Part shown: positions 1 through 64,000 of the stretch, one piece after another
Layout of the letters: the number at the start of each line of letters is the position of its first letter
How positions within the stretch are numbered: position 1 is the stretch's first letter
Source: Styela clava
Taxonomy: Eukaryota > Chordata > Ascidiacea > Stolidobranchia > Styelidae
Assembly: GCF_964204865.1 (NCBI RefSeq)
Contig: NC_135257.1
Coordinates: forward strand, 7,276,151 to 7,340,150
Reading direction: 5' to 3'
DNA length: 64,000 bases
Translations under genes and position numbers: made by a program
The notes under the pieces: model-generated
What the model saw: only the letters and a program-made list of their open reading frames with translations
Told to the model about the DNA's origin: nothing
Database searches by the model: none

Positions 1-889
1 CATTAGTAAATTTCTCATATAGAAAATCTACATAAATAACTCCACCAAACCGCTCGCAACAATAGTTCCAAATTTATAGCGTGTAAATGGTATGAGAATA
101 AAATTCTCTATTGATTGATATAAATTTTACATTTATGTTGGTATACCACAAAAGCGTATCATGACAGTTCTTTTAATATTTATATTTACAAGTATTATTA
201 TGACCAAATCGGCTATATTTATGAAAAAAAAAGGAAAAACAATCAGACGAAATTTTAGGTAAAATAACTACAGCCGAAAAACTATATACTTTTCATTCAT
301 GGAGATTCGGTAGAAATACTTCGTATTGTAAAACATAATGCAGCGGACGAAATAATATAACAAGAATGACTTCATTTCTATTTTCATCAAAATTCTAAAA
401 CAATTAAACTAAACGTGAGTCTCTGCTTCTGTACCGAGTGAAAATTACGTCATTGTTTCCCGCCAAATCGAAAGTTCCCCAAGGAATGTAATAGGCAGAT
501 TGGAGGAAATTTATTCTTGTTTTTCTCGGTGAAAGCCTAACTGTATTTCTTTTTGATCAGGCATTGATATTAGTACACGATTTTTGTGGCGATAGTGACG
601 TTATCTAGTTTAAGACAGCTCGGCTTGTTTGCCACATTATTACCATACCATGATTTGGAAATTGGAATACTCTTTCAATATACAATATACTTCAATATAC
701 TTAACCAATTAGGCTGGAATTGCACTTCATAATTAATAGCAATCCCGAGTATGCTGATACTCGGCCCAAAACGAGCATGTTATGCCATACTAACAAAACA
801 ACACACAGTATAAAATAGAACATGGGTTCAGAACCTTAAGATATATTATTTATAGTTAATCATAAAATGATTATCAAAACAACACTTAC

Positions 890-935
890 TTCCATAAGAA
901 GCACGAATGTCTCCGTTCGCCACTCCAGACGACAT
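890..935 (-). CDS. possible first coding exon of an unidentified gene
   Basis: On the minus strand an ATG at 935 opens a 15-codon reading frame, MSSGVANGDIRASYG, ending in a consensus donor (A|GTAAGT) at 890/889, phase 1. An in-frame TAA lies 15 bases upstream, and the ATG context (ACCAAAATGT) is a fair Kozak site. The gene would continue toward lower coordinates, but I could not find a convincing second exon in 1-889, so it may lie outside the window. I do not recognise the peptide. A chance combination of ATG and donor remains possible. Confidence 0.3.
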
Positions 936-3900
936 TTTGGTCCGTTGTTAGGTCCACAAGGTATTCCAATCAGTAAGTTGTATACACCGTATCCAATTTT
1001 GTAATACTATAACTGGTACTAGCTACACGCAAGTACACTATAGACAATAAGTAACAACCTGAAAAGTAATACAAATTCGAGTTTGATTATCAAGACCAAA
1101 TTATACTGTGAGAGTGAAAGTTTAGTTTTATGTAGCGTAGCTGCCTTACCGAACAAAAGTCAAATTCTTTCTGGCATGACACTCGTGAAACTATTTTTAA
1201 CCTTTTTGACTAAATCTGTACTCTATAGCTTATGAAACTCTTAGTTTATTGCTGTGTTTGAAAAAGACACAAAAAGTAAACGCACGCATTCAAACAAACA
1301 ATGATGCTTTGAATTTCGTGTTAGGTGTAATATCTTGTATGCGCCTAGATTTTTTCGTCTCATTCAATTATTCATGACGAACTCTTACCATAGCACATGC
1401 TAGAGGCCAATAGTTTCAATTATATAGAATTTTGAACGCGTTTTTGTGTCGGTACTAAAATTAAGAAATTAGTCTCAATTCACATCTTCCTAATACAGAA
1501 AAGACACAATATTTTGACTAGCTAAGAACGGGTGAACAACAGGCTACAACCTCAGACATTTGCACATGTTCAACTCTAAATAGCATTTCCAATTTCTATG
1601 TTTATTGTTTCCCGCTATGCGCTAGTCAAAATTGCGACATAAAAATATAAATATCCGCCCACTGACCTCTATTTTCCGTCATACCAATCAAATGTAACAT
1701 AAAACCAACCTAATATGCGTGACCCCGAATTGCAATGAACTAAAGGATACATCGGCATAAAGAGACACTGTATAAAATGTAATAACATTGCAAAAGACGA
1801 GGCTAAATCGCACTGCAATTACGAAGAGAGTCAGTAAGTATTCAATGAATCATTCCTCAAGGCAAACTGGACTGTACAATTACTATACCTATGACGTACC
1901 ATCGGTACGTGCATTAAATACCTGGTGTTTAAGAACTATCAATGAACCGCGATGCCCTATAGCATAAGCGCGAGAATAGCAGGTATAAAAATTAGAAAGG
2001 TGTTATTAATCTTTATTATTGTACCATTTGGTACTGATGAACGAAAATACAGGTTGGGGAATTAATACTTAAAACAGGAACTGGCCGAATAATCGAAACT
2101 TTGACCAACAAATGCTCAAATTTAAGTGTAATCGGAATCGGGTTAGTTCTATTTCTAAAAAAAATAATGGACGTTCCTATAGCGAATATGCCCTATCCAA
2201 CTCGTCGGTATAATCGAACTTATAATACCGCAATGCTAAATTGAGCAGACTGCGACGGCCTTCGTTTATTTACGCAGACTAGAAAAGCAGACGCCTCATG
2301 CACGCCCTAAATATACTGTAAAAAAACTTCTGGGGGGCAATTACTGCCACATCATTGGTCTAATAATTCAAGCGTAACGACCGAAAGTATAGCCCATCGA
2401 ACTATTCTTAAATTGGTATCGGAGCGAGTTTAATAAAATTTCAATAAAGAATATTAACAAATGTACATAATACACAAAATATATGAATAGATGAGCGCCG
2501 CCTGCATTGCATGGACTAAAACTTTCAATATAATAGTTTGTGATTAATTGGCAAATACGATGAATGATACATAGACTTTTATAACGATTAGATAGGATTG
2601 ACATGTAAGCTATGGGTAACTCGCTAAGGCTAGTCTTCGTTTTAAATTCGCCAATTAACGCTTTTCTGGAAATGATGTACCAATTTGTTTTTGCCAATTT
2701 ACGGTCGTTTATTCTTTGGAAGTGTCAGCAACCCATTGTGGGTATTTTGACACGTGATAGATAATTAAACTAAATAATCTACCGCTGAAAATTGTAAAAA
2801 AAAAGTTTTATGAGCGAGCTATAATTTTGACCTAAACGTTAGCAACTTTGCCGCCCCATGGGGTTTTCACTTACTTACAATCTGTTGGTAATCCATTATC
2901 TGAATTTAAATTGATCAATATCGTTGAAAATAGGTGTTTCACGAACGAATGTTTTTAATTATTATGAAGTCGACTTCGAATCCGTTTTCTGAATTATTAT
3001 AATTATGAGAGTTATTAAATCATCAATATGAAAGCGTTCCAATATCGACAAAAGTCAATCGAGTCATTACCTCGTTATAATAAAACACGTGAGAATCCGT
3101 ATTTGCTCAAATTAACATTTCTACCAACATGACGAAATACTCTAAAAATAAAAACAATACGAACAACAATACAAAAACGTCAAAATCACGCTTCTTTCCC
3201 GCGCCCATTCAACATTCGGCCTCCCGTTTATATAATAACAGACAAGATCATATATGGTAGATATTTGGTGTACACTTGGAAAACGTATAATCTGCCAAAA
3301 AATGATCTGATAGAAGTGACGTAAAATTTTATAAACAGGTTTTGGATCAAGTTCAACGGAATCTAAATTTGAATTCACGTGACGTCGTGTTATGGAGAAA
3401 TTAATATCAGTTGAAGTGAATCTCGGAATAACATTATGAATAACGATTTTGACTGCTAGAAGAAATGACTTCCGTGATTTGATATAAAGCTCAAAAAGGT
3501 AAATTCAGTGGCGTGATCCAACGTGTCTTGACAAAAATCACGTTGAACACATTATCAATTACTTGTCCTAAAAATTGACGTTCGTTTATTGAATGAATTT
3601 AAAAAATTCCGATTTTACCATTTACCATTATTTTACCTTTAGTAAATCTGTCAAAAAAAGTAACATGTTGGTCGATGTAACGCTTCATGATACAAATATC
3701 CAACGTACTAAAATCAACTACACATGAAAGGAAAATTTAATAGCGATAATAATGTAAGAAGGTTGGCTTTGCGTTGGATACAGAAAGCGCTGACGATAGG
3801 GTCGAGTCGAATAACTAATTTTCAGGTTTCATTTAAACATAGAACAAAAAATAAATCGATTCAAATGCGCTAATTCTAGTCTTTTAGAGTTCAAAACATT

Positions 3901-5211
3901 TTACCGAGGTAAGCGTATATCCCTTCTCTGAAAGGGTTATTCATCGACATAGAAAGTCACTATTTCAATATAAGTAGACTAATACAGCACTGCGTTGACG
4001 AAAGCTCAATTTGAAAACACTTTTAACTCCTTGTAATAATCACACAGCCCTCGCCTGAAGATACTTCTTTAAATATTTAATGCTTAACAATACGCACGAC
4101 GCCACTGAAGAATCGGTTCAAAGACTTGCCGTACTGTACTGCGTGTCTTGCCTACGGCGTCGCTTTGAAGACTATGGTTCGTATTGCAACTTGCTACGCC
4201 AGCATAAAATGAGTATTCAATAAGAAGACTATGTATGACATGGTTGCGCTTCTGCACTAGAAACCGCCCAGTTATAGCGTTGAGTCATTTCCCTTACAAT
4301 ATAATCATCCGTTCAAGCTGGGCATGTTCTTAGTAAAGAAATATGCTAAACACAACGCGTACAATGTTCCCGGATTTTCGTTGGTTACTCTTTTGAAATG
4401 GGTGGCCGTAAATAAATGCATTACTTTATAGGCTATACCTTTCATTTAGGTCGATATATTTTTGTCAATCAAACTACTTCACTTAATTTTTCGAAATATA
4501 TTTTTGCAAATTACCGAGAAATTCTTTATATTAATTTCGTTTTTTTACATATTGTGGGCAGCACATAATTACGCACAGCGGACGGCTCGGGAGGAAGGCT
4601 TTTAATTAAAAAAACATTTGTATTACTGTTGGAATACATGTGCAAGAACAATGAGTTTTCACGAATAATACTAGCAGCGTGTTCATAGCAGTCTTCAGAC
4701 ACGGATGCAATCAAATATCAAAGTATAGTTTCATTCTAGAATTTTTTATGAGCCTGTGGCCGATAACGAGTCAATTAGGCGAATAAATATTTCAGTAGTT
4801 AAATATGGAATCAATAATGTTTAATATGGAAATTATATAGGTCTTTTATGTAAAAGCAATTCTCATAGGTCATACATATGGACATATAAATTAAATCGCC
4901 ACATGGTGCAATTTTTTAATACGAGCATTCCAAAAAAAATTATAATAACCTTATAGCGGGCAGTCAGGCACCTTATTTTCAACTAATGAAAATTTGTTCT
5001 CGGTTGATGGTATTGATTTACCAAAAACTAGTGAGAATGTCAAAAATTATTAAATTTCAAAATTTGAGGGTACGTAACTAAAAAATATGAAATGAGTTGT
5101 TATAATATAATTCTTCTGGCCCTTGTCAAACATTTGCTGAATAATAAGTACAGATAAAAATGCCTGAATAACATTGTATTGTAACATATGTAATAAAAGT
5201 AAAATTATTTT
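936..5211. other. non-coding stretch
   Basis: AT-rich DNA with only short ORFs and no supported exon. A minus-strand ORF at 4526-4714 has a protein-like composition and a possible donor, but no acceptor next to it. I see no recognisable repeat boundary here. Confidence 0.4.
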
Positions 5212-5295
5212 GGTGCTCCTGAAGTATGCGCATCAAGATGTCGCACAACCTGAGTTAAGTTTGCGCCATCTTGGTGCGCATACTTCAAGAGGTCC
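5212..5295. mobile_element. deleted copy of the hAT-like MITE (TIR-TIR only)
   Basis: The left end reads GGTGCTCCTGAAGTATGCGC and the right end is its imperfect inverse, matching the ends of the copies at 19004, 19924 and 38785. The internal part is almost completely lost, leaving about 84 bp that can fold as a hairpin. The flanks attatttt and atgatttc agree at 6 of 8 positions, consistent with an aged 8-bp target duplication. Confidence 0.7.
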
Positions 5296-5596
5296 ATGAT
5301 TTCAATATACCGGTATTAAGAGAGAGATTTAAAAACTTCATTTCTAACGAAATCATTGCTCCTCGAAAGACCAATATTGCTTAATTTTCTAAGCTACTTG
5401 TCGCTTTGGCATTCAAATCATTTTTATCTGATATTTAATATATGCTGCCATAAAACTGTGAAAATAAATCTAAATTAATTCCAATGCCCAAATTTTTTAA
5501 AATTAAATTATCCAGATAATAACACACCTACCAAATATAGTAGTTAACAAGAAAAGATTTACTAAGCTAATGGAAACCAATTTTAAAATCTGACAG

Positions 5597-6370
5597 TGAC
5601 AGCCATGTGTAAAATCTATACAAAACCAGAGAGACTCCAGGCAGAGCATAAACAAATGACGCTTCCTGAAGACTCTTGTGGTATACGTCAGCATACAGTT
5701 TTTGTAAATCTCTTACTTAGAGAAACAGATCATGTAGTACGCAGATCAATACAATATCTGCAATCTATTACCAGGTTTACATTACATGGTCCATAAATAA
5801 AAAGCAAAATTATATTCAAATTATACTCGATATGTTAATAAAATCTATATTTAAGAGCAAAACTGTGCTAAAATATATTTATAGCAGAACATTAAGAATG
5901 TTGCAATATGCAACATTAATGACTTTTGTGAAAGATGTATGCAAGTTGACATCAATCAAAAATAATAAAAAAACGTGTCCAATCGATATCCTGGTACACA
6001 TTTACACTATTTCCTGTCATATATCATGTCAATGAAATAAAAATTAGATATCTAGGCAGGAGATATGAACTATGAAAGTTATTAAAGTCATAACATAGAT
6101 TCCAAAATCAGGAAAACCAAGTGCGTTAAAACTATTTTGCATTATTCAGATTGGATAATTTCATTGTATACAATATAATGCAAACGTCAAAGAAGAAATG
6201 CCTAGTTGGTGCATTATTTGCACCATATGGATTTTGGGTAAATTGACAAATGACAATACAATGCAGACAATTTAAATAGTCATAGAACAGACTGAAGATG
6301 ATGATTTTTTGCATGACTGTGTTTTAGTTATTTGTTTCAGGTGCATGGACTTGATAGTGGGGAAGCCTAA
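5597..6370 (+). CDS. unidentified gene, possible 3' exons
   Basis: Three plus-strand exons join in frame. Exon 5597-5774 follows ctgacag, contains ATG at 5605, and codes a charged, non-repetitive peptide (including RETDHVVRRSIQYLQ), ending at ACC AG|GTTTAC. Exon 5888-5993 completes the codon and reads TLRMLQYATLMTFVKDVCKL followed by a Lys/Asn stretch and TCPIDIL, ending at CTG|GTACAC. Exon 6341-6370, after a good tract (atttgtttcag), reads VHGLDSGEA then TAA. The introns are 113 and 347 bp. Phases match at both joins, and the peptide is less AT-biased than random ORFs nearby. I recognise no domain. The first methionine may be the true start or an internal residue of a longer gene. Confidence 0.35.
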
Positions 6371-7368
6371 CTGAGCAGCGAAGATGTGAAACACGCTAAA
6401 ACATAATAATAAGCATGTTCATCTAAGTCGAATATTAAGATAGCATAATTTATCTGCTAGTTTAATGAAATAATTTAAAAAGAGTTGAAATCAAATTTGA
6501 TACATACCAATAGTGAAATGCACATTTAAAGTTAGCAGTAAATAAATATGAAAAAAAAATTGCACTAATAGCAATATTAATATTCTATTTCTATATATTG
6601 ATAATAACAAAATGCAGCCAGTTGGCCCGGTGGACCTAAAATGAATGTACCGGTACCTAATTGTCACTTTTGACATTTCAATATCATTCCAAACATCTGG
6701 CCAACAAACCAGTCATGTCATATCCTTTTAGTAATAATTCCTGATAGCTTTAATAATAAGCGAATGCTACCGGTAAATACAATCTATGTCTACCTATATA
6801 AATCAATACAGTATTTCTGTCATGAAAATTTTTCATCACATCGTAAATTCGTAACTACAAATACTATATCTGTAGTCAAACTACGGTGAGCTTCAAAAAT
6901 AAAAAAGTTATATTTTTTACAATTCATTTTCACGCATGAATGCTACAAACTGAATAAAACCTATACAGAAAGAACAGAAGCATATAATACACATTACTAT
7001 AGTTCGTTTCATATAGATTTTGAAATTTATAAAAACTAGTTTTGATATAAACGCACTTTTTTAACCATTATCTCAGTCATTCAATGATCCAAATAATCTA
7101 ACTACCTGTAATAATAAATGAATTTTAGTCATAAAAATTTTACAGATCCTTTTAGCACCTCACTGATTTTAGCACCTTCACCATAGAAAGACATTTTCAC
7201 TCCAAAACAATTTGATGATATGGCTATAGGCAAACTGTATAATGAGAATCATAAGTTGTGCTATACTTATGACTTCAAAACTATTAGTTATATTTGTCTG
7301 CAATACTAAATTTGTTTCAGATATTTCATTCAAATACATTCAATTTTATTATTTTTAATTTGTCTCAG

Positions 7369-7643
7369 ATGTGCATTCTGATATTACAAAACTCAATTTA
7401 ATAACTATTTTATTGCAATATACTATACAAATAATTGATTGCTTGAATATAAAACTCACAAACTTAGATTATGACTTGCTGCAAACATGGCCCGAGTCTA
7501 AAAGTGATAATTATGAATTGGGATACCTCTCCAAGGAGAAGAAAGCGATATGGCAAACTAAAAGCCTCTTGTTTGATTGCCAGGCTCGATTTGATGTGGG
7601 AATAGCCAAATCACTGGTTTATTGTTTCAGTTGGATGAGATAA
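7369..7643 (+). CDS. possible terminal exon, unidentified
   Basis: A pyrimidine-rich acceptor (tttgtctcag) is followed by an open frame of about 91 codons that ends in TAA at 7641-7643, overlapping an AATAAA at 7642-7647. The frame needs one base from an upstream exon (phase 1), so it does not join the 5597-6370 model, which ends in phase 0. The C-terminal half (ESKSDNYELGYLSKEKKAIW) looks protein-like. No family is recognised, and an AT-rich chance ORF is a real alternative. Confidence 0.2.
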
Positions 7644-8540
7644 TAAATGACAGTAATTGAATTTCCAAGTCTGTTGTTGGTTACAGAGTTACAGGCAGTC
7701 TACTGTACTACAGTACTAGAACTAAGCATCTATACTTGGCCCATAATGCCATAAAGGTTGCTTTAGTATTAAATTCTGAAGTTGATTGAATTTATTTATA
7801 CTTATCCAATTTAAATTTCGACATGTTCAACCTAGACAATGCAGTTCTCTTGTACAATGTTTCAATAAGCCAATTTTTTCATAGAGAACAGTATCCACAT
7901 TAAATAACTCCATTTCTGCATTTGCAGGTCATAAATACAGTAAATATGTAAATTCTATCCTATCCTCATTGGTTATGGTTCACATCAAAAGCTACGGTAC
8001 CGGTACTTAGCCGTCAAGGTTCACAGGTTTATGATCCGAAGAATTTATGAATAAAGATTTCATTATATCTACATTTACGGTACGATGCCGTTAACTATTA
8101 GGCGTACATAATCATATGATTCGAAAATTTTTGTACAGATCATTCGCAATTTATACTTTCCAATTTACCGAAATAATTCTATAACTTTTAAATCCGAACT
8201 TCTTCATCCTTTACTGTTAAGAATTTGTTGCCTCTGGAAACTTCCGCGCTGTGAATTAACCCATATATTTCAATACACTTTCATTTTTTCATTGCCAAAT
8301 AAATTCCAATGCCAAAGCTCAGCGCCGTTAGACAGACGGAAGCGTTGGCGCCAACCACCCGTTAAACTGCTACTTTATATTACGATATGATAAACACTGG
8401 ACTTCGCACGGCTCTATATCACCATCTCGCGACCCAGCAAATCGTTATTGTCAAACGATTGAAGTTGAACTCGTAACCACAAATGAGTTGGAGAGCATTA
8501 CCTTTCCTCGAGCATCGACTTCCTTGTTTACTTCGTGACA

Positions 8541-8575
8541 TTGGCCAATCAGCAAGATGCAAAAAAGTGACGTAA
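8541..8575. promoter_or_regulatory. CCAAT and CRE-like sites
   Basis: A locally GC-richer patch holds TTGGCCAAT (8541-8549), which reads as a CCAAT box on both strands, and TGACGTAA (8568-8575), a CRE/ATF-like site. The spacing suits a promoter, but no exon can be attached to it. Confidence 0.2.
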
Positions 8576-9779
8576 CAATGCTCCCCTTTCGCATCCGGTC
8601 AGACACTTTCGCATCCGCTCAGACAGATTTTCTAGCGTGGTCGTGAACATTACCTCGTTTTTGAACTCTATTCGTTAGTTTTCAGTTGTGTTTCGGAAAC
8701 TTGAATATAAATCAGATAATTCAATGATCACTCTGTCTTTCTAAGAGTTTTAATTTAATTGCAGTAATAAAATATTAGTATAGAAATATCTGTGATAGAC
8801 TAGGCTGAAATTATTTACCGGTACTTTTAAAAAACAGATTGTTGTATGCGATGAATCATAATGTTGGTTTGAAACACATACCCCATTTTACAGGCGCTAA
8901 CTCGCAAAACACTCCTAAAATAGCCTCGGCAATTTTGCAATGAAAAAGTATAGGAAGAATATTTCGGGGGTCAAAGGTCGTGGAAAGGCTCATACTATAT
9001 TCGATGTATAAATGATGAAAATTCAAAAATTTTCTTAAATGAATGGGAGATAACTATACAACGATAGGTTTATAGAGTATTATAAGAATTTGTTGATAAC
9101 AAGGAAAAAGGTTTGTTACTCTTCCTTGTTTATTGATCGAGATATTTAGTACCTGATTCGTCTATAATTTGGTTTTCCGTATATTCGTTTGTTTTGCCTT
9201 ATGTTCTGTTGTCACTGAAAACCAAAATAAACGTAACGTTTACTTTACTCATCCAAACTCAATGCAAAACAAAAACAAACTTAAATGATATTAACTTTGA
9301 TGGAAACATTCCAATCGGAACTTTGATATACAGTATAGGCTTTGTTGATGTCGAATGGAACTCGATCTACTTTTTATATATTCAATCCGTGCCTTGCTGC
9401 AAGTTTTTTTTACATGCGTCACCAAACTACCAAACGTATTATGCGGCTTTGTAGCACGTGAAGTCTACTGGGGGTTTCCCGCCGAGCATAATTAATCCTG
9501 AAGTAGTACCTCTGCAATTACAAATATTGAGCTGCAATGTTCATATTGGAATCGTTTGGTGAAATTACAATATTCCTATGTCGCTATCGGATCATGTGAT
9601 TTTCGGTCTCTTACGCCTTATCAAGTTTGCCACGCGGGTCGAACATTTCAAAGTTCCTGTACTGAAGATATATAATATTTTTTCTTGAGAATTTCAAAAC
9701 CTGTTTTCTTGATATGCCAAGCCATCATCGCAGTTATGGAGACATTCAATATTAAATATCATTATGAGTCATTGCAAAT

Positions 9780-10529
9780 TAGGGTTGCCAACCGTCCTTT
9801 ATTTCAAAGTCCTTGTCCGTTTTAGCATTTAGAAAATATGCTAATTGTTCTTTATTCTTTTCAACGTCGTTTTGCCCGATAGTTATAGTACTGTGTTTGA
9901 TATTGTTCCGTTCTTAAAAAATCGTCTCCATTTATGTATTTGCAAGCTTTTAATTATTCTTTTTAATTTCGCTTTGGTCCGGCTCGAATAGCCAGAGAAA
10001 TAATAATTTTATTACCATTTCAAATATTTTACATTAATTTTCTGAAAATGGCACCACTCCAAGATTTCAGTAAATTTTAGTTCGATAACTGAAAATTCTA
10101 CGTATAATTGGGGTCTATGACGTCCACAATCCAACAATGCTGTTGGATATGCTTGTGAAAGGAACAGATGCTCCATACAACTAAAGAAAAGTGAGCTTTA
10201 AGTATATATACTTTAACTTGAAAGACACGTGTCGTGTCGTGAATTTTCGGAAAAAATAAAACGTGATCCACAATTGCTGAAGTCAGCAAAGAGTCAGAAG
10301 AAATATAACTTTAGAAATTATACACTTATGCAACAAAATTAGAGCTTGTTTGGGTCAATGTTAAATAAACATCAAATGAGAAACACGTGAAGATTTTTTT
10401 GAAATATCTTTTTAGCTTGTATATAATTTTTATTTCATAGTTTTATATTGTTCTTTCCTGCAAGTTACAAAATAAATGATGACGGCAATCTATGTCCCCT
10501 ATTGAAACTTTTCATAGTTGGCAACCCCA
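9780..10529. mobile_element. hAT-like non-autonomous element
   Basis: A 750-bp element bounded by inverted ends TAGGGTTGCCAACC and (inverse) TGGGGTTGCCAACT. A perfect 8-bp direct repeat, TTGCAAAT, flanks it at 9772-9779 and 10530-10537, as expected for hAT target duplication. No transposase frame is visible inside, so it should be a deletion derivative. The minus-strand ORF at 10512-10757 runs across its right boundary and is not a gene. Confidence 0.8.
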
Positions 10530-10537
10530 TTGCAAAT

Positions 10538-11357
10538 ACGAAATTCGACTCCGAGACCCGGGACTGCGCCAGTGCTCATCTGTGAGACAATGCAAAACTT
10601 GTAATGTGCACGTTCGGAAGCACACATTGCTATGAATTACACTAAGAAAAAGAATAGATTTCGTACTCTCTTGTAATATTGTCATTTTAACGACGTACTG
10701 CAGGAAAACAAAGTTATCATTTAATTTCACGCTTTGGCCAACGCACAGAAACAACATCGACCTTCACACCGATAATGAGTAAATATAAATAATGTGCTTT
10801 GTTTATATTTAATAAGAACCGGACGCACACACGCCTCATCGTGGCAGGCATTAGATAAGATAAGAATAGGAGTTGCGAGTGCGCCATAATTAGAAGTTTA
10901 TTCTGGCGATTATTCGTAGGCGGAAATTAAATGCAATCCCCACAATACCGGAAATGTGTATATTTGGCCCACTAGAACATTATGTAGAAACTCGAAGTCG
11001 CCTGCTTCAGCAGCTGATAACAAGCATTTGTATGTTAACCTAGTCGTGTTAATTCTCGTCAGTCAATATAGGATTACCCAAGCAAGAACTCTTGTGAGTC
11101 ATTTTTCACTTTTGTCTCTATGTACCCACTTCCATTTTAGATTCCCAGTATCCACCAGCATAACGCTTAAAATATCAGCTCTCCCAGCTATTCTTTTCCA
11201 TCCACCCATTCATTGCAACTCAACGCATACACAGTTATTTATATGTAATATCATTGATAGAAAATAGCAAAGTCTCAATACAGAAATAATGAAAAGAATC
11301 CCAATAAATACATTCGATCAAGTAAAGTGTATCTTTCTATAAGCTAAATAAACTAGT
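10538..11357. other. non-coding, 3' flank of GPCR B
   Basis: No exon supported. A plus-strand ORF at 10956-11267 has low-complexity Ser/His/Pro content and no splice or start support. Confidence 0.4.
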
Positions 11358-11363
11358 TTTATT
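11358..11363 (-). promoter_or_regulatory. polyadenylation signal for GPCR B
   Basis: AATAAA on the minus strand, about 290 bases past the stop codon at 11657-11659. It is the first canonical hexamer I see downstream of that stop. Confidence 0.4.
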
Positions 11364-11656
11364 GCGCTTCATTATCACACCATGGAAAATATTACTATAG
11401 GGTTATTACAGAACAGAATTGTTAACATTTTAGTTTGAAAATTTAGGTGCAATGACATATATATATATATTTGTGATTCTCCTAATACGAGTACAATACT
11501 ATTCAGATGACAAGTGCAACTACCCGGACGTAACAAATGATTTCAACTATTTCCTACCATTTGGCACGCTGTGCCAATAATAAATTGAATCAAACAAAAA
11601 TTCATTTTTGAATAGTTTGTTTGCATTTATCATACCATATAGTTCTCCGAGAATAT

Positions 11657-14600
11657 CTATGTTCGTTTGTTGGAGCCTTGTTCTACCCGATAAAAACTTG
11701 AATTTCTTTCATTTGGACAAGAGCAAAATAGACGGGAGACTGCTTTTCTAAATCTCTTGTCTCGAAAACTGTATATTATGGCGTTCATAAAACTAGAAAA
11801 AAAGATGAGAACAAATGGCAAAAATGATATTGCCATGACTGATCAAAGCCAGGTAGCAACACGATAATTTTATTCAAGTGATAAAATGTTGAGTAAATCT
11901 TTGCTAGTAAATGAGAATCTTAACCTCAAGCGCATTCACTGAACAACTCAGCCATCCTGGAGAAAGGGCAAATGTGTAAAATTCATACTTCCATTCATCG
12001 AAAATGACGATCAAATGGGAGACGCAGTCGCAACTACAGAGGATTACAGTAGAGTGGTCAGCCTCACAGTGATTTCCCTACATCCCCCTGTAGGGGTTTG
12101 TCACCTCCTTTCCCCTTGAAGAGTGACACTATATTTCAATCCCTAACTTAAATACAATGGTATTCTAATATCTAGAAGCCTTTTTTGTAAATTTTTCCTC
12201 GAGTTGTTTTCTTTTTTTATTATATTATATGATTTTAGTAAAATTGCGTTTGCTGGGAAGTTTTTCAATAATCCAAATGTCAAAATATGTTCACTATAAC
12301 GATTATTGCGTAGTTAATGTTTATAGCAAATGTAGTTATTTTTTACACTGAACCAGTAACAGCGCGTTAGGTGTTTGAAGACCTAACAAGGTTCCTCGCG
12401 ACTCCTGTCGCACAACTGGACATAACGGTCGTTTCAAAATTTTGTTGTTATTGTTATTATTTGTCTCCGTCAACACGTTTTGAAGAAATCGCTTTTTGCT
12501 CTTCGAATACTTGACCAATTGCTTTGAAATTTTCAGTGGTTAAAGATAAAAAGAAGGCTATTACTTTTTTTCGCTATGACGTCATCAAAACTCTACGTGT
12601 TTATATATTTGAGCATAGCTCTCTTGTTATTATATTTATTTCCTGTACCAATTTTTTGTGCATTTGTTGTTTTTGTGATGACGAATAAATGATTGATTGA
12701 TTGAAGGTGACATGTATATCAGTGCAGATGGTCAGTCAAATACATAACAAATTAGTTATAGTTTACAAATTGTTATATCAATAATAGCAAAATATCAACC
12801 ACACCAAAAATTAGGAAACCACCCCCTTCCCCCCTTTCCACCTAAATTGAAAAGCCGGGGAGCATACTGAAACTTCCCCAATTTGATATGAGTATTTAAC
12901 GATATTTATAAACTGCAAACTCATTTTAATCAAGGAATATATATATATATATATATTATTATACTTCATTTTCGTAGCAAGCAAATTGCGATGCTTGAAT
13001 CCTTAGTTTTAGGATGCTTCATATCTTATCAAGTCTTTCATAGGGACAAGTTCACTCCTCAGAAAGTGACAATAAAAATAGTTTCATACCTGTTTGTTAA
13101 GCTTCCGTAAAATGTGATTGCATACGGGATTGAAAAATTTGAACAATCCAACGTTTCATTCATAAACAGAAACATAACAACAGCAAAGGGCACTGAAATA
13201 TAAGGAACGGCAAATAAAAAGCAAAATACATTTTATGTTTGTTCGTTTTTCCCATAATCAAAATTTACTGCATAATTCATAAAGCGGAAATCAACTGTGT
13301 GAACTCTGTTTATGCTACCGCAGATTAGAAGGCACTTAAGAAAATCTAACCACGGATTCAGGACTGATTAAAATCGGGAATAAATTTTTAACGAGTTTTA
13401 CGGCTGTGACTGCGTGGGATGAGTCACTTTAATCGCAGGTCGGTTTTTTTCGTATTTCTCCAAAACTACCATGCATGCATCTCAAATAAATAACTGGTTA
13501 ACTACCAATATTGAACACGGAGTGGACCTATGGATCGTTTTGTTATTATATTGTCTTTGTTCTTGTTGTTTTTATTGGTTTCTTTTTTTTCTGGACATAA
13601 ATTTGAAACCCCATCGCATAAAAAAAGTCTTGTACATACATACACGTTTTCTGTCCCATTTTTTCAACATCCTTAGTCTATATATAGTCCACGATATATA
13701 CTCACGTAAGGTTAATGTAAATGCAGCAATCATTATAAAGAGAGTTATTAGAACGGACACTTTGGGTTGGATGATTCGTTTGTTAATCGACGTTTTCTGT
13801 TTTCCTTTGGTACTCTTTTTGCCCTTCGTATTCCTAGTGTTGCGGTCAGTTCTTTTACAGAGTTCCGTTTCTTGTCGCACAAAACCTCGATAAGCAATAA
13901 TCCCGGCACTGGTGCAAAATATAAGCTGAATAAATAAGTATCAATATTTGACAGTAGAATGAGAGAATGACATGGAAAATGATATTATTCAACCTAAATG
14001 ATGAAATCTATATGCCAAGTACAGCGCATATGAAATAGTAAATGAATACATGTTGTACAACAGATGTGGAAACCAACTACAATTAGCGCAACCAAAAAGG
14101 CCTTGCAATTTAATCAATAATGAGTTGAATAAAATTACCTTCAAAATCGTACTAAAAGTAAACTGAGCTGGAACTATAGTGTTGTTTGAAAGCAAAATAC
14201 TTCTTTGGCTCAAATTGGAGATCGAATTAAGATGCGAATGAATCATTAGGTCTCATTTACACGGGAAAAAAGAACTAGTTTAAATAATGTTTGATGCAGG
14301 CACTTCGTTTGATATTTGTAGAATGCAGAAGTTGTGCAAATGAATTCAAAAGTCTGCGAGATGCTGAATTCTATTTTTCAGTTGTTTCGGAACAAGTTCA
14401 TTAATATATATCAAAATTATTTCCAAACAACGTTTTGTCAAAGATTGACAATAATTATGATAATTTCTTTTGGTAAATTATACTTACCGTACCTTTGGAC
14501 GTATACAGTGTACTTGATTTGCCATATAATATGTATATAATTAAATTAAAAAATTCCATGAATAGGGTTTTTTAAGAACTCTCGAACACTATAAGACCAT

Positions 14601-17600
14601 ACACTTACCATCAATGCATATGGTAATAGTATGGTAACAACTACGTAACTGATTCCGTGATATCCGAGTTGTTCAAGTACTGAATCGCCTTCTGCTGGTC
14701 GCATTGTAATGACGTGTACGAGAAGAGTAGGTTGGAATTCATAATCAAACCACGCCGGAAAGGCAGCTGTGTTTCAAAAAACGCAATGTGTTCGATAATA
14801 ATGTTTACGTGGACTATATTAGTCCATGATGGCTGATAAAATAATGTTTTGGATAATCCGGGCCTCGTGCACTACCGCAGCATTCGGTGTTTAATAATTT
14901 TAACCAGAAAGAGGTATTTTAGTAACTTTGACAGTGAAAATACAGTGACAGTGTAATTTAAGCAGGTATAGTTTTCCTTTTTTTAGTAGGTATTAAATAG
15001 ATCTGAATAAGGTTTGGTGAAATTTAATTTTCTCTCGTAAACGGCAGTCGTTCACCTTCAGAGCAAATGATTAGTACAACATGATATACCTAAACTAAAG
15101 AAATAAAAAAAATGACTATAATAAGTATCAACCATGCAGAGAATATACATACCGTATTACCTCGAAAATAAGACCCAGCCTGAATTTTAACAATGATTTT
15201 AATATGGGCCTTCACCTTAAAATATAACCTAGTCAATAGTTCGGATTTTTTTTGGCCTAGTCGATAGCAATAAATCTCTCTACACGTTTTAAAGGATTGG
15301 TCATTATTGAATAATCCACGTTTAGCAGCTTTATTAAATGAAACGTGTTGTTTATAAGTAAACGAATTTCGGTTTTCATATTTTGTATTTTTGAAAATCT
15401 CGTAATTCTCTACTTTGTAATTTTGTTTTTGATAAATGAAAATAAAAGACATCCCCCGAAAATAAGCCCTAGTGTTATTTTTCGTATGTGTATCCTATTT
15501 TCCTTATTTTAGTTATCTTAAAAGTTCTGGGTGTTAGCCAAGTGAATATCCCCCTGCACATAGATTTCAGTCCTTTCACACAACTTGATGTAAATTGGGC
15601 GAACAAAATTAGTTACCTTAATATTGGTACACATACTTCTGGAGCGCCAAAAATTGAAATAAGTCCTATTTTCGGGGAAACACGGTACATTCATGAATAT
15701 TCAGAGAATATATTATTAATAAATGTTTTATTTGAACTTGTACTTGCCTGGTATAAAAACGAAGGATAGAGATATAATCCATACCAGTAGAAGAGTTAAG
15801 CAAATACTACGTGTTTTTCTTGTTTGATGCCAAAACGGCCACCTGAGAGCGATAAAGCGTTCGAAACTGAGGAACAGCAGATGGAGTATCGTTGCCTATA
15901 GATTGTATATACACATGTATCGCCTAATCTAATACATAATGTTACGTGTTTGTCGTGTCGTGGAGTATAAATAAGATGATGGGACTGTGTGGAACTTGAA
16001 AGATGTAATTGTTGATGGAAGGAGTCCCTGGCTATTTTTTTTTTATATTTTAAATTCTCTCTCTGTAATCTCGTTTCTTCCCCGAATTTACCTGCTTACA
16101 TAATTCACAGACATAACTTCATATGACATTCGGTAAAATCATTTGGTATTTCTTTTTACCCATATTTTTAAACATTGCTCACATGTTAAAATACACAAAA
16201 AAAATGAAAATTACTGGTGCTTTAATAAACTAATAATGAACACAAATCGTTAATAGTTACCTGTAGGGATATCATGATGAAAGATCCAGAGACTATTGCT
16301 TTAATAGAATTTCTGTCATCTAGTATGTAATCAACAACTTCACGTTCGGTTTTATATCTCATCCATAGCATATTAGGGATTGTAGTACAAAGCATCACAA
16401 TTCCACTGAGCAAATCAGCAAGCGCTAAGGATACTAAAATGAAATTTAGAAATAATACAAATGAAAATGATGAAAGTATGATTTTACATGCGTTTCAAAT
16501 TTGAGAATATCACCACCCGGGAAGAACATGTCGAATTCAAGTCGCTTGCCATCACAACTTATAAAAAGCAATCATTCCAATGTAGCCTATGTGCCAAAAT
16601 AAGTCTGAAAATTACAAAATTTCAGACGCGGTGTTTTCAATATATTTTTTATATGTTCTCTCGATTTATTCACGATAACACAGCAAAATATGAGCCCACT
16701 TTCAAAATGGCGAGGAGATAGACCAGGGGTGGCCAACCTGCTTTCGACCGCGATCGAGTAAAATCTTCAAAATAGATCGCGATCGATTGATCGATAATAA
16801 TGTCCTACACAAAAACGAATGGGCACTGAAAGTGCAAATAACTGTAAGCACACAAGCATACAAAAAATTCGAAAAATTGACAGAAAATTTGTATTTTTTA
16901 TAATCCATTTAAGTCGATTTGAATATTTAATTGTACCCGGAGTAAATGTTTCATTATTTATTTAAGATTTATTTAAATCATACAATTCAGATAAAAGACG
17001 TGCCTAATTTTTAGTCGTAAGCGTTGACAAAAGGCCTCAGTCGTAAGTGTTGAAAGAAACCTTGCCAAGTATAATCCAAACAGCGAAAATAAATATTCTC
17101 AAACCATAAATGTTACATGACTGGTCAAACTTCAGTATCTAATTTACAATTTCCTCCAAACGCGATTCTTCGCTTGCTCAAAATTAGGACAAATTGGGCA
17201 TTTTGATGCCACTGATACCATTGCGAATAAAATTCATCACACTCCTCTTGGAGTGAGACAATATTGCGGAATTTATTGTAGCATCGTTTGTCCGCCCAGA
17301 CCAGGGTTACCAGATCCCAGTGATGAACAAAAGACAAATCACGACAGAAAAAAGCCAACAATTTTAACAAGTACAAAAACCTCATGATTTGACAGATTTG
17401 ACACTCATAGCACAACAGTCGATTTGCACAGTTTTTACTCAAATTATTCAACCATGTGCTGCTTGCACAGTCTACTGATAAAGGGTTTTAGCCTAGATAA
17501 TCACGTCATTTGCGGGAATTTTGATTACCGCAACCAAACTAAATATCCTCGGAAGGCAAAACGACAATTACTGAATTAGAGCATACAACCATTTTTTGAA

Positions 17601-18586
17601 ACATAAATAAAAACAGACAAATAACACTGTAACGCGCAAAACTATGAAAACGAAGCCTGCTTGAACATCTGTCTGAGCGGCTGGAAAAACTGCAATTGTT
17701 ATGTCATTCTAAGTGATTCAATAGTCTTGCTGCACACTAACACAGATATATTTCTGTAACGTTTCGTCTGACCAAGGTCAGACTTCCTCTAGCATACATA
17801 GTTCAATCTAATCGATGGCACATGTTATGTCATTGTTGGCTTATTTTTGATTGGTTGGGGTTAAGGGAAAATGCATGTAAAGTACTGTATTCTACCTGTC
17901 GCAAAGCACACAACTGGTTCGAGGCAATTTTTGGGTCTATTTTAATAAAATTCACTCACTCAGACGCGATCGACTGCTCGAGTCGGGGCGATCGACCGCT
18001 CGATCGCGATCGACGTGTTGGCCACCCACTGATATAGACATATAGTCATCGCATGAACATCTATTGCCGCATCATATTGATCAATAACAGTCCATAAAAT
18101 TGTCATAACAACTATATATATATATGTAATCTAGATAGATACCCTACCTTTGATGTAATTATATTGAGTGCGCAACTCCCGTGTTTTCCACACAACTACC
18201 GGCAGCAGGATGTTCGACAATATGATCGCCAATGACATCAAGATAATCACCAAACAGAATGAAATAAAACCTCTGCGAATTTCACAGTTTGATAGTGATG
18301 CCTTTGCATCGTACATATAATATCGAAGGTCGCTACATTCGCTTTCATTGCTGTAAACTGCGAATCCACATAATGCTAGGATTCTGATTCCAGGTGCGCG
18401 TGTAGTATAGTTGAGCTCTTGTGTTGAATTCGTAACTGCGTCAGTGGTTTGCTGCGCTGTGGAGTTGTAGAATTGCTCTGTTTCTCCCTGCACGTCCTGA
18501 GCATTGGCGTTGTAAAGAGTGTTCGCAATTATCGATGTATAAATTACGAAATTTAACATCTCGTTTGTTTTATTGTACTTTTTCAT
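11657..18586 (-). CDS. class A (rhodopsin-like) GPCR, copy B
   Basis: Seven exons on the minus strand join in frame to 458 aa: 18148-18586, 16261-16433, 15748-15895, 14609-14766, 13706-13925, 13090-13192, 11657-11792 (phases 1,0,1,0,1,2). The N-terminus has a signal-peptide-like segment (MLNFVIYTSIIANTLYNANA), a Thr/Asn-rich stretch with N-glycosylation sites, and three Cys before TM1. Visible hallmarks: TM1 SNILLP, TM2 LALADLLSG, TM3 end ERFIAL, TM6 with Pro (TLLPF), and TM7 TNSFMNAIIYSFRDKRFRKA, followed by a short tail with Cys. ICL3 is Lys/Arg-rich. Cys3.25 and an ECL2 Cys are absent. Intron 3 uses a GC donor (CAG|GCAAGT at 15747/15746). The ligand is unknown. It is a paralogue of the gene at 33478-40485. 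Earlier methionine candidates were not needed: ATG 18586 starts the signal-like region. Confidence 0.88.
12319..12705 (-). repeat. interspersed repeat copy in GPCR B intron 6
   Basis: The segment is a reverse copy of the family at 22200, 23530 and 26510. It shares aatttcaaagcaattggtc (reverse of 12510-12540) and a Gln/Asn-codon-like (TTG/TTA)n run. The plus-strand right part ends in cgaataaatgattgattgattg, a short tail repeat as seen at the 3' end of non-LTR retroelements; whether that tail belongs to the same element is unclear. Confidence 0.4.
13499..13580 (-). repeat. short fragment of the same interspersed repeat
   Basis: The plus strand reads gacctatggatcgttttgtt followed by T/G-rich triplets, the reverse of aacaaaacgatccattggtc at about 23790-23810. 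It lies in GPCR B intron 5. Confidence 0.4.
15150..15688. mobile_element. MITE with CGAAAATAAG-type inverted ends
   Basis: Left end accgtattacctcgaaaata, right end the inverse of ttcggggaaacacggta. Between about 15160 and 15480 it aligns by eye with 33010-33340, sharing for example tctactttgtaattttgttt. An extra block of roughly 170 bp near the right end includes one isolated end (cttctggagcgcc) of the other MITE family, so the copy is composite. It sits in GPCR B intron 3-4. Confidence 0.55.
16724..18031. mobile_element. hAT-like element, 1.3 kb, in GPCR B intron 1
   Basis: The ends are CAGGGGTGGCCAACCTGC and the inverse ending TTGGCCACCCACTG, both continuing into GATCGCGATCGA-rich subterminal parts. 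Flanks agatagac (16716-16723) and atatagac (18032-18039) match at 7 of 8 bases. Internal ORFs, the longest at 17125-17451 (-), are not recognisable as transposase. An isolated left end of the same family is at 25750-25818. Confidence 0.75.
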
Positions 18587-19003
18587 TTAATAAAGCTAAA
18601 TGAAGAATGGTAGAATCAATGAATTCCTCTTGACAAGCCTATTTTCTCAATTTTGCCGCATTAAAACTATTAATTTTTATTAAAAACCTATGCACTGTAT
18701 GATATCGCCCGTTCCTCCAAGTGTTCGACTGGCAAAAGAAATGGGTACTTATATATAAATATAGCGATATAACGTTGTATTTCATATCTGTATGCTTGCA
18801 TTATTAATGGCTAGAAGTACGCCAGTTATTTCACATATCATGCATTTTTGGAACGATAAATAAGATGGATGGACAAGATGTGCTTGTTGTGATCGACAGG
18901 CTCTGCCTAGCACGACACTTCAAGTCGAATTGACTAAATTGTTTAAATTGAAAATGTACGGATCAATCAAGAGCCTCTATTGAGCTTCTGTATATACAAT
19001 AAC
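18587..19003. other. 5' flank of GPCR B
   Basis: Non-coding. A TATA-like run (tatatataaatata on plus) at about 18750-18765 is the only promoter-like sign and is weak in such AT-rich DNA. Confidence 0.25.
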
Positions 19004-19239
19004 GGTGCTCCCGAAGTATGCGAACCAAGATGGCGGACATCGGAACGTAACATGGGTAACAGGTTAGGGTTAGGCGATAATTTCTTTCCAATTTTCCTTA
19101 TTTTAGTCCTATTATCAGTTCGAAGACTAGCCAAGAGCCTCCCGTAGTATTTATACCTAAAATTATGGCCTAACCCTAACCTATTACACATATTACATTC
19201 CGATGTCCGCCATCTTGGTTCGCATACTTCGGGAGCCCC
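19004..19239. mobile_element. hAT-like MITE, full-length copy 1
   Basis: A 236-bp element with about 40-bp near-perfect inverted ends (GGTGCTCCCGAAGTATGCGA and on through CCAAGATGGCGGACATCGG). A perfect 8-bp duplication, acaataac, flanks it at 18996-19003 and 19240-19247. Inside the ends lie inverted telomere-like runs, ggttagggttaggc on the left and cctaaccctaacc on the right. It has no coding capacity. Confidence 0.88.
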
Positions 19240-19923
19240 ACAATAACTGTCTTCGATAAGATCTTCCGGGTAAAATACAAGATATAATTAATCAAAGCAT
19301 AATTATTAGAACGAGTTGTGACCTAACAAGCGTACTGGGTAAATAAAATCAGGCAACTGAATTTTGAATTCGACGAATAATTTATACATGGTTTTAAAAC
19401 ATACATCTTCCATTATGATACACTGTGAAATTTGATAAACGACAGTAAATCAATGAAATTAATAATGGCGATTTAGCGTGAACGAATTATAAACTCAAAT
19501 GAATTTGATTAATAGGTAGTTTTTACATATATATATAAATCAAATTTGGCTCAAAATATAGCATTAGTTATTTTACTGTGACCCAAATTTGTTGATGCGA
19601 TGCGATTACAATGCTAATAATGACTTCAATCCGTTATCCTAACTTTGCAATATAGGTTGTTTTATTATAGTAAAATGTTTAATTATCATAGTTGACTTCC
19701 AATGTATTAGATACCAATAACTGGTTTGGATTATACTGGAATAAAAACTATAAATAGTTGTAGAAGTGATAATAATGCATGAAAACTATCAAAAATGACC
19801 GATCTATATCTTAATTAATCTATAAAAACTATCAATTATCATACACTGCTTGATTCAAAAAGCATAATAAATCTTTGAATGAGATTTGGCTTAAGTGAAT
19901 ATCATATGCGAAGTTGAGGATTT

Positions 19924-20158
19924 GGTATTCCCGAAGTATGTGAACCAAGATGGCGGACACCGGAACGTAGTATGTGTACCAGGTTACGGTTAGGCCAAAA
20001 TTGCAGGCCTATATGCTATGGGAGTCACTTGGCCAGTCCCCGAATTCGTAATAAAACTAAAATAAGAAAATTTGGACTAGAATTATGGCCTAACCCTAAC
20101 CTCGTTCACATACTACGTTCCGGTTTCCGCCATCTTGGTACATTACTTCGGGAGTACC
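19924..20158. mobile_element. hAT-like MITE, copy 2
   Basis: Same family as 19004-19239 with more substitutions: GGTATTCCCGAAGTATGTGA on the left, inverse TTACTTCGGGAGTACC on the right. Flanks gaggattt and gagaattt match at 7 of 8. The apparent ORF at 19972-20220 is translation of this repeat. Confidence 0.82.
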
Positions 20159-21400
20159 GAGAATTTTGCAAAAAAGTTTTTTACTCACCGCTTAGTTATG
20201 AACCAGACATCTTCATATGATATCAAACTAGCCATGCATATTGTTGTACTAAATTCACTCTATCATGATATAGTTTCGTTACAAAGATTATCTCATTTCA
20301 CATTATGAATCTCTTCCGTTGAGTGACGTGGTGAAATCATTTGATTCACATTGTCCAAGCGGCCGCGCCGAAACGGATGTGACAAAACACCCCCTTCCTG
20401 TCTCTCAAATGTGTTTTGCCATATTAGCTCGAAAATATACATATGTATGTAATGTTTCAACTGCAGTTTCAAGTGAAAATATTCGACGCATTGTCATTAA
20501 TTATAGGAGCAACTTGGCATTTGGTGCGAGTTCTGAAATTGTACGGATTCTACGGTAGCTTTTCGCATATTTGTTGACGTTTGTCTAACTCTAGGACTCT
20601 GTAAGCCCTAGGGCATTTTATGAGGAAAATTCTGAAATTCTATAGATTCTGAAACCACAACAGCTTTTTGCATATTTGTTGATGTTTGTCAGGAGTAGAC
20701 CCCAGGGCCTTTAATGAGGAAAATACCCAGAGGTTGAATAAAAATACAGTAACAAGCACACACAGCGTGACCTTACTATATATATTTCTTGGCTATATTA
20801 TGCTATGATACTATATTCGACATTTCAATGTCGTGTAATACCATTTATCTTTTTTTTTTCAAATGTAAATAGTCATCCCTAACAAATATAACAACATCTG
20901 TTCCCTGTTTGGAAACTCGGTCAGATTCGATAATCCAAAATTAGTCTCGCGACGAACTATTTCTAAATGCCTGTGATTGCTTTTATAGCATCGGGGATTT
21001 TCAGTGATATGTGGCTCAATTAAGTCAATTTACATGAATACCCACTAGTTTCATGGCACTCTCAATCTATACTAAAAATCTAAATGAAAATAAATATATA
21101 TCTTGTTCTGCATATTTTAGTTGTGGTCGTCATACACCACTATGATCCTATCTCAGTAAAAAAATTTCATCGCATTATGCATATTTGAGTGTTGGTCACA
21201 CTTTAGTTATTATCATCATTTCATGTTTGATGAATTTGAATTTTTATTCGAATGTAATACTATACAAAATACGATTTTATTTTCAATAAGCCCTGTTTTA
21301 TCGCTCGCCCGCAGTTGCCACAACTGCGATAAGGCGCATTTTCCCATGTTTATCGGAATTGCCAATCTCGGAACTATAATAAAAATACTCTGTTTGTTAA
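20159..21400. other. non-coding, with an imperfect tandem duplication
   Basis: At about 20536-20640 and 20633-20745 two diverged copies of a roughly 100-bp unit follow each other. They share catatttgttgacgtttgtc / catatttgttgatgtttgtc and a later ccctagggcattttatgagg / ccccagggcctttaatgagg. ORFs at 20319-20558 and 21223-21459 have no splice or homology support. Confidence 0.5.
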
Positions 21401-21406
21401 TTTATT
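21401..21406 (-). promoter_or_regulatory. candidate polyadenylation signal of the micro-exon gene
   Basis: AATAAA on the minus strand about 320 bases beyond the stop at 21725-21727. Confidence 0.25.
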
Positions 21407-21724
21407 TGACGGTATGTATGATTGTGCGATGGTTTACACCACCTTTAGATCGAGATTAAAATTTGTTTTTCCATTAATGAGTTAAACACTCATTGAATAC
21501 AATACTTTGGGTTGAAAAAAGTTATTTTCAAACTGAGAAATATATAAATATGACAAAAAGATGATTAATTGGAAAAATTAAATTAGAATGGTTGACGATT
21601 AACTCTATCAATAAATATGGTATGATAAGTAATGATGATCGGAAGAAAATGAAATACTGTAAAATGCAATAAATTTGCTAATCTTTCAATCTTGCCATTC
21701 ATTATCTTCAATTGTCCAGGGTGG

Positions 21725-23361
21725 TCAAGCTCGCATATTAGGTCCCATTCCACTATCTGTGATTAAATGAACAAGTATAAATTTCAATCTCTATTCTTTT
21801 TAATACTTTGGGATAACACCTAATTAGCTAGAGAGATAATTGACGAAATTGATTTCTTCAATTAGATTTCACTGCCCAAATATATTCAGACGTATAATCA
21901 CACAATTACTATTGAAATTACTCACCCATAATAACTATCTTTGGGTTTTCGATTGGTTCTAAAACCAAAAGTAGAAACTTTAAAAAAATATCAATATAAC
22001 ATAAATTTGATTCATGAATAAGAGTATTACTGTAAAATATTAGTACGCGAAATTTCATAGCGTTTTGCTTAGGGTTTATTGGATGCAAAAAATATGTATA
22101 GGTATATATGTCATACTTTAATAGCTCTTTTTAAATTAGCATGTTACGATTTCGCGGGGCCATTTCTCAAATGAGCGGGGTTATTGCTAAGAACGCAACT
22201 GTCGATCGTCGTCTATTTATATATACGAAAGATCGATGCTCAAATATATGGACACGAAAGCCAAGTAGACTACAGGTAACTCAGTATTCATGACTACGCG
22301 TGACCACCAGATTGCAAACACGGAAACGGCCACAAGGTGCGCGATTCTTAATTTTCATGACAACATGGCACAATAAAACGAATACCTTGGATCCCACAGA
22401 AATTTTTGTAATAAAAATAGTACTAGCATTCTAGCCAAGAATAACATCTTTAACTACTCAAAATTTCAAAGCAATTGGTCCAGCAGTTAACAAAAAAGCG
22501 ATTTTTCATAACAACAATACAAAGAGTTCTGACAACAACAACAACAACAACAACAACATAATAACAAAACAATATACAGGTACACTTCGTCTCCAAAAAT
22601 AATAACAAGCACAAGTTGGATATATCTTGACAAGTGAGGCATATTACAGGCTTTTAGTTTCATATATGCTGAAATTCTGTTTGATATAAACATGATAACG
22701 GGAATTCGCTTTGATCCATTTCATTTTACGAAAGATTTGAACATGTCGTTTTAGTTTTCGTTCTATTCATGTCATGTTGCATTACCTCGGGTTATTTTCC
22801 TTAATGTTAAAAGTATTTTGTTTTACCGAGATTTATACTTAAAGTATTTTAAATATGATAACGATAGACGTACCTGACGCGCGAAATCCATTAAATAAAT
22901 AAATATTAACTAAGTGATGTTATAATAATATAGCTCAATGACTGATCTCAAAATCAGAGGAAACAAGTGCGATGCACCTAACAGAATTCATTTTTTAATA
23001 ATAATTTATATTTTTTCGATGTGGTCGCAAGTAGGGCTAGGCATTTCGAATCGAATAGTTATTTATTCGAAACGGTTCGGATAAGAATTTTGAATCTTCG
23101 CCAAACGTCTTGTTAAATTCCTCATATTTTTATCGAAGCCGTGTATTTACAATGCATTTCTGATATATGACGCTTTTCTTTCTAGTGAGTTATTAATGAA
23201 CCATGTGTCTTATTGCAATTAAAAGCTCAGGCTATTTATTAGGTTGAAAATACTGTCTGATGATCGCAATAGTATTGCAATTTAAAAATATGAATAAAAC
23301 TTGATTACAATTTTTAAATACTCACTGCTTGATCCCTGAGTGTGTTGGCTGTTTACTGAAC
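21725..23361 (-). CDS. micro-exon gene, exons 15-17: C-terminus
   Basis: 23326-23361 codes G-SVNSQHTQGSS (36 nt); 21926-21958 codes K-PIENPKIVIM (33 nt); 21725-21756 codes D-SGMGPNMRA then TGA. Phases continue the series, and the last exon starts with the same split Asp and a GP dipeptide. These exons are less repetitive, so their support rests on phase and splice sites alone. Confidence 0.65.
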
Positions 23362-26300
23362 CTGAAATAATACAGTATATGTTGATAAAATTGTCCAGAA
23401 ACTATTTGAAAAAATACAATCCAATACCTATAGCTAAACGAGACAGAAGTAAATTATCGACTAGTGTTGCAAATTTGTATATGATTGCCGAATTAGTTTC
23501 TAAGTGGTAAGATTTAAGACATATTCATATTTACAACAAGAGAGCGCTGCTCAAATATATGGACACGAAATCCAAAACAAAGTTTCGCGTATCGTCGCGT
23601 CAAATTGGAAACGGTCTTCATGCTTGGTGGATTAAAAAATGTGTTACCGTGAAAAATAAAAATAGAGCGAAATATCAGATCTTGTAGGATTCATAGAAAA
23701 TTCAAGAATAAATAAATGTAATAGCCTTCTAGCGAATGTAGACGGTAACAACAACAAGAAAAAGGAGAATAACAACAACAACATAATAACAAAACGATCC
23801 ATTGGTCCATTACGGGCTCAGTAATATTTTCTGATAACAATAGTTTTGAAGGCTAGATATCCGCTTTTTCAAATATCATGTTCAATAGATGTATCGCGCA
23901 CTCAAAGCGTGAAAAATGGGGGAACTGATAGAAAAGTATCTTTATTCTGACATTGATATTGTGAAATGAAAGCGATTCTTACCTAGAGTCTCGTCTCCCT
24001 GTGGAATGACACCTCCATAAAAAACGGGATCTGTAATATAAATATTCAATCCACTTTAATACTTAAAAAAGATAATACAATTTAAAACAAATTCTTGGAT
24101 AACGGTTGAATTTTATATGTATTCGAAAATTCTTCAAGTCAAAGTCAAAGCCATCTATTTTGTTCTATACGAATTTATTTACTATTCTGTCAAACTCTTT
24201 CCATTTTTGCGCCAATTAATGAGGATCACAAGATCATATCAATGTAACGCAATATTTATTCTCAAAATGTTGAAAATTATTTTTGATACATGATCTGAAT
24301 TTCGTTGTGCACTGTATTTATACGGTATATCTTTACTTAAGATAAAACGCGGTCGAATATTGAATTTTAACATTTTCCATTTATTATTTTAAAATTGATA
24401 TGAGCTGTATCAGTATTCGTTTTCTCTGTACATGTAACATTTATACTAGGCATTTATTTAGTGCGCCAGGTACAAGTACCTGGGTGAAACTGCTGGCCGC
24501 ACCCTCATTTAACACAGGCTTTCTAGTAGTTGCACGCACAAAAATTTTGTTTGTTGATCTTATGACATGTGTTGTTCACTTCGCACAAGCTAACTGTTAG
24601 GGCATTGTAACGTCATGGGCACAGATAATAAATTGGAGGCTTTGCAAAGACGGAATTGGAATTTCTCGAACGTACAAGAATAAACTAAATTAATAACTCG
24701 TTTCGCGAGTCGACCACTTTCAAAAATTGGCACTGCTCCGCGGGCCGAACAGTTTTTCCTTGTGGGTCGCATTGGGCTCGCGGGCCACAGTTTGCACACC
24801 CCCGAATTGTAAAGAATATAGGCATAGACATATAATGAAATATTTAAATTTCATTCTAATTTATATTCCCGAACATCGCATTCAAATATAAATCTATTGC
24901 TTCGCTTCAACATTGAATTTCAGACTTTTAAATTTTACGGCTGTAACTCGACTCTCACGCTAATACACTTTAGATAACATTGGGATTATCATATACTCAC
25001 CACTCAATGTAGCTTCGCCTTGTGGGTAGTTCGATAAAAATTGAGGGTTCGGCGGACCTTGGAAAGTATGAATCGAGGAGATGAAATAGGAATAAAAGAA
25101 AGAATAGAATAAGTTCAGGCTAAAATTTGACTTACTTAAGCTCGCATCTCCTTGAGGAACATTACCTCCGTCTGTAAAAAAATTACTTTGTATTAAAATA
25201 TACTCACTCATACGTTTGGTTTAAACGATTGCACGAAGGAACTGAAATTGTTTTTGTCTCTTAATTGCGATCGATTTTTATGAGGGTTAAAGCTCATAAA
25301 GAATTTCCTAAATTGGACGTAGCCTACTCCAAATTGGACTACCACTAAATACGAGGTACTCTATTTCCGAATTACTCTATTTCCCTACTCACCTAAAGTA
25401 ACTGCTCCCGAGTAGTATCCTGGATCGTCTGAATGAAATGAATAAAAACCTCAGAAGATCTGATTAAAGTTCAATTTACTAATAGCGACTAGATCACTAG
25501 AAGAAACGGACTATGCTTTTAATATTCAAGTTCTTATCATTACTGTGGACGAGTTGTAAAATGCTAGAAATCAACTGAATATTGCACGTACCAATAGAGA
25601 AGACGAATGCTGATTCTGGCGAATAGGCAGGCTACTGCTCATACTTAAATTCAAACAAAAGCGGACAGAATTTATATCTGGTTCATCGCCATTTCTGTTT
25701 TATCGCCATTTTCAGTACTGATTCGTTTTTTTTAGATGACCTCATTACCGAACAGTCGATCGCGAGCTATTTTGAAGATTGCGGTAGATCGCGGTCTAAA
25801 GCAGGTTGGCCACTCCTGAATTTTATTCTATAGTAGTTAGGCCATAACTTCAGGGGCGTAAAGCCAAGAAAAAATTCAGAGAAATTGAAGGATATTTGTG
25901 ATTATAAAGCCCTATTTTTACGCCATTAAAGAAATAAAATTGCTCACCCAATGTCACCGAAGGGCCAGAGTATCCATCTGAAATATACAAAATAGGCAAA
26001 TATAGAAAATTAGTATCAAAAATATACCAAAGCATTACGAAAACTAGAGCGTGCTAAAAATAGTGGGAGGTTCTGCTATTAATTTTGTCACAGAAATATT
26101 CATACGCAAATTAGAATTGTGATCTAAAAGAATTATCATTCTTACCCACGATACAATTTTATCAAGCGAAGGGACTCAATGTCTATAATTGTCAACTCAG
26201 TTAAAAAGAAAAATGTCCATATTTTTGGTCGCCCATGCGCTGTGCAAAATTGTGTTAATAAAATAAAAATAATCTTTCTTACTTACCCAGTGTACCTGCA

Positions 26301-29300
26301 GGGCCGTCATCTAAATAAACATATATCAATTAGTGAATATCAATGTAAATGAACTTACTTCAAGATTATATTGAAACCTCCACACACTCGTTCCATGAAA
26401 TAGACTGGAATTCCAGTCACAAAAAATAGTCAAATACAACAAATTTTCCCAATTCTAAGTTGTAACTCCCAGTATATGAATGTGTTACCAAAATAGAGAT
26501 GTCTGTCAAACTAGAACTAGAGTACAATGCTCAAATATGTGGACACGAACGTCAAAACAAAGTAGTATAGGCATCCAATCTTTTTTAGAATCGGTACGCT
26601 ACTGCAGTCTCCCAGACTTCGACTGACCACCTGAACGCAACGATCGCGAACGCGGCACCGTCACAAGGTAGACAAGTTTTAACTTTGATGGTGTCATCAC
26701 GCACAAAAAAAAAGAATTCTATAGAGTCCACAGGAATTTTTGAAATAAATAAAGGTATATAATAGACTCCCAGCAACAACAACAATCTTCAACAGCTGAA
26801 AATTTCAAAGGAATTGTTCCAGCAGTTGAAAAGAAAAGAGATTATTTCAAAACAAGAACAAGTAGAAAATGAATACTAACAAGAACAACATAATACAATA
26901 ATAATCTTACCTAGCGTAACTGCAGGCCCGTCATCTGAATAAACATATGTTAATTAGTAATGTAAATAAACTTATATCAACAAACGTGAACTGAGTAACA
27001 GACAAAAACAGGAAAAACATATCACATAGACGAGCCAAATACTGCACAACTATATCAAACTTTGATTTGTGGCTCCTAATAAATGGAATGTTTTCTTATA
27101 GTTTATTATCTTTTTTATTCTGCGGAAAGTAATTACTATTACGCTATATTGTGACAACTTGAGGTATTTTTTTATTTTTTCATAAATTGTTTCTGTTTTG
27201 CATATGGAGTATATAGATTGATTCGCATTACAGTAATGCAATACTCCTTCAGATTATTCACCCACGATTGTTGCAGAATTTTTACAATGTAATTGTTAAA
27301 CTGGTAATACTGCTTCGAAATAGCTTAAAATTTCTTTTAAACTCGAGAAAAGGATAGAAGAAGTCAAATTGCTCAGCAAAACCTTTCATCTACTATTTGC
27401 TATTAGGTTAGGTGCCAGGCATGAAAATAGTTGAATGGAACAGCCAGTTTAATTTTTCACATGCATGAGTGCGTTGTTTAGTGAAGAAATTTTATACGTG
27501 TAACGTGATGCTGGTTTAACAGAAAAACATTACTCACCTAAAGTCACTGAAGGACCAAAGTATCCATCTGAAATGAACATATATATATAGTAAGTAATCA
27601 GTTGGTATTAAAAATATGCTAAAGAAAATGAACAGTGTGATTAGCAGAGTAAGTCAACACGTATAACCATTTTGCGACAGAGACCTCTCAGGAAAGGAGA
27701 CAATGACGCAATTTGAGTAAATTGAAGAGGTTTCATACATATCGAGCAATATTGATAGAATTGAAAAAACACCTTTTCCTAATTACTCACCTAACGTCGC
27801 TGAAGGGCCGAAGTTTCCATCTGAAAAATGTTTAATTTGTTCATGTCAAATGATATAACAATGCATCATTACACCCAGTCGTGGTGATACAAAAAAGTAG
27901 GAGTTTCTTTCATAGAACGAACTACCACAATATCATAGTATTATTCATACACAATTTAGAATTGTGACCTAAAATGTATAGTATTCTTACATCAGGCAAC
28001 TATCTATTTTATGCAGTGGAAGATCCTATTGTCCATTTTTCGAGTTGAAATGTGAGAGAAGTGTCGTTATCCTGGGTCGTGTTATGTAATATTTAAAATT
28101 GTGATATTTGTGACAATCTCAAATACTTACCTGATACAACTACAGGTCCGGAATATTCATCTGGAAAATGTATATCAATCATCAATATATGAGTAACTTA
28201 TATTAAAAATATGTCATAATTCATTCACACCCGATCCGCGAAATGGACGAAGGAAATTATCACCACAAGGATAATGCAAATACTATAAAACTAGATCCAA
28301 CTTCGAGTTGTGGCTCCAAATATATGAAAGTCACTTATTTAGAGTATACTATATTATGTTTTATGCCATAGAAGCCCCTATCCACCAGGCTATATTGAGT
28401 CGGTGTTGGAGGACTATATCAGGATTTCCCATCAATTGTTTCTGGAATGCACATTACTTAAAAAGATTAAATTGAAGTTTAGATAATTGCTCACCTAGTG
28501 TTACTGCGGGGCCGTAGTATCCGTCTAAAAAATGTATATAAAATAATTTATTTAAAACAACTGACACATCCTATTACAATGAATTTGGGGACCAAGAGAT
28601 AATGGGATATCTGCCATAAAACTGCCTGAATAACATAAAACTGTAAGAAATTTAATACAGTAACCGAAGCATATAATATGCCTTATCAAAGTGTGCTATG
28701 TATTTTATGCAGCGAGGCCACAATTACACATCTTGTACAAAGTTTGGGACGAGAAAAGTGCTGGAATTTCTGATCTACAATGTTAATACTTTAATAATTC
28801 ACTTTATAAATCAAATTACCAAAATATACTAAAACTTATTCACCTTCAATGATACCGCAGCTATTTTATTTTGCATTAAAAACCGTAACAAAACCGCAAA
28901 ACTGTAGGAAACATAGATTTATTTATATGATATAATCTACCTAAACTTGCTTTGGGAGTCTGTGATCTTGACATCAGATGAGACAAAATAATTGCTGAAT
29001 AGAAAAGAAAAACAATAATAGATAATGTACAAAATAATTGTAGAAATGGAAATCTTTTAAAATAAAACTTTTTCGAATAACATGAAAGTTTCAAGTTTTT
29101 ATTGAATTGAGATTTATAACTAAAAATATCGAGATATACTGAAAAATGCTTCGATTTCACTTAGCCAATGGCAATTTTCAATCTAAAATACGGGAACACC
29201 GCAATAATGCGATTATAGTTACCCAACAGCAAAGCTTTCATAGTCTCTGGATTGTCGGGCGTATCTGCAAAAAAAAAGATTTTACCATGAACGAATAATT

Positions 29301-30814
29301 TCTTATATATACTGTTTTGACATATACCAATGAATATTGATCTACTCGATTTTCAAGTATTTAAGACAATTAAAATATTCATAAAATTTCATTAATTCAG
29401 ATCAACATATTGATAACGATCACAAGAATTAAAAAACGAAAGTAAAATTTTGTTGTTCAATTTGGTCGGTTTTGTTAAAAGCACGAGTCAAATAAACAAA
29501 AAAAGTCAATATGTATGGTTGGAGAAACTGTTGGTTCTATAATATGCAATTGCGTCACTTTATGACGTCACTGTTGAACAATTTGTTACTATTTGTAAGC
29601 GATAAATGGAGTAGTAGAATACAATTTCGATGATATTGCAAACTTATCAAAACTGGTTAACCTCAAATGAACTACTGAAAAATGTTTTAAAAATTATACC
29701 TTTAACACATTTGATAACCACGTTACCAACGCACCATGAACATTTTCTTGCCAAACATTGCATCGGCGTGACCATTTCTCCTTTTGCACAGTCATCAAGG
29801 ACGGTCGGTTTTCTTTTACAGGCAAGACCTTAATATTAAGTGTTTTTAATTGCTATGTCATAATAACCTTTATTATGTCAGCGTTTCGGGTTATGTTAAA
29901 AATTTCTCGCACACATCGAACACGTGTATTTAAAAATACAAATTAAATTCTTCGAAAATTGCCTAAAAAGTTGGAAGCAACAACTTTATCAATAATTTTT
30001 ACGAATTGGTTTCATCTTGTTTAGCATTATTCTATTTTCATCTTAATTTGCTTTCTTCCAATTGTGGAAATTCAGTATTGAACAAGTTTATTCTCACGTT
30101 GATTAAAAGTTAACACAAATTCTACATATTGGCATGGAGAGCATTTTTCTAGTATCGAATCATAAAGGCTGTATATTATTGTTCAAGAGCTCTGCGTTTA
30201 CTTTCAATGCATTTCGATCGAGCATTGGAACAGTAGTAACATTGTTTTAATATATATAGCCTGGGCCTGCTGTTTGTGTGGCGTCGTGTTCTATCTTTTC
30301 TAATAGTTGGCAACAAGCAATTCGCTAAAAATATGAGAAAATATGTAGAACAATCCCAATGTCAAAAAATGATTGAAATTTAGCAATGCGTTCTCATGTA
30401 GTAAATGAAAATAATCTTTTTTTGCCATTACCACGGTTTCATATAATAATATGTTCTAGCTTTATATAAAAATAACCAATCAAATACACTACTTTTTTGC
30501 TAATTCATTTCACACAGTCACAAAGATGGGTCTAACATACATGAAAATACAGATGAACTGAATCTTGCCCCTAACTTTTAATGAATTTACCATTTGGAAG
30601 CTTACAACAGAATGTTTATGTCCTGTTTGACAAAGTCCGAAATATTTTATGTATATCTAAGTCTAATCAGTCTAAATATATGGGATTGTGAAATAATATT
30701 AAATTTTTCTGTTTACAGATTAAGCCCATAACCTAAAATAAAAAATATTTTCTTACTATTAGCTGATACACATCCGGCAATGCTGACTAGAGCGACAAAA
30801 ACGAGAATTTTCAT
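21725..30814 (-). CDS. micro-exon gene for a secreted repeat protein
   Basis: Seventeen exons join without a frame break into 209 codons plus stop (630 nt): 30757-30814, 29223-29264, 28941-28994, 28495-28524, 28131-28160, 27791-27820, 27538-27567, 26911-26934, 26287-26310, 25948-25977, 25393-25428, 25136-25171, 25001-25057, 23983-24030, 23326-23361, 21926-21958, 21725-21756. Every intron is phase 1; all have GT-AG ends, most with GTGAGT or GTAAGT donors. Apart from a signal peptide, the protein is Gly/Pro/Asp-rich, acidic and free of Cys, with two repeat types: DGY(F/Y/S)GP(S/A)VTL and PQG(D/E)xxL. The repeated codons, constant phase and donor quality argue against chance. I know no matching family; it resembles parasite micro-exon genes in architecture only. 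Function is unknown; secretion is inferred. Confidence 0.8.
22200..22600 (+). repeat. interspersed repeat in micro-exon gene intron 15
   Basis: Contains caaatatatggacacgaaag, a middle aaatttcaaagcaattggtc, and an (ACA)n run ending aacataataacaaaac. The same order of blocks is seen at 23530-23810 and 26510-26910. No coding frame; a SINE-like or non-autonomous element is likely but unproved. Confidence 0.55.
23530..23810 (+). repeat. interspersed repeat, second copy in the micro-exon gene
   Basis: Shows ctcaaatatatggacacgaa at its left and aacaacataataacaaaacg near the right, with a shortened middle relative to 22200-22600. Confidence 0.5.
23983..25171 (-). repeat. three micro-exons coding the PQG(D/E)xxL repeat
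   Basis: 25136-25171 (36 nt) codes DGGNVPQGDASL; 25001-25057 (57 nt) codes SPPNPQFLSNYPQGEATLS; 23983-24030 (48 nt) codes DPVFYGGVIPQGDETL. All share PQG, an acidic residue and a final Leu at the donor. The first exon ends A|GTAAGT and the next begins GT, forming Ser instead of Asp; the frame is kept. Confidence 0.78.
24478..24805. mobile_element. probable hAT-like fragment
   Basis: The right part (gggccacagtttgcacaccc) and the inverse-related left part (ctgggtgaaactgctggccg) resemble the ends of many hAT elements. I found no matching target duplication, so the exact borders are uncertain. Located in micro-exon gene intron 13. Confidence 0.4.
25592..25609 (-). CDS. possible extra 18-nt micro-exon
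   Basis: Between micro-exons 25948 and 25393, gccagaatcag|CA TTC GTC TTC TCT ATT G|GTACGT would add AFVFSI in the correct 1-1 phase. It does not match the repeat consensus, so it could be coincidence. Confidence 0.25.
25750..25818. mobile_element. isolated end of the 16724-type hAT element
   Basis: The reverse strand reads aggagtggccaacctgcttt then a GATCGC-rich part with cttcaaaatag, like the left end at 16724-16790. The other end is missing. Confidence 0.5.
26510..26910 (+). repeat. interspersed repeat, third copy in the micro-exon gene
   Basis: Contains ctcaaatatgtggacacgaa, gaccacctgaacgcaacgat, aatttcaaaggaattgttcc and a degraded aacaagaacaacataataca. It ends right next to micro-exon 26911-26934. 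Confidence 0.5.
27262..27288 (-). pseudogene. decayed micro-exon with lost acceptor
   Basis: A 27-nt segment in correct phase codes D-CKNSATIV and ends GTG G|GTGAAT, as the live units do. The bases before it are AC instead of AG, so it should not be spliced. It sits between units 27538 and 26911. Confidence 0.45.
28844..28860 (-). pseudogene. decayed micro-exon with frame loss
   Basis: On the minus strand the words GCG GTA TCA TTG AAG|GTGAAT resemble the end of a live unit (GCA GTA ACA CTA G|GTGAGC). The only near acceptor would give 17 nt, which breaks the frame. Confidence 0.3.
28941..29264 (-). CDS. micro-exon gene, exons 2 and 3: linker
   Basis: Exon 29223-29264 (42 nt) reads N-TPDNPETMKALLL; exon 28941-28994 (54 nt) reads A-IILSHLMSRSQTPKASL. 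Exon 3 holds a hydrophobic stretch and a basic pair region (MSRSQTPK), where a propeptide could be processed, and its final SL matches the VTL ends of the repeats that follow. The acceptors are tttgcag and ttctattcag. Confidence 0.7.
30757..30814 (-). CDS. micro-exon gene, exon 1: signal peptide
   Basis: ATG at 30814 opens MKILVFVALVSIAGCVSAN, a short basic start, a hydrophobic core and a small-residue cleavage site (VSA), then A|GTAAGA. One exon thus carries almost exactly the signal peptide, typical of secreted-protein genes. Confidence 0.82.
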
Positions 30815-30877
30815 TTTGAATTTTCTAAGAAGTCGTATATCCGTTCCTTAGTACAAATTGTATTCCCAAACTGTTTG

Positions 30878-30893
30878 TTTCGTAGCTACGAAA
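30878..30893. promoter_or_regulatory. 16-bp perfect palindrome upstream of the micro-exon gene
   Basis: TTTCGTAGCTACGAAA is a perfect inverted repeat 64 bases upstream of the start codon at 30814. It could be a dimeric factor site; no specific factor is claimed. Confidence 0.25.
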
Positions 30894-33009
30894 TATCACA
30901 ATCAGATTGTATCCTACAATGGTTTATGTAGTTTTATCGCCAAATTAATTTTTACTCAAAAAAAAAAAAACGCGATTGTTATCTTTCGGTATGAAGTCAG
31001 CAGTGATAATTGTAAACCCCGAAGGCAATGAATACATTTTATCTAGACGACGAAGTTTACTTCATGTGATGATTTAGATTCTATCGGAAGTATAAAGCAA
31101 TCTAGGTTCATGGATTGGTAATAATTTCCGTTAAGTTGATCCATTCAGCAATTAAAGTATCAACGATATTTTTGGCGCGGGGGCATTTTTATATTCATAA
31201 CTTCAACCAGATTCACAGAGCTTACAGTAATCACAATAAGAATCAAGGACGTTTTTACTTTCTTTACTTGATTGCTAACTTTAGTGCAATATCTTCTTCT
31301 TTCGTAATAGATGACAGCAAGAATCGCTTGATGAAATATGCCATATAAGAGCTGGCTATGATGTCACAATTTTACAAACGGACAGGTTTGTAATTTCGAA
31401 AAATAGTCAAGTATAAAAATGACACATATAATTGGTGAGTGATGACGATTTGGTGACGCGTATCTTTAAAACCAGGTAATAATTTCTGTAGATGAAAACT
31501 TATTAAAATTACAATTTAGGAGAAAATTTTCAGTACTAAATTCTAAATAAATAAATCGATGATTTTATGGTAATTTTAAGTGTAAGCCTGTTTTTAGATG
31601 GAATAGTGGACACATCATCATGAAACCCCTTAAACGACAACGTCATTTAATTGTGAACGATTTCTGCACATTTGTTAACAAAATAACACATAGTGATTAT
31701 ATAAACTGATAACTCATTGGTCAGAACTCGAACCTAAATGGAATGAAGAATAATTCTAACATAAATATACATTGTCTGCTTTATGCTAACATCGTGATTC
31801 ATTTCATGATTTAATCACAAGCTATTATCAATTAATAAATTTTGAACGTGTTTTTTTAAACTTTTGTTTCGTTTGCTGATCTTGCATTACAACTTAACTT
31901 AGTCTATTTTTATTATATTTGTTAAAAATCATGTTCCTGTTATGAGGCACGTGAGTTCAAGTACTAAAGTATACATATACTGAAATATTTGAATGAACTT
32001 ACGAGGGGGTGTCACAGCAGTGATATTATATTCTCGCAATTGGGAAAACCATGGAGAATACTGTAAAAAATCTCCAGCAAACCTCATTGCTTTTCATGAA
32101 AATTTACTATACCCCTGACAAAGGAAAAATGCAGATAAAAGGCATCTCCACGACTCGATCATTTTTGGTTAATCTGTTCAACGAATGCCTTTATAGATGT
32201 TATTGTCTCAATCAGTACTCTAATTAATTTTTTCAAAAATAAGTTATTCAGGCATTTTTTTTACTAGCATGCGCTATGTGCATACTACTTTACATAAATC
32301 TATCGTACGTCATTCGACAAACTATCGTGGATTGACTGTGTGATGACAGTTATAAACATCATGACAATATGGTCAATCATAAGATCTCACTTCATAAGTC
32401 ATTGCACAATAGCTGATTATAAAACAGATATACCACACAACATAAAAGTCTCTGTTGTTATTTGTCAATACTTAGCTTACAGTGGAATATTACTGGGTGA
32501 TCATCATAGTTTTACAGAGGTCTCAACCAAACTTCGAGAGAATTGACTTTAGGAAGGATTTCTTTATGAGAATGAAACTTTTTGTTAAATATTTTAGTCC
32601 AAGTTTACAGTTCAAATATGAAAAGATCAGGTTTGTTTGTTTGTTGACGACCAAAAACTGTAATGACAAGATATTTTTCAAATATAAAAAAATCATCTTA
32701 TTGGAATACTGGCATATTTTATAATTAATAGCTAAATTGACTACACCTCACATGAAGCTAAAACTCACAATTTGAATACCATATTCCAATGTCCATCAAA
32801 TCTTATAAATAAACCTAGAAAAATGTTCACAACTTTTAAAACGCATTTATATATTTTATTTTATACATTTAATATATTTTCATGGTATTACTTGATGCAA
32901 ACTAGTAGGAAAAATAGAATACAGTGCCATCATCTCATGTATCCTTTGCAATATTGCCAAGTCAAAGTTATATATGTATTATATCTATAGGATGATAAAG
33001 AGCGATATA
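30894..33009. other. intergenic DNA between the micro-exon gene and GPCR A
   Basis: About 2.1 kb, AT-rich. The ORFs at 31115, 32340, 32482 and 32772 are Ile/Lys/Tyr-rich chance frames. As the two genes diverge here, both promoters should lie in this stretch, but no clear core element stands out. Confidence 0.4.
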
Positions 33010-33390
33010 TAGTGTTTCCCCGAAAATAATACCTAGCCTGAAAATAAGACATACCCTGTATTTCAAAAATGATTTTAATATAAGCCCTAAAACAAGACCT
33101 AGTCAATTGCGCAATTTTTTTTTTGACCATGTCGATAGAAATAAATTTCTCCTACACGTTTTAAATGATTAATAATCTTTGTTTAGCAGTTATTTTAATT
33201 AAAAAGGTGTTATTTATATAAGTAAATAGATATCGGTTTTCATATTTAGTATATTTGTTATTCTCTACTTTGTAATTTTGTTTTTGATAAATAAAAATAA
33301 AAGACACCCCCCAAAATAAGCCCTGGTATTATTTTACAAAAAAAAAATTGAAATAAGACTCAGTCTTATTTTTGGAGAAACACGGTTTCT
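33010..33390. mobile_element. MITE with CGAAAATAAG-type inverted ends, second copy
   Basis: Left gtgtttccccgaaaataata, right inverse of cttatttttggagaaacacgg. The body aligns by eye with 15150-15480. It ends about 90 bases upstream of the GPCR A start codon, so it may lie in its promoter or 5' UTR. Confidence 0.65.
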
Positions 33391-33477
33391 ATACAAAACC
33401 CCATCTAGGTATATAGAATATTGAATAATAATGATAATATTTAATTTCATATCTAGACAAACCTATTATTTTGAAAT

Positions 33478-36400
33478 ATGAAAAGAAACATTTTATTGCG
33501 ATTTTCGGTGGTTATCCTGCTTACTTTTGGTTTGATCAGCCATCCTGTATCATCACTCCAGTCACGTTCAGCAAAAAGTCGAAACAAGGGTCAGAAATTC
33601 AGATCTCAGGAACCGGAGGAAATAGTTCCAAACATTGGAAGGTCTGGAATCAAACCTGTTAGAGATGTGATTTTACCATCAACTTTAACTACTACAAGAA
33701 CCCCACCGTTCAGATGGGTTGCCCCTGTAACTCCTGCTGTACCTGTTCAGTCTGAGGTAATAAGACCCATAACTGAAACCCTCATTAACCAACATATTGA
33801 AAGCAGGATTTCGATTCCAAATATACCGTCCGAAAAGGATATTCATAAGAAATCGAGGCCCACTAGCTCAACCATAAAAACAACATCAACAACAATTGAT
33901 CATGCATCAAACAATCACGAATCTGTTCCCATCAGTTTTTATTTCTGCAAAAATATTTCTGCCACCGATCCGATCCAACGACTTTGTGGGTACCCTGTAT
34001 TTTATGATGAACTGCGATGTGCCGAGCAGTTCTGTTCGGACGATCCATTATACGAATGTGAAGATGCACAAAGCAGTATGCCTTTCTTCGGATCCGTAAT
34101 AATGTTTCTTGGATTTTTCATCATAATCAGTAACTGTTTGTTACCGTATCTCGTCTACCGTGAACCTAATTTAAGAGTAACTCATAATTGGATAAAAGGT
34201 AAATACATTCTCAGTATGTCATCTTGAAAGTCTAACTTCAGTTAAGAGATATTTTTAATGTCAGCCACAATCCCAATTTAACTTGAGAATATATGTCCTA
34301 TATCGTTTTAGGTTATATATACAAAAATCAGGCTAATTCAAATTCCGAGTCTATTCTGGCTTCAAATATTTTGTCAGACTCAGGCCTTCAGAAGAGGACT
34401 ATGTATTAAAAACCTTTTTGATGCTTTATACCTATAAACACAATATATATATATTCATTTAAAGTTTCACTTGCATTTGCCGATATGCTGAACGGAATAG
34501 TGTTGGTTTGTTCAGTTCTGCCGAACATATTGTGGTTTCGTAATCTGCCAGAGAGAGAAGTTGCCTCAGAAATTGCAAAGGAAACGAACTCGGTCACTGC
34601 AGTTTTTCTTGGATCTTTATTGATTGTATCAAATCAGGTATTCTGTACACATTTATTTTCAATATTGCGAGCATAAAATAACTAGTGACTGTTCATCGTG
34701 TGTGGCTTCTATCCATTGGTGGGATTCAAAATTTCAAGAACGTTGAATTGAACTCACTAGGTTCTCTTATTAAAAAAAACACGCTTTATTTATCTACGTC
34801 ATGAATAAATGGTGACCGTACATTTGAACCTATGTGTATATCCGTGGGTTCAATCTATATGCGGGTGCTAAAACCCATGGGTTAGGGCAAGGTCTTTGGA
34901 CCAGGTGCCAAATTTTTTTCCTTATACCGACTGGCGGGCCATGTAAGTGGGACTTACATTTTATGAACAATATTTAAAGTTTTACGAAAGCGATAGTGAA
35001 AACAATAAGCCTCGTGCAAAATTAAATTTAATCGCAATCTCAACAAATTCCTTGAGCTATTTTTTATGATTAAAATTTGGCTTCAGTTTGGTTGTGGCAG
35101 CATCAGGCGGTCCAGATTGAATTACCCAACAGGCTGTATTTGGCCCACGGGCCGTAGTTTGCCCATGTCAGAGCTAGAGCTACCAAAATTTCTGGCATAT
35201 TTGGCTCCATCCACACCTGTTATAGTAAGCTTGGCGCCAGCTCTACCAAACTGTCACGGCCCGTTGCACCAAACTCCGACTGCCCAGCCCTTGTATGTCG
35301 TAAGATATTTTGACGTGACACGCTTTACATAAATCAAATACATAACTTTTGAAATAGCAAATATAACGCTAATCGTCAGCTACGGTGCACATTATTCATT
35401 AGCTGCGATCGTCTAAAGTCAAAACAACAACAAAAAACAGGAACGAGTTCGCTGATGCCAAAACATTCTAAGAACGGGTTCGTGCGAACCCATGTAAGCC
35501 CGCTGAATTCCACCACTGCTTCTATCCAAGTATGGGCCAATAATACAGTAATAGTGTATTTCATAAATAATTTTTTTAGTGTAATACAAATGAGATTCAA
35601 TTCTTAATATTTACCGAACAAAATTAAATGATAGGTAGCCAGATCAAAATAAGACAGTTCGAGTAAAAAAAGTTTTTTGTCCAAATTTTCAGCTGTTGTT
35701 TGTTTCCATCGGTGCACGTCATTATTAAACGAATTAATTAAAATAACCAACACTCACCACACGATGCAACTGTTTCACCATTATAACAAAATCCCCAGAC
35801 AATTACGTTTTAGTTGTGTCACGTTTCGCTTATTTTCTTGTTCACAATGCCATAAATAGTGTTACAGTGCATAAGTCCAGCACTGCATTCTCATTTGAAA
35901 TCTGCAGTGACGGTGAAATTCCAAGTTGTTTGAATCGGGGTAAAATCGCAACATATAGTTCTTACGAAAGTTATGGAGGCTCGATACGACTTTTATAGAT
36001 TTGAAATATTTAGTTATTCAGTATTGTTTTTTATATTTAGGGATCTCTTCTCCACCTCACGTTCCTAACTACGGAAAGACTTGTTGCAATAAATTGGCCA
36101 ATGAATCACAAAGCATTGGAACAAACAATTATATATCACGGAATAGCTGTCGTGTGGATTCTTTCAATATTTTGTTCATTCACACCAGGTAATTCTTTGA
36201 AAATGCATGGTGGCAATCAATGAAATCACAGCTATTCTACTTGAGTGTTGTCATATTAAGTCGCCCAAGTCCTAACCATGTTTTATGTTATGTTTCAGCA
36301 ATATTTCCTGATCATTTTGAATATTCCTTGGGACCGGTTGCGTTTGTAAACATGTTGACTACAAAAAATTTACCCGATGGATCTATGGGATATCATGGCG

Positions 36401-39400
36401 CGTTATATGGTGTCGTGACAATTTTATTGCCTTACTCAATTATGGTAAATACATTTGGTAATGTTCTAAAAGTAGGAAATTTTAGTGGCGATCAGCTTCC
36501 TAGACATAGTTATCCTGTTCCCGTGACCCATTTTGGGCTTGAAATAGCCTTATAGTAGGTCGGGGGAAGTCGGACCCACTAATAAGTTATTTTGAATAAC
36601 TCTTCAAATAATGTCGCAGCTACATTCGTTCTACGATTGATTCATGCACCCACCCTCCAGCTATCTTGCCACATTTGCACATTGTTGCCATAGCAACGAA
36701 TCGGAATTTACGCCCGATTTTCAGCTAAAAAAATATCGGGGTAAGTTAGACACTTTGTGGGAAAGACGGACACACACCAAAATTAACTTGATGGTGTCTA
36801 AGATTTCGGTCATAAGACTTCGGTCAACGCCTAGATGGCCCAGGATTATGTCTCTTAAATTTTTTTTAAACAGATCACTTTTCTTGCATATTAAAAAGTA
36901 TGTCCGTCGTACCCCATAAAGGACATAACAGGGCAATTTTCAAAAAAGTTTGAACAGTTTTAGGAAAACTAGAAATTTAAAATTTAGGTTGCGCTTTTTC
37001 AACTGCAATTTTTATATATTCTTTACACGGACTACCTCCAGAAGTATTTATTTTGTAATTTCTTGGCATAACCTTGGGCGTATTTTATACGCATATGAAA
37101 AAAAAAATTGGACGGGGTAAGATGAAATTTTACGCCGGGCTTAACTTCTAAGAGACCCAATATAGATATGGCGATGAGTGTGCTTTTGATCTTTGTTGTG
37201 AAAGAGTACTTAGTACCAACAAATAATTATTTATAAGTTTCGATGACGACGGCCCATTGACATTCCCAACAGACTATATTGAAAAAAATCCTCCCCCCTC
37301 CCCCACTCAAAATCCACCCTACCTCTTAAGTGACCCTGCCAACCCAAAAATGAGTACTGGCAGTTTGCTTAAGAATTTATTCGATCTAATGCAACTACTT
37401 TCAACAAATAAACAAAATAGAACCGAGTTCGCAGACTTTTCCGGCTAAAATTATTCTTCGCCACCATGGGACTCTATAATTTGACGTTTTTCTGTCCCAA
37501 CAGAAACACCCTTTCCCCAAAAGCACCGCCTTGTAAGTTGTCGAGCCTGAAATGTAAAATCTTGGTTCTGTCGTTGTTCGCATGATGTCGCTCTTTCACG
37601 CGATGCGTTTTAAGCGACGAAAAAGCGCGAGGTGTCGCTAGTAGGAAGATTTTATTTTGACTGACCATCATACCCCGGGTGTCCGAACTACCCCGACCTA
37701 CTATATACCACATTTTATCTATATCCAGCTTTAATAAATGTCCAATTTTGAAAGTTAATTGACTGTAATTCTGTCACGAATTCTTTATTTTTTTTTCCTT
37801 CTGGTATCGCGAGGCGAAAATCAAAATTACAACACGCTTTGTGCAGCAAGCCTACAATACGTAGAGGGTAGCTGGTCGTTGCTACATCCGTCTGCGCTCT
37901 TCCTCCGAGTTGTAAAACATTTCGACTCCACGACTCCGAGAAAAAAAAATAATAACAAAAACTGCTTTCAATAGATCTTTAAAAACGCTACGTAAACTTA
38001 ATACATTTCGAGTTTTTGTATCGAATACTTTGACTCCTTTTATCATCATCGATAATCTGCGAACTCCGAGAAATTCATAATTTCGACTGCGATTCCGCGA
38101 AGTTTTAAAATACGACTCCGACTTCAACGCACAGTCTTGTCTGGAATTATCACCCATGGCTAACTTTTGAATTCATAATTTTGACTGCGACTCCACAAAG
38201 TTTAAAAATACGACTCCGACTCAACAGCTCTGCCTGGAATAAATACCTGTGGCTATCTTTCCCTACCTGACGTGGGTCGGGTAACCATGCTTTTCGACAA
38301 ACGAGACGTAATCTGACGAAAACATGAGCGTAAATTTATGCTCTGATATGCCTTCCCCATGTCCACTTCCGGTCCATTACACACAATGGCAGACTCTTTC
38401 GCATTCTGGTGAATAATGATTATTATCTTTTAATTGATCATTGTAGCTATTGACATCAATTACAACAGGATTTATTGTTTGGAAGAAGTTGCGGAATTCA
38501 CCTAGAACATGTCGAGTTCCGAAAGAGCAAGATCATGCTACAAGAGGATCTTTAGAGAGTATCGTTGATTACCTACGACAGGTGCCAGAATTACATCCCG
38601 AAATAAAAGTGTTCAAAACTCTTATCATTATGATAGTGGCTTTCAGTGTCACATTGTGTAAGTTTATTTTTTCATCATTAATATTAGTTTTTATAAAACA
38701 TATATTCAATACGGGCGGCCATAATTCGAATATAATAAATGGAATAAAGATTATATATCAATATTCAAATGCTATAGATTAATTGGGGCTCCCGAAGTAT
38801 GCGAACCAAGATGGCGGACATCGGAATAAAATATGTGTACTAGGTTAGGGTTAGGCCATAATTTTAGGTATAAATACTACGGGAGGCTCTTGGCTAGTCT
38901 TAGAACTGATAATAGGACTAAAATAAGGAAAATTGGAAAAAAAATTATCGCCTAACCCTAACCTGTTACGTTCCGATGTCCGCCTTCTTGGTTCGCATAC
39001 TTCGGGAGCACCGATTAATTTACTATTGTACATGATGCAAAGTTACATTTAAATGATTTTCAGTCAAAAATATTCTAATATATAATGTTTGCTCCAACGA
39101 AACGGTGATTTATATATATGTATATTTTGGTGTTCAGAGTACATTCCCCGCTGCAATAATAGTTTAAGTAACTTTACAATCTTTAACCTTTCTTTACAAA
39201 ACAAATCTGCTTTTTGATTCTATACATTATTTTACAGTACCTGTATCCGTCATTTTGATTCTCTACAACTTGAAGAAATACTACAACTGCGATAACTATT
39301 CGCTTCCGTACACCTTAGCGTTTTATATAGGCATTTCGAACAGGTTCGTTTTTCAATATATATGATATAGGCTACGCATTTTTTTCCCTTCATTTCAATG

Positions 39401-40485
39401 CATTTGTTGAACCTTAGAGTGGTCCTGCATTGTGAATTGTCACATTTGAATATAGACCATTCTGTCTTCCGTCATTGCTTACACCGTTCTTAATCGCGAC
39501 TTCGAATTGACAAATATTTCGATTTCAACTTCGGCTCGCGGTTCAGAAAATCTCGACTTGTGTTATGTTCTGGTACTTTGTGTACTTATATTATAACTGG
39601 CTACTTCTAATAGCACTAACGGACTGATTTATACGATTCGGTATGTTGTATAGCTGAAACTTGTATTCGTCATTCAAAACGTTACACACAGATTACATTG
39701 GATACAGAGGCACGCTCGACGATAGCTGATCATGGAAACTTCTAGCTTACTCTAGTGTGACCTTTTGACCTTGAGAGATAGTTGCCAGACATTACAACTT
39801 ACACTCCAGCTCCCCACTCTCTGATGATTAATTTTTGAATTCGAGAAGCGTATCTTATAGCTTTATTTAGATTCTTTTAAAAATCTTGGGTTAATTAAGT
39901 ACATATGCAGTTTCTGTGAAAATTTTTAATCTGACTCGCTCTTTTCAAAAATCTGAACTTGATACTCCGACGAGTTCAGCACTTCGACTCCGACGCCAAC
40001 ATCAAACTCCGGATTGGTATAATAAAACACGATTGAAAAACATTTTTAGCTGTAGAGTCCGACTCAACAGCTCTGATTATATTCATGACAGTACTTTCGG
40101 CTTCTTCGTATCGTGCTCGCTGGCGACAGCAATCTCCAGCCTACATCTTGTGTGTGTCGGTTTGTCAGCGACTCTCAATTTTGTGTCGTTGAGTGGGTAA
40201 TTCAGCTATTTTTGGCGATATGTTCACCCCTATTTAATTTGTATTGAAAAATTTCCGATTCAATGCAGCATTGACTCAAAAGAGTACCGTCTATAATATT
40301 TTTCAATTAAATAAAATTATTCTGTTATTTTCAGTTTTTTGAATGTGATTATATACACCGTTCGTGACAAGAGTTTCAGAAAAGCTTGCAGGAATGAGTT
40401 TCCAAGAATTTTCAGAAAAAAGAAAAACAATGTAAACATGCGCAGAAAAATTGAAATCAATTCTACAAGCTCAAATGTATTATGA
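33478..40485 (+). CDS. class A (rhodopsin-like) GPCR, copy A
   Basis: Seven exons give 551 aa: 33478-34198, 34465-34637, 36041-36188, 36299-36444, 38447-38657, 39238-39343, 40335-40485, with the same phases as copy B; exons 2 and 3 have equal lengths (173, 148 nt). An in-frame TGA six bases upstream of ATG 33478 fixes the start. A signal peptide (LLRFSVVILLTFGLISHPVS) precedes a long Ser/Thr/Pro/Lys-rich ectodomain with five Cys just before TM1. Motifs: ISNCLLP (TM1), LAFADMLNG (TM2), TTERLVAINWP (TM3 end), TLLPVS (TM6), SNSFLNVIIYTVRDKSFRKA (TM7-H8), then a basic tail. Cys3.25 and an ECL2 Cys are missing. The ligand is unknown; the Cys-rich stalk suggests protein binding, which is inference. 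Confidence 0.9.
34714..35518. mobile_element. hAT-like element in GPCR A intron 2, with a nested fragment
   Basis: Ends CATTGGTGGGATTC and inverse GAATTCCACCACTG, flanked by the perfect 8-bp duplication cttctatc at 34706-34713 and 35519-35526. Inside, about 34890-35167, is another hAT-type fragment ending cacgggccgtagtttgccca. No transposase frame. Confidence 0.8.
36551..37705. mobile_element. 1.15-kb inverted-repeat element in GPCR A intron 4
   Basis: The ends are perfect inverses: TATAGTAGGTCGGGG on the left, CCCCGACCTACTATA on the right, with more similarity inward (GTCGGACCC versus GGGTGTCCGA). Internal copies of gacggggtaag / gggtaagttagac-like words occur. The flanking TATA on both sides would suit a TA or TATA duplication; the superfamily is not assigned. 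Internal ORFs (36644, 36721, 37474) are not transposase-like. Confidence 0.65.
37860..38260. repeat. diverged tandem GACTCCGACT-rich repeat
   Basis: Two neighbouring units share cgactgcgattccgcgaag / gactgcgactccacaaag and aaatacgactccgact. Related words recur in intron 6 at about 39940-40075 (tccgactcaacagctctg), so the family is dispersed in this gene. Confidence 0.5.
38785..39012. mobile_element. hAT-like MITE, copy 3, in GPCR A intron 5
   Basis: Inverted ends GGGGCTCCCGAAGTATGCGA and so on, nearly identical to the copy at 19004, with a perfect 8-bp duplication gattaatt at 38777-38784 and 39013-39020. Internal ggttagggttaggc and cctaaccctaacc runs are present. The intact ends and duplication suggest a young insertion. 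Confidence 0.88.
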
Positions 40486-40959
40486 AGCATTTCCTCGGAA
40501 GCACCATGAATACATTCATCACTGATGATATAAATGCATGGAAAAGACAGCAAATGATGTGACTATAGTATCGTTAATGCCGATCCCGGAATCTGTTATA
40601 ATATCTGCAAGTAGGCCTACAACAACTGCATCAAACTACAATCGCCATGGATGTATTTTACGTAACTTTGATGATGAGTATGTCTCCAACTATTGCTTTT
40701 ACATAAAACATAATTATCCAAACATAACAATTCCATTAATAATGCCACAAAATGACATCGAGTACAACAACTTGTATCTTCAATCCAGTTTTTCATAAAT
40801 ATACAGTAGTTAAATAACATGACAGCGAATGAAAACATTACTCCATTGAGTTTTAAAACGATCTTAGTAAACGGTATTCTGCCAACCATTCATTCAACTT
40901 TGTGGATATCCAATTTATGTAAAAGTGTTTACTCAGTTATTTCTTTGTTAGAATTGACA

Positions 40960-40965
40960 AATAAA
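40960..40965 (+). promoter_or_regulatory. polyadenylation signal for GPCR A
   Basis: AATAAA 475 bases past the stop at 40483-40485. A second one is at 41134-41139. Confidence 0.4.
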
Positions 40966-41178
40966 GTTTCTGATTCTGATGAGTTTTTTATTTGGTTATT
41001 TAAATTTTCGTGAAGAAGTACAATTACAAATTTTAATTTGTTGATGGTTTATGAACTATTTGTTTTATTATAATGTGAACCCACAATGTACTATTATTTG
41101 AAAGTTTTTCTTCTTTCCTTCATTATGAGACTAAATAAAAAATAGACACAACAAAATATTCTGTAAATTTCTGAATAA

Positions 41179-41184
41179 TTTATT
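41179..41184 (-). promoter_or_regulatory. candidate polyadenylation signal for TRAF4
   Basis: AATAAA on the minus strand, about 1.1 kb past the TRAF4 stop; I saw no canonical hexamer nearer. It lies 40 bp from the second plus-strand signal (41134), so the convergent 3' ends nearly touch. Confidence 0.35.
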
Positions 41185-42273
41185 GCTGACAGTATTATTA
41201 TTTTACAAATTCGTTTGACGATCAAAAAAAAAATTACAAATAGGAATCATAGTTATTACATTTCTATTCTGCAAGAATGCTTCCTGTACTTGGTCAATCA
41301 TGCCTTGAATATCCATAATGTTATGAAAGGTTAAGCACAAAATTAGTTCAAAAATAAACTGAAATATAAAGTGAGCAATATGAAGAAAAAAAGTCTGAGT
41401 ATGGAAAAGATGAATAATAGTGAATAGCAATGGAAAGATAGGGTAAATAATAATAAGAAAGAAAAGTTATACCAGTACATTTGAATAAACCATTCAAAAC
41501 TGTTTCTAAATTAGGTACAATATTTATCATAAAATAATAATTTTCTAAAATGAAATGAAAACCACACTTATGTCCATAAATGAAAATGTAAAGATATTTT
41601 GAAATTTAAAACAACATCATTTTACATTCCATGGATATATATTCCTTATCAACTCGTATTTCTTGAAACCGAAAATTCATATATTCTGGGTATGCATTTG
41701 ATTAAATATCGATAAACCATTATGTTTGTTTGACAAAGTGGAAACTTCAATATTTAATCTAAAAAACAATTTTAAACTTTTTATATCGTCTCGAAGTAAT
41801 CAATATTCACATTTCTTACTACATACGTGATAATGTTGAAATTATATTTGACAACATACAAGAAGTTCATACATGTATCAACTTCAATCCTATATCAATG
41901 CCCATGACGCCCTAATAAAAAAGCAGTTTTATCGTCACAAGTTGCAACGTTGATAACCTTAACAAGATGTAGTATTGCTCTATCTTCGTGTGTAGCAAAT
42001 TGTCTTTCTGATCCCATGGGAGCAATATTCAACATTTTTTTTATCATATATTATTTTCTATTTAGTACATTCGTCAGATTCTGAATATAAGTTTTAACTG
42101 GCAAAATGGAATAACAGAAAACATTGTGTGATAGGAGCACAGTCTTGTACATATTTCACAGTTAGTGCCTTGTATACCTCTTCGATACAACATCCAGATC
42201 GCCTGCGACCTCCTTTCTCTTTATACCATCCGTTGTACTACTACATAAAACATGCTGGTATATTACAATTACA

Positions 42274-45200
42274 TCATTGTATGACGACCCTCGATGTGTC
42301 AATGGTAGCTTTTATGAAAAGCGTATTATTCTTGATGTAATTGTTGTCTTTCAGGTCTTTGTGTGTAACAAACTTTGGATAACCAAATCCGAGATTAGAA
42401 CCGTCGACATCGGAATCTTTTCGACGAATTTCTGGATCTTGGAAGTTTTTCCAGTTTGGATCAGGAGTGAATGTTACATTTATATGACTGCGTTTAGAGG
42501 AAAGTGGATCTCCCTGCAAGTATAAAATACAAAGTACATGAGATTGGCGTTTAAAATGGAAAAGTACAATCAATATGGTTTAGCTTGGTATATGCAAGAA
42601 AAGTAGACGAGTATTTGAATAACTGGTTAATTCAATTTATTACAGTATAATATGAATGGATCCACATTAAATTCAAAACTTATGCCAAATTTTACAGCAC
42701 GTTGATTAGATTTTGTAAAAATCACTAGAAAATGTTATAGGAAACATACAAAAAAAGAAAACCCATAAGAAGACAATATTTTGGCTACGTCATGTCAGAA
42801 AGTAATATTCATTGAAGAATCAGCACACGTCAAGCCAATTGTTAAGCACGTTCCATGTAAATCTCCTCACTATTAATAAAGCTACTTAGCTAAATTTACA
42901 AATTTACCTGATCAAGTATTGTGAATGTAATATCATGAGAAAACGGCCATTCCAAGAGAGAATCGTATTCTCCATTCAGAACTCGAACATACAAAGACAA
43001 GTGCGATCCGTGACCGCCACCATTGCCATTGAGAAAGGCTGATAACTGAAGTTTATAGCCGTGTCTGTGGGTGTAAAACGGCGGGCTGATCAGCTCAGCT
43101 TCTGCTTGGTCTTTTTGAGCTTGCTGGAGAGATTTTGTATATTCTGGTATTCTCCACAATAATACACCGTTGTGGCTAACAGTTAAATCGCTGACCTGAA
43201 AGACAAAAATACAGGTTTAATTATAATATATTGGAACAAAACTCACAAAATTTCTTCATCAATAATTGGTAAATGCGGGCGGGCATATATCAGTAGGGAT
43301 ATGCAAGTATGTATGCACAAATAAATAATCAGTTGGAAGAAAATTCCAAACCTGTGTGTACACTCTTATATACTGTATATGCGAAACATTATGTTTCTCA
43401 ACCATTCGGAAAAATGTAAAATAGTGAATGGTGTTGTATTTTACTCAGTGAAATTGCAATTATATATATTTTGCGAAATAGTAGAACCACTTGGATAATT
43501 CTGAATCGATATTATTTACAATGCAAAATCATTTAACATTAAGCAATATGTATGTGTACAATAGACATCAGTATAAATCAACACCCATGTTGAGTTTTTA
43601 ACATCAGAAATTTGCATTTAACGCCCCCCTGTGCATCTGGATTCTTTTGCCGGCAATAGAAACATATTTGCATATACAAACCTGTTTTTGTAAGGTTTCG
43701 ATTTGTCTCTTCTGTGTTCTTACAAGTTCAAACATAGTTCTCATGTGCACGTTCTGATTTTCTGTTAAATGTCTATCGAGATGATAGCGAGGACACTAAA
43801 AAATATATAAAAATAAAAAAGATAAATTTAAATAATAAAGATAAAATTTATAAAGATAAACAAATGAAGAATAGGATAAATCTCTCATTTTTGGACACGA
43901 AAGAGACCTATGGATCGTTTTCTTATTACGTCGTCGTTGTTGTCGTGATTGTTGATAATTTTCTTATTGTTGCTGTGAAAAAATCGCTTTTTCCATCAAT
44001 TACTGGGTGAACATCCATTTATTTATTACTGCTTTGAAAGATGGTGTTGTCGCTAGTTTTCTAAATATGGAAATGGAAGCAAATAACAACTCAGCAAATC
44101 ACATAAAAGCTTATACCCAGAAATTGTAAGTTACGCAAAGAATGGCAGTGGGTGTTCAGTTTTGTACATTATGATAAAATTTATATAAAAGAGGGTTGCA
44201 TAATAGTTTAACCTTTCCTTAGCCAAATTGTCACCTATTGCATAAGATGACAAAATATAATTACACCGATGACAAACCGAACCGAAGATAAGATCGTGGG
44301 AATATTTTTCATAATATGAAATAAAATAAAGAATTTTACACCGCACAATCCGCACTGTATGTAGTACAAATTTATGATATAGGATTTTATTAAAAGTTTA
44401 TATTATTCTAAAGACCTAAACTAATTAACGATTGCATCATTGGGATCAGATTCTTATCAGCATGTCGCCTCGCCTACCACAAACAAAAATGTTATGAGAA
44501 ACTTATATTTTACCAGTGGACTGATTACCACTAAAACTAAGAAATAGGTGATTGACACGACAGTCCTCCAGGGCTGGTCGGCGAGTAGTAATTTGTTCAT
44601 TTATACGCACCGCACATGTTTGGTCAATACATGGCTCACGCTGATAGATAACTGTTTGTGATTTCTATTCACCAATTTTTCAATGTATCAAATATAAAAC
44701 AGAAAATATTAGTACATGCCGATGAATTACGCTGGTCAGCGCTAGGATCAACCTATATGTACGTATATCACTGGTGTTTTTTATCGTTATCTATACAACG
44801 TCTATGCCATTTGTAGTATGCAATTACTAGTAGTTTTGTTAAATTTTACCAATATTTTTGACTTCTTTTAAACTCTTAACTCCTTTAAAAATGTATTATC
44901 TATTATCAGCAACATGGGCAAATTTAGCAATATTTTCCGCTTGATACTGTTGACTGACCCTTTAATTAGGTTTTAAGATACACAAAAGAGCGTTGAAATT
45001 ATCTTTCGATAATGCATATTTCTGTTGGATATTCGCAGCTGGCTAATGGGTTACTTCATTCGCATGTTAAGTACATTTTTTCGTGGTAACGATTTTGAAA
45101 ACGCAGATAGTGAAAAATATTTTGAAGACTGGCTATGAATGACAAACCTCATCCAAACAAGTCTGTATAGGAAGACAATTGGGCTCGATACCAGAATGGT

Positions 45201-48200
45201 CAACCTGGTACCCATAAAAGAAATACATCATCACACTTCATTTAAACACCTTCAACCGCCATAGAAGTAGGCCATTCGATTATATGTGATATTTCTTTTA
45301 AGTTCCCTCGCAAAAAGTAACTGTTATAATTAATTAACGAATAGAGCACGCGACAGGTTAAACCACTAATTACAATTGAAGCACGCTTAACGCAGACCTA
45401 AGAATGGGAATTGTAGACATTCCGACCATAAAATGAGTCTTAGGAACAATTAGGTGTGTTGCAGGCGTCAAGACCACGAGAAGGAATCAGTAGAAAGAAC
45501 TTCACGTACTTCTCGTGATAATACAAGTCTTTAAAGTCGTTCATGACTCAACGCTTAAATCACCAAGCCATTCTTATGCGCAGAATTGCGGTCGATAAAA
45601 AATAACCGTCGATAATCTGGGCGACGATTATTGTTGATACAGGGAAACCGCTGTATAAAAATATTAAATTCCTTATTATTCCAATATCTAGATTTGTTTA
45701 CATTTTACATTCGAAACCGTTTGATAAGAATCCTATCATAATAAAAACAAAACTCTCTTGAGTATATTATTAATAATGTAATTTGCAAGGCTGAACAAAT
45801 ATGGGCGCTTGAAGATCGTCCTTGTATTTGGTATTTTATCCATCTATCATACTTGTATTCAGTATTTCAGCAATATCTACAGGTTATAGGTGGTAAGGTG
45901 GGCGTCACGTTTATGTATTCTGGCAGACGACCCCTAACGAAGCAGCTTCCTACAATAATACTGTCGCAAATAAAGTTTATTTTCGCTCACTAACTTTAAG
46001 GTTTTGAGGGGGGCACAGGGATACAAAGTTGTCTTTTTATTGGTTAAAGATATTTCCAATTACTTGTCGACGTTTATGCTACTTGTTCCAGCTTTTACCA
46101 CGTTCACTAGCTAGCGGAAATAGTTTCGCTACAGCGAAATTGGGAACCATAACAAAGAAATAGCGATTTTTTTATCAAGATAGCGCAGACCGACAACAAA
46201 GAACACCACCCCCGCTTGCTCTCACCACTACTGTTTAATTACAAATTTATGTCCCGGAAAGAAACAATGCCAAATGATGACAATTTTAGCACTAACGGGC
46301 CAGAATGTTTTCGGCTGTTACAAGGTTACAGAAAAGTCGACGACATTTGACAAATTAAGCCTACAATAAAGGCGTTTTAAGTTGAACTTTAAACAACTCA
46401 AAATTACCACATCATGATTCTTGAAATCAAGAACGACAGCTTAAAAACGAATATAGGTCAAACCTCAAAATTAATATTTATTAATGTCGAGAGGGCACCA
46501 TTTTGGATGTAAATATTTCGCTTTGGCATAGGGCATTTTTAATCGACGTTTGTAAAACGATGGCAAGCGATCGTTTACGTGACACTAAAGAACAAAGTTC
46601 GAAGGTTAATCTTCAAAGCGCTACCGGTTACAGAATTTAACTGTTGTGAGGTCAAAACGGGAATAGCGAAAGCTGGAGAACGATTTCTAAAAAAGTTTCA
46701 CAGTTTGGGCAAACATCACCAGGTTTATTGACATGTGCTGACTGCAATTGTGATAGCCTAGAGAGATCTGACCGAAAAATGCGTTTCACCACATGATTGG
46801 TCAGATATCTATTTATACAACAAATACCACATAGTGTAGGCGATCGGGTATGACCTACGAATATTTGAATAGATTTTTTTCAATAACTTTCAAAATCTAT
46901 CCAGAATTGAACATAGTAAAATACATAATAGATATGTTGAAATCAGACTAGGGTCTTTTGAAAAGTATATCCATTGAATTTGATCAAGTTTGGCTCTGCC
47001 GAATTAATATATACCTAAACCGACAAGTCGTTGTTTTGAGAGCGTAGGGAAACTCACTTGAAATGTGCTCTATGGTGCTTGAAAAGTACGTGTGACCAAG
47101 TGGTATTGGATAATGATTATCCGCATAGTATATGAACTACTTACTATTTTGCTATTGTTAATAGTATAAATAATGATTTTAATAGTGACAGGAAACGTTC
47201 AAATCCTAGAATTGTCTGTTTGAGATAAATTGAATATTATTGAAAAATTTATTAAAGGTCCAAAAAACGGATATTGGTGTTTTTTTCTGATGATTGATTA
47301 TAAATGGATCTTCTACAAAGACAAGCAGAACGTGGAACGTCTTAAAACGCCAAAGCGTGCCAATCCAAAACAAACCTATTTAGTGAGAGATTCAAGGAAT
47401 GTGTTCAATTTTTTAGATTTTAAAACCCATTTTGGTGGCGCTCATTCACTTTCAAGTTACAGCACATGAAATATTTGTGACAATGTTTTGGTTACTCCAA
47501 ACTCTTGAAAATGTAATTAACTACGTACAATCGGCGTCAATAGGGCAAATGCTAACACAGCTGGCGAGCGCCTGCGTGGCAAACAATCCATAATACTACA
47601 ATCGTATTTCATGACAACTCTGAATAGGTACTGAATTTTTTTATCAAAAATTTATGCCTGACCGGATTTGGCCCAATAATATTGCACTAGGAGCAATTTG
47701 AACATCGCGTAAACCTCAAAAACTTATCAGCAATAAAGACTGATATGATAGTGTTTCGTTCAACAAATGAGGTAATAAGATGTTGATGTTAACAAGAAGC
47801 TATCCGTGGTACAATCCGTACTAAAATTGAACATTGAATGCCATCGTGAAGTCTTATGAAGTGGTTATTCTACAATCATAGCGTGATGTAGCGCATCCAC
47901 TCGACCCAATTATCACACGCCCCTTAAATGTAAAATGCTTTGTTTGATGTGATTAATAACTTATCCCTCTTGTGACTATAATTAATCTGATTTGAAAAGT
48001 GGCGTCATGTTAGATTATGGGTCATCTTAAAGTTTATACATGTAAAGGTTTTATGCTGATTTGTTAGTGTCGTTTAAATACATGGATTAAATTCTCCAGT
48101 GTTTTTGATGAATAATATTGGCACAATGGGTTGGTAACTTGTGTATGGGACACAGCTATGTAGCTGAGTGAAGATGTTAATTTATAATCTCTAATTTTGA

Positions 48201-51200
48201 TTGTTATTTATTATTATCAAGGTTTCATCTAGTGAAAGACATAGCTTCAATGAAAACTCCAATTTATATACATTGCTAGCAAACCGAAGTACTGTAGAAT
48301 TACTTTAGCACAACGTAGTCACTCTCAGAACCTTATTTGTCAATAAAAATTGATTATCGCCTTACCTTATGCTTGCATCCGACTTCTTTGTACGGGCATG
48401 CTGTAACAGCTGCTTTGCAATGTTCTTTCATGTGGATCTCTAATTCCTCACGTGGAATTTTAAGGACATCACAACGATTTGGACAACTGATTGGATAACG
48501 AGGGCAATTCCCAAAATGAGTCTGAAATATGAATATACGTTTTAACGTTTGATAGAATAAAAAGAGTTTGTCATTAAAGTATATACGGTATACATAAATT
48601 TCCTCACAAGCAATGTGAAAAATTCCGCAATGTTATCTATATGACATTACTGAGGAGTTTTATGTATAGCAATTTGGAAACAAGCTTAATCGTGTGCAAC
48701 TACAAGTTCCTTATTTCGAGTAAAAGCAACCTTGACTCGGAAGTATTCACCTTCAAAATATCAAAATTGAAGTCTTTATCGCAGTGTGGACATTTTGTTG
48801 GTCGTTTAGGGCAATCTCCGGTGCTGTGTCTTGCCAGATACTTTCTGAGCATTTTAGCTCCGCATTTGTTTTCGCAATGTACGCTTTCCATTGGGCAGTT
48901 TCCTTCGTGATCCTCAAGCTATAGAAATAAGAAAAAAGTTTCGTTAATGTACATGAGCATATGACAGCTACTTATCCCTACGAAAGATTTATTTTCATGT
49001 GTAGCGTACCCAACTTATTACATCATAGACATTTATAATCCCATTTTTTTCGTGAGACATACATTTTTATAATAGAAATTAAAATTAACGATCGGTTTCC
49101 AAGTCATTAGTTAAAGTTGGTTGTGGTTGTTGTGTGTTAGTATTGTAGTGGTTCGAATACCATTTACGGACCGTTGGCTTTCTTTTTGTGGGCAATTCGA
49201 CTCGACCGTGGCCTTGAACAAGTATTTAGTATGACGTGACTTCCTCGAATTGCTTGATTGACTTTGAAAAGACGATCGAATCAAATTACAAGTTAAAAAT
49301 GATAGTCAGTGTCAGGGAGTGATGTTTTGGCCTGGTTAAAGTATCCACTTCATTTTTAAAATCGCTGAACCTGATACAGTAGGTATTCATATAAAATACA
49401 GAGAATGGTGTTTCAATCCAGTGTTACACAGTGCTGCACAAATGCACATGTTTTTAGATGATTCCACGTGATTTTCTAGGGCGAGATATGTAGGTTAACA
49501 ACTAAGAACGACATACCTGTTCTCCCGAAAAATCCTTCGAACAAAATTCGCATGTTACTCTTCTCTTCACACACACATATTCCAGATGATCGGCTAATTT
49601 TGAAGCTCGCAAGCGAACACCGCATCGATTTGGACAGTCAATTTCACTGTGACTGCATTTCACGATATGGTTCTAAAACGTAAAATTTTTGAAAAATGAA
49701 GATATTGATAAAACGAGTTAAAATAGGGGTTGTTGATAACTATGAGAACTTTATATAAGAGTATGTGACAATAAAACAGTATAAACTCATTTTGTAATAT
49801 GGTATTGGAATCTTGGTGAAACCTATACTAAGAATCCAATCCTAATTTTTATGCTTCATATAAAACTTTTCACTTGAATCTTTTTCAACTATGTTTGAAT
49901 TGTGAACCCTTTTCATATGTGGATCGAATGCTACCTGAGGTGCGTAACAAACAATAGTTAGTTCACTATACGACACCACAAACGCGTACCTTAAAAATTC
50001 ACAAAAATCACCTATTTCTTAATTGAAAAATTTGAGTAATCTAATGTTTTGCCACAAATAACATTCATTGATAATGCACCAAACAGCCAAAGTTTTCCAT
50101 TTTTATGAACGTGATGGAAAAACTGGGAGAAAATAGAAAACAACTTTAGCGACAATACAAGGACAGTCTTATGACTGGCGATACATGATGTGCGTTTCTT
50201 ATATAAAAAGAGAAATGAATTAGGATTTTAATATAGTGACGGCGAATCTATATCAAATGACAAACACGATTCAGACAGGGCGGGGGAGTAATACCCGACG
50301 ATTTGTCACTCCGTCACAAGCTGGCGTCATGTGCGTCACGTAAAATTACGCAGATTTGACGACTAAAAAACAAAAATATTCTAATTTAAGTATAAATAAC
50401 AGATATGACATCGCGATTGACTACCTATATTTAGTAGTATCAGTTTACAGAGCTAATTAATAACTTAGTTTCCAAACATTGGCAACAAATTCACAACACC
50501 CTCAACACGTCTATTCCGCATTATTACAAATAGATGACGTCATAAATGTCCATCCTTAAGGTCATTGCTTTAAAATCTGTTTTTTTTTATAAGAGGCAAA
50601 ATTTTTATACAAAGGGACTGAGTTTTATTGATAATACATTATTACAAAAAGAACAATTTCTGTGAAAGATCACACAATGGAGAAGACACAGATTGCCAAG
50701 TTCGCTATAAATATTTAATATTTCAATTGTCGGCGAGTGTTTAATGTTACCGCAACACGTTCATTAAAATTCCTTCCGTAGAATACATTAAAAAATTATC
50801 GTTCGGAGTTATATTGTAGTATGCATGGGCCAAAGTAAACTCGTACTTCAATAGCGCGAAATATTCCTGGCCATACTATTGTAGAACAAGACTTGATTAT
50901 TAAATTAAATTTCTTGAAAATAACCACAAAATCGGCCGACGTCGCTTTGATCTGTTTTACACCTGTTATTTGCATTTCAACGCCTTGCTGCTCTTTGCAA
51001 TTTTGCTATATCCGCACACAAAATTAGATTATTTGAGCCATGAGTTCCAATATTAAGAATTCAGCTTTACCAAACTCACGATAATACCATGTTAGTCAGT
51101 GAATTACCTAAGAGAGATAGATTAATATGGCATCCTTTATTACGCCTTTACTTTGCCAGTTTGGGAAATGTTCTATATTTTTTGAACGTAGCAAGTTTCG

Positions 51201-54200
51201 AAATTATGAAACATTTCTCGTTGAAGAATACAACTATGTTCCGAAATATTGAATAGAATTGTCATTATAATATCCGAGACTGAGTATTTTCCACGATGAG
51301 GCGACCGTGTAGACATGAGGCATCCATTGATTGAAGCAATTTTCAAATGCTAACTACGAATATAGGATTGTTTAGAAACAAAACACCGCATAATTTGACA
51401 AGGAAATATGATATGGTTTTGAATTATCATTTACAGCATGGAGTCATATTTCTAATAACAATGACGCCTCCCAATTCTTCACGTTACACGTTTTGCCTAA
51501 ACGTAGGTATTTACAATATAATAAAATAGGAAAAGTGCCTTCGAGAATTAGCGCCAAAATATGAATGATGAAATTTGAACAGACTTCTAATATGGATCAG
51601 TGAATTATATATGAATGCAATATATATTGTTCCATTTGATACAATGGTAGGTTGACAAACAAACTTGGGTCGAGCATGTAATAGAAAATGAGATGTTTAC
51701 AAAACTTTACAGTCGTCTACTTAACTATGGTCGAAACTGGAAATTCATCTTAACAAGTTTAATCCAAAAAAGACAAGAAAATCCCAATCTACAGTGTTTG
51801 ATATTTTCTCAGTAGTAAACCGCCTACTTTGTCTAGTTACTCAAATGCTAAATACATGGTATTCAAGTTTTGTTGTGGTTTTCACTTGGTATTTTAACAT
51901 GAAAATTGCTTCCGGAAACCGAATCGGATAAATATTGAGTAGTCAATTGAAACAATTGCAATAAATAACAGAATGCAGGAAATAGAGAAATGCCGCTGAC
52001 CAATTATTGAGTTTATAACAGTCCCCTAAACATATGCAGCAAAATGTGTTTCCCTCATTATAAATATAAATTGTATCGTCAAAATCAAGTTATGGATAAT
52101 CAAACATTTTTATTGCGGGATTCGCATGTCTAGCACTGTCACTTTAAATTAAATTCAACTATTTATCAGGGCGTATTGGGCGTTTTGTTAGTAAAATATC
52201 TGGTCATTAAATCAAATTATGAAAAGTAATAAACTATCTTACAGAGCAATAAATTACAACCGAGGCGATGGATTTCACCTGCAACTTTCAATTCAAGTGG
52301 CTTCGTAAAATTGCTAGGGGCAATGAGGTCAATATCGTGGAGTTTCAATATGGAAAATACCTTCAAATTGTGCAGTTTCCCCGTCCATTTACATCCGACA
52401 GAATAGTTGGAACAATGTGTTGTCAAATTCATGATTTCACCTTCGAGGTCTGGGTCTGGATAAATCTGAGAATTAAATAAAGAGACACTGATTAAAATGG
52501 TGCATTCGCAAAGAAAACTATTTTAAATATTTATTCAAACATTCAAGTGGGAATTTACTTTGGTTCGTGCATTCGTTTCATTTATTTTATTACAAGGCTT
52601 GTTGCAAGCATTACACTTCGGATCTCGAAAAAAATGTCCTTGTCTAATCCTGTCCTGTCGTTAAAATTACACTTTATTTCGCACGTACAGTAACGAGCTG
52701 TTGCTATAGCTTCTCTGTCAATAATATAACTCCCTGTGGAAGCCATTTGACAGGCAACACCTTCGATCCGCGGGCAAACTTATAAAATTAATGATTCACA
52801 TAACCCTTACAGCTTTATGGCTTGTCGTACAAGAGTCGTAAAATCGTGTAAACTAAATCTTTGGATTTTTACGATGACGTTCGGCATGTGCAACCTAATC
52901 TTGGATTAAAAAGATAAAGCTTTTTATCGATTCATCTTTCAGATCTGGTTGCTACACGTTACAATCACGTGCTTTGTGTATATTGTGCTAGAAAAACACC
53001 ACTGCTTCTAAACTTGATAGAAAATGGCACCATAACATACTGATAAGCGAATTTCCATTCAATTCGTTACTTTTTTCACTAAGTTGGTATGTTTTATTAA
53101 TCGGTCATTCTGCACACTACGATGCAACACTACCCAAGATATAGGGTATATCGCTACAATAACGGTCCTAACACAGACTTGTATTTGACAACAAAATAAC
53201 TTTCAAATTGCTTAATTTCATTGAGACTTACATTGAAATAAACCACTGACATCTCTCGGTCATTCCTTGCTAAATTAAATTTAAATGGACGTACTTCGAA
53301 AGCAAAATATACACTTTATAGGTATTCCAACGAAAAAATAATAATGTCTAAACAGATTTGAAAACAATTGTGTAGGGCAGTAATTTACACATAAAAAATC
53401 TATATTTTGAAACAAATCTCGGTAACCATATGTCGTTACATGAAAAGTGACATGCGTTAGGCGATTGTGTTGCAACGGTGTGCCAGGTAATTGCATATCA
53501 CAGATACCTTGATGTCTCGAGGGACAGGTCTGATAACGCTGTAGAATAATTTGACTAAAAACGATTTCCAAAGCGTGATTTGAACTAATAAGGCATATGG
53601 CTTACGAGTCCGCAAACTACGTAGCATGTAATGGTATTAAAATTAAAGCATCTTCTGTTCAGCCGCAAAATTTCGCTTTTTTAAACATTGCTAACCGTGA
53701 CGAACTCCTTGAAATTTATGTGAAGTGATGACACGAGTATGCTAAACAGATGTAACTCGAAAATTTTTTTCACAATTTTCACCAGTTTTTTTTTTATCAA
53801 ATTTGCAAATAAAAAATTATTAGGGAAAAGTAATTGAAAGAATAATCGCAAAACAATATCATTGTTTTATTATTCAAAATGTTTAATAAACATGAGCAAA
53901 ATCTGATTTATTCGGTGTCGATCAAAACGTCATTATCAATGTATGAATTATTCTTTTAATAAAGCCTGCGGGGGTTCAACAATCAAAAAGAAAATGCTTT
54001 CATCCTTTCATCATAGGTTGTATTTACCAAGTATGATGGACAGATTAATAAATCAAAATACCATCACTATCCATAGCAATTCGAAGTAAATCACGAACTA
54101 AAACGCAAAAGGTTAGTAACGAAGTATATAACACAAGTTACATTCTGGCACAATATGCACCAAATACATGGCGCGTACCCCGTAGTTCAGTTAGGCGAAA

Positions 54201-57200
54201 TGCTTCGCAAAAATAAGCTAAATTTTACGGAATTTTCACAGCGGTAACGACGAAAGTGGGCGGTCTGGCAGTGACGCAACATGTGGTTAGTGACAGCGTA
54301 GGTTCGGAATTTCAATTGCCGGTGTGTGATTTTGTTATTATTATACATTGCGAGTATATATCTGAAATCAAAATAATATTTCCGATTCACAATGTTGGTG
54401 TAATATTTCAATTTCTGGTATAAGATTAACACCAACTACCACTAACAAACGAATTAATGACTCCAGCGACAGTGTTATATAATCAAGAGTGATCTCATTT
54501 AGTATGGGTCAAGCCCATTCCGGGCATTGAGATACCTTTTACCGGCGATACCTGATAAGAAGAATGCATTTAGCATGCTCTATCAACCGCATAATCCCAA
54601 TAAGGTTGCGGATCAACAGGGACCAGATCTGTTGAACAAAGAATGTTGGATAACGATATTGCATTGAACTAGTGCCAAAACCATACGGGTAAAAAAGACG
54701 CCATATTGGCTATAGGTATTTGTACACGGGGATTCGAAGTCCTAATTCGAGTATACTGGAAAAAAAGTAGATATGAATATTTACATCACTGCCATTTACA
54801 AACTTTGAGTTAGAAAAATGCCTGGTTACGACATCGTTTATTTATATCCTCAAACATAACTTTAACAAGTTTACATTATGTTCACCGTTACATCACCTCC
54901 CTAACATGCAAATCGCTAGTAACACGAATACTCAGAAAATTATTACAGCGCTGAAATCAGATAAATTATAATATTGCCGCGCCATGGTAACCATGTATAA
55001 GCCAACATAGGACTGTGACCACAAACTAACCCGCTTGTTAAACATATTATGATAAACGATGCAAAACTGCAAACAAATGTTGTCACATACCCCAAAATAC
55101 GTTGGCGAATAAACTACATTTAGTGTCGAATTGCTGACTTACATGTGTTTTGGCATTAAATCCTTTGGTTTTTAATGAATATTTAGATGTAAAACAAGGT
55201 CGATTATCCAAATTTTATGAGTCACAAAATGAAAGCGTTTACAGTAACAGATTAGACTAAAATGATCAGCAAAATGTACAGTGCCGGTAGCGTACTACAT
55301 CTTCTTCCTCCGATGACACTGATGTAAACAAAAGAACTACCGGTTACCAGCTGTGGGTTACAGAATCACCATGGAAACGTATTGTTGAATGCCCGCTGCA
55401 ATGGCCGCTACCGGTCACTTAAAATTTGCGTTGGACGTCACCGGTATTGTCCAGCGGTTATTCACGCTTATACAAGTGGATTATTGAAAGCTACTCGCGG
55501 CCTTAGGATGCTTATTCAGGGGGCGTTAGCCTACTTAAGCTTAAGATGACTCACTATGTATTGAGTACATATTACTATACGGATTTTGATACCCTTGGTT
55601 TTAACTTCAGTAGGCGGTTTAAGACGTTGCCTGTTGGTAAAATTAAATCACTTAAACATTTCACCAAATGAATCAAGACGAGGGTCACTATAATCACAAC
55701 CGTTTGTCAATATTTTTATTTATGAATAGTTCATGCGTAAAAAGCACTGGACAGAATTGAATGTAAAACAAATGCATGTCCAGATTAAAGTCCAGCCCAA
55801 TGTTATTTGTGTATGTGCAGCCGATACACTATGTAGAACGAACATTTAGTTAAGACCGGGAGCAGTTTAACATTTATTTCGCATAAATACAAAGTTCATG
55901 ACAAAATACCAAATGCGTTTTATATTGACGTAAATTCTATGCGAAACAAAGAAAGTTATCATTACGCCACCAGCTATCTTATTCCCTGATTGCAAATTAC
56001 CCGGGTATTATATTCTCATAATGATGGTAATCGAAACCGTTTACAAACGTGTGTTGGTCAACTTCAAGCTGTCGTAATATATAATTTCACATAAACGGCG
56101 TTTATTTATTAAAACCGAGCAAATAACGGTACTGATTATCGTGTTTGACCTAACGTATTTGATGGAATTTTAGATCTGAAATTAATATAAGGATTCGATT
56201 TCAAGGAATGCGTGGGAATTTAAATTTCATATCATACAATAGACTGTGTCAATACTTCATTGTCTATAATATACCGTGCGAATTCAAAATCGGGAAATCT
56301 AAACCGATTTAAAAATCTCAATTTTCAATTATTATTACCAGTCAGGCAGTCATGCTAACTATTTGTCATTTTAGTATGTTTCATATAATTTGATACAATG
56401 ATAAAATACTTTGTTAAACCTTATAGCATTTTTTAAATAGTCTTAAACGGGCCATATGAGATTGATATGAGAAAGAAGCGAATTTGGATAGATCGAATGA
56501 ATACAAGGCAAGCCCAAAGCTCAATATAGAACAAAGAATTCGACATTTACAATGCACTTGTATTTTCTTCGTAGACCATGGCGCAGTACTCTTGACCCCA
56601 GTGTTACGTTACATTAATCACGAGGTAGAATTTCTTCCAACAAAGAAAAAGACATACAAGATATATAGCCTATTAAAATTTTGGCAATACTCCTATATCA
56701 AAATTCCTTAATCAGGTGTTCTATTGGAGTTCGCTTGTACGGGGGTCGACCTTGCGTTTTGTTGGGGTTATCGTGACCACAAAACCAAAAATTACGCAAA
56801 GCGTATATGACGACCGGTTAGGAAATCGCACGTAAATGTCAATTACGTACATTGTACCTTAACGACATAATAACCCTAGAGCATGAGTTGTCAGAGGAAA
56901 TACGATAAAACAATAATTTAGTTAATTTACGGAAGCATAGTTATTTATCAAGATTGATCGTTGGGAGTTGAATTTCGCCCACGTATCGAAACTTTTAAAT
57001 CAAAATTTGTCGGGCACCATACAAAGTTGGAAAATTCATAGGCCACGTCAAATTGAAAATGTACGAACTTTAGCCGATGGACAGATTTAATTATCATTCC
57101 ATTTAGAAGCAATAGCAGATCATTACCGACCACGCCAATTTTCCAACAACAGGGAAATCACGACTCTATATGAGTCGTGAAACAAGATAACGTAGTCAAA

Positions 57201-58834
57201 TATGTATCAAAGTTATTGGTCATCCAATTAGACCCATTGAAACACAAAGATGACCTGCCGAGTTCGCAAATATTCGAGCAAATGACGCTCTAACTATACA
57301 TGAAATGATCATACTCATGGAGCTTACCGGTGCCGGTCCCGATCCCGTACAATAAAAAACGACTCACAAAATTATCGGGTAGACAGTGCCACACGGTCGC
57401 GTTTTAAGTGGAATATAAATTTTTCTAAACGATGTCGAATTTTGAGTCATTGTTGAGTTAAATGATAACAGCAGGAGTTAAGTTATCTTATGATTTATTC
57501 AGAGTTAGAAAATACGATTTTTCATTTTGAATCGTGTAGCTTTTTATTATCGAACACATTATTAATAATTCACATTGTCAAATTTGTGTATGTAATTATG
57601 ATATTAGATTATATTTTATTCTTAGGCCTTTTGTCATGAAAATTTCGGAAGAGTCACAATGGAAAGATGTTTAAAATGACAACTAAACCTTAAGCAAAAC
57701 GTATCGAATATAGTGAAAGCAAACAATGAATTGTACAGAAAACGTATGAGAATTTTAAACGTTCCGTTATTATTGCTCTGAAAATATCACACGGAAATCC
57801 ACTCAAAAAACGCCGCACTCACTGAAGCAATGTTTAAAGCTTGCCCAAAATGCTCATCAATATTTAATATTACTTGTGTGGCTTATCAAGTGCCAATCTT
57901 AACATAAGTTTTCCAAGTCATTTTAAATTCTTTGTTAACTTGTCAGAAAATCACTAATACTACATTATGTAATATAAGTTTTTCGTCGGTTTACCGATGG
58001 CAATTATGCTCAAACATAAAGCTGCAATTAGTTACCTAAGGCAGCAATTATAAAAACCATGGTACTAAACGAAGATGAAAAAGGTCCAAACAATTAATAA
58101 AATTTATCAGTTTGTTAAAGCGATTTGTGGGTCAACTTGGGTTACGTAATGAACACATTTAGCTTCGACAATAACCAAATATGACAATAAAAAGAGTTAC
58201 GTCGCGTCCGGTTACATGATACTCTTAGGCTAAGTAAAGTATAATTAAAAGCTTTTAGAGGCATTACAAGAAAGTGTAGACTAGACGGTTTCAATGAAAG
58301 CGACATCACGTAATACGCCGGTTACGCCAAGCTGAAATTACGGATTGTGGCAGAACTGGCATGGACATCATCACTTCCTGTGACGCCTGTGCCAATTTGC
58401 GATTTTGATATGATGAGACGCCGCAATAAACAAAGACCTAAACAGATAGTGTTTCCATCTGTATACAGTTGAACACGGTAGCAATGGATGCCTGAAATCT
58501 AAAACATTTCTCATATATACAAAACCTATTATTGGTCACCCATGTACATCGAACGCTATGGCACCAAAAGATTCCGAACCCGAGTGCTTTTAAACAGAAT
58601 TGTACTGAAGTTGAAATAACACAAATTAGTAACTAAAAAATGACTTTTTTCAAACAATGGATTGGGTGGCAGCGTGTCTACTCCCCACTGATGTTCAAGT
58701 AATCTTTAAATCTTGTTACTGAAATAAACCGGTACCAGTACCTAATACCTTGGCCTTAAATATTAAAAAAATAAGCGTTTACCTTTGCAAAGTCGAGAGA
58801 CAGATGATCCACTGGGCAGTTGAATACTCCAGCT
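42274..58834 (-). CDS. TRAF4: TRAF4 orthologue, 3' eight exons (N-terminus missing)
   Basis: TNF-receptor-associated adaptor and RING-type ubiquitin ligase family member. Exons, 5' to 3': 58783-58834, 52361-52465, 49517-49672, 48751-48918, 48366-48521, 43682-43795, 42908-43195, 42274-42513, all joins in phase 0, about 425 aa. The first codes the end of the RING (AGVFNCPVDHLSLDFAK). Next come TRAF zinc fingers, e.g. CSNYSVGCKWTG, CPNRCGVRLRASKLADH, CENKCGAKMLRKYLARH, CPYKEVGCKHK. Then a short helix and the TRAF-C/MATH domain (SPPFYTHRHGYKLQLSAFLN, DPNWKNFQDPE, LGFGYPKF), to TGA at 42274-42276. The DPNWKNFQ and LGFGYPKF words and the finger series are specific to TRAF4 rather than TRAF2/3/5/6. 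Family length is about 470 aa, so roughly 50 N-terminal residues (RING first half) are absent; I found no matching exon in 58835-64000. TRAF4 is cytosolic and acts in signalling and cell polarity. Confidence 0.95.
43796..48365. other. TRAF4 intron between zinc-finger and TRAF-domain exons
   Basis: 4.6 kb with no exon on either strand that I can support. At about 43885-44005 is a reverse fragment of the interspersed repeat (gacctatggatcgttttctt, then aaaaaatcgctttttccatc). Confidence 0.5.
49673..52360. other. TRAF4 intron
   Basis: 2.7 kb, AT-rich. No repeat ends, RNA gene or exon seen. Confidence 0.5.
52466..58782. other. long TRAF4 intron after the RING exon
   Basis: 6.3 kb. ORFs at 53281, 54187, 56484 and 56948 have no splice, start or family support. 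A GC-richer patch with several CCGGT words lies at 55280-55460. No nested gene recognised. Confidence 0.45.
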
Positions 58835-61800
58835 CTGTAAAAGAATAAGATATATTGAATATTTTTCAAAATATAATTTTTTTTCTAAAAATAATTCTTA
58901 TCCTCATTGCAAATGTTTATTGTAAGACACTTCCAGAAATGAAAAAAAAAGAAGAATTGACCCAAATCTCGATTTTGTCAGAAACTGTGATAGATAAGAA
59001 TGAAATACGATATAAGTGCGAAATAATACAATTAAGTGAATTCATCATTGAAAATCAGACATCGACATGAAACTAGTCATAGTATTATGCAGACTTGAAC
59101 TGCAAAAAATGAAAACAATACATTTCTCAATGCCAATCTCGTTATACACATTGCCGTAAAATGATTCACACTTCCTACTTAAAGATTAGTGTTCGAATTA
59201 CCAATGAAAAAAATTAGACGAAAACAATATTTTCCAGCTTCGTTAAGGGCAAATGAATAATTCTCCTAGTTCTTCCTTCAACAAGAGCCCATCCAAAAAC
59301 AATAACCAAATCACGAAGAAACTTTCTTGCACACCAACAACTAGAAGTATTTGATATTTATCAAGTATTTGAACTAAAACGCATAACTAAGACAACGCAA
59401 CTAACATAGAGTTCAAATCTGATGAATAAGTGGATAGGAATGTAATATATAAACTTATATTCACCTTAATTAACAAACAAACGGACAAATCCGCCAGTAA
59501 GCTGTGAAAAACCATTTACGTTTAAAAATAAAGCGGGACGCCAAGTTTAACTAACACATTATGACTTAAGCTTCTTGAAAGTTATTTATTAATCAAAAAA
59601 GGAAATGAATGCAACGATATGTGTGATACCAATAGTGAGAATATACTAGATGACTAATCCGACATAAATGTTGTTACATCGAAGGCTAGGGAGCGGTTGT
59701 ACATAGGTGCGAACATAAGTTGACGTAACCGGATTCGCAACGTATTTCACACAGAAACAAAAGTTAGCAAAACATTTTCATATTTCATCTGTTGCATTAC
59801 TTTCACAATTACAAATGATTTCTTGAAATTTTTGGAATTAACGTTCGCCTTAGTTGTTTTGCTCTTCACCAAGCGCGATACGTCGCTTGGGCGGTCACAC
59901 ACATCAAAAAACTTCTTCGAGGTAATCAAAGAAATAATTCAGAGGTAGATTCATTTACTTTATCATAAAAAAATCAAACGTGTATAATATTACTTAAAGG
60001 GAAATTATACTTATAGGAATATTTAGGCCTTGTCAAAGAACAATGTGTGCAGTAAAAACAATATACCGGTAATTCGAGGTTATTGTATAATAAGTGCAAC
60101 TATTCAAGGGTAAACCACAATAATGATGATAATTCCAGTCGAAGCTCAAAGTTTGTAACAAAGAAACACAAACCATGAATATATACATATTACAAACAAT
60201 AAGTATGGCTATAATTTCATGAAAGCCGGCGCAGCCTAAAGCAAAAATTTCATGGTTGCATGCACCGTGGACCTTTAAACCACATTCTGCAATCTTTACG
60301 CCGAACGTAAACAAAAACACGTGAGGCGGAAATATTCGACGGCATTAATTGAGCGAAATTTGATATGGCACAAGACACCACTTCGAAACAGTGTGGATAC
60401 CTTTTCCTGTCACACGTTCTAACATTTGAAATTGTAATATTCTAGGCTAAACGACGTGTGGAAATCGAAAGCGATCAAAATAGATGTAAACGATTATTTA
60501 AATAGAGTATATTACCATGTACGGTAAGATTATACTACAGTCAGCTATACCGCATGTATTGGTAATACAAATATCGATATACTAACATCTGAAATTCTTC
60601 CTGTACAACCGATGAGCAGGATGTATGAAACTACAAGCTAATGGCTAATACTATACTGTCAACTAATAATAAAATGGTCCCTTTTCCTAATCCCGCAAAT
60701 TTGAGGAATTTTTGTAAAAATTTCCGACAATAGAGTCACCCAAACCAGACACGTGACTCAAAATATTAGTTATATCCTTAAATAGTTGACCTTTCAAAAT
60801 TTAATAACCATTCTCCATCAACAATTAGTCATCTTTAAGATGATACTATACCCACTTAATCTTATAACGCCTGATTCAGAGCCCTAGTGCGGCCCATTTA
60901 AGGCTCAAGGCTGTTATAATTATAAAAGAACTCAGCTATCACAAATGGAGAAATTAAAAATTAATACACAGCAATAGTCTAAGTTTTACCGCCCGATGAT
61001 AATAGTCGTAAAACCACAAAATTGACATTTGTGACGCTGATTTTCTAGAATATTACATTACCAGAGGATGTGATCTAATAATTTTACGGTTGCTGGATGA
61101 GGAAGATCGAATTACTAAAATTTAAAAGTAAGACTTGATATTTTCTTAAAACAAGTTTAACCAGACATGAGATGCTTTTTCGGATTTCCTGGAAAAGTCC
61201 ATCGGGCAGTTTACGATTGAGGTATAGGGAAGTGATGGGCATATCGATTGTTTTTATTTCGAAATTATACACAAACGGAAAATAATACCACATAGCCCAT
61301 ACTAAATTTATTTAACAAAAGACCATTTTCAATTAAACTTGTAAAGAATAAACTGACTCAACACGTAGAAAAGTCAACATCAGTTCGCAATATTGATGAA
61401 ATACTAAAAAATTACATCACTCAGAACAGTTAGATTATCCTATCATGAAATTTAGTTGGGTCACGATTCATGGGAAACAACAATCACCGTTCAAACACAT
61501 GTATATATGAATCGTTTAAAAATTAATTGAAAATTTTCATATCACAAATTTTCTTGTTGTTTCATATATACCGTAACTATGAATAAGATAATACTATATT
61601 GAGCTGGGCAAAGATATTCATCACTATTTATAATTATTTTTCTAACTTGGATGTCAGCCCATAAGCCTAATTATACACAAATATTTATAGGAAACCGTCT
61701 AAATCGAAAACAATATTCCAAATTAGACTCATGACAGTATATGTTTCAATGATCCATCGACCATCAATTCAAAATAACTGATCAGTGCAAAATATCGTTG

Positions 61801-64000
61801 ACCCATTCGAGAAGTATGTTAATCAAAATTGAGTCGTTCTGGTGAAGGATTGGAAACGGGGATTTTTATGCTCAATGTTTGAATATGGTTCTATCTATCG
61901 TATAAAAAAAAATTTTCAAACGAATGCTCGCACCTGACCACACCGACCGAATATTCTAAAATTGTCCTATGCCAAGCAAGATCAAATAAATTGTCTGACG
62001 ATTCCACAGCAATGCATGCTTCATGCATGAATGTGACTTTACCACGTTACGGACTACAAATAAATTTAGATAAATCCAATTGCGGAAATCTAAATTGAAT
62101 AATCAAGATATCCTCCATATTACTGCTTCTGTTAAGTCGGATTGAAATCTTAACAGTTGACGGCCAAAACAAAATATCGCACGGCGTCTATACCATAAAC
62201 CAAAACAAGTCAGACCAGTTTAACATGAAATTAAACTTATCCGTATCTACCCAGCGTATCAGAACCGCATTACGACAGCGTGACATGTGTATTTGACAAC
62301 TTGTTTTACATTAATATACCAAAATACATGAAACCTACTAACCTTGATAAGATATCACACAATGGGGTTAGCTTATGAAACCGTGGGAAACTAATGATAA
62401 ACTATAAACAAGTATACAAACAGAGCCAAAGTTAATTATAATCTTACTTTGGCAACAACTCCCACGGGTCGTCTTAACTAAACAGGCTATACTTTATTGA
62501 TGGCCTCGAGAGGCTCATTTGATCAAAGTTGATACCTTCTGAACCTTGTTAATATTGCTAAATTTAAGTAATTGATCACATTTGGTTAACTGAACTCGAT
62601 TTGCATATTTACAGTTTTGACTAAATGCAAATGAAGAATGATATAGAGAAAATGAATCCCTTCAAAATTGAAAATTTAGATTGACAGCGTTAGAAAATTT
62701 ACTATAATTTTGATTAAGAGGCTTCCCTCATTTACAATTGGAAACTTTAGAACTAAAAAATAAAGTATGTATACAATAAAACAAAGCGGGCGTGAAAAAC
62801 ATTGCTTTTGGACACAATAAAAAATAATGTCAATTTCGCAAGTCAACACAAATTGCAATTACAATTAAATTATGTGTGGCTAGCAGCAAGGTTCGGTGTA
62901 TTTCACTGTGATATGAATAGCACGTATGACACTGAATATTATTCCAAAGGTGACTGTAATCAATGATAGATTCAATAGCGTTTGAAAACATCTGGAGAGC
63001 ATCTTCTTGTATATGTTAGGACTTGTAAACCAAACTAGACATATTGTAACGCCGCGTGGCTGTCGATATCAACAAAAAAGTTATTGTTAGTTAGTAATCC
63101 AAGACTTTTGTCGGATACAAATGAAAAGACTTTAGTAGGTCGTGCCCACTCTGTTGTAAACGATTCTTTGGACGCTTTTCCCCGTCCCATCCATTTCAAA
63201 ACATTGTTAAAATCAACAATTTTGATTATTATTGCTCTGTAGGTATTGTAACCAAACGAATCATAGAGAGTGGTAAGGCGATACTTTTGTTAGTAAAGAA
63301 CAGCTGGTCATCAGGAAAAGGACGTTAGGTTTGTTGATGGATCACATCGTTCTTTTCAATCACACCACTCGAGGTGGCCGCCGTTTCTAACGGTATGGCC
63401 ATTACACCGTATTGATATGAACAATTCATACATTAAAAATACAAAAGTGTTCAAACATTGAGTACAATCACGAAAGCTTACATATATAGACGTTAGAAAC
63501 ACCATGTGGTCCAATGTTGAAAAAACATTGGTGAAAATATTCATCACGTTATATCTACGAACGTGCCTATAACTTAGATACCGTGATTATTGGATTCTGG
63601 CATTACGGATATAATAACGGCCCATCCCCTGGCTCACCTTGGAGAACATTTGTAGGGTCAATAGATAAGCTATATAAACATAAGCATGCATCACTATGTA
63701 TACCCATAGTAAATACACCAAAGAAGAAATAGACAAAGTTTTTGATAGCTTCTTCTTGTGTTCTTTGTGTCATTAGTACATTATTTGTTTACGATATTTT
63801 TGTGTGATTATGACCAGTCATTCTTGTCAATGCAAATTTTATTTTCAACATTCCCTAAAGTAAAATTGTCTTGGCACATGTGATTTACACCAAAACAGAT
63901 GAGACGATGTATCCATATTTTCAGCATCATAAAGATTCAAAACGACTATCAAGAACCCGACCACCAGGACTGTGGCCTTATTGTTTTGTCATTAATACCA
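58835..64000. other. non-coding right end, expected TRAF4 intron 1
   Basis: No RING first-half exon (two Cys pairs and GHxxC) is seen on the minus strand, and no other exon is supported. The plus-strand frame at 58855-59070 looks signal-peptide-like but lacks an ATG start. Confidence 0.4.

Follow-up and report, generated by a model that had tools for sequence, protein, structure and literature searches.

A gene of 17 mostly very small exons in the ascidian Styela clava encodes a protein with short peptide repeats

The window, a 64,000-nucleotide stretch of Styela clava DNA, carries on its minus strand a gene of 17 exons that spans 9090 nt (21725-30814). Exons joined from the window (723 nt of coding sequence) reproduced letter for letter the NCBI entry 'uncharacterized protein LOC120346152 isoform X2 [Styela clava]', of 240 aa and referred to here as P0001. 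All 16 introns are bounded by GT-AG and range from 78 to 1367 nt in length. The features of the locus are as follows.

30757..30814, minus strand: exon 1, start codon and signal-peptide-like start (by inspection), MKILVFVALVSIAGCVSA; in P0001
29700..29828, minus strand: exon 2, Cys-rich domain with six cysteines, spacing x9, x10, x4, x2, x7; weak Trefoil match; in P0001
29223..29264, minus strand: exon 3, 42 nt, TPDNPETMKALLL; in P0001
28941..28994, minus strand: exon 4, 54 nt, AIILSHLMSRSQTPKASL; in P0001
28495..28524, minus strand: exon 5, 30 nt, repeat DGYYGPAVTL; in P0001
28131..28160, minus strand: exon 6, 30 nt, repeat DEYSGPVVVS; in P0001
27791..27820, minus strand: exon 7, 30 nt, repeat DGNFGPSATL; in P0001
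27538..27567, minus strand: exon 8, 30 nt, repeat DGYFGPSVTL; in P0001
26911..26934, minus strand: exon 9, 24 nt, short repeat DDGPAVTL; in P0001
26287..26310, minus strand: exon 10, 24 nt, short repeat DDGPAGTL; in P0001
25948..25977, minus strand: exon 11, 30 nt, repeat DGYSGPSVTL; in P0001
25592..25615, minus strand: doubtful candidate exon, 24 nt, ESAFVFSI; not in P0001
25393..25428, minus strand: optional exon, 36 nt, DDPGYYSGAVTL; repeat-like, in frame, good splice sites; not in isoform X2
25136..25171, minus strand: exon of the second repeat type, 36 nt, DGGNVPQGDASL; in P0001
25001..25057, minus strand: exon of the second repeat type, 57 nt, PPNPQFLSNYPQGEATLS; in P0001
23983..24030, minus strand: exon of the second repeat type, 48 nt, DPVFYGGVIPQGDETL; in P0001
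23326..23361, minus strand: exon, 36 nt, GSVNSQHTQGSS; in P0001
21926..21958, minus strand: exon, 33 nt, PIENPKIVIM; in P0001
21725..21756, minus strand: last coding exon, SGMGPNMRA and stop; in P0001
21401..21406, minus strand: candidate polyadenylation signal AATAAA (motif only), about 320 nt past the stop

Exons were also rebuilt without the database, from the window alone, and gave an open protein of 241 aa. This model differed from P0001 by two extra segments (25615-25592 and 25428-25393) and by the omission of 21958-21926 (33 nt), which had been listed as a candidate. The segment 25615-25592 was rejected because it does not resemble the repeats and is missing from P0001, and it is probably not an exon; addition of 25428-25393 would bring the protein to 252 aa. 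The P0001 cluster holds two members, and the isoform sequence compared was one (X2). The exact match to P0001 shows that the gene model is sound, that Styela clava is the host and that the locus did not escape automatic annotation; for the joins between exons the match is indirect support. The micro-exon gene observed in the earlier note is confirmed in strand, exon count, span and tunicate host, Styela clava being an ascidian, and the interpretation offered there is partly supported. The length of 209 aa given in that note did not agree with the 240 aa of the NCBI record, and the supposition that most automatic gene finders would miss the gene is not supported, since the NCBI entry bears an isoform label.

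Each of the 15 internal exons has a length divisible by three, is in phase 1-1 and starts at codon position 2, so the uniform phase reported previously was borne out. The size range of 24-57 nt held for 14 of them and failed for exon 2 (129 nt); internal exons of 36 nt or less hold 303 of the 723 coding nt of P0001. The idea of one peptide repeat per micro-exon was correct for 10 of the 14 micro-exons, which bear one repeat each, and incorrect for the other four. The repeats are of two short types, DGYxGPSVTL-like in seven exons and PQGDxTL-like in three.

Splice-like signals might line up in such a series by chance, in the absence of a gene. On the minus strand, 15 micro-exon candidates of 18-60 nt were counted, compared to a mean of 0.93 and a maximum of 4 in 200 dinucleotide shuffles, and 19 pairs of similar peptides compared to none in the same number of shuffles; the splice weights and cut-offs were chosen manually once the region had been seen, and they miss three true micro-exons (29264-29223, 28994-28941 and 26310-26287). 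The 15 candidates comprise 11 exons of P0001, the optional exon 25428-25393, the doubtful 25615-25592, a stretch of exon 1, and another acceptor for 23361-23326. No candidates were found on the plus strand, and 24 other, overlapping strand-blocks of the window had at most three, with no pairs. Similarly, 25 other 10-kb loci (50 strands) reached a maximum of five candidates over three phases, again with no pairs. The two remaining phases of the focal strand yielded 2 candidates with no pairs and 11 candidates with 3 pairs. A chance run, in favour of which nothing was found, is refuted by the exact match to P0001 and by the shuffles, and is further opposed by the control loci, which lacked similar pairs, and by repeat exons that differ mainly at synonymous sites; its probability is practically negligible.

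Substitutions summed over the 10 pairs among the five 30-nt repeat exons gave a pS of 0.63 and a pN of 0.19, counts drawn from 30-nt exons only and from pairs that are not independent. Exon 6 was less constrained (pN 0.27-0.41). Intron flanks common to several repeat exons were designated D1 (four copies of 64 nt), D5, D7 and D8, the last found at exons 9 and 10 (87% over 53 nt), and exon-plus-intron copies were 64-87% identical. Because they have flanking intron sequence in common, these several repeat exons are shown to have arisen through duplication of exon plus intron. No further repeat copies with splice sites were found elsewhere in the window, on either strand, at the cut-offs used. 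A putative dead repeat copy noticed by eye near 28845-28861 was too short for testing and was set aside.

As every internal exon is a multiple of three in phase 1-1, any repeat can be dropped or kept with the frame intact, and the joined codon was never a stop at any of the 153 exon-to-exon junctions checked. Skipping or inclusion of repeats by splicing would therefore give tails of different length from one gene. The repeat-like segment 25428-25393 has good splice sites and is skipped by isoform X2, as variable splicing would predict; we infer that it is used in another isoform. Elastin- and collagen-type genes have small in-frame exons, each coding for one repeat module, much like the exons described here, and neither family was matched in Pfam. 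The protein could likewise be a fixed repeat protein, with exons that are small only through tandem exon duplication, all functional repeats always included, and splicing variation amounting to noise. The duplicated exon-plus-intron blocks and the purifying pattern among the repeats are in keeping with this explanation, and the symmetric phase would follow automatically from duplication of a symmetric exon. However, the record is labelled as an isoform and leaves out a repeat-like exon whose splice sites are good, an observation that does not in itself establish regulated use. We consider a fixed repeat protein possible but doubtful.

Exon 1 has the signal-peptide-like start that had been claimed for it, judged by inspection, and the LOC120346152 protein is probably secreted. 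The head of P0001 has a pI of 8.89, and the tail of 177 aa has a pI of 4.05 and a net charge of -14. The six cysteines may fold the head through disulfides, and the acidic Gly/Pro/Ser-rich tail may be disordered. Single-sequence structure models were poor, with a mean pLDDT of 58 for the head and 41 for the whole protein, and the claim of disorder is therefore limited as well; the whole-protein model (mean pLDDT 41) has helices in the head and not a disulfide-type fold. A precursor from which each exon yields a separate small peptide would fit a signal-peptide-like start followed by one short repeat per exon. Residues 64-240 of P0001 were, however, without any basic pair by inspection, and we regard such a precursor as very unlikely.

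Exon 2 might be a diverged P-type trefoil domain, in which case the protein would be a trefoil peptide that is associated with mucus and bears a repeat tail; this is compatible with the splicing explanation. Pfam Trefoil (PF00088) matched 42 residues of exon 2 alone with 14.5 bits (E 0.033), or 10.6 bits with the whole protein, and none of 10 Cys-preserving shuffles matched Trefoil. The first cysteine spacing (x9) and a VTP-x-QC stretch resemble the familiar pattern of trefoil peptides, and the head model shows a short helix followed by two strands, at low confidence (mean pLDDT 58). The score is nevertheless below the curated Pfam cut-off of 21. Three of the 10 shuffles matched other families, with E values of 0.0056 and 0.056 in two cases, and an E of 0.033 is therefore no evidence by itself. 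Trefoil peptides have an adjacent Cys pair; exon 2 has CSWC in its place and a last spacing of x7, its likeness to them being a partial one in cysteine spacing, and they lack the long repeat tail of P0001. The 24 matches in a PDB sequence search were all ferredoxins (best E 0.05), taken as coincidence involving C-x4-C-x2-C within a 42-aa stretch, and a fold search of the PDB gave no match at E <= 10. The trefoil label was rejected, as the match fell below the cut-off and shuffled sequences did equally well with other families. A trefoil-like head is a weak lead, and a trefoil domain appears unlikely.

No relatives of P0001 were found among 5.8 billion proteins beyond P0001 itself (with the whole protein at E <= 1 and with two regions at E <= 10), in a search that depends on shared 5-residue words and that distant kinship could escape. 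This agrees with the earlier remark that no described family with these repeats was known to its author. All five matches in the Styela clava genome fell within the LOC120346152 gene, leaving no relatives elsewhere in it within the limits of that search; NCBIfam, a prokaryote library, gave no matching family, and Rfam no match in the window. In an open-licence literature collection no paper was found for LOC120346152, and, judged by the opening parts of abstracts, none of those listed on Styela clava, ascidians or tunicates looked like an account of such a gene.

Davis et al. reportedly described a schistosome gene with tandemly repeated exons encoding repeats, an arrangement like the present one in a different organism and with a different repeat. 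In Schistosoma micro-exon genes (MEGs), the signal peptide is followed by numerous small exons (6-81 bp), most of them divisible by three in length, with introns of 0.1-5 kb; their products are secreted, and the few studied are disordered (PMC10526429). LOC120346152 resembles them in 14 of 15 internal exons of 24-57 nt, 15 of 15 divisible by three, and introns of 78-1367 nt. Its exon 1 looks typical of a signal peptide by inspection; MEG exon skipping yields protein variants, and the phase and junctions here would permit skipping. In the same account, however, MEG exons are mostly 15 bp, in contrast to micro-exons of 24-57 nt, and S. mansoni has 35 such genes, whereas one gene was found in Styela clava. 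The hosts also differ, one a schistosome and the other a free-living chordate. No sequence relation to MEG proteins was found in the search by shared 5-residue words, which returned only P0001, and MEGs are an analogue in structure only, as had been proposed.

Aphid bicycle genes, not named in the earlier note, have about 17 exons on average, and their internal exons are small and almost always begin at codon position 2 (PMC9168663). Because of this exon number and phase, they are at least as close in layout as the schistosome genes: P0001 has 17 exons, and 15 of its 15 internal exons start at codon position 2. Bicycle genes differ in forming large families, and their CYC motif was not found in P0001 by a pattern check for C-x-Y-C and CYC. 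Homologues without a clear motif exist, according to the same paper. Protein searches found no sequence relation between bicycle proteins and P0001.

We judge it fairly probable that LOC120346152 encodes a secreted protein restricted to Styela, in which a Cys-rich head is followed by an acidic tail and splicing can alter the number of repeats in that tail. Its most likely role would be that of an extracellular protein of mucus, tunic or haemolymph type, in which the head may bind a partner and the repeat tail may provide a tunable spacer or an arm for multivalent binding. A bolder and rather improbable extension is an independently evolved micro-exon gene of a free-living chordate that works like parasite micro-exon effector genes, in which skipping of symmetric repeat exons would let one locus make a varying assortment of acidic, secreted repeat proteins at a body surface, for defence, self-marking or adhesion.

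The micro-exon secreted genes met in the literature consulted belong to schistosomes and aphids and are tied to the host interface. The gene described here, about 9 kb with 17 mostly tiny exons and already predicted in a public database, belongs to a vertebrate relative that is free-living. A clear example in such a filter-feeding chordate would point to ordinary exon duplication as a sufficient origin for this layout and would speak against reading it as a sign of parasitism. The array retains signs of its history in its exon-plus-intron copies, and styelid ascidians could therefore be compared to follow how an orphan gene grew as its micro-exons were duplicated.

An exon model was built from the window alone (C9:7276151-7340150, in an assembly of 376.6 Mb and 379 contigs) by scanning the minus strand for AG-exon-GT segments and checking their contexts. 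The resulting 18 segments joined into an open protein of 241 aa. When the focal protein was searched against approximately 5.8 billion proteins, the sole match at E <= 1 was P0001, a 240-aa sequence named 'uncharacterized protein LOC120346152 isoform X2 [Styela clava]' and representing a cluster with two member sequences, one of which was compared here. P0001 was reproduced letter for letter by joining 17 window exons (723 nt including the stop), with GT-AG in 16/16 introns. It omits segments 25615-25592 and 25428-25393 of the 241-aa model and includes 21958-21926, which was among the scanned segments and outside that model. The exons referred to below are:

21725-30814, minus strand: focal gene, span 9090 nt, exons numbered from 30814 downward
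29700-29828, minus strand: exon 2
28495-28524, minus strand: exon 5
28131-28160, minus strand: exon 6
27791-27820, minus strand: exon 7
27538-27567, minus strand: exon 8
26911-26934, minus strand: exon 9
26287-26310, minus strand: exon 10
25948-25977, minus strand: exon 11

The earlier note was correct in nearly all particulars. The exact join bears out its 17 exons on one strand, and each of the 15 internal exons in P0001 is a multiple of three in the phase 1-1 that it described. Its product of 209 aa must be replaced by one of 240 aa, and its expectation that most automatic finders would miss the gene did not hold, the model being already public as an uncharacterized protein. Names of the 'LOC' and 'isoform X2' style are produced by the NCBI automatic pipeline, which uses RNA-seq. 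Given the public record of its model, the gene is not new; neither its architecture nor its orphan status was found described in the open-licence literature searched.

The exon series was compared with chance by counting candidates, defined as open phase 1-1 segments of 18-60 nt under hand-set splice weights, at 21400-31200. The minus strand contained 15 and the plus strand 0, and 200 dinucleotide shuffles of the interval gave a mean of 0.93 and a maximum of 4. P0001 contains eleven of these 15 as exons, and three of its true micro-exons are missed at the cut-offs used. The remaining four comprise the optional exon 25428-25393, a stretch of exon 1, an additional acceptor for 23361-23326 and the doubtful segment 25615-25592. 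Similar-peptide pairs numbered 19 at the focal locus versus 0 in each of 200 shuffles. Elsewhere in the window, each of 24 overlapping strand-blocks held at most 3 candidates and no pairs, and the maximum over three phases on the 50 strands of 25 control loci, 10 kb each (20 sampled and 5 flanking), was 5 candidates, also with no pairs. Reading the focal strand in its two wrong phases yielded 2 candidates and no pairs in one and 11 candidates and 3 pairs in the other; we attribute the latter to out-of-phase reading of the same exons.

By inspection, residues 1-18 of P0001 resemble a signal peptide. Exon 2 encodes a domain with six cysteines, and the acidic 177-aa tail (pI 4.05, net charge -14) has a high content of Gly, Pro and Ser. 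Two repeat types follow one another, DGYxGPSVTL-like in exons 5-11 and then PQGDxTL-like in three later exons; at the cut-offs used, the rest of the window contains no copy of either that has splice sites. Tyr or Phe is present in 5/7 DGYxGP-type repeats, and we conjecture that these aromatic residues would suit cross-linking or binding. The only Pfam family matched was Trefoil, at scores under the cut-off (E 0.53 for the whole protein, 0.033 for exon 2). Cys-preserving shuffles matched Trefoil in 0/10 cases and another family in 3/10, two of these at E 0.0056 and 0.056, so the Trefoil match is a lead and nothing more. Single-sequence structure models were poor (mean pLDDT 58 and 41), and a PDB fold search returned nothing at E <= 10. 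When exon 2 was searched against PDB sequences, all 24 matches were ferredoxins (best E 0.05), which we took as coincidence.

Two regions of the protein, residues 1-76 with 3 candidates and residues 77-220 with 326, were also searched, and only P0001 came back at E <= 10; as the protein searches require common 5-residue words, a fast-evolving relative may be missed. In the genome of the host, taken to be the stolidobranch ascidian Styela clava, 5/5 matches lay within the focal gene. This search under-detects short exons, recovering just five of the gene's own, and the single-copy claim therefore rests mainly on exon 2.

Schistosome MEGs have short 3n exons, as the focal gene does, and a signal peptide (PMC10526429), to which its putative signal peptide, seen by inspection, would correspond. 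Aphid bicycle genes share its phase (codon position 2) and average approximately 17 exons, as here (PMC9168663); their CYC motif is absent from P0001. The resemblance is one of layout and does not establish membership of either group, and the searches made found no sequence kinship with either. No paper on a comparable ascidian gene was found in the open-licence literature searched.

Summed over 10 pairs of five 30-nt repeat exons, pS was 0.63 versus a pN of 0.19, and exons 9 and 10 are separated by 4 changes, 3 of them synonymous. Judged from these substitutions, this is the pattern shown by translated sequence. Exon 6 is under weaker constraint than the other 30-nt repeat exons (pN 0.27-0.41). 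The focal gene grew by duplication, as repeat finding showed through the following copies of exon plus flank, by copy group:

D1: exons 5, 7, 8 and 11 with flanks, 64 nt, 4 copies with 64-80% identity to the reference
D8: exons 9 and 10 with flanks, 53 nt, 87%
D7: 58 intron nt, 79%, spacing 1845, nearly the exon 7-exon 11 spacing of 1843
D5 and D11: intron stretches, spacings 1241 and 1249

The main rival explanation is a fixed repeat protein, for which such exon duplication would be the whole account. At distances of 20-60 nt, the ungapped flank identity of the five 30-nt exons was 0.17-0.42, about that of unrelated A+T-rich DNA, although indels could cause the same. By eye, 28845-28861, between exons 4 and 5, could be a dead repeat exon: it is AVSL-like and has a GTGAAT donor.

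We infer instead that splicing varies the number of repeats in a secreted protein whose head would carry disulfides and whose tail would be disordered. The joined codon was a stop in 0/153 exon-to-exon junctions, adjacent or skipping, among 18 exons including 25428-25393. As the internal exons are also 3n and in phase 1-1, the frame stays intact for any subset of them. The repeat-like exon 25428-25393 has good splice sites and is left out of P0001; its inclusion would give 252 aa.

The focal gene sits between membrane-protein-like ORF sets of opposite orientation, which include paralogues (32/68 residues identical). By eye, these ORFs resemble 7-transmembrane receptors; five searched against Pfam gave none at cut-off. 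Farther along lies a TRAF-type gene, all of whose Pfam domains exceed their cut-offs. The neighbouring features are:

14546-18586, minus strand: ORF set
16222-16494, minus strand: paralogue of 34422-34676
33475-38782, plus strand: ORF set
34422-34676, plus strand: paralogue of 16222-16494
42896-52522, minus strand: TRAF-type gene
42896-43216, minus strand: MATH domain
48354-48632 and 48700-48918, minus strand: zf-TRAF, two stretches

A dispersed element, which we label SINE-like, has three copies in introns of the focal gene (near 22221-22574, 23532-23799 and 26512-26906) and pieces elsewhere in the window at 12439-12628, 13511-13577 and 43887-43992. Pieces were also detected in 7/25 other loci, some through an AAC-rich end. 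One copy ends right beside exon 9.
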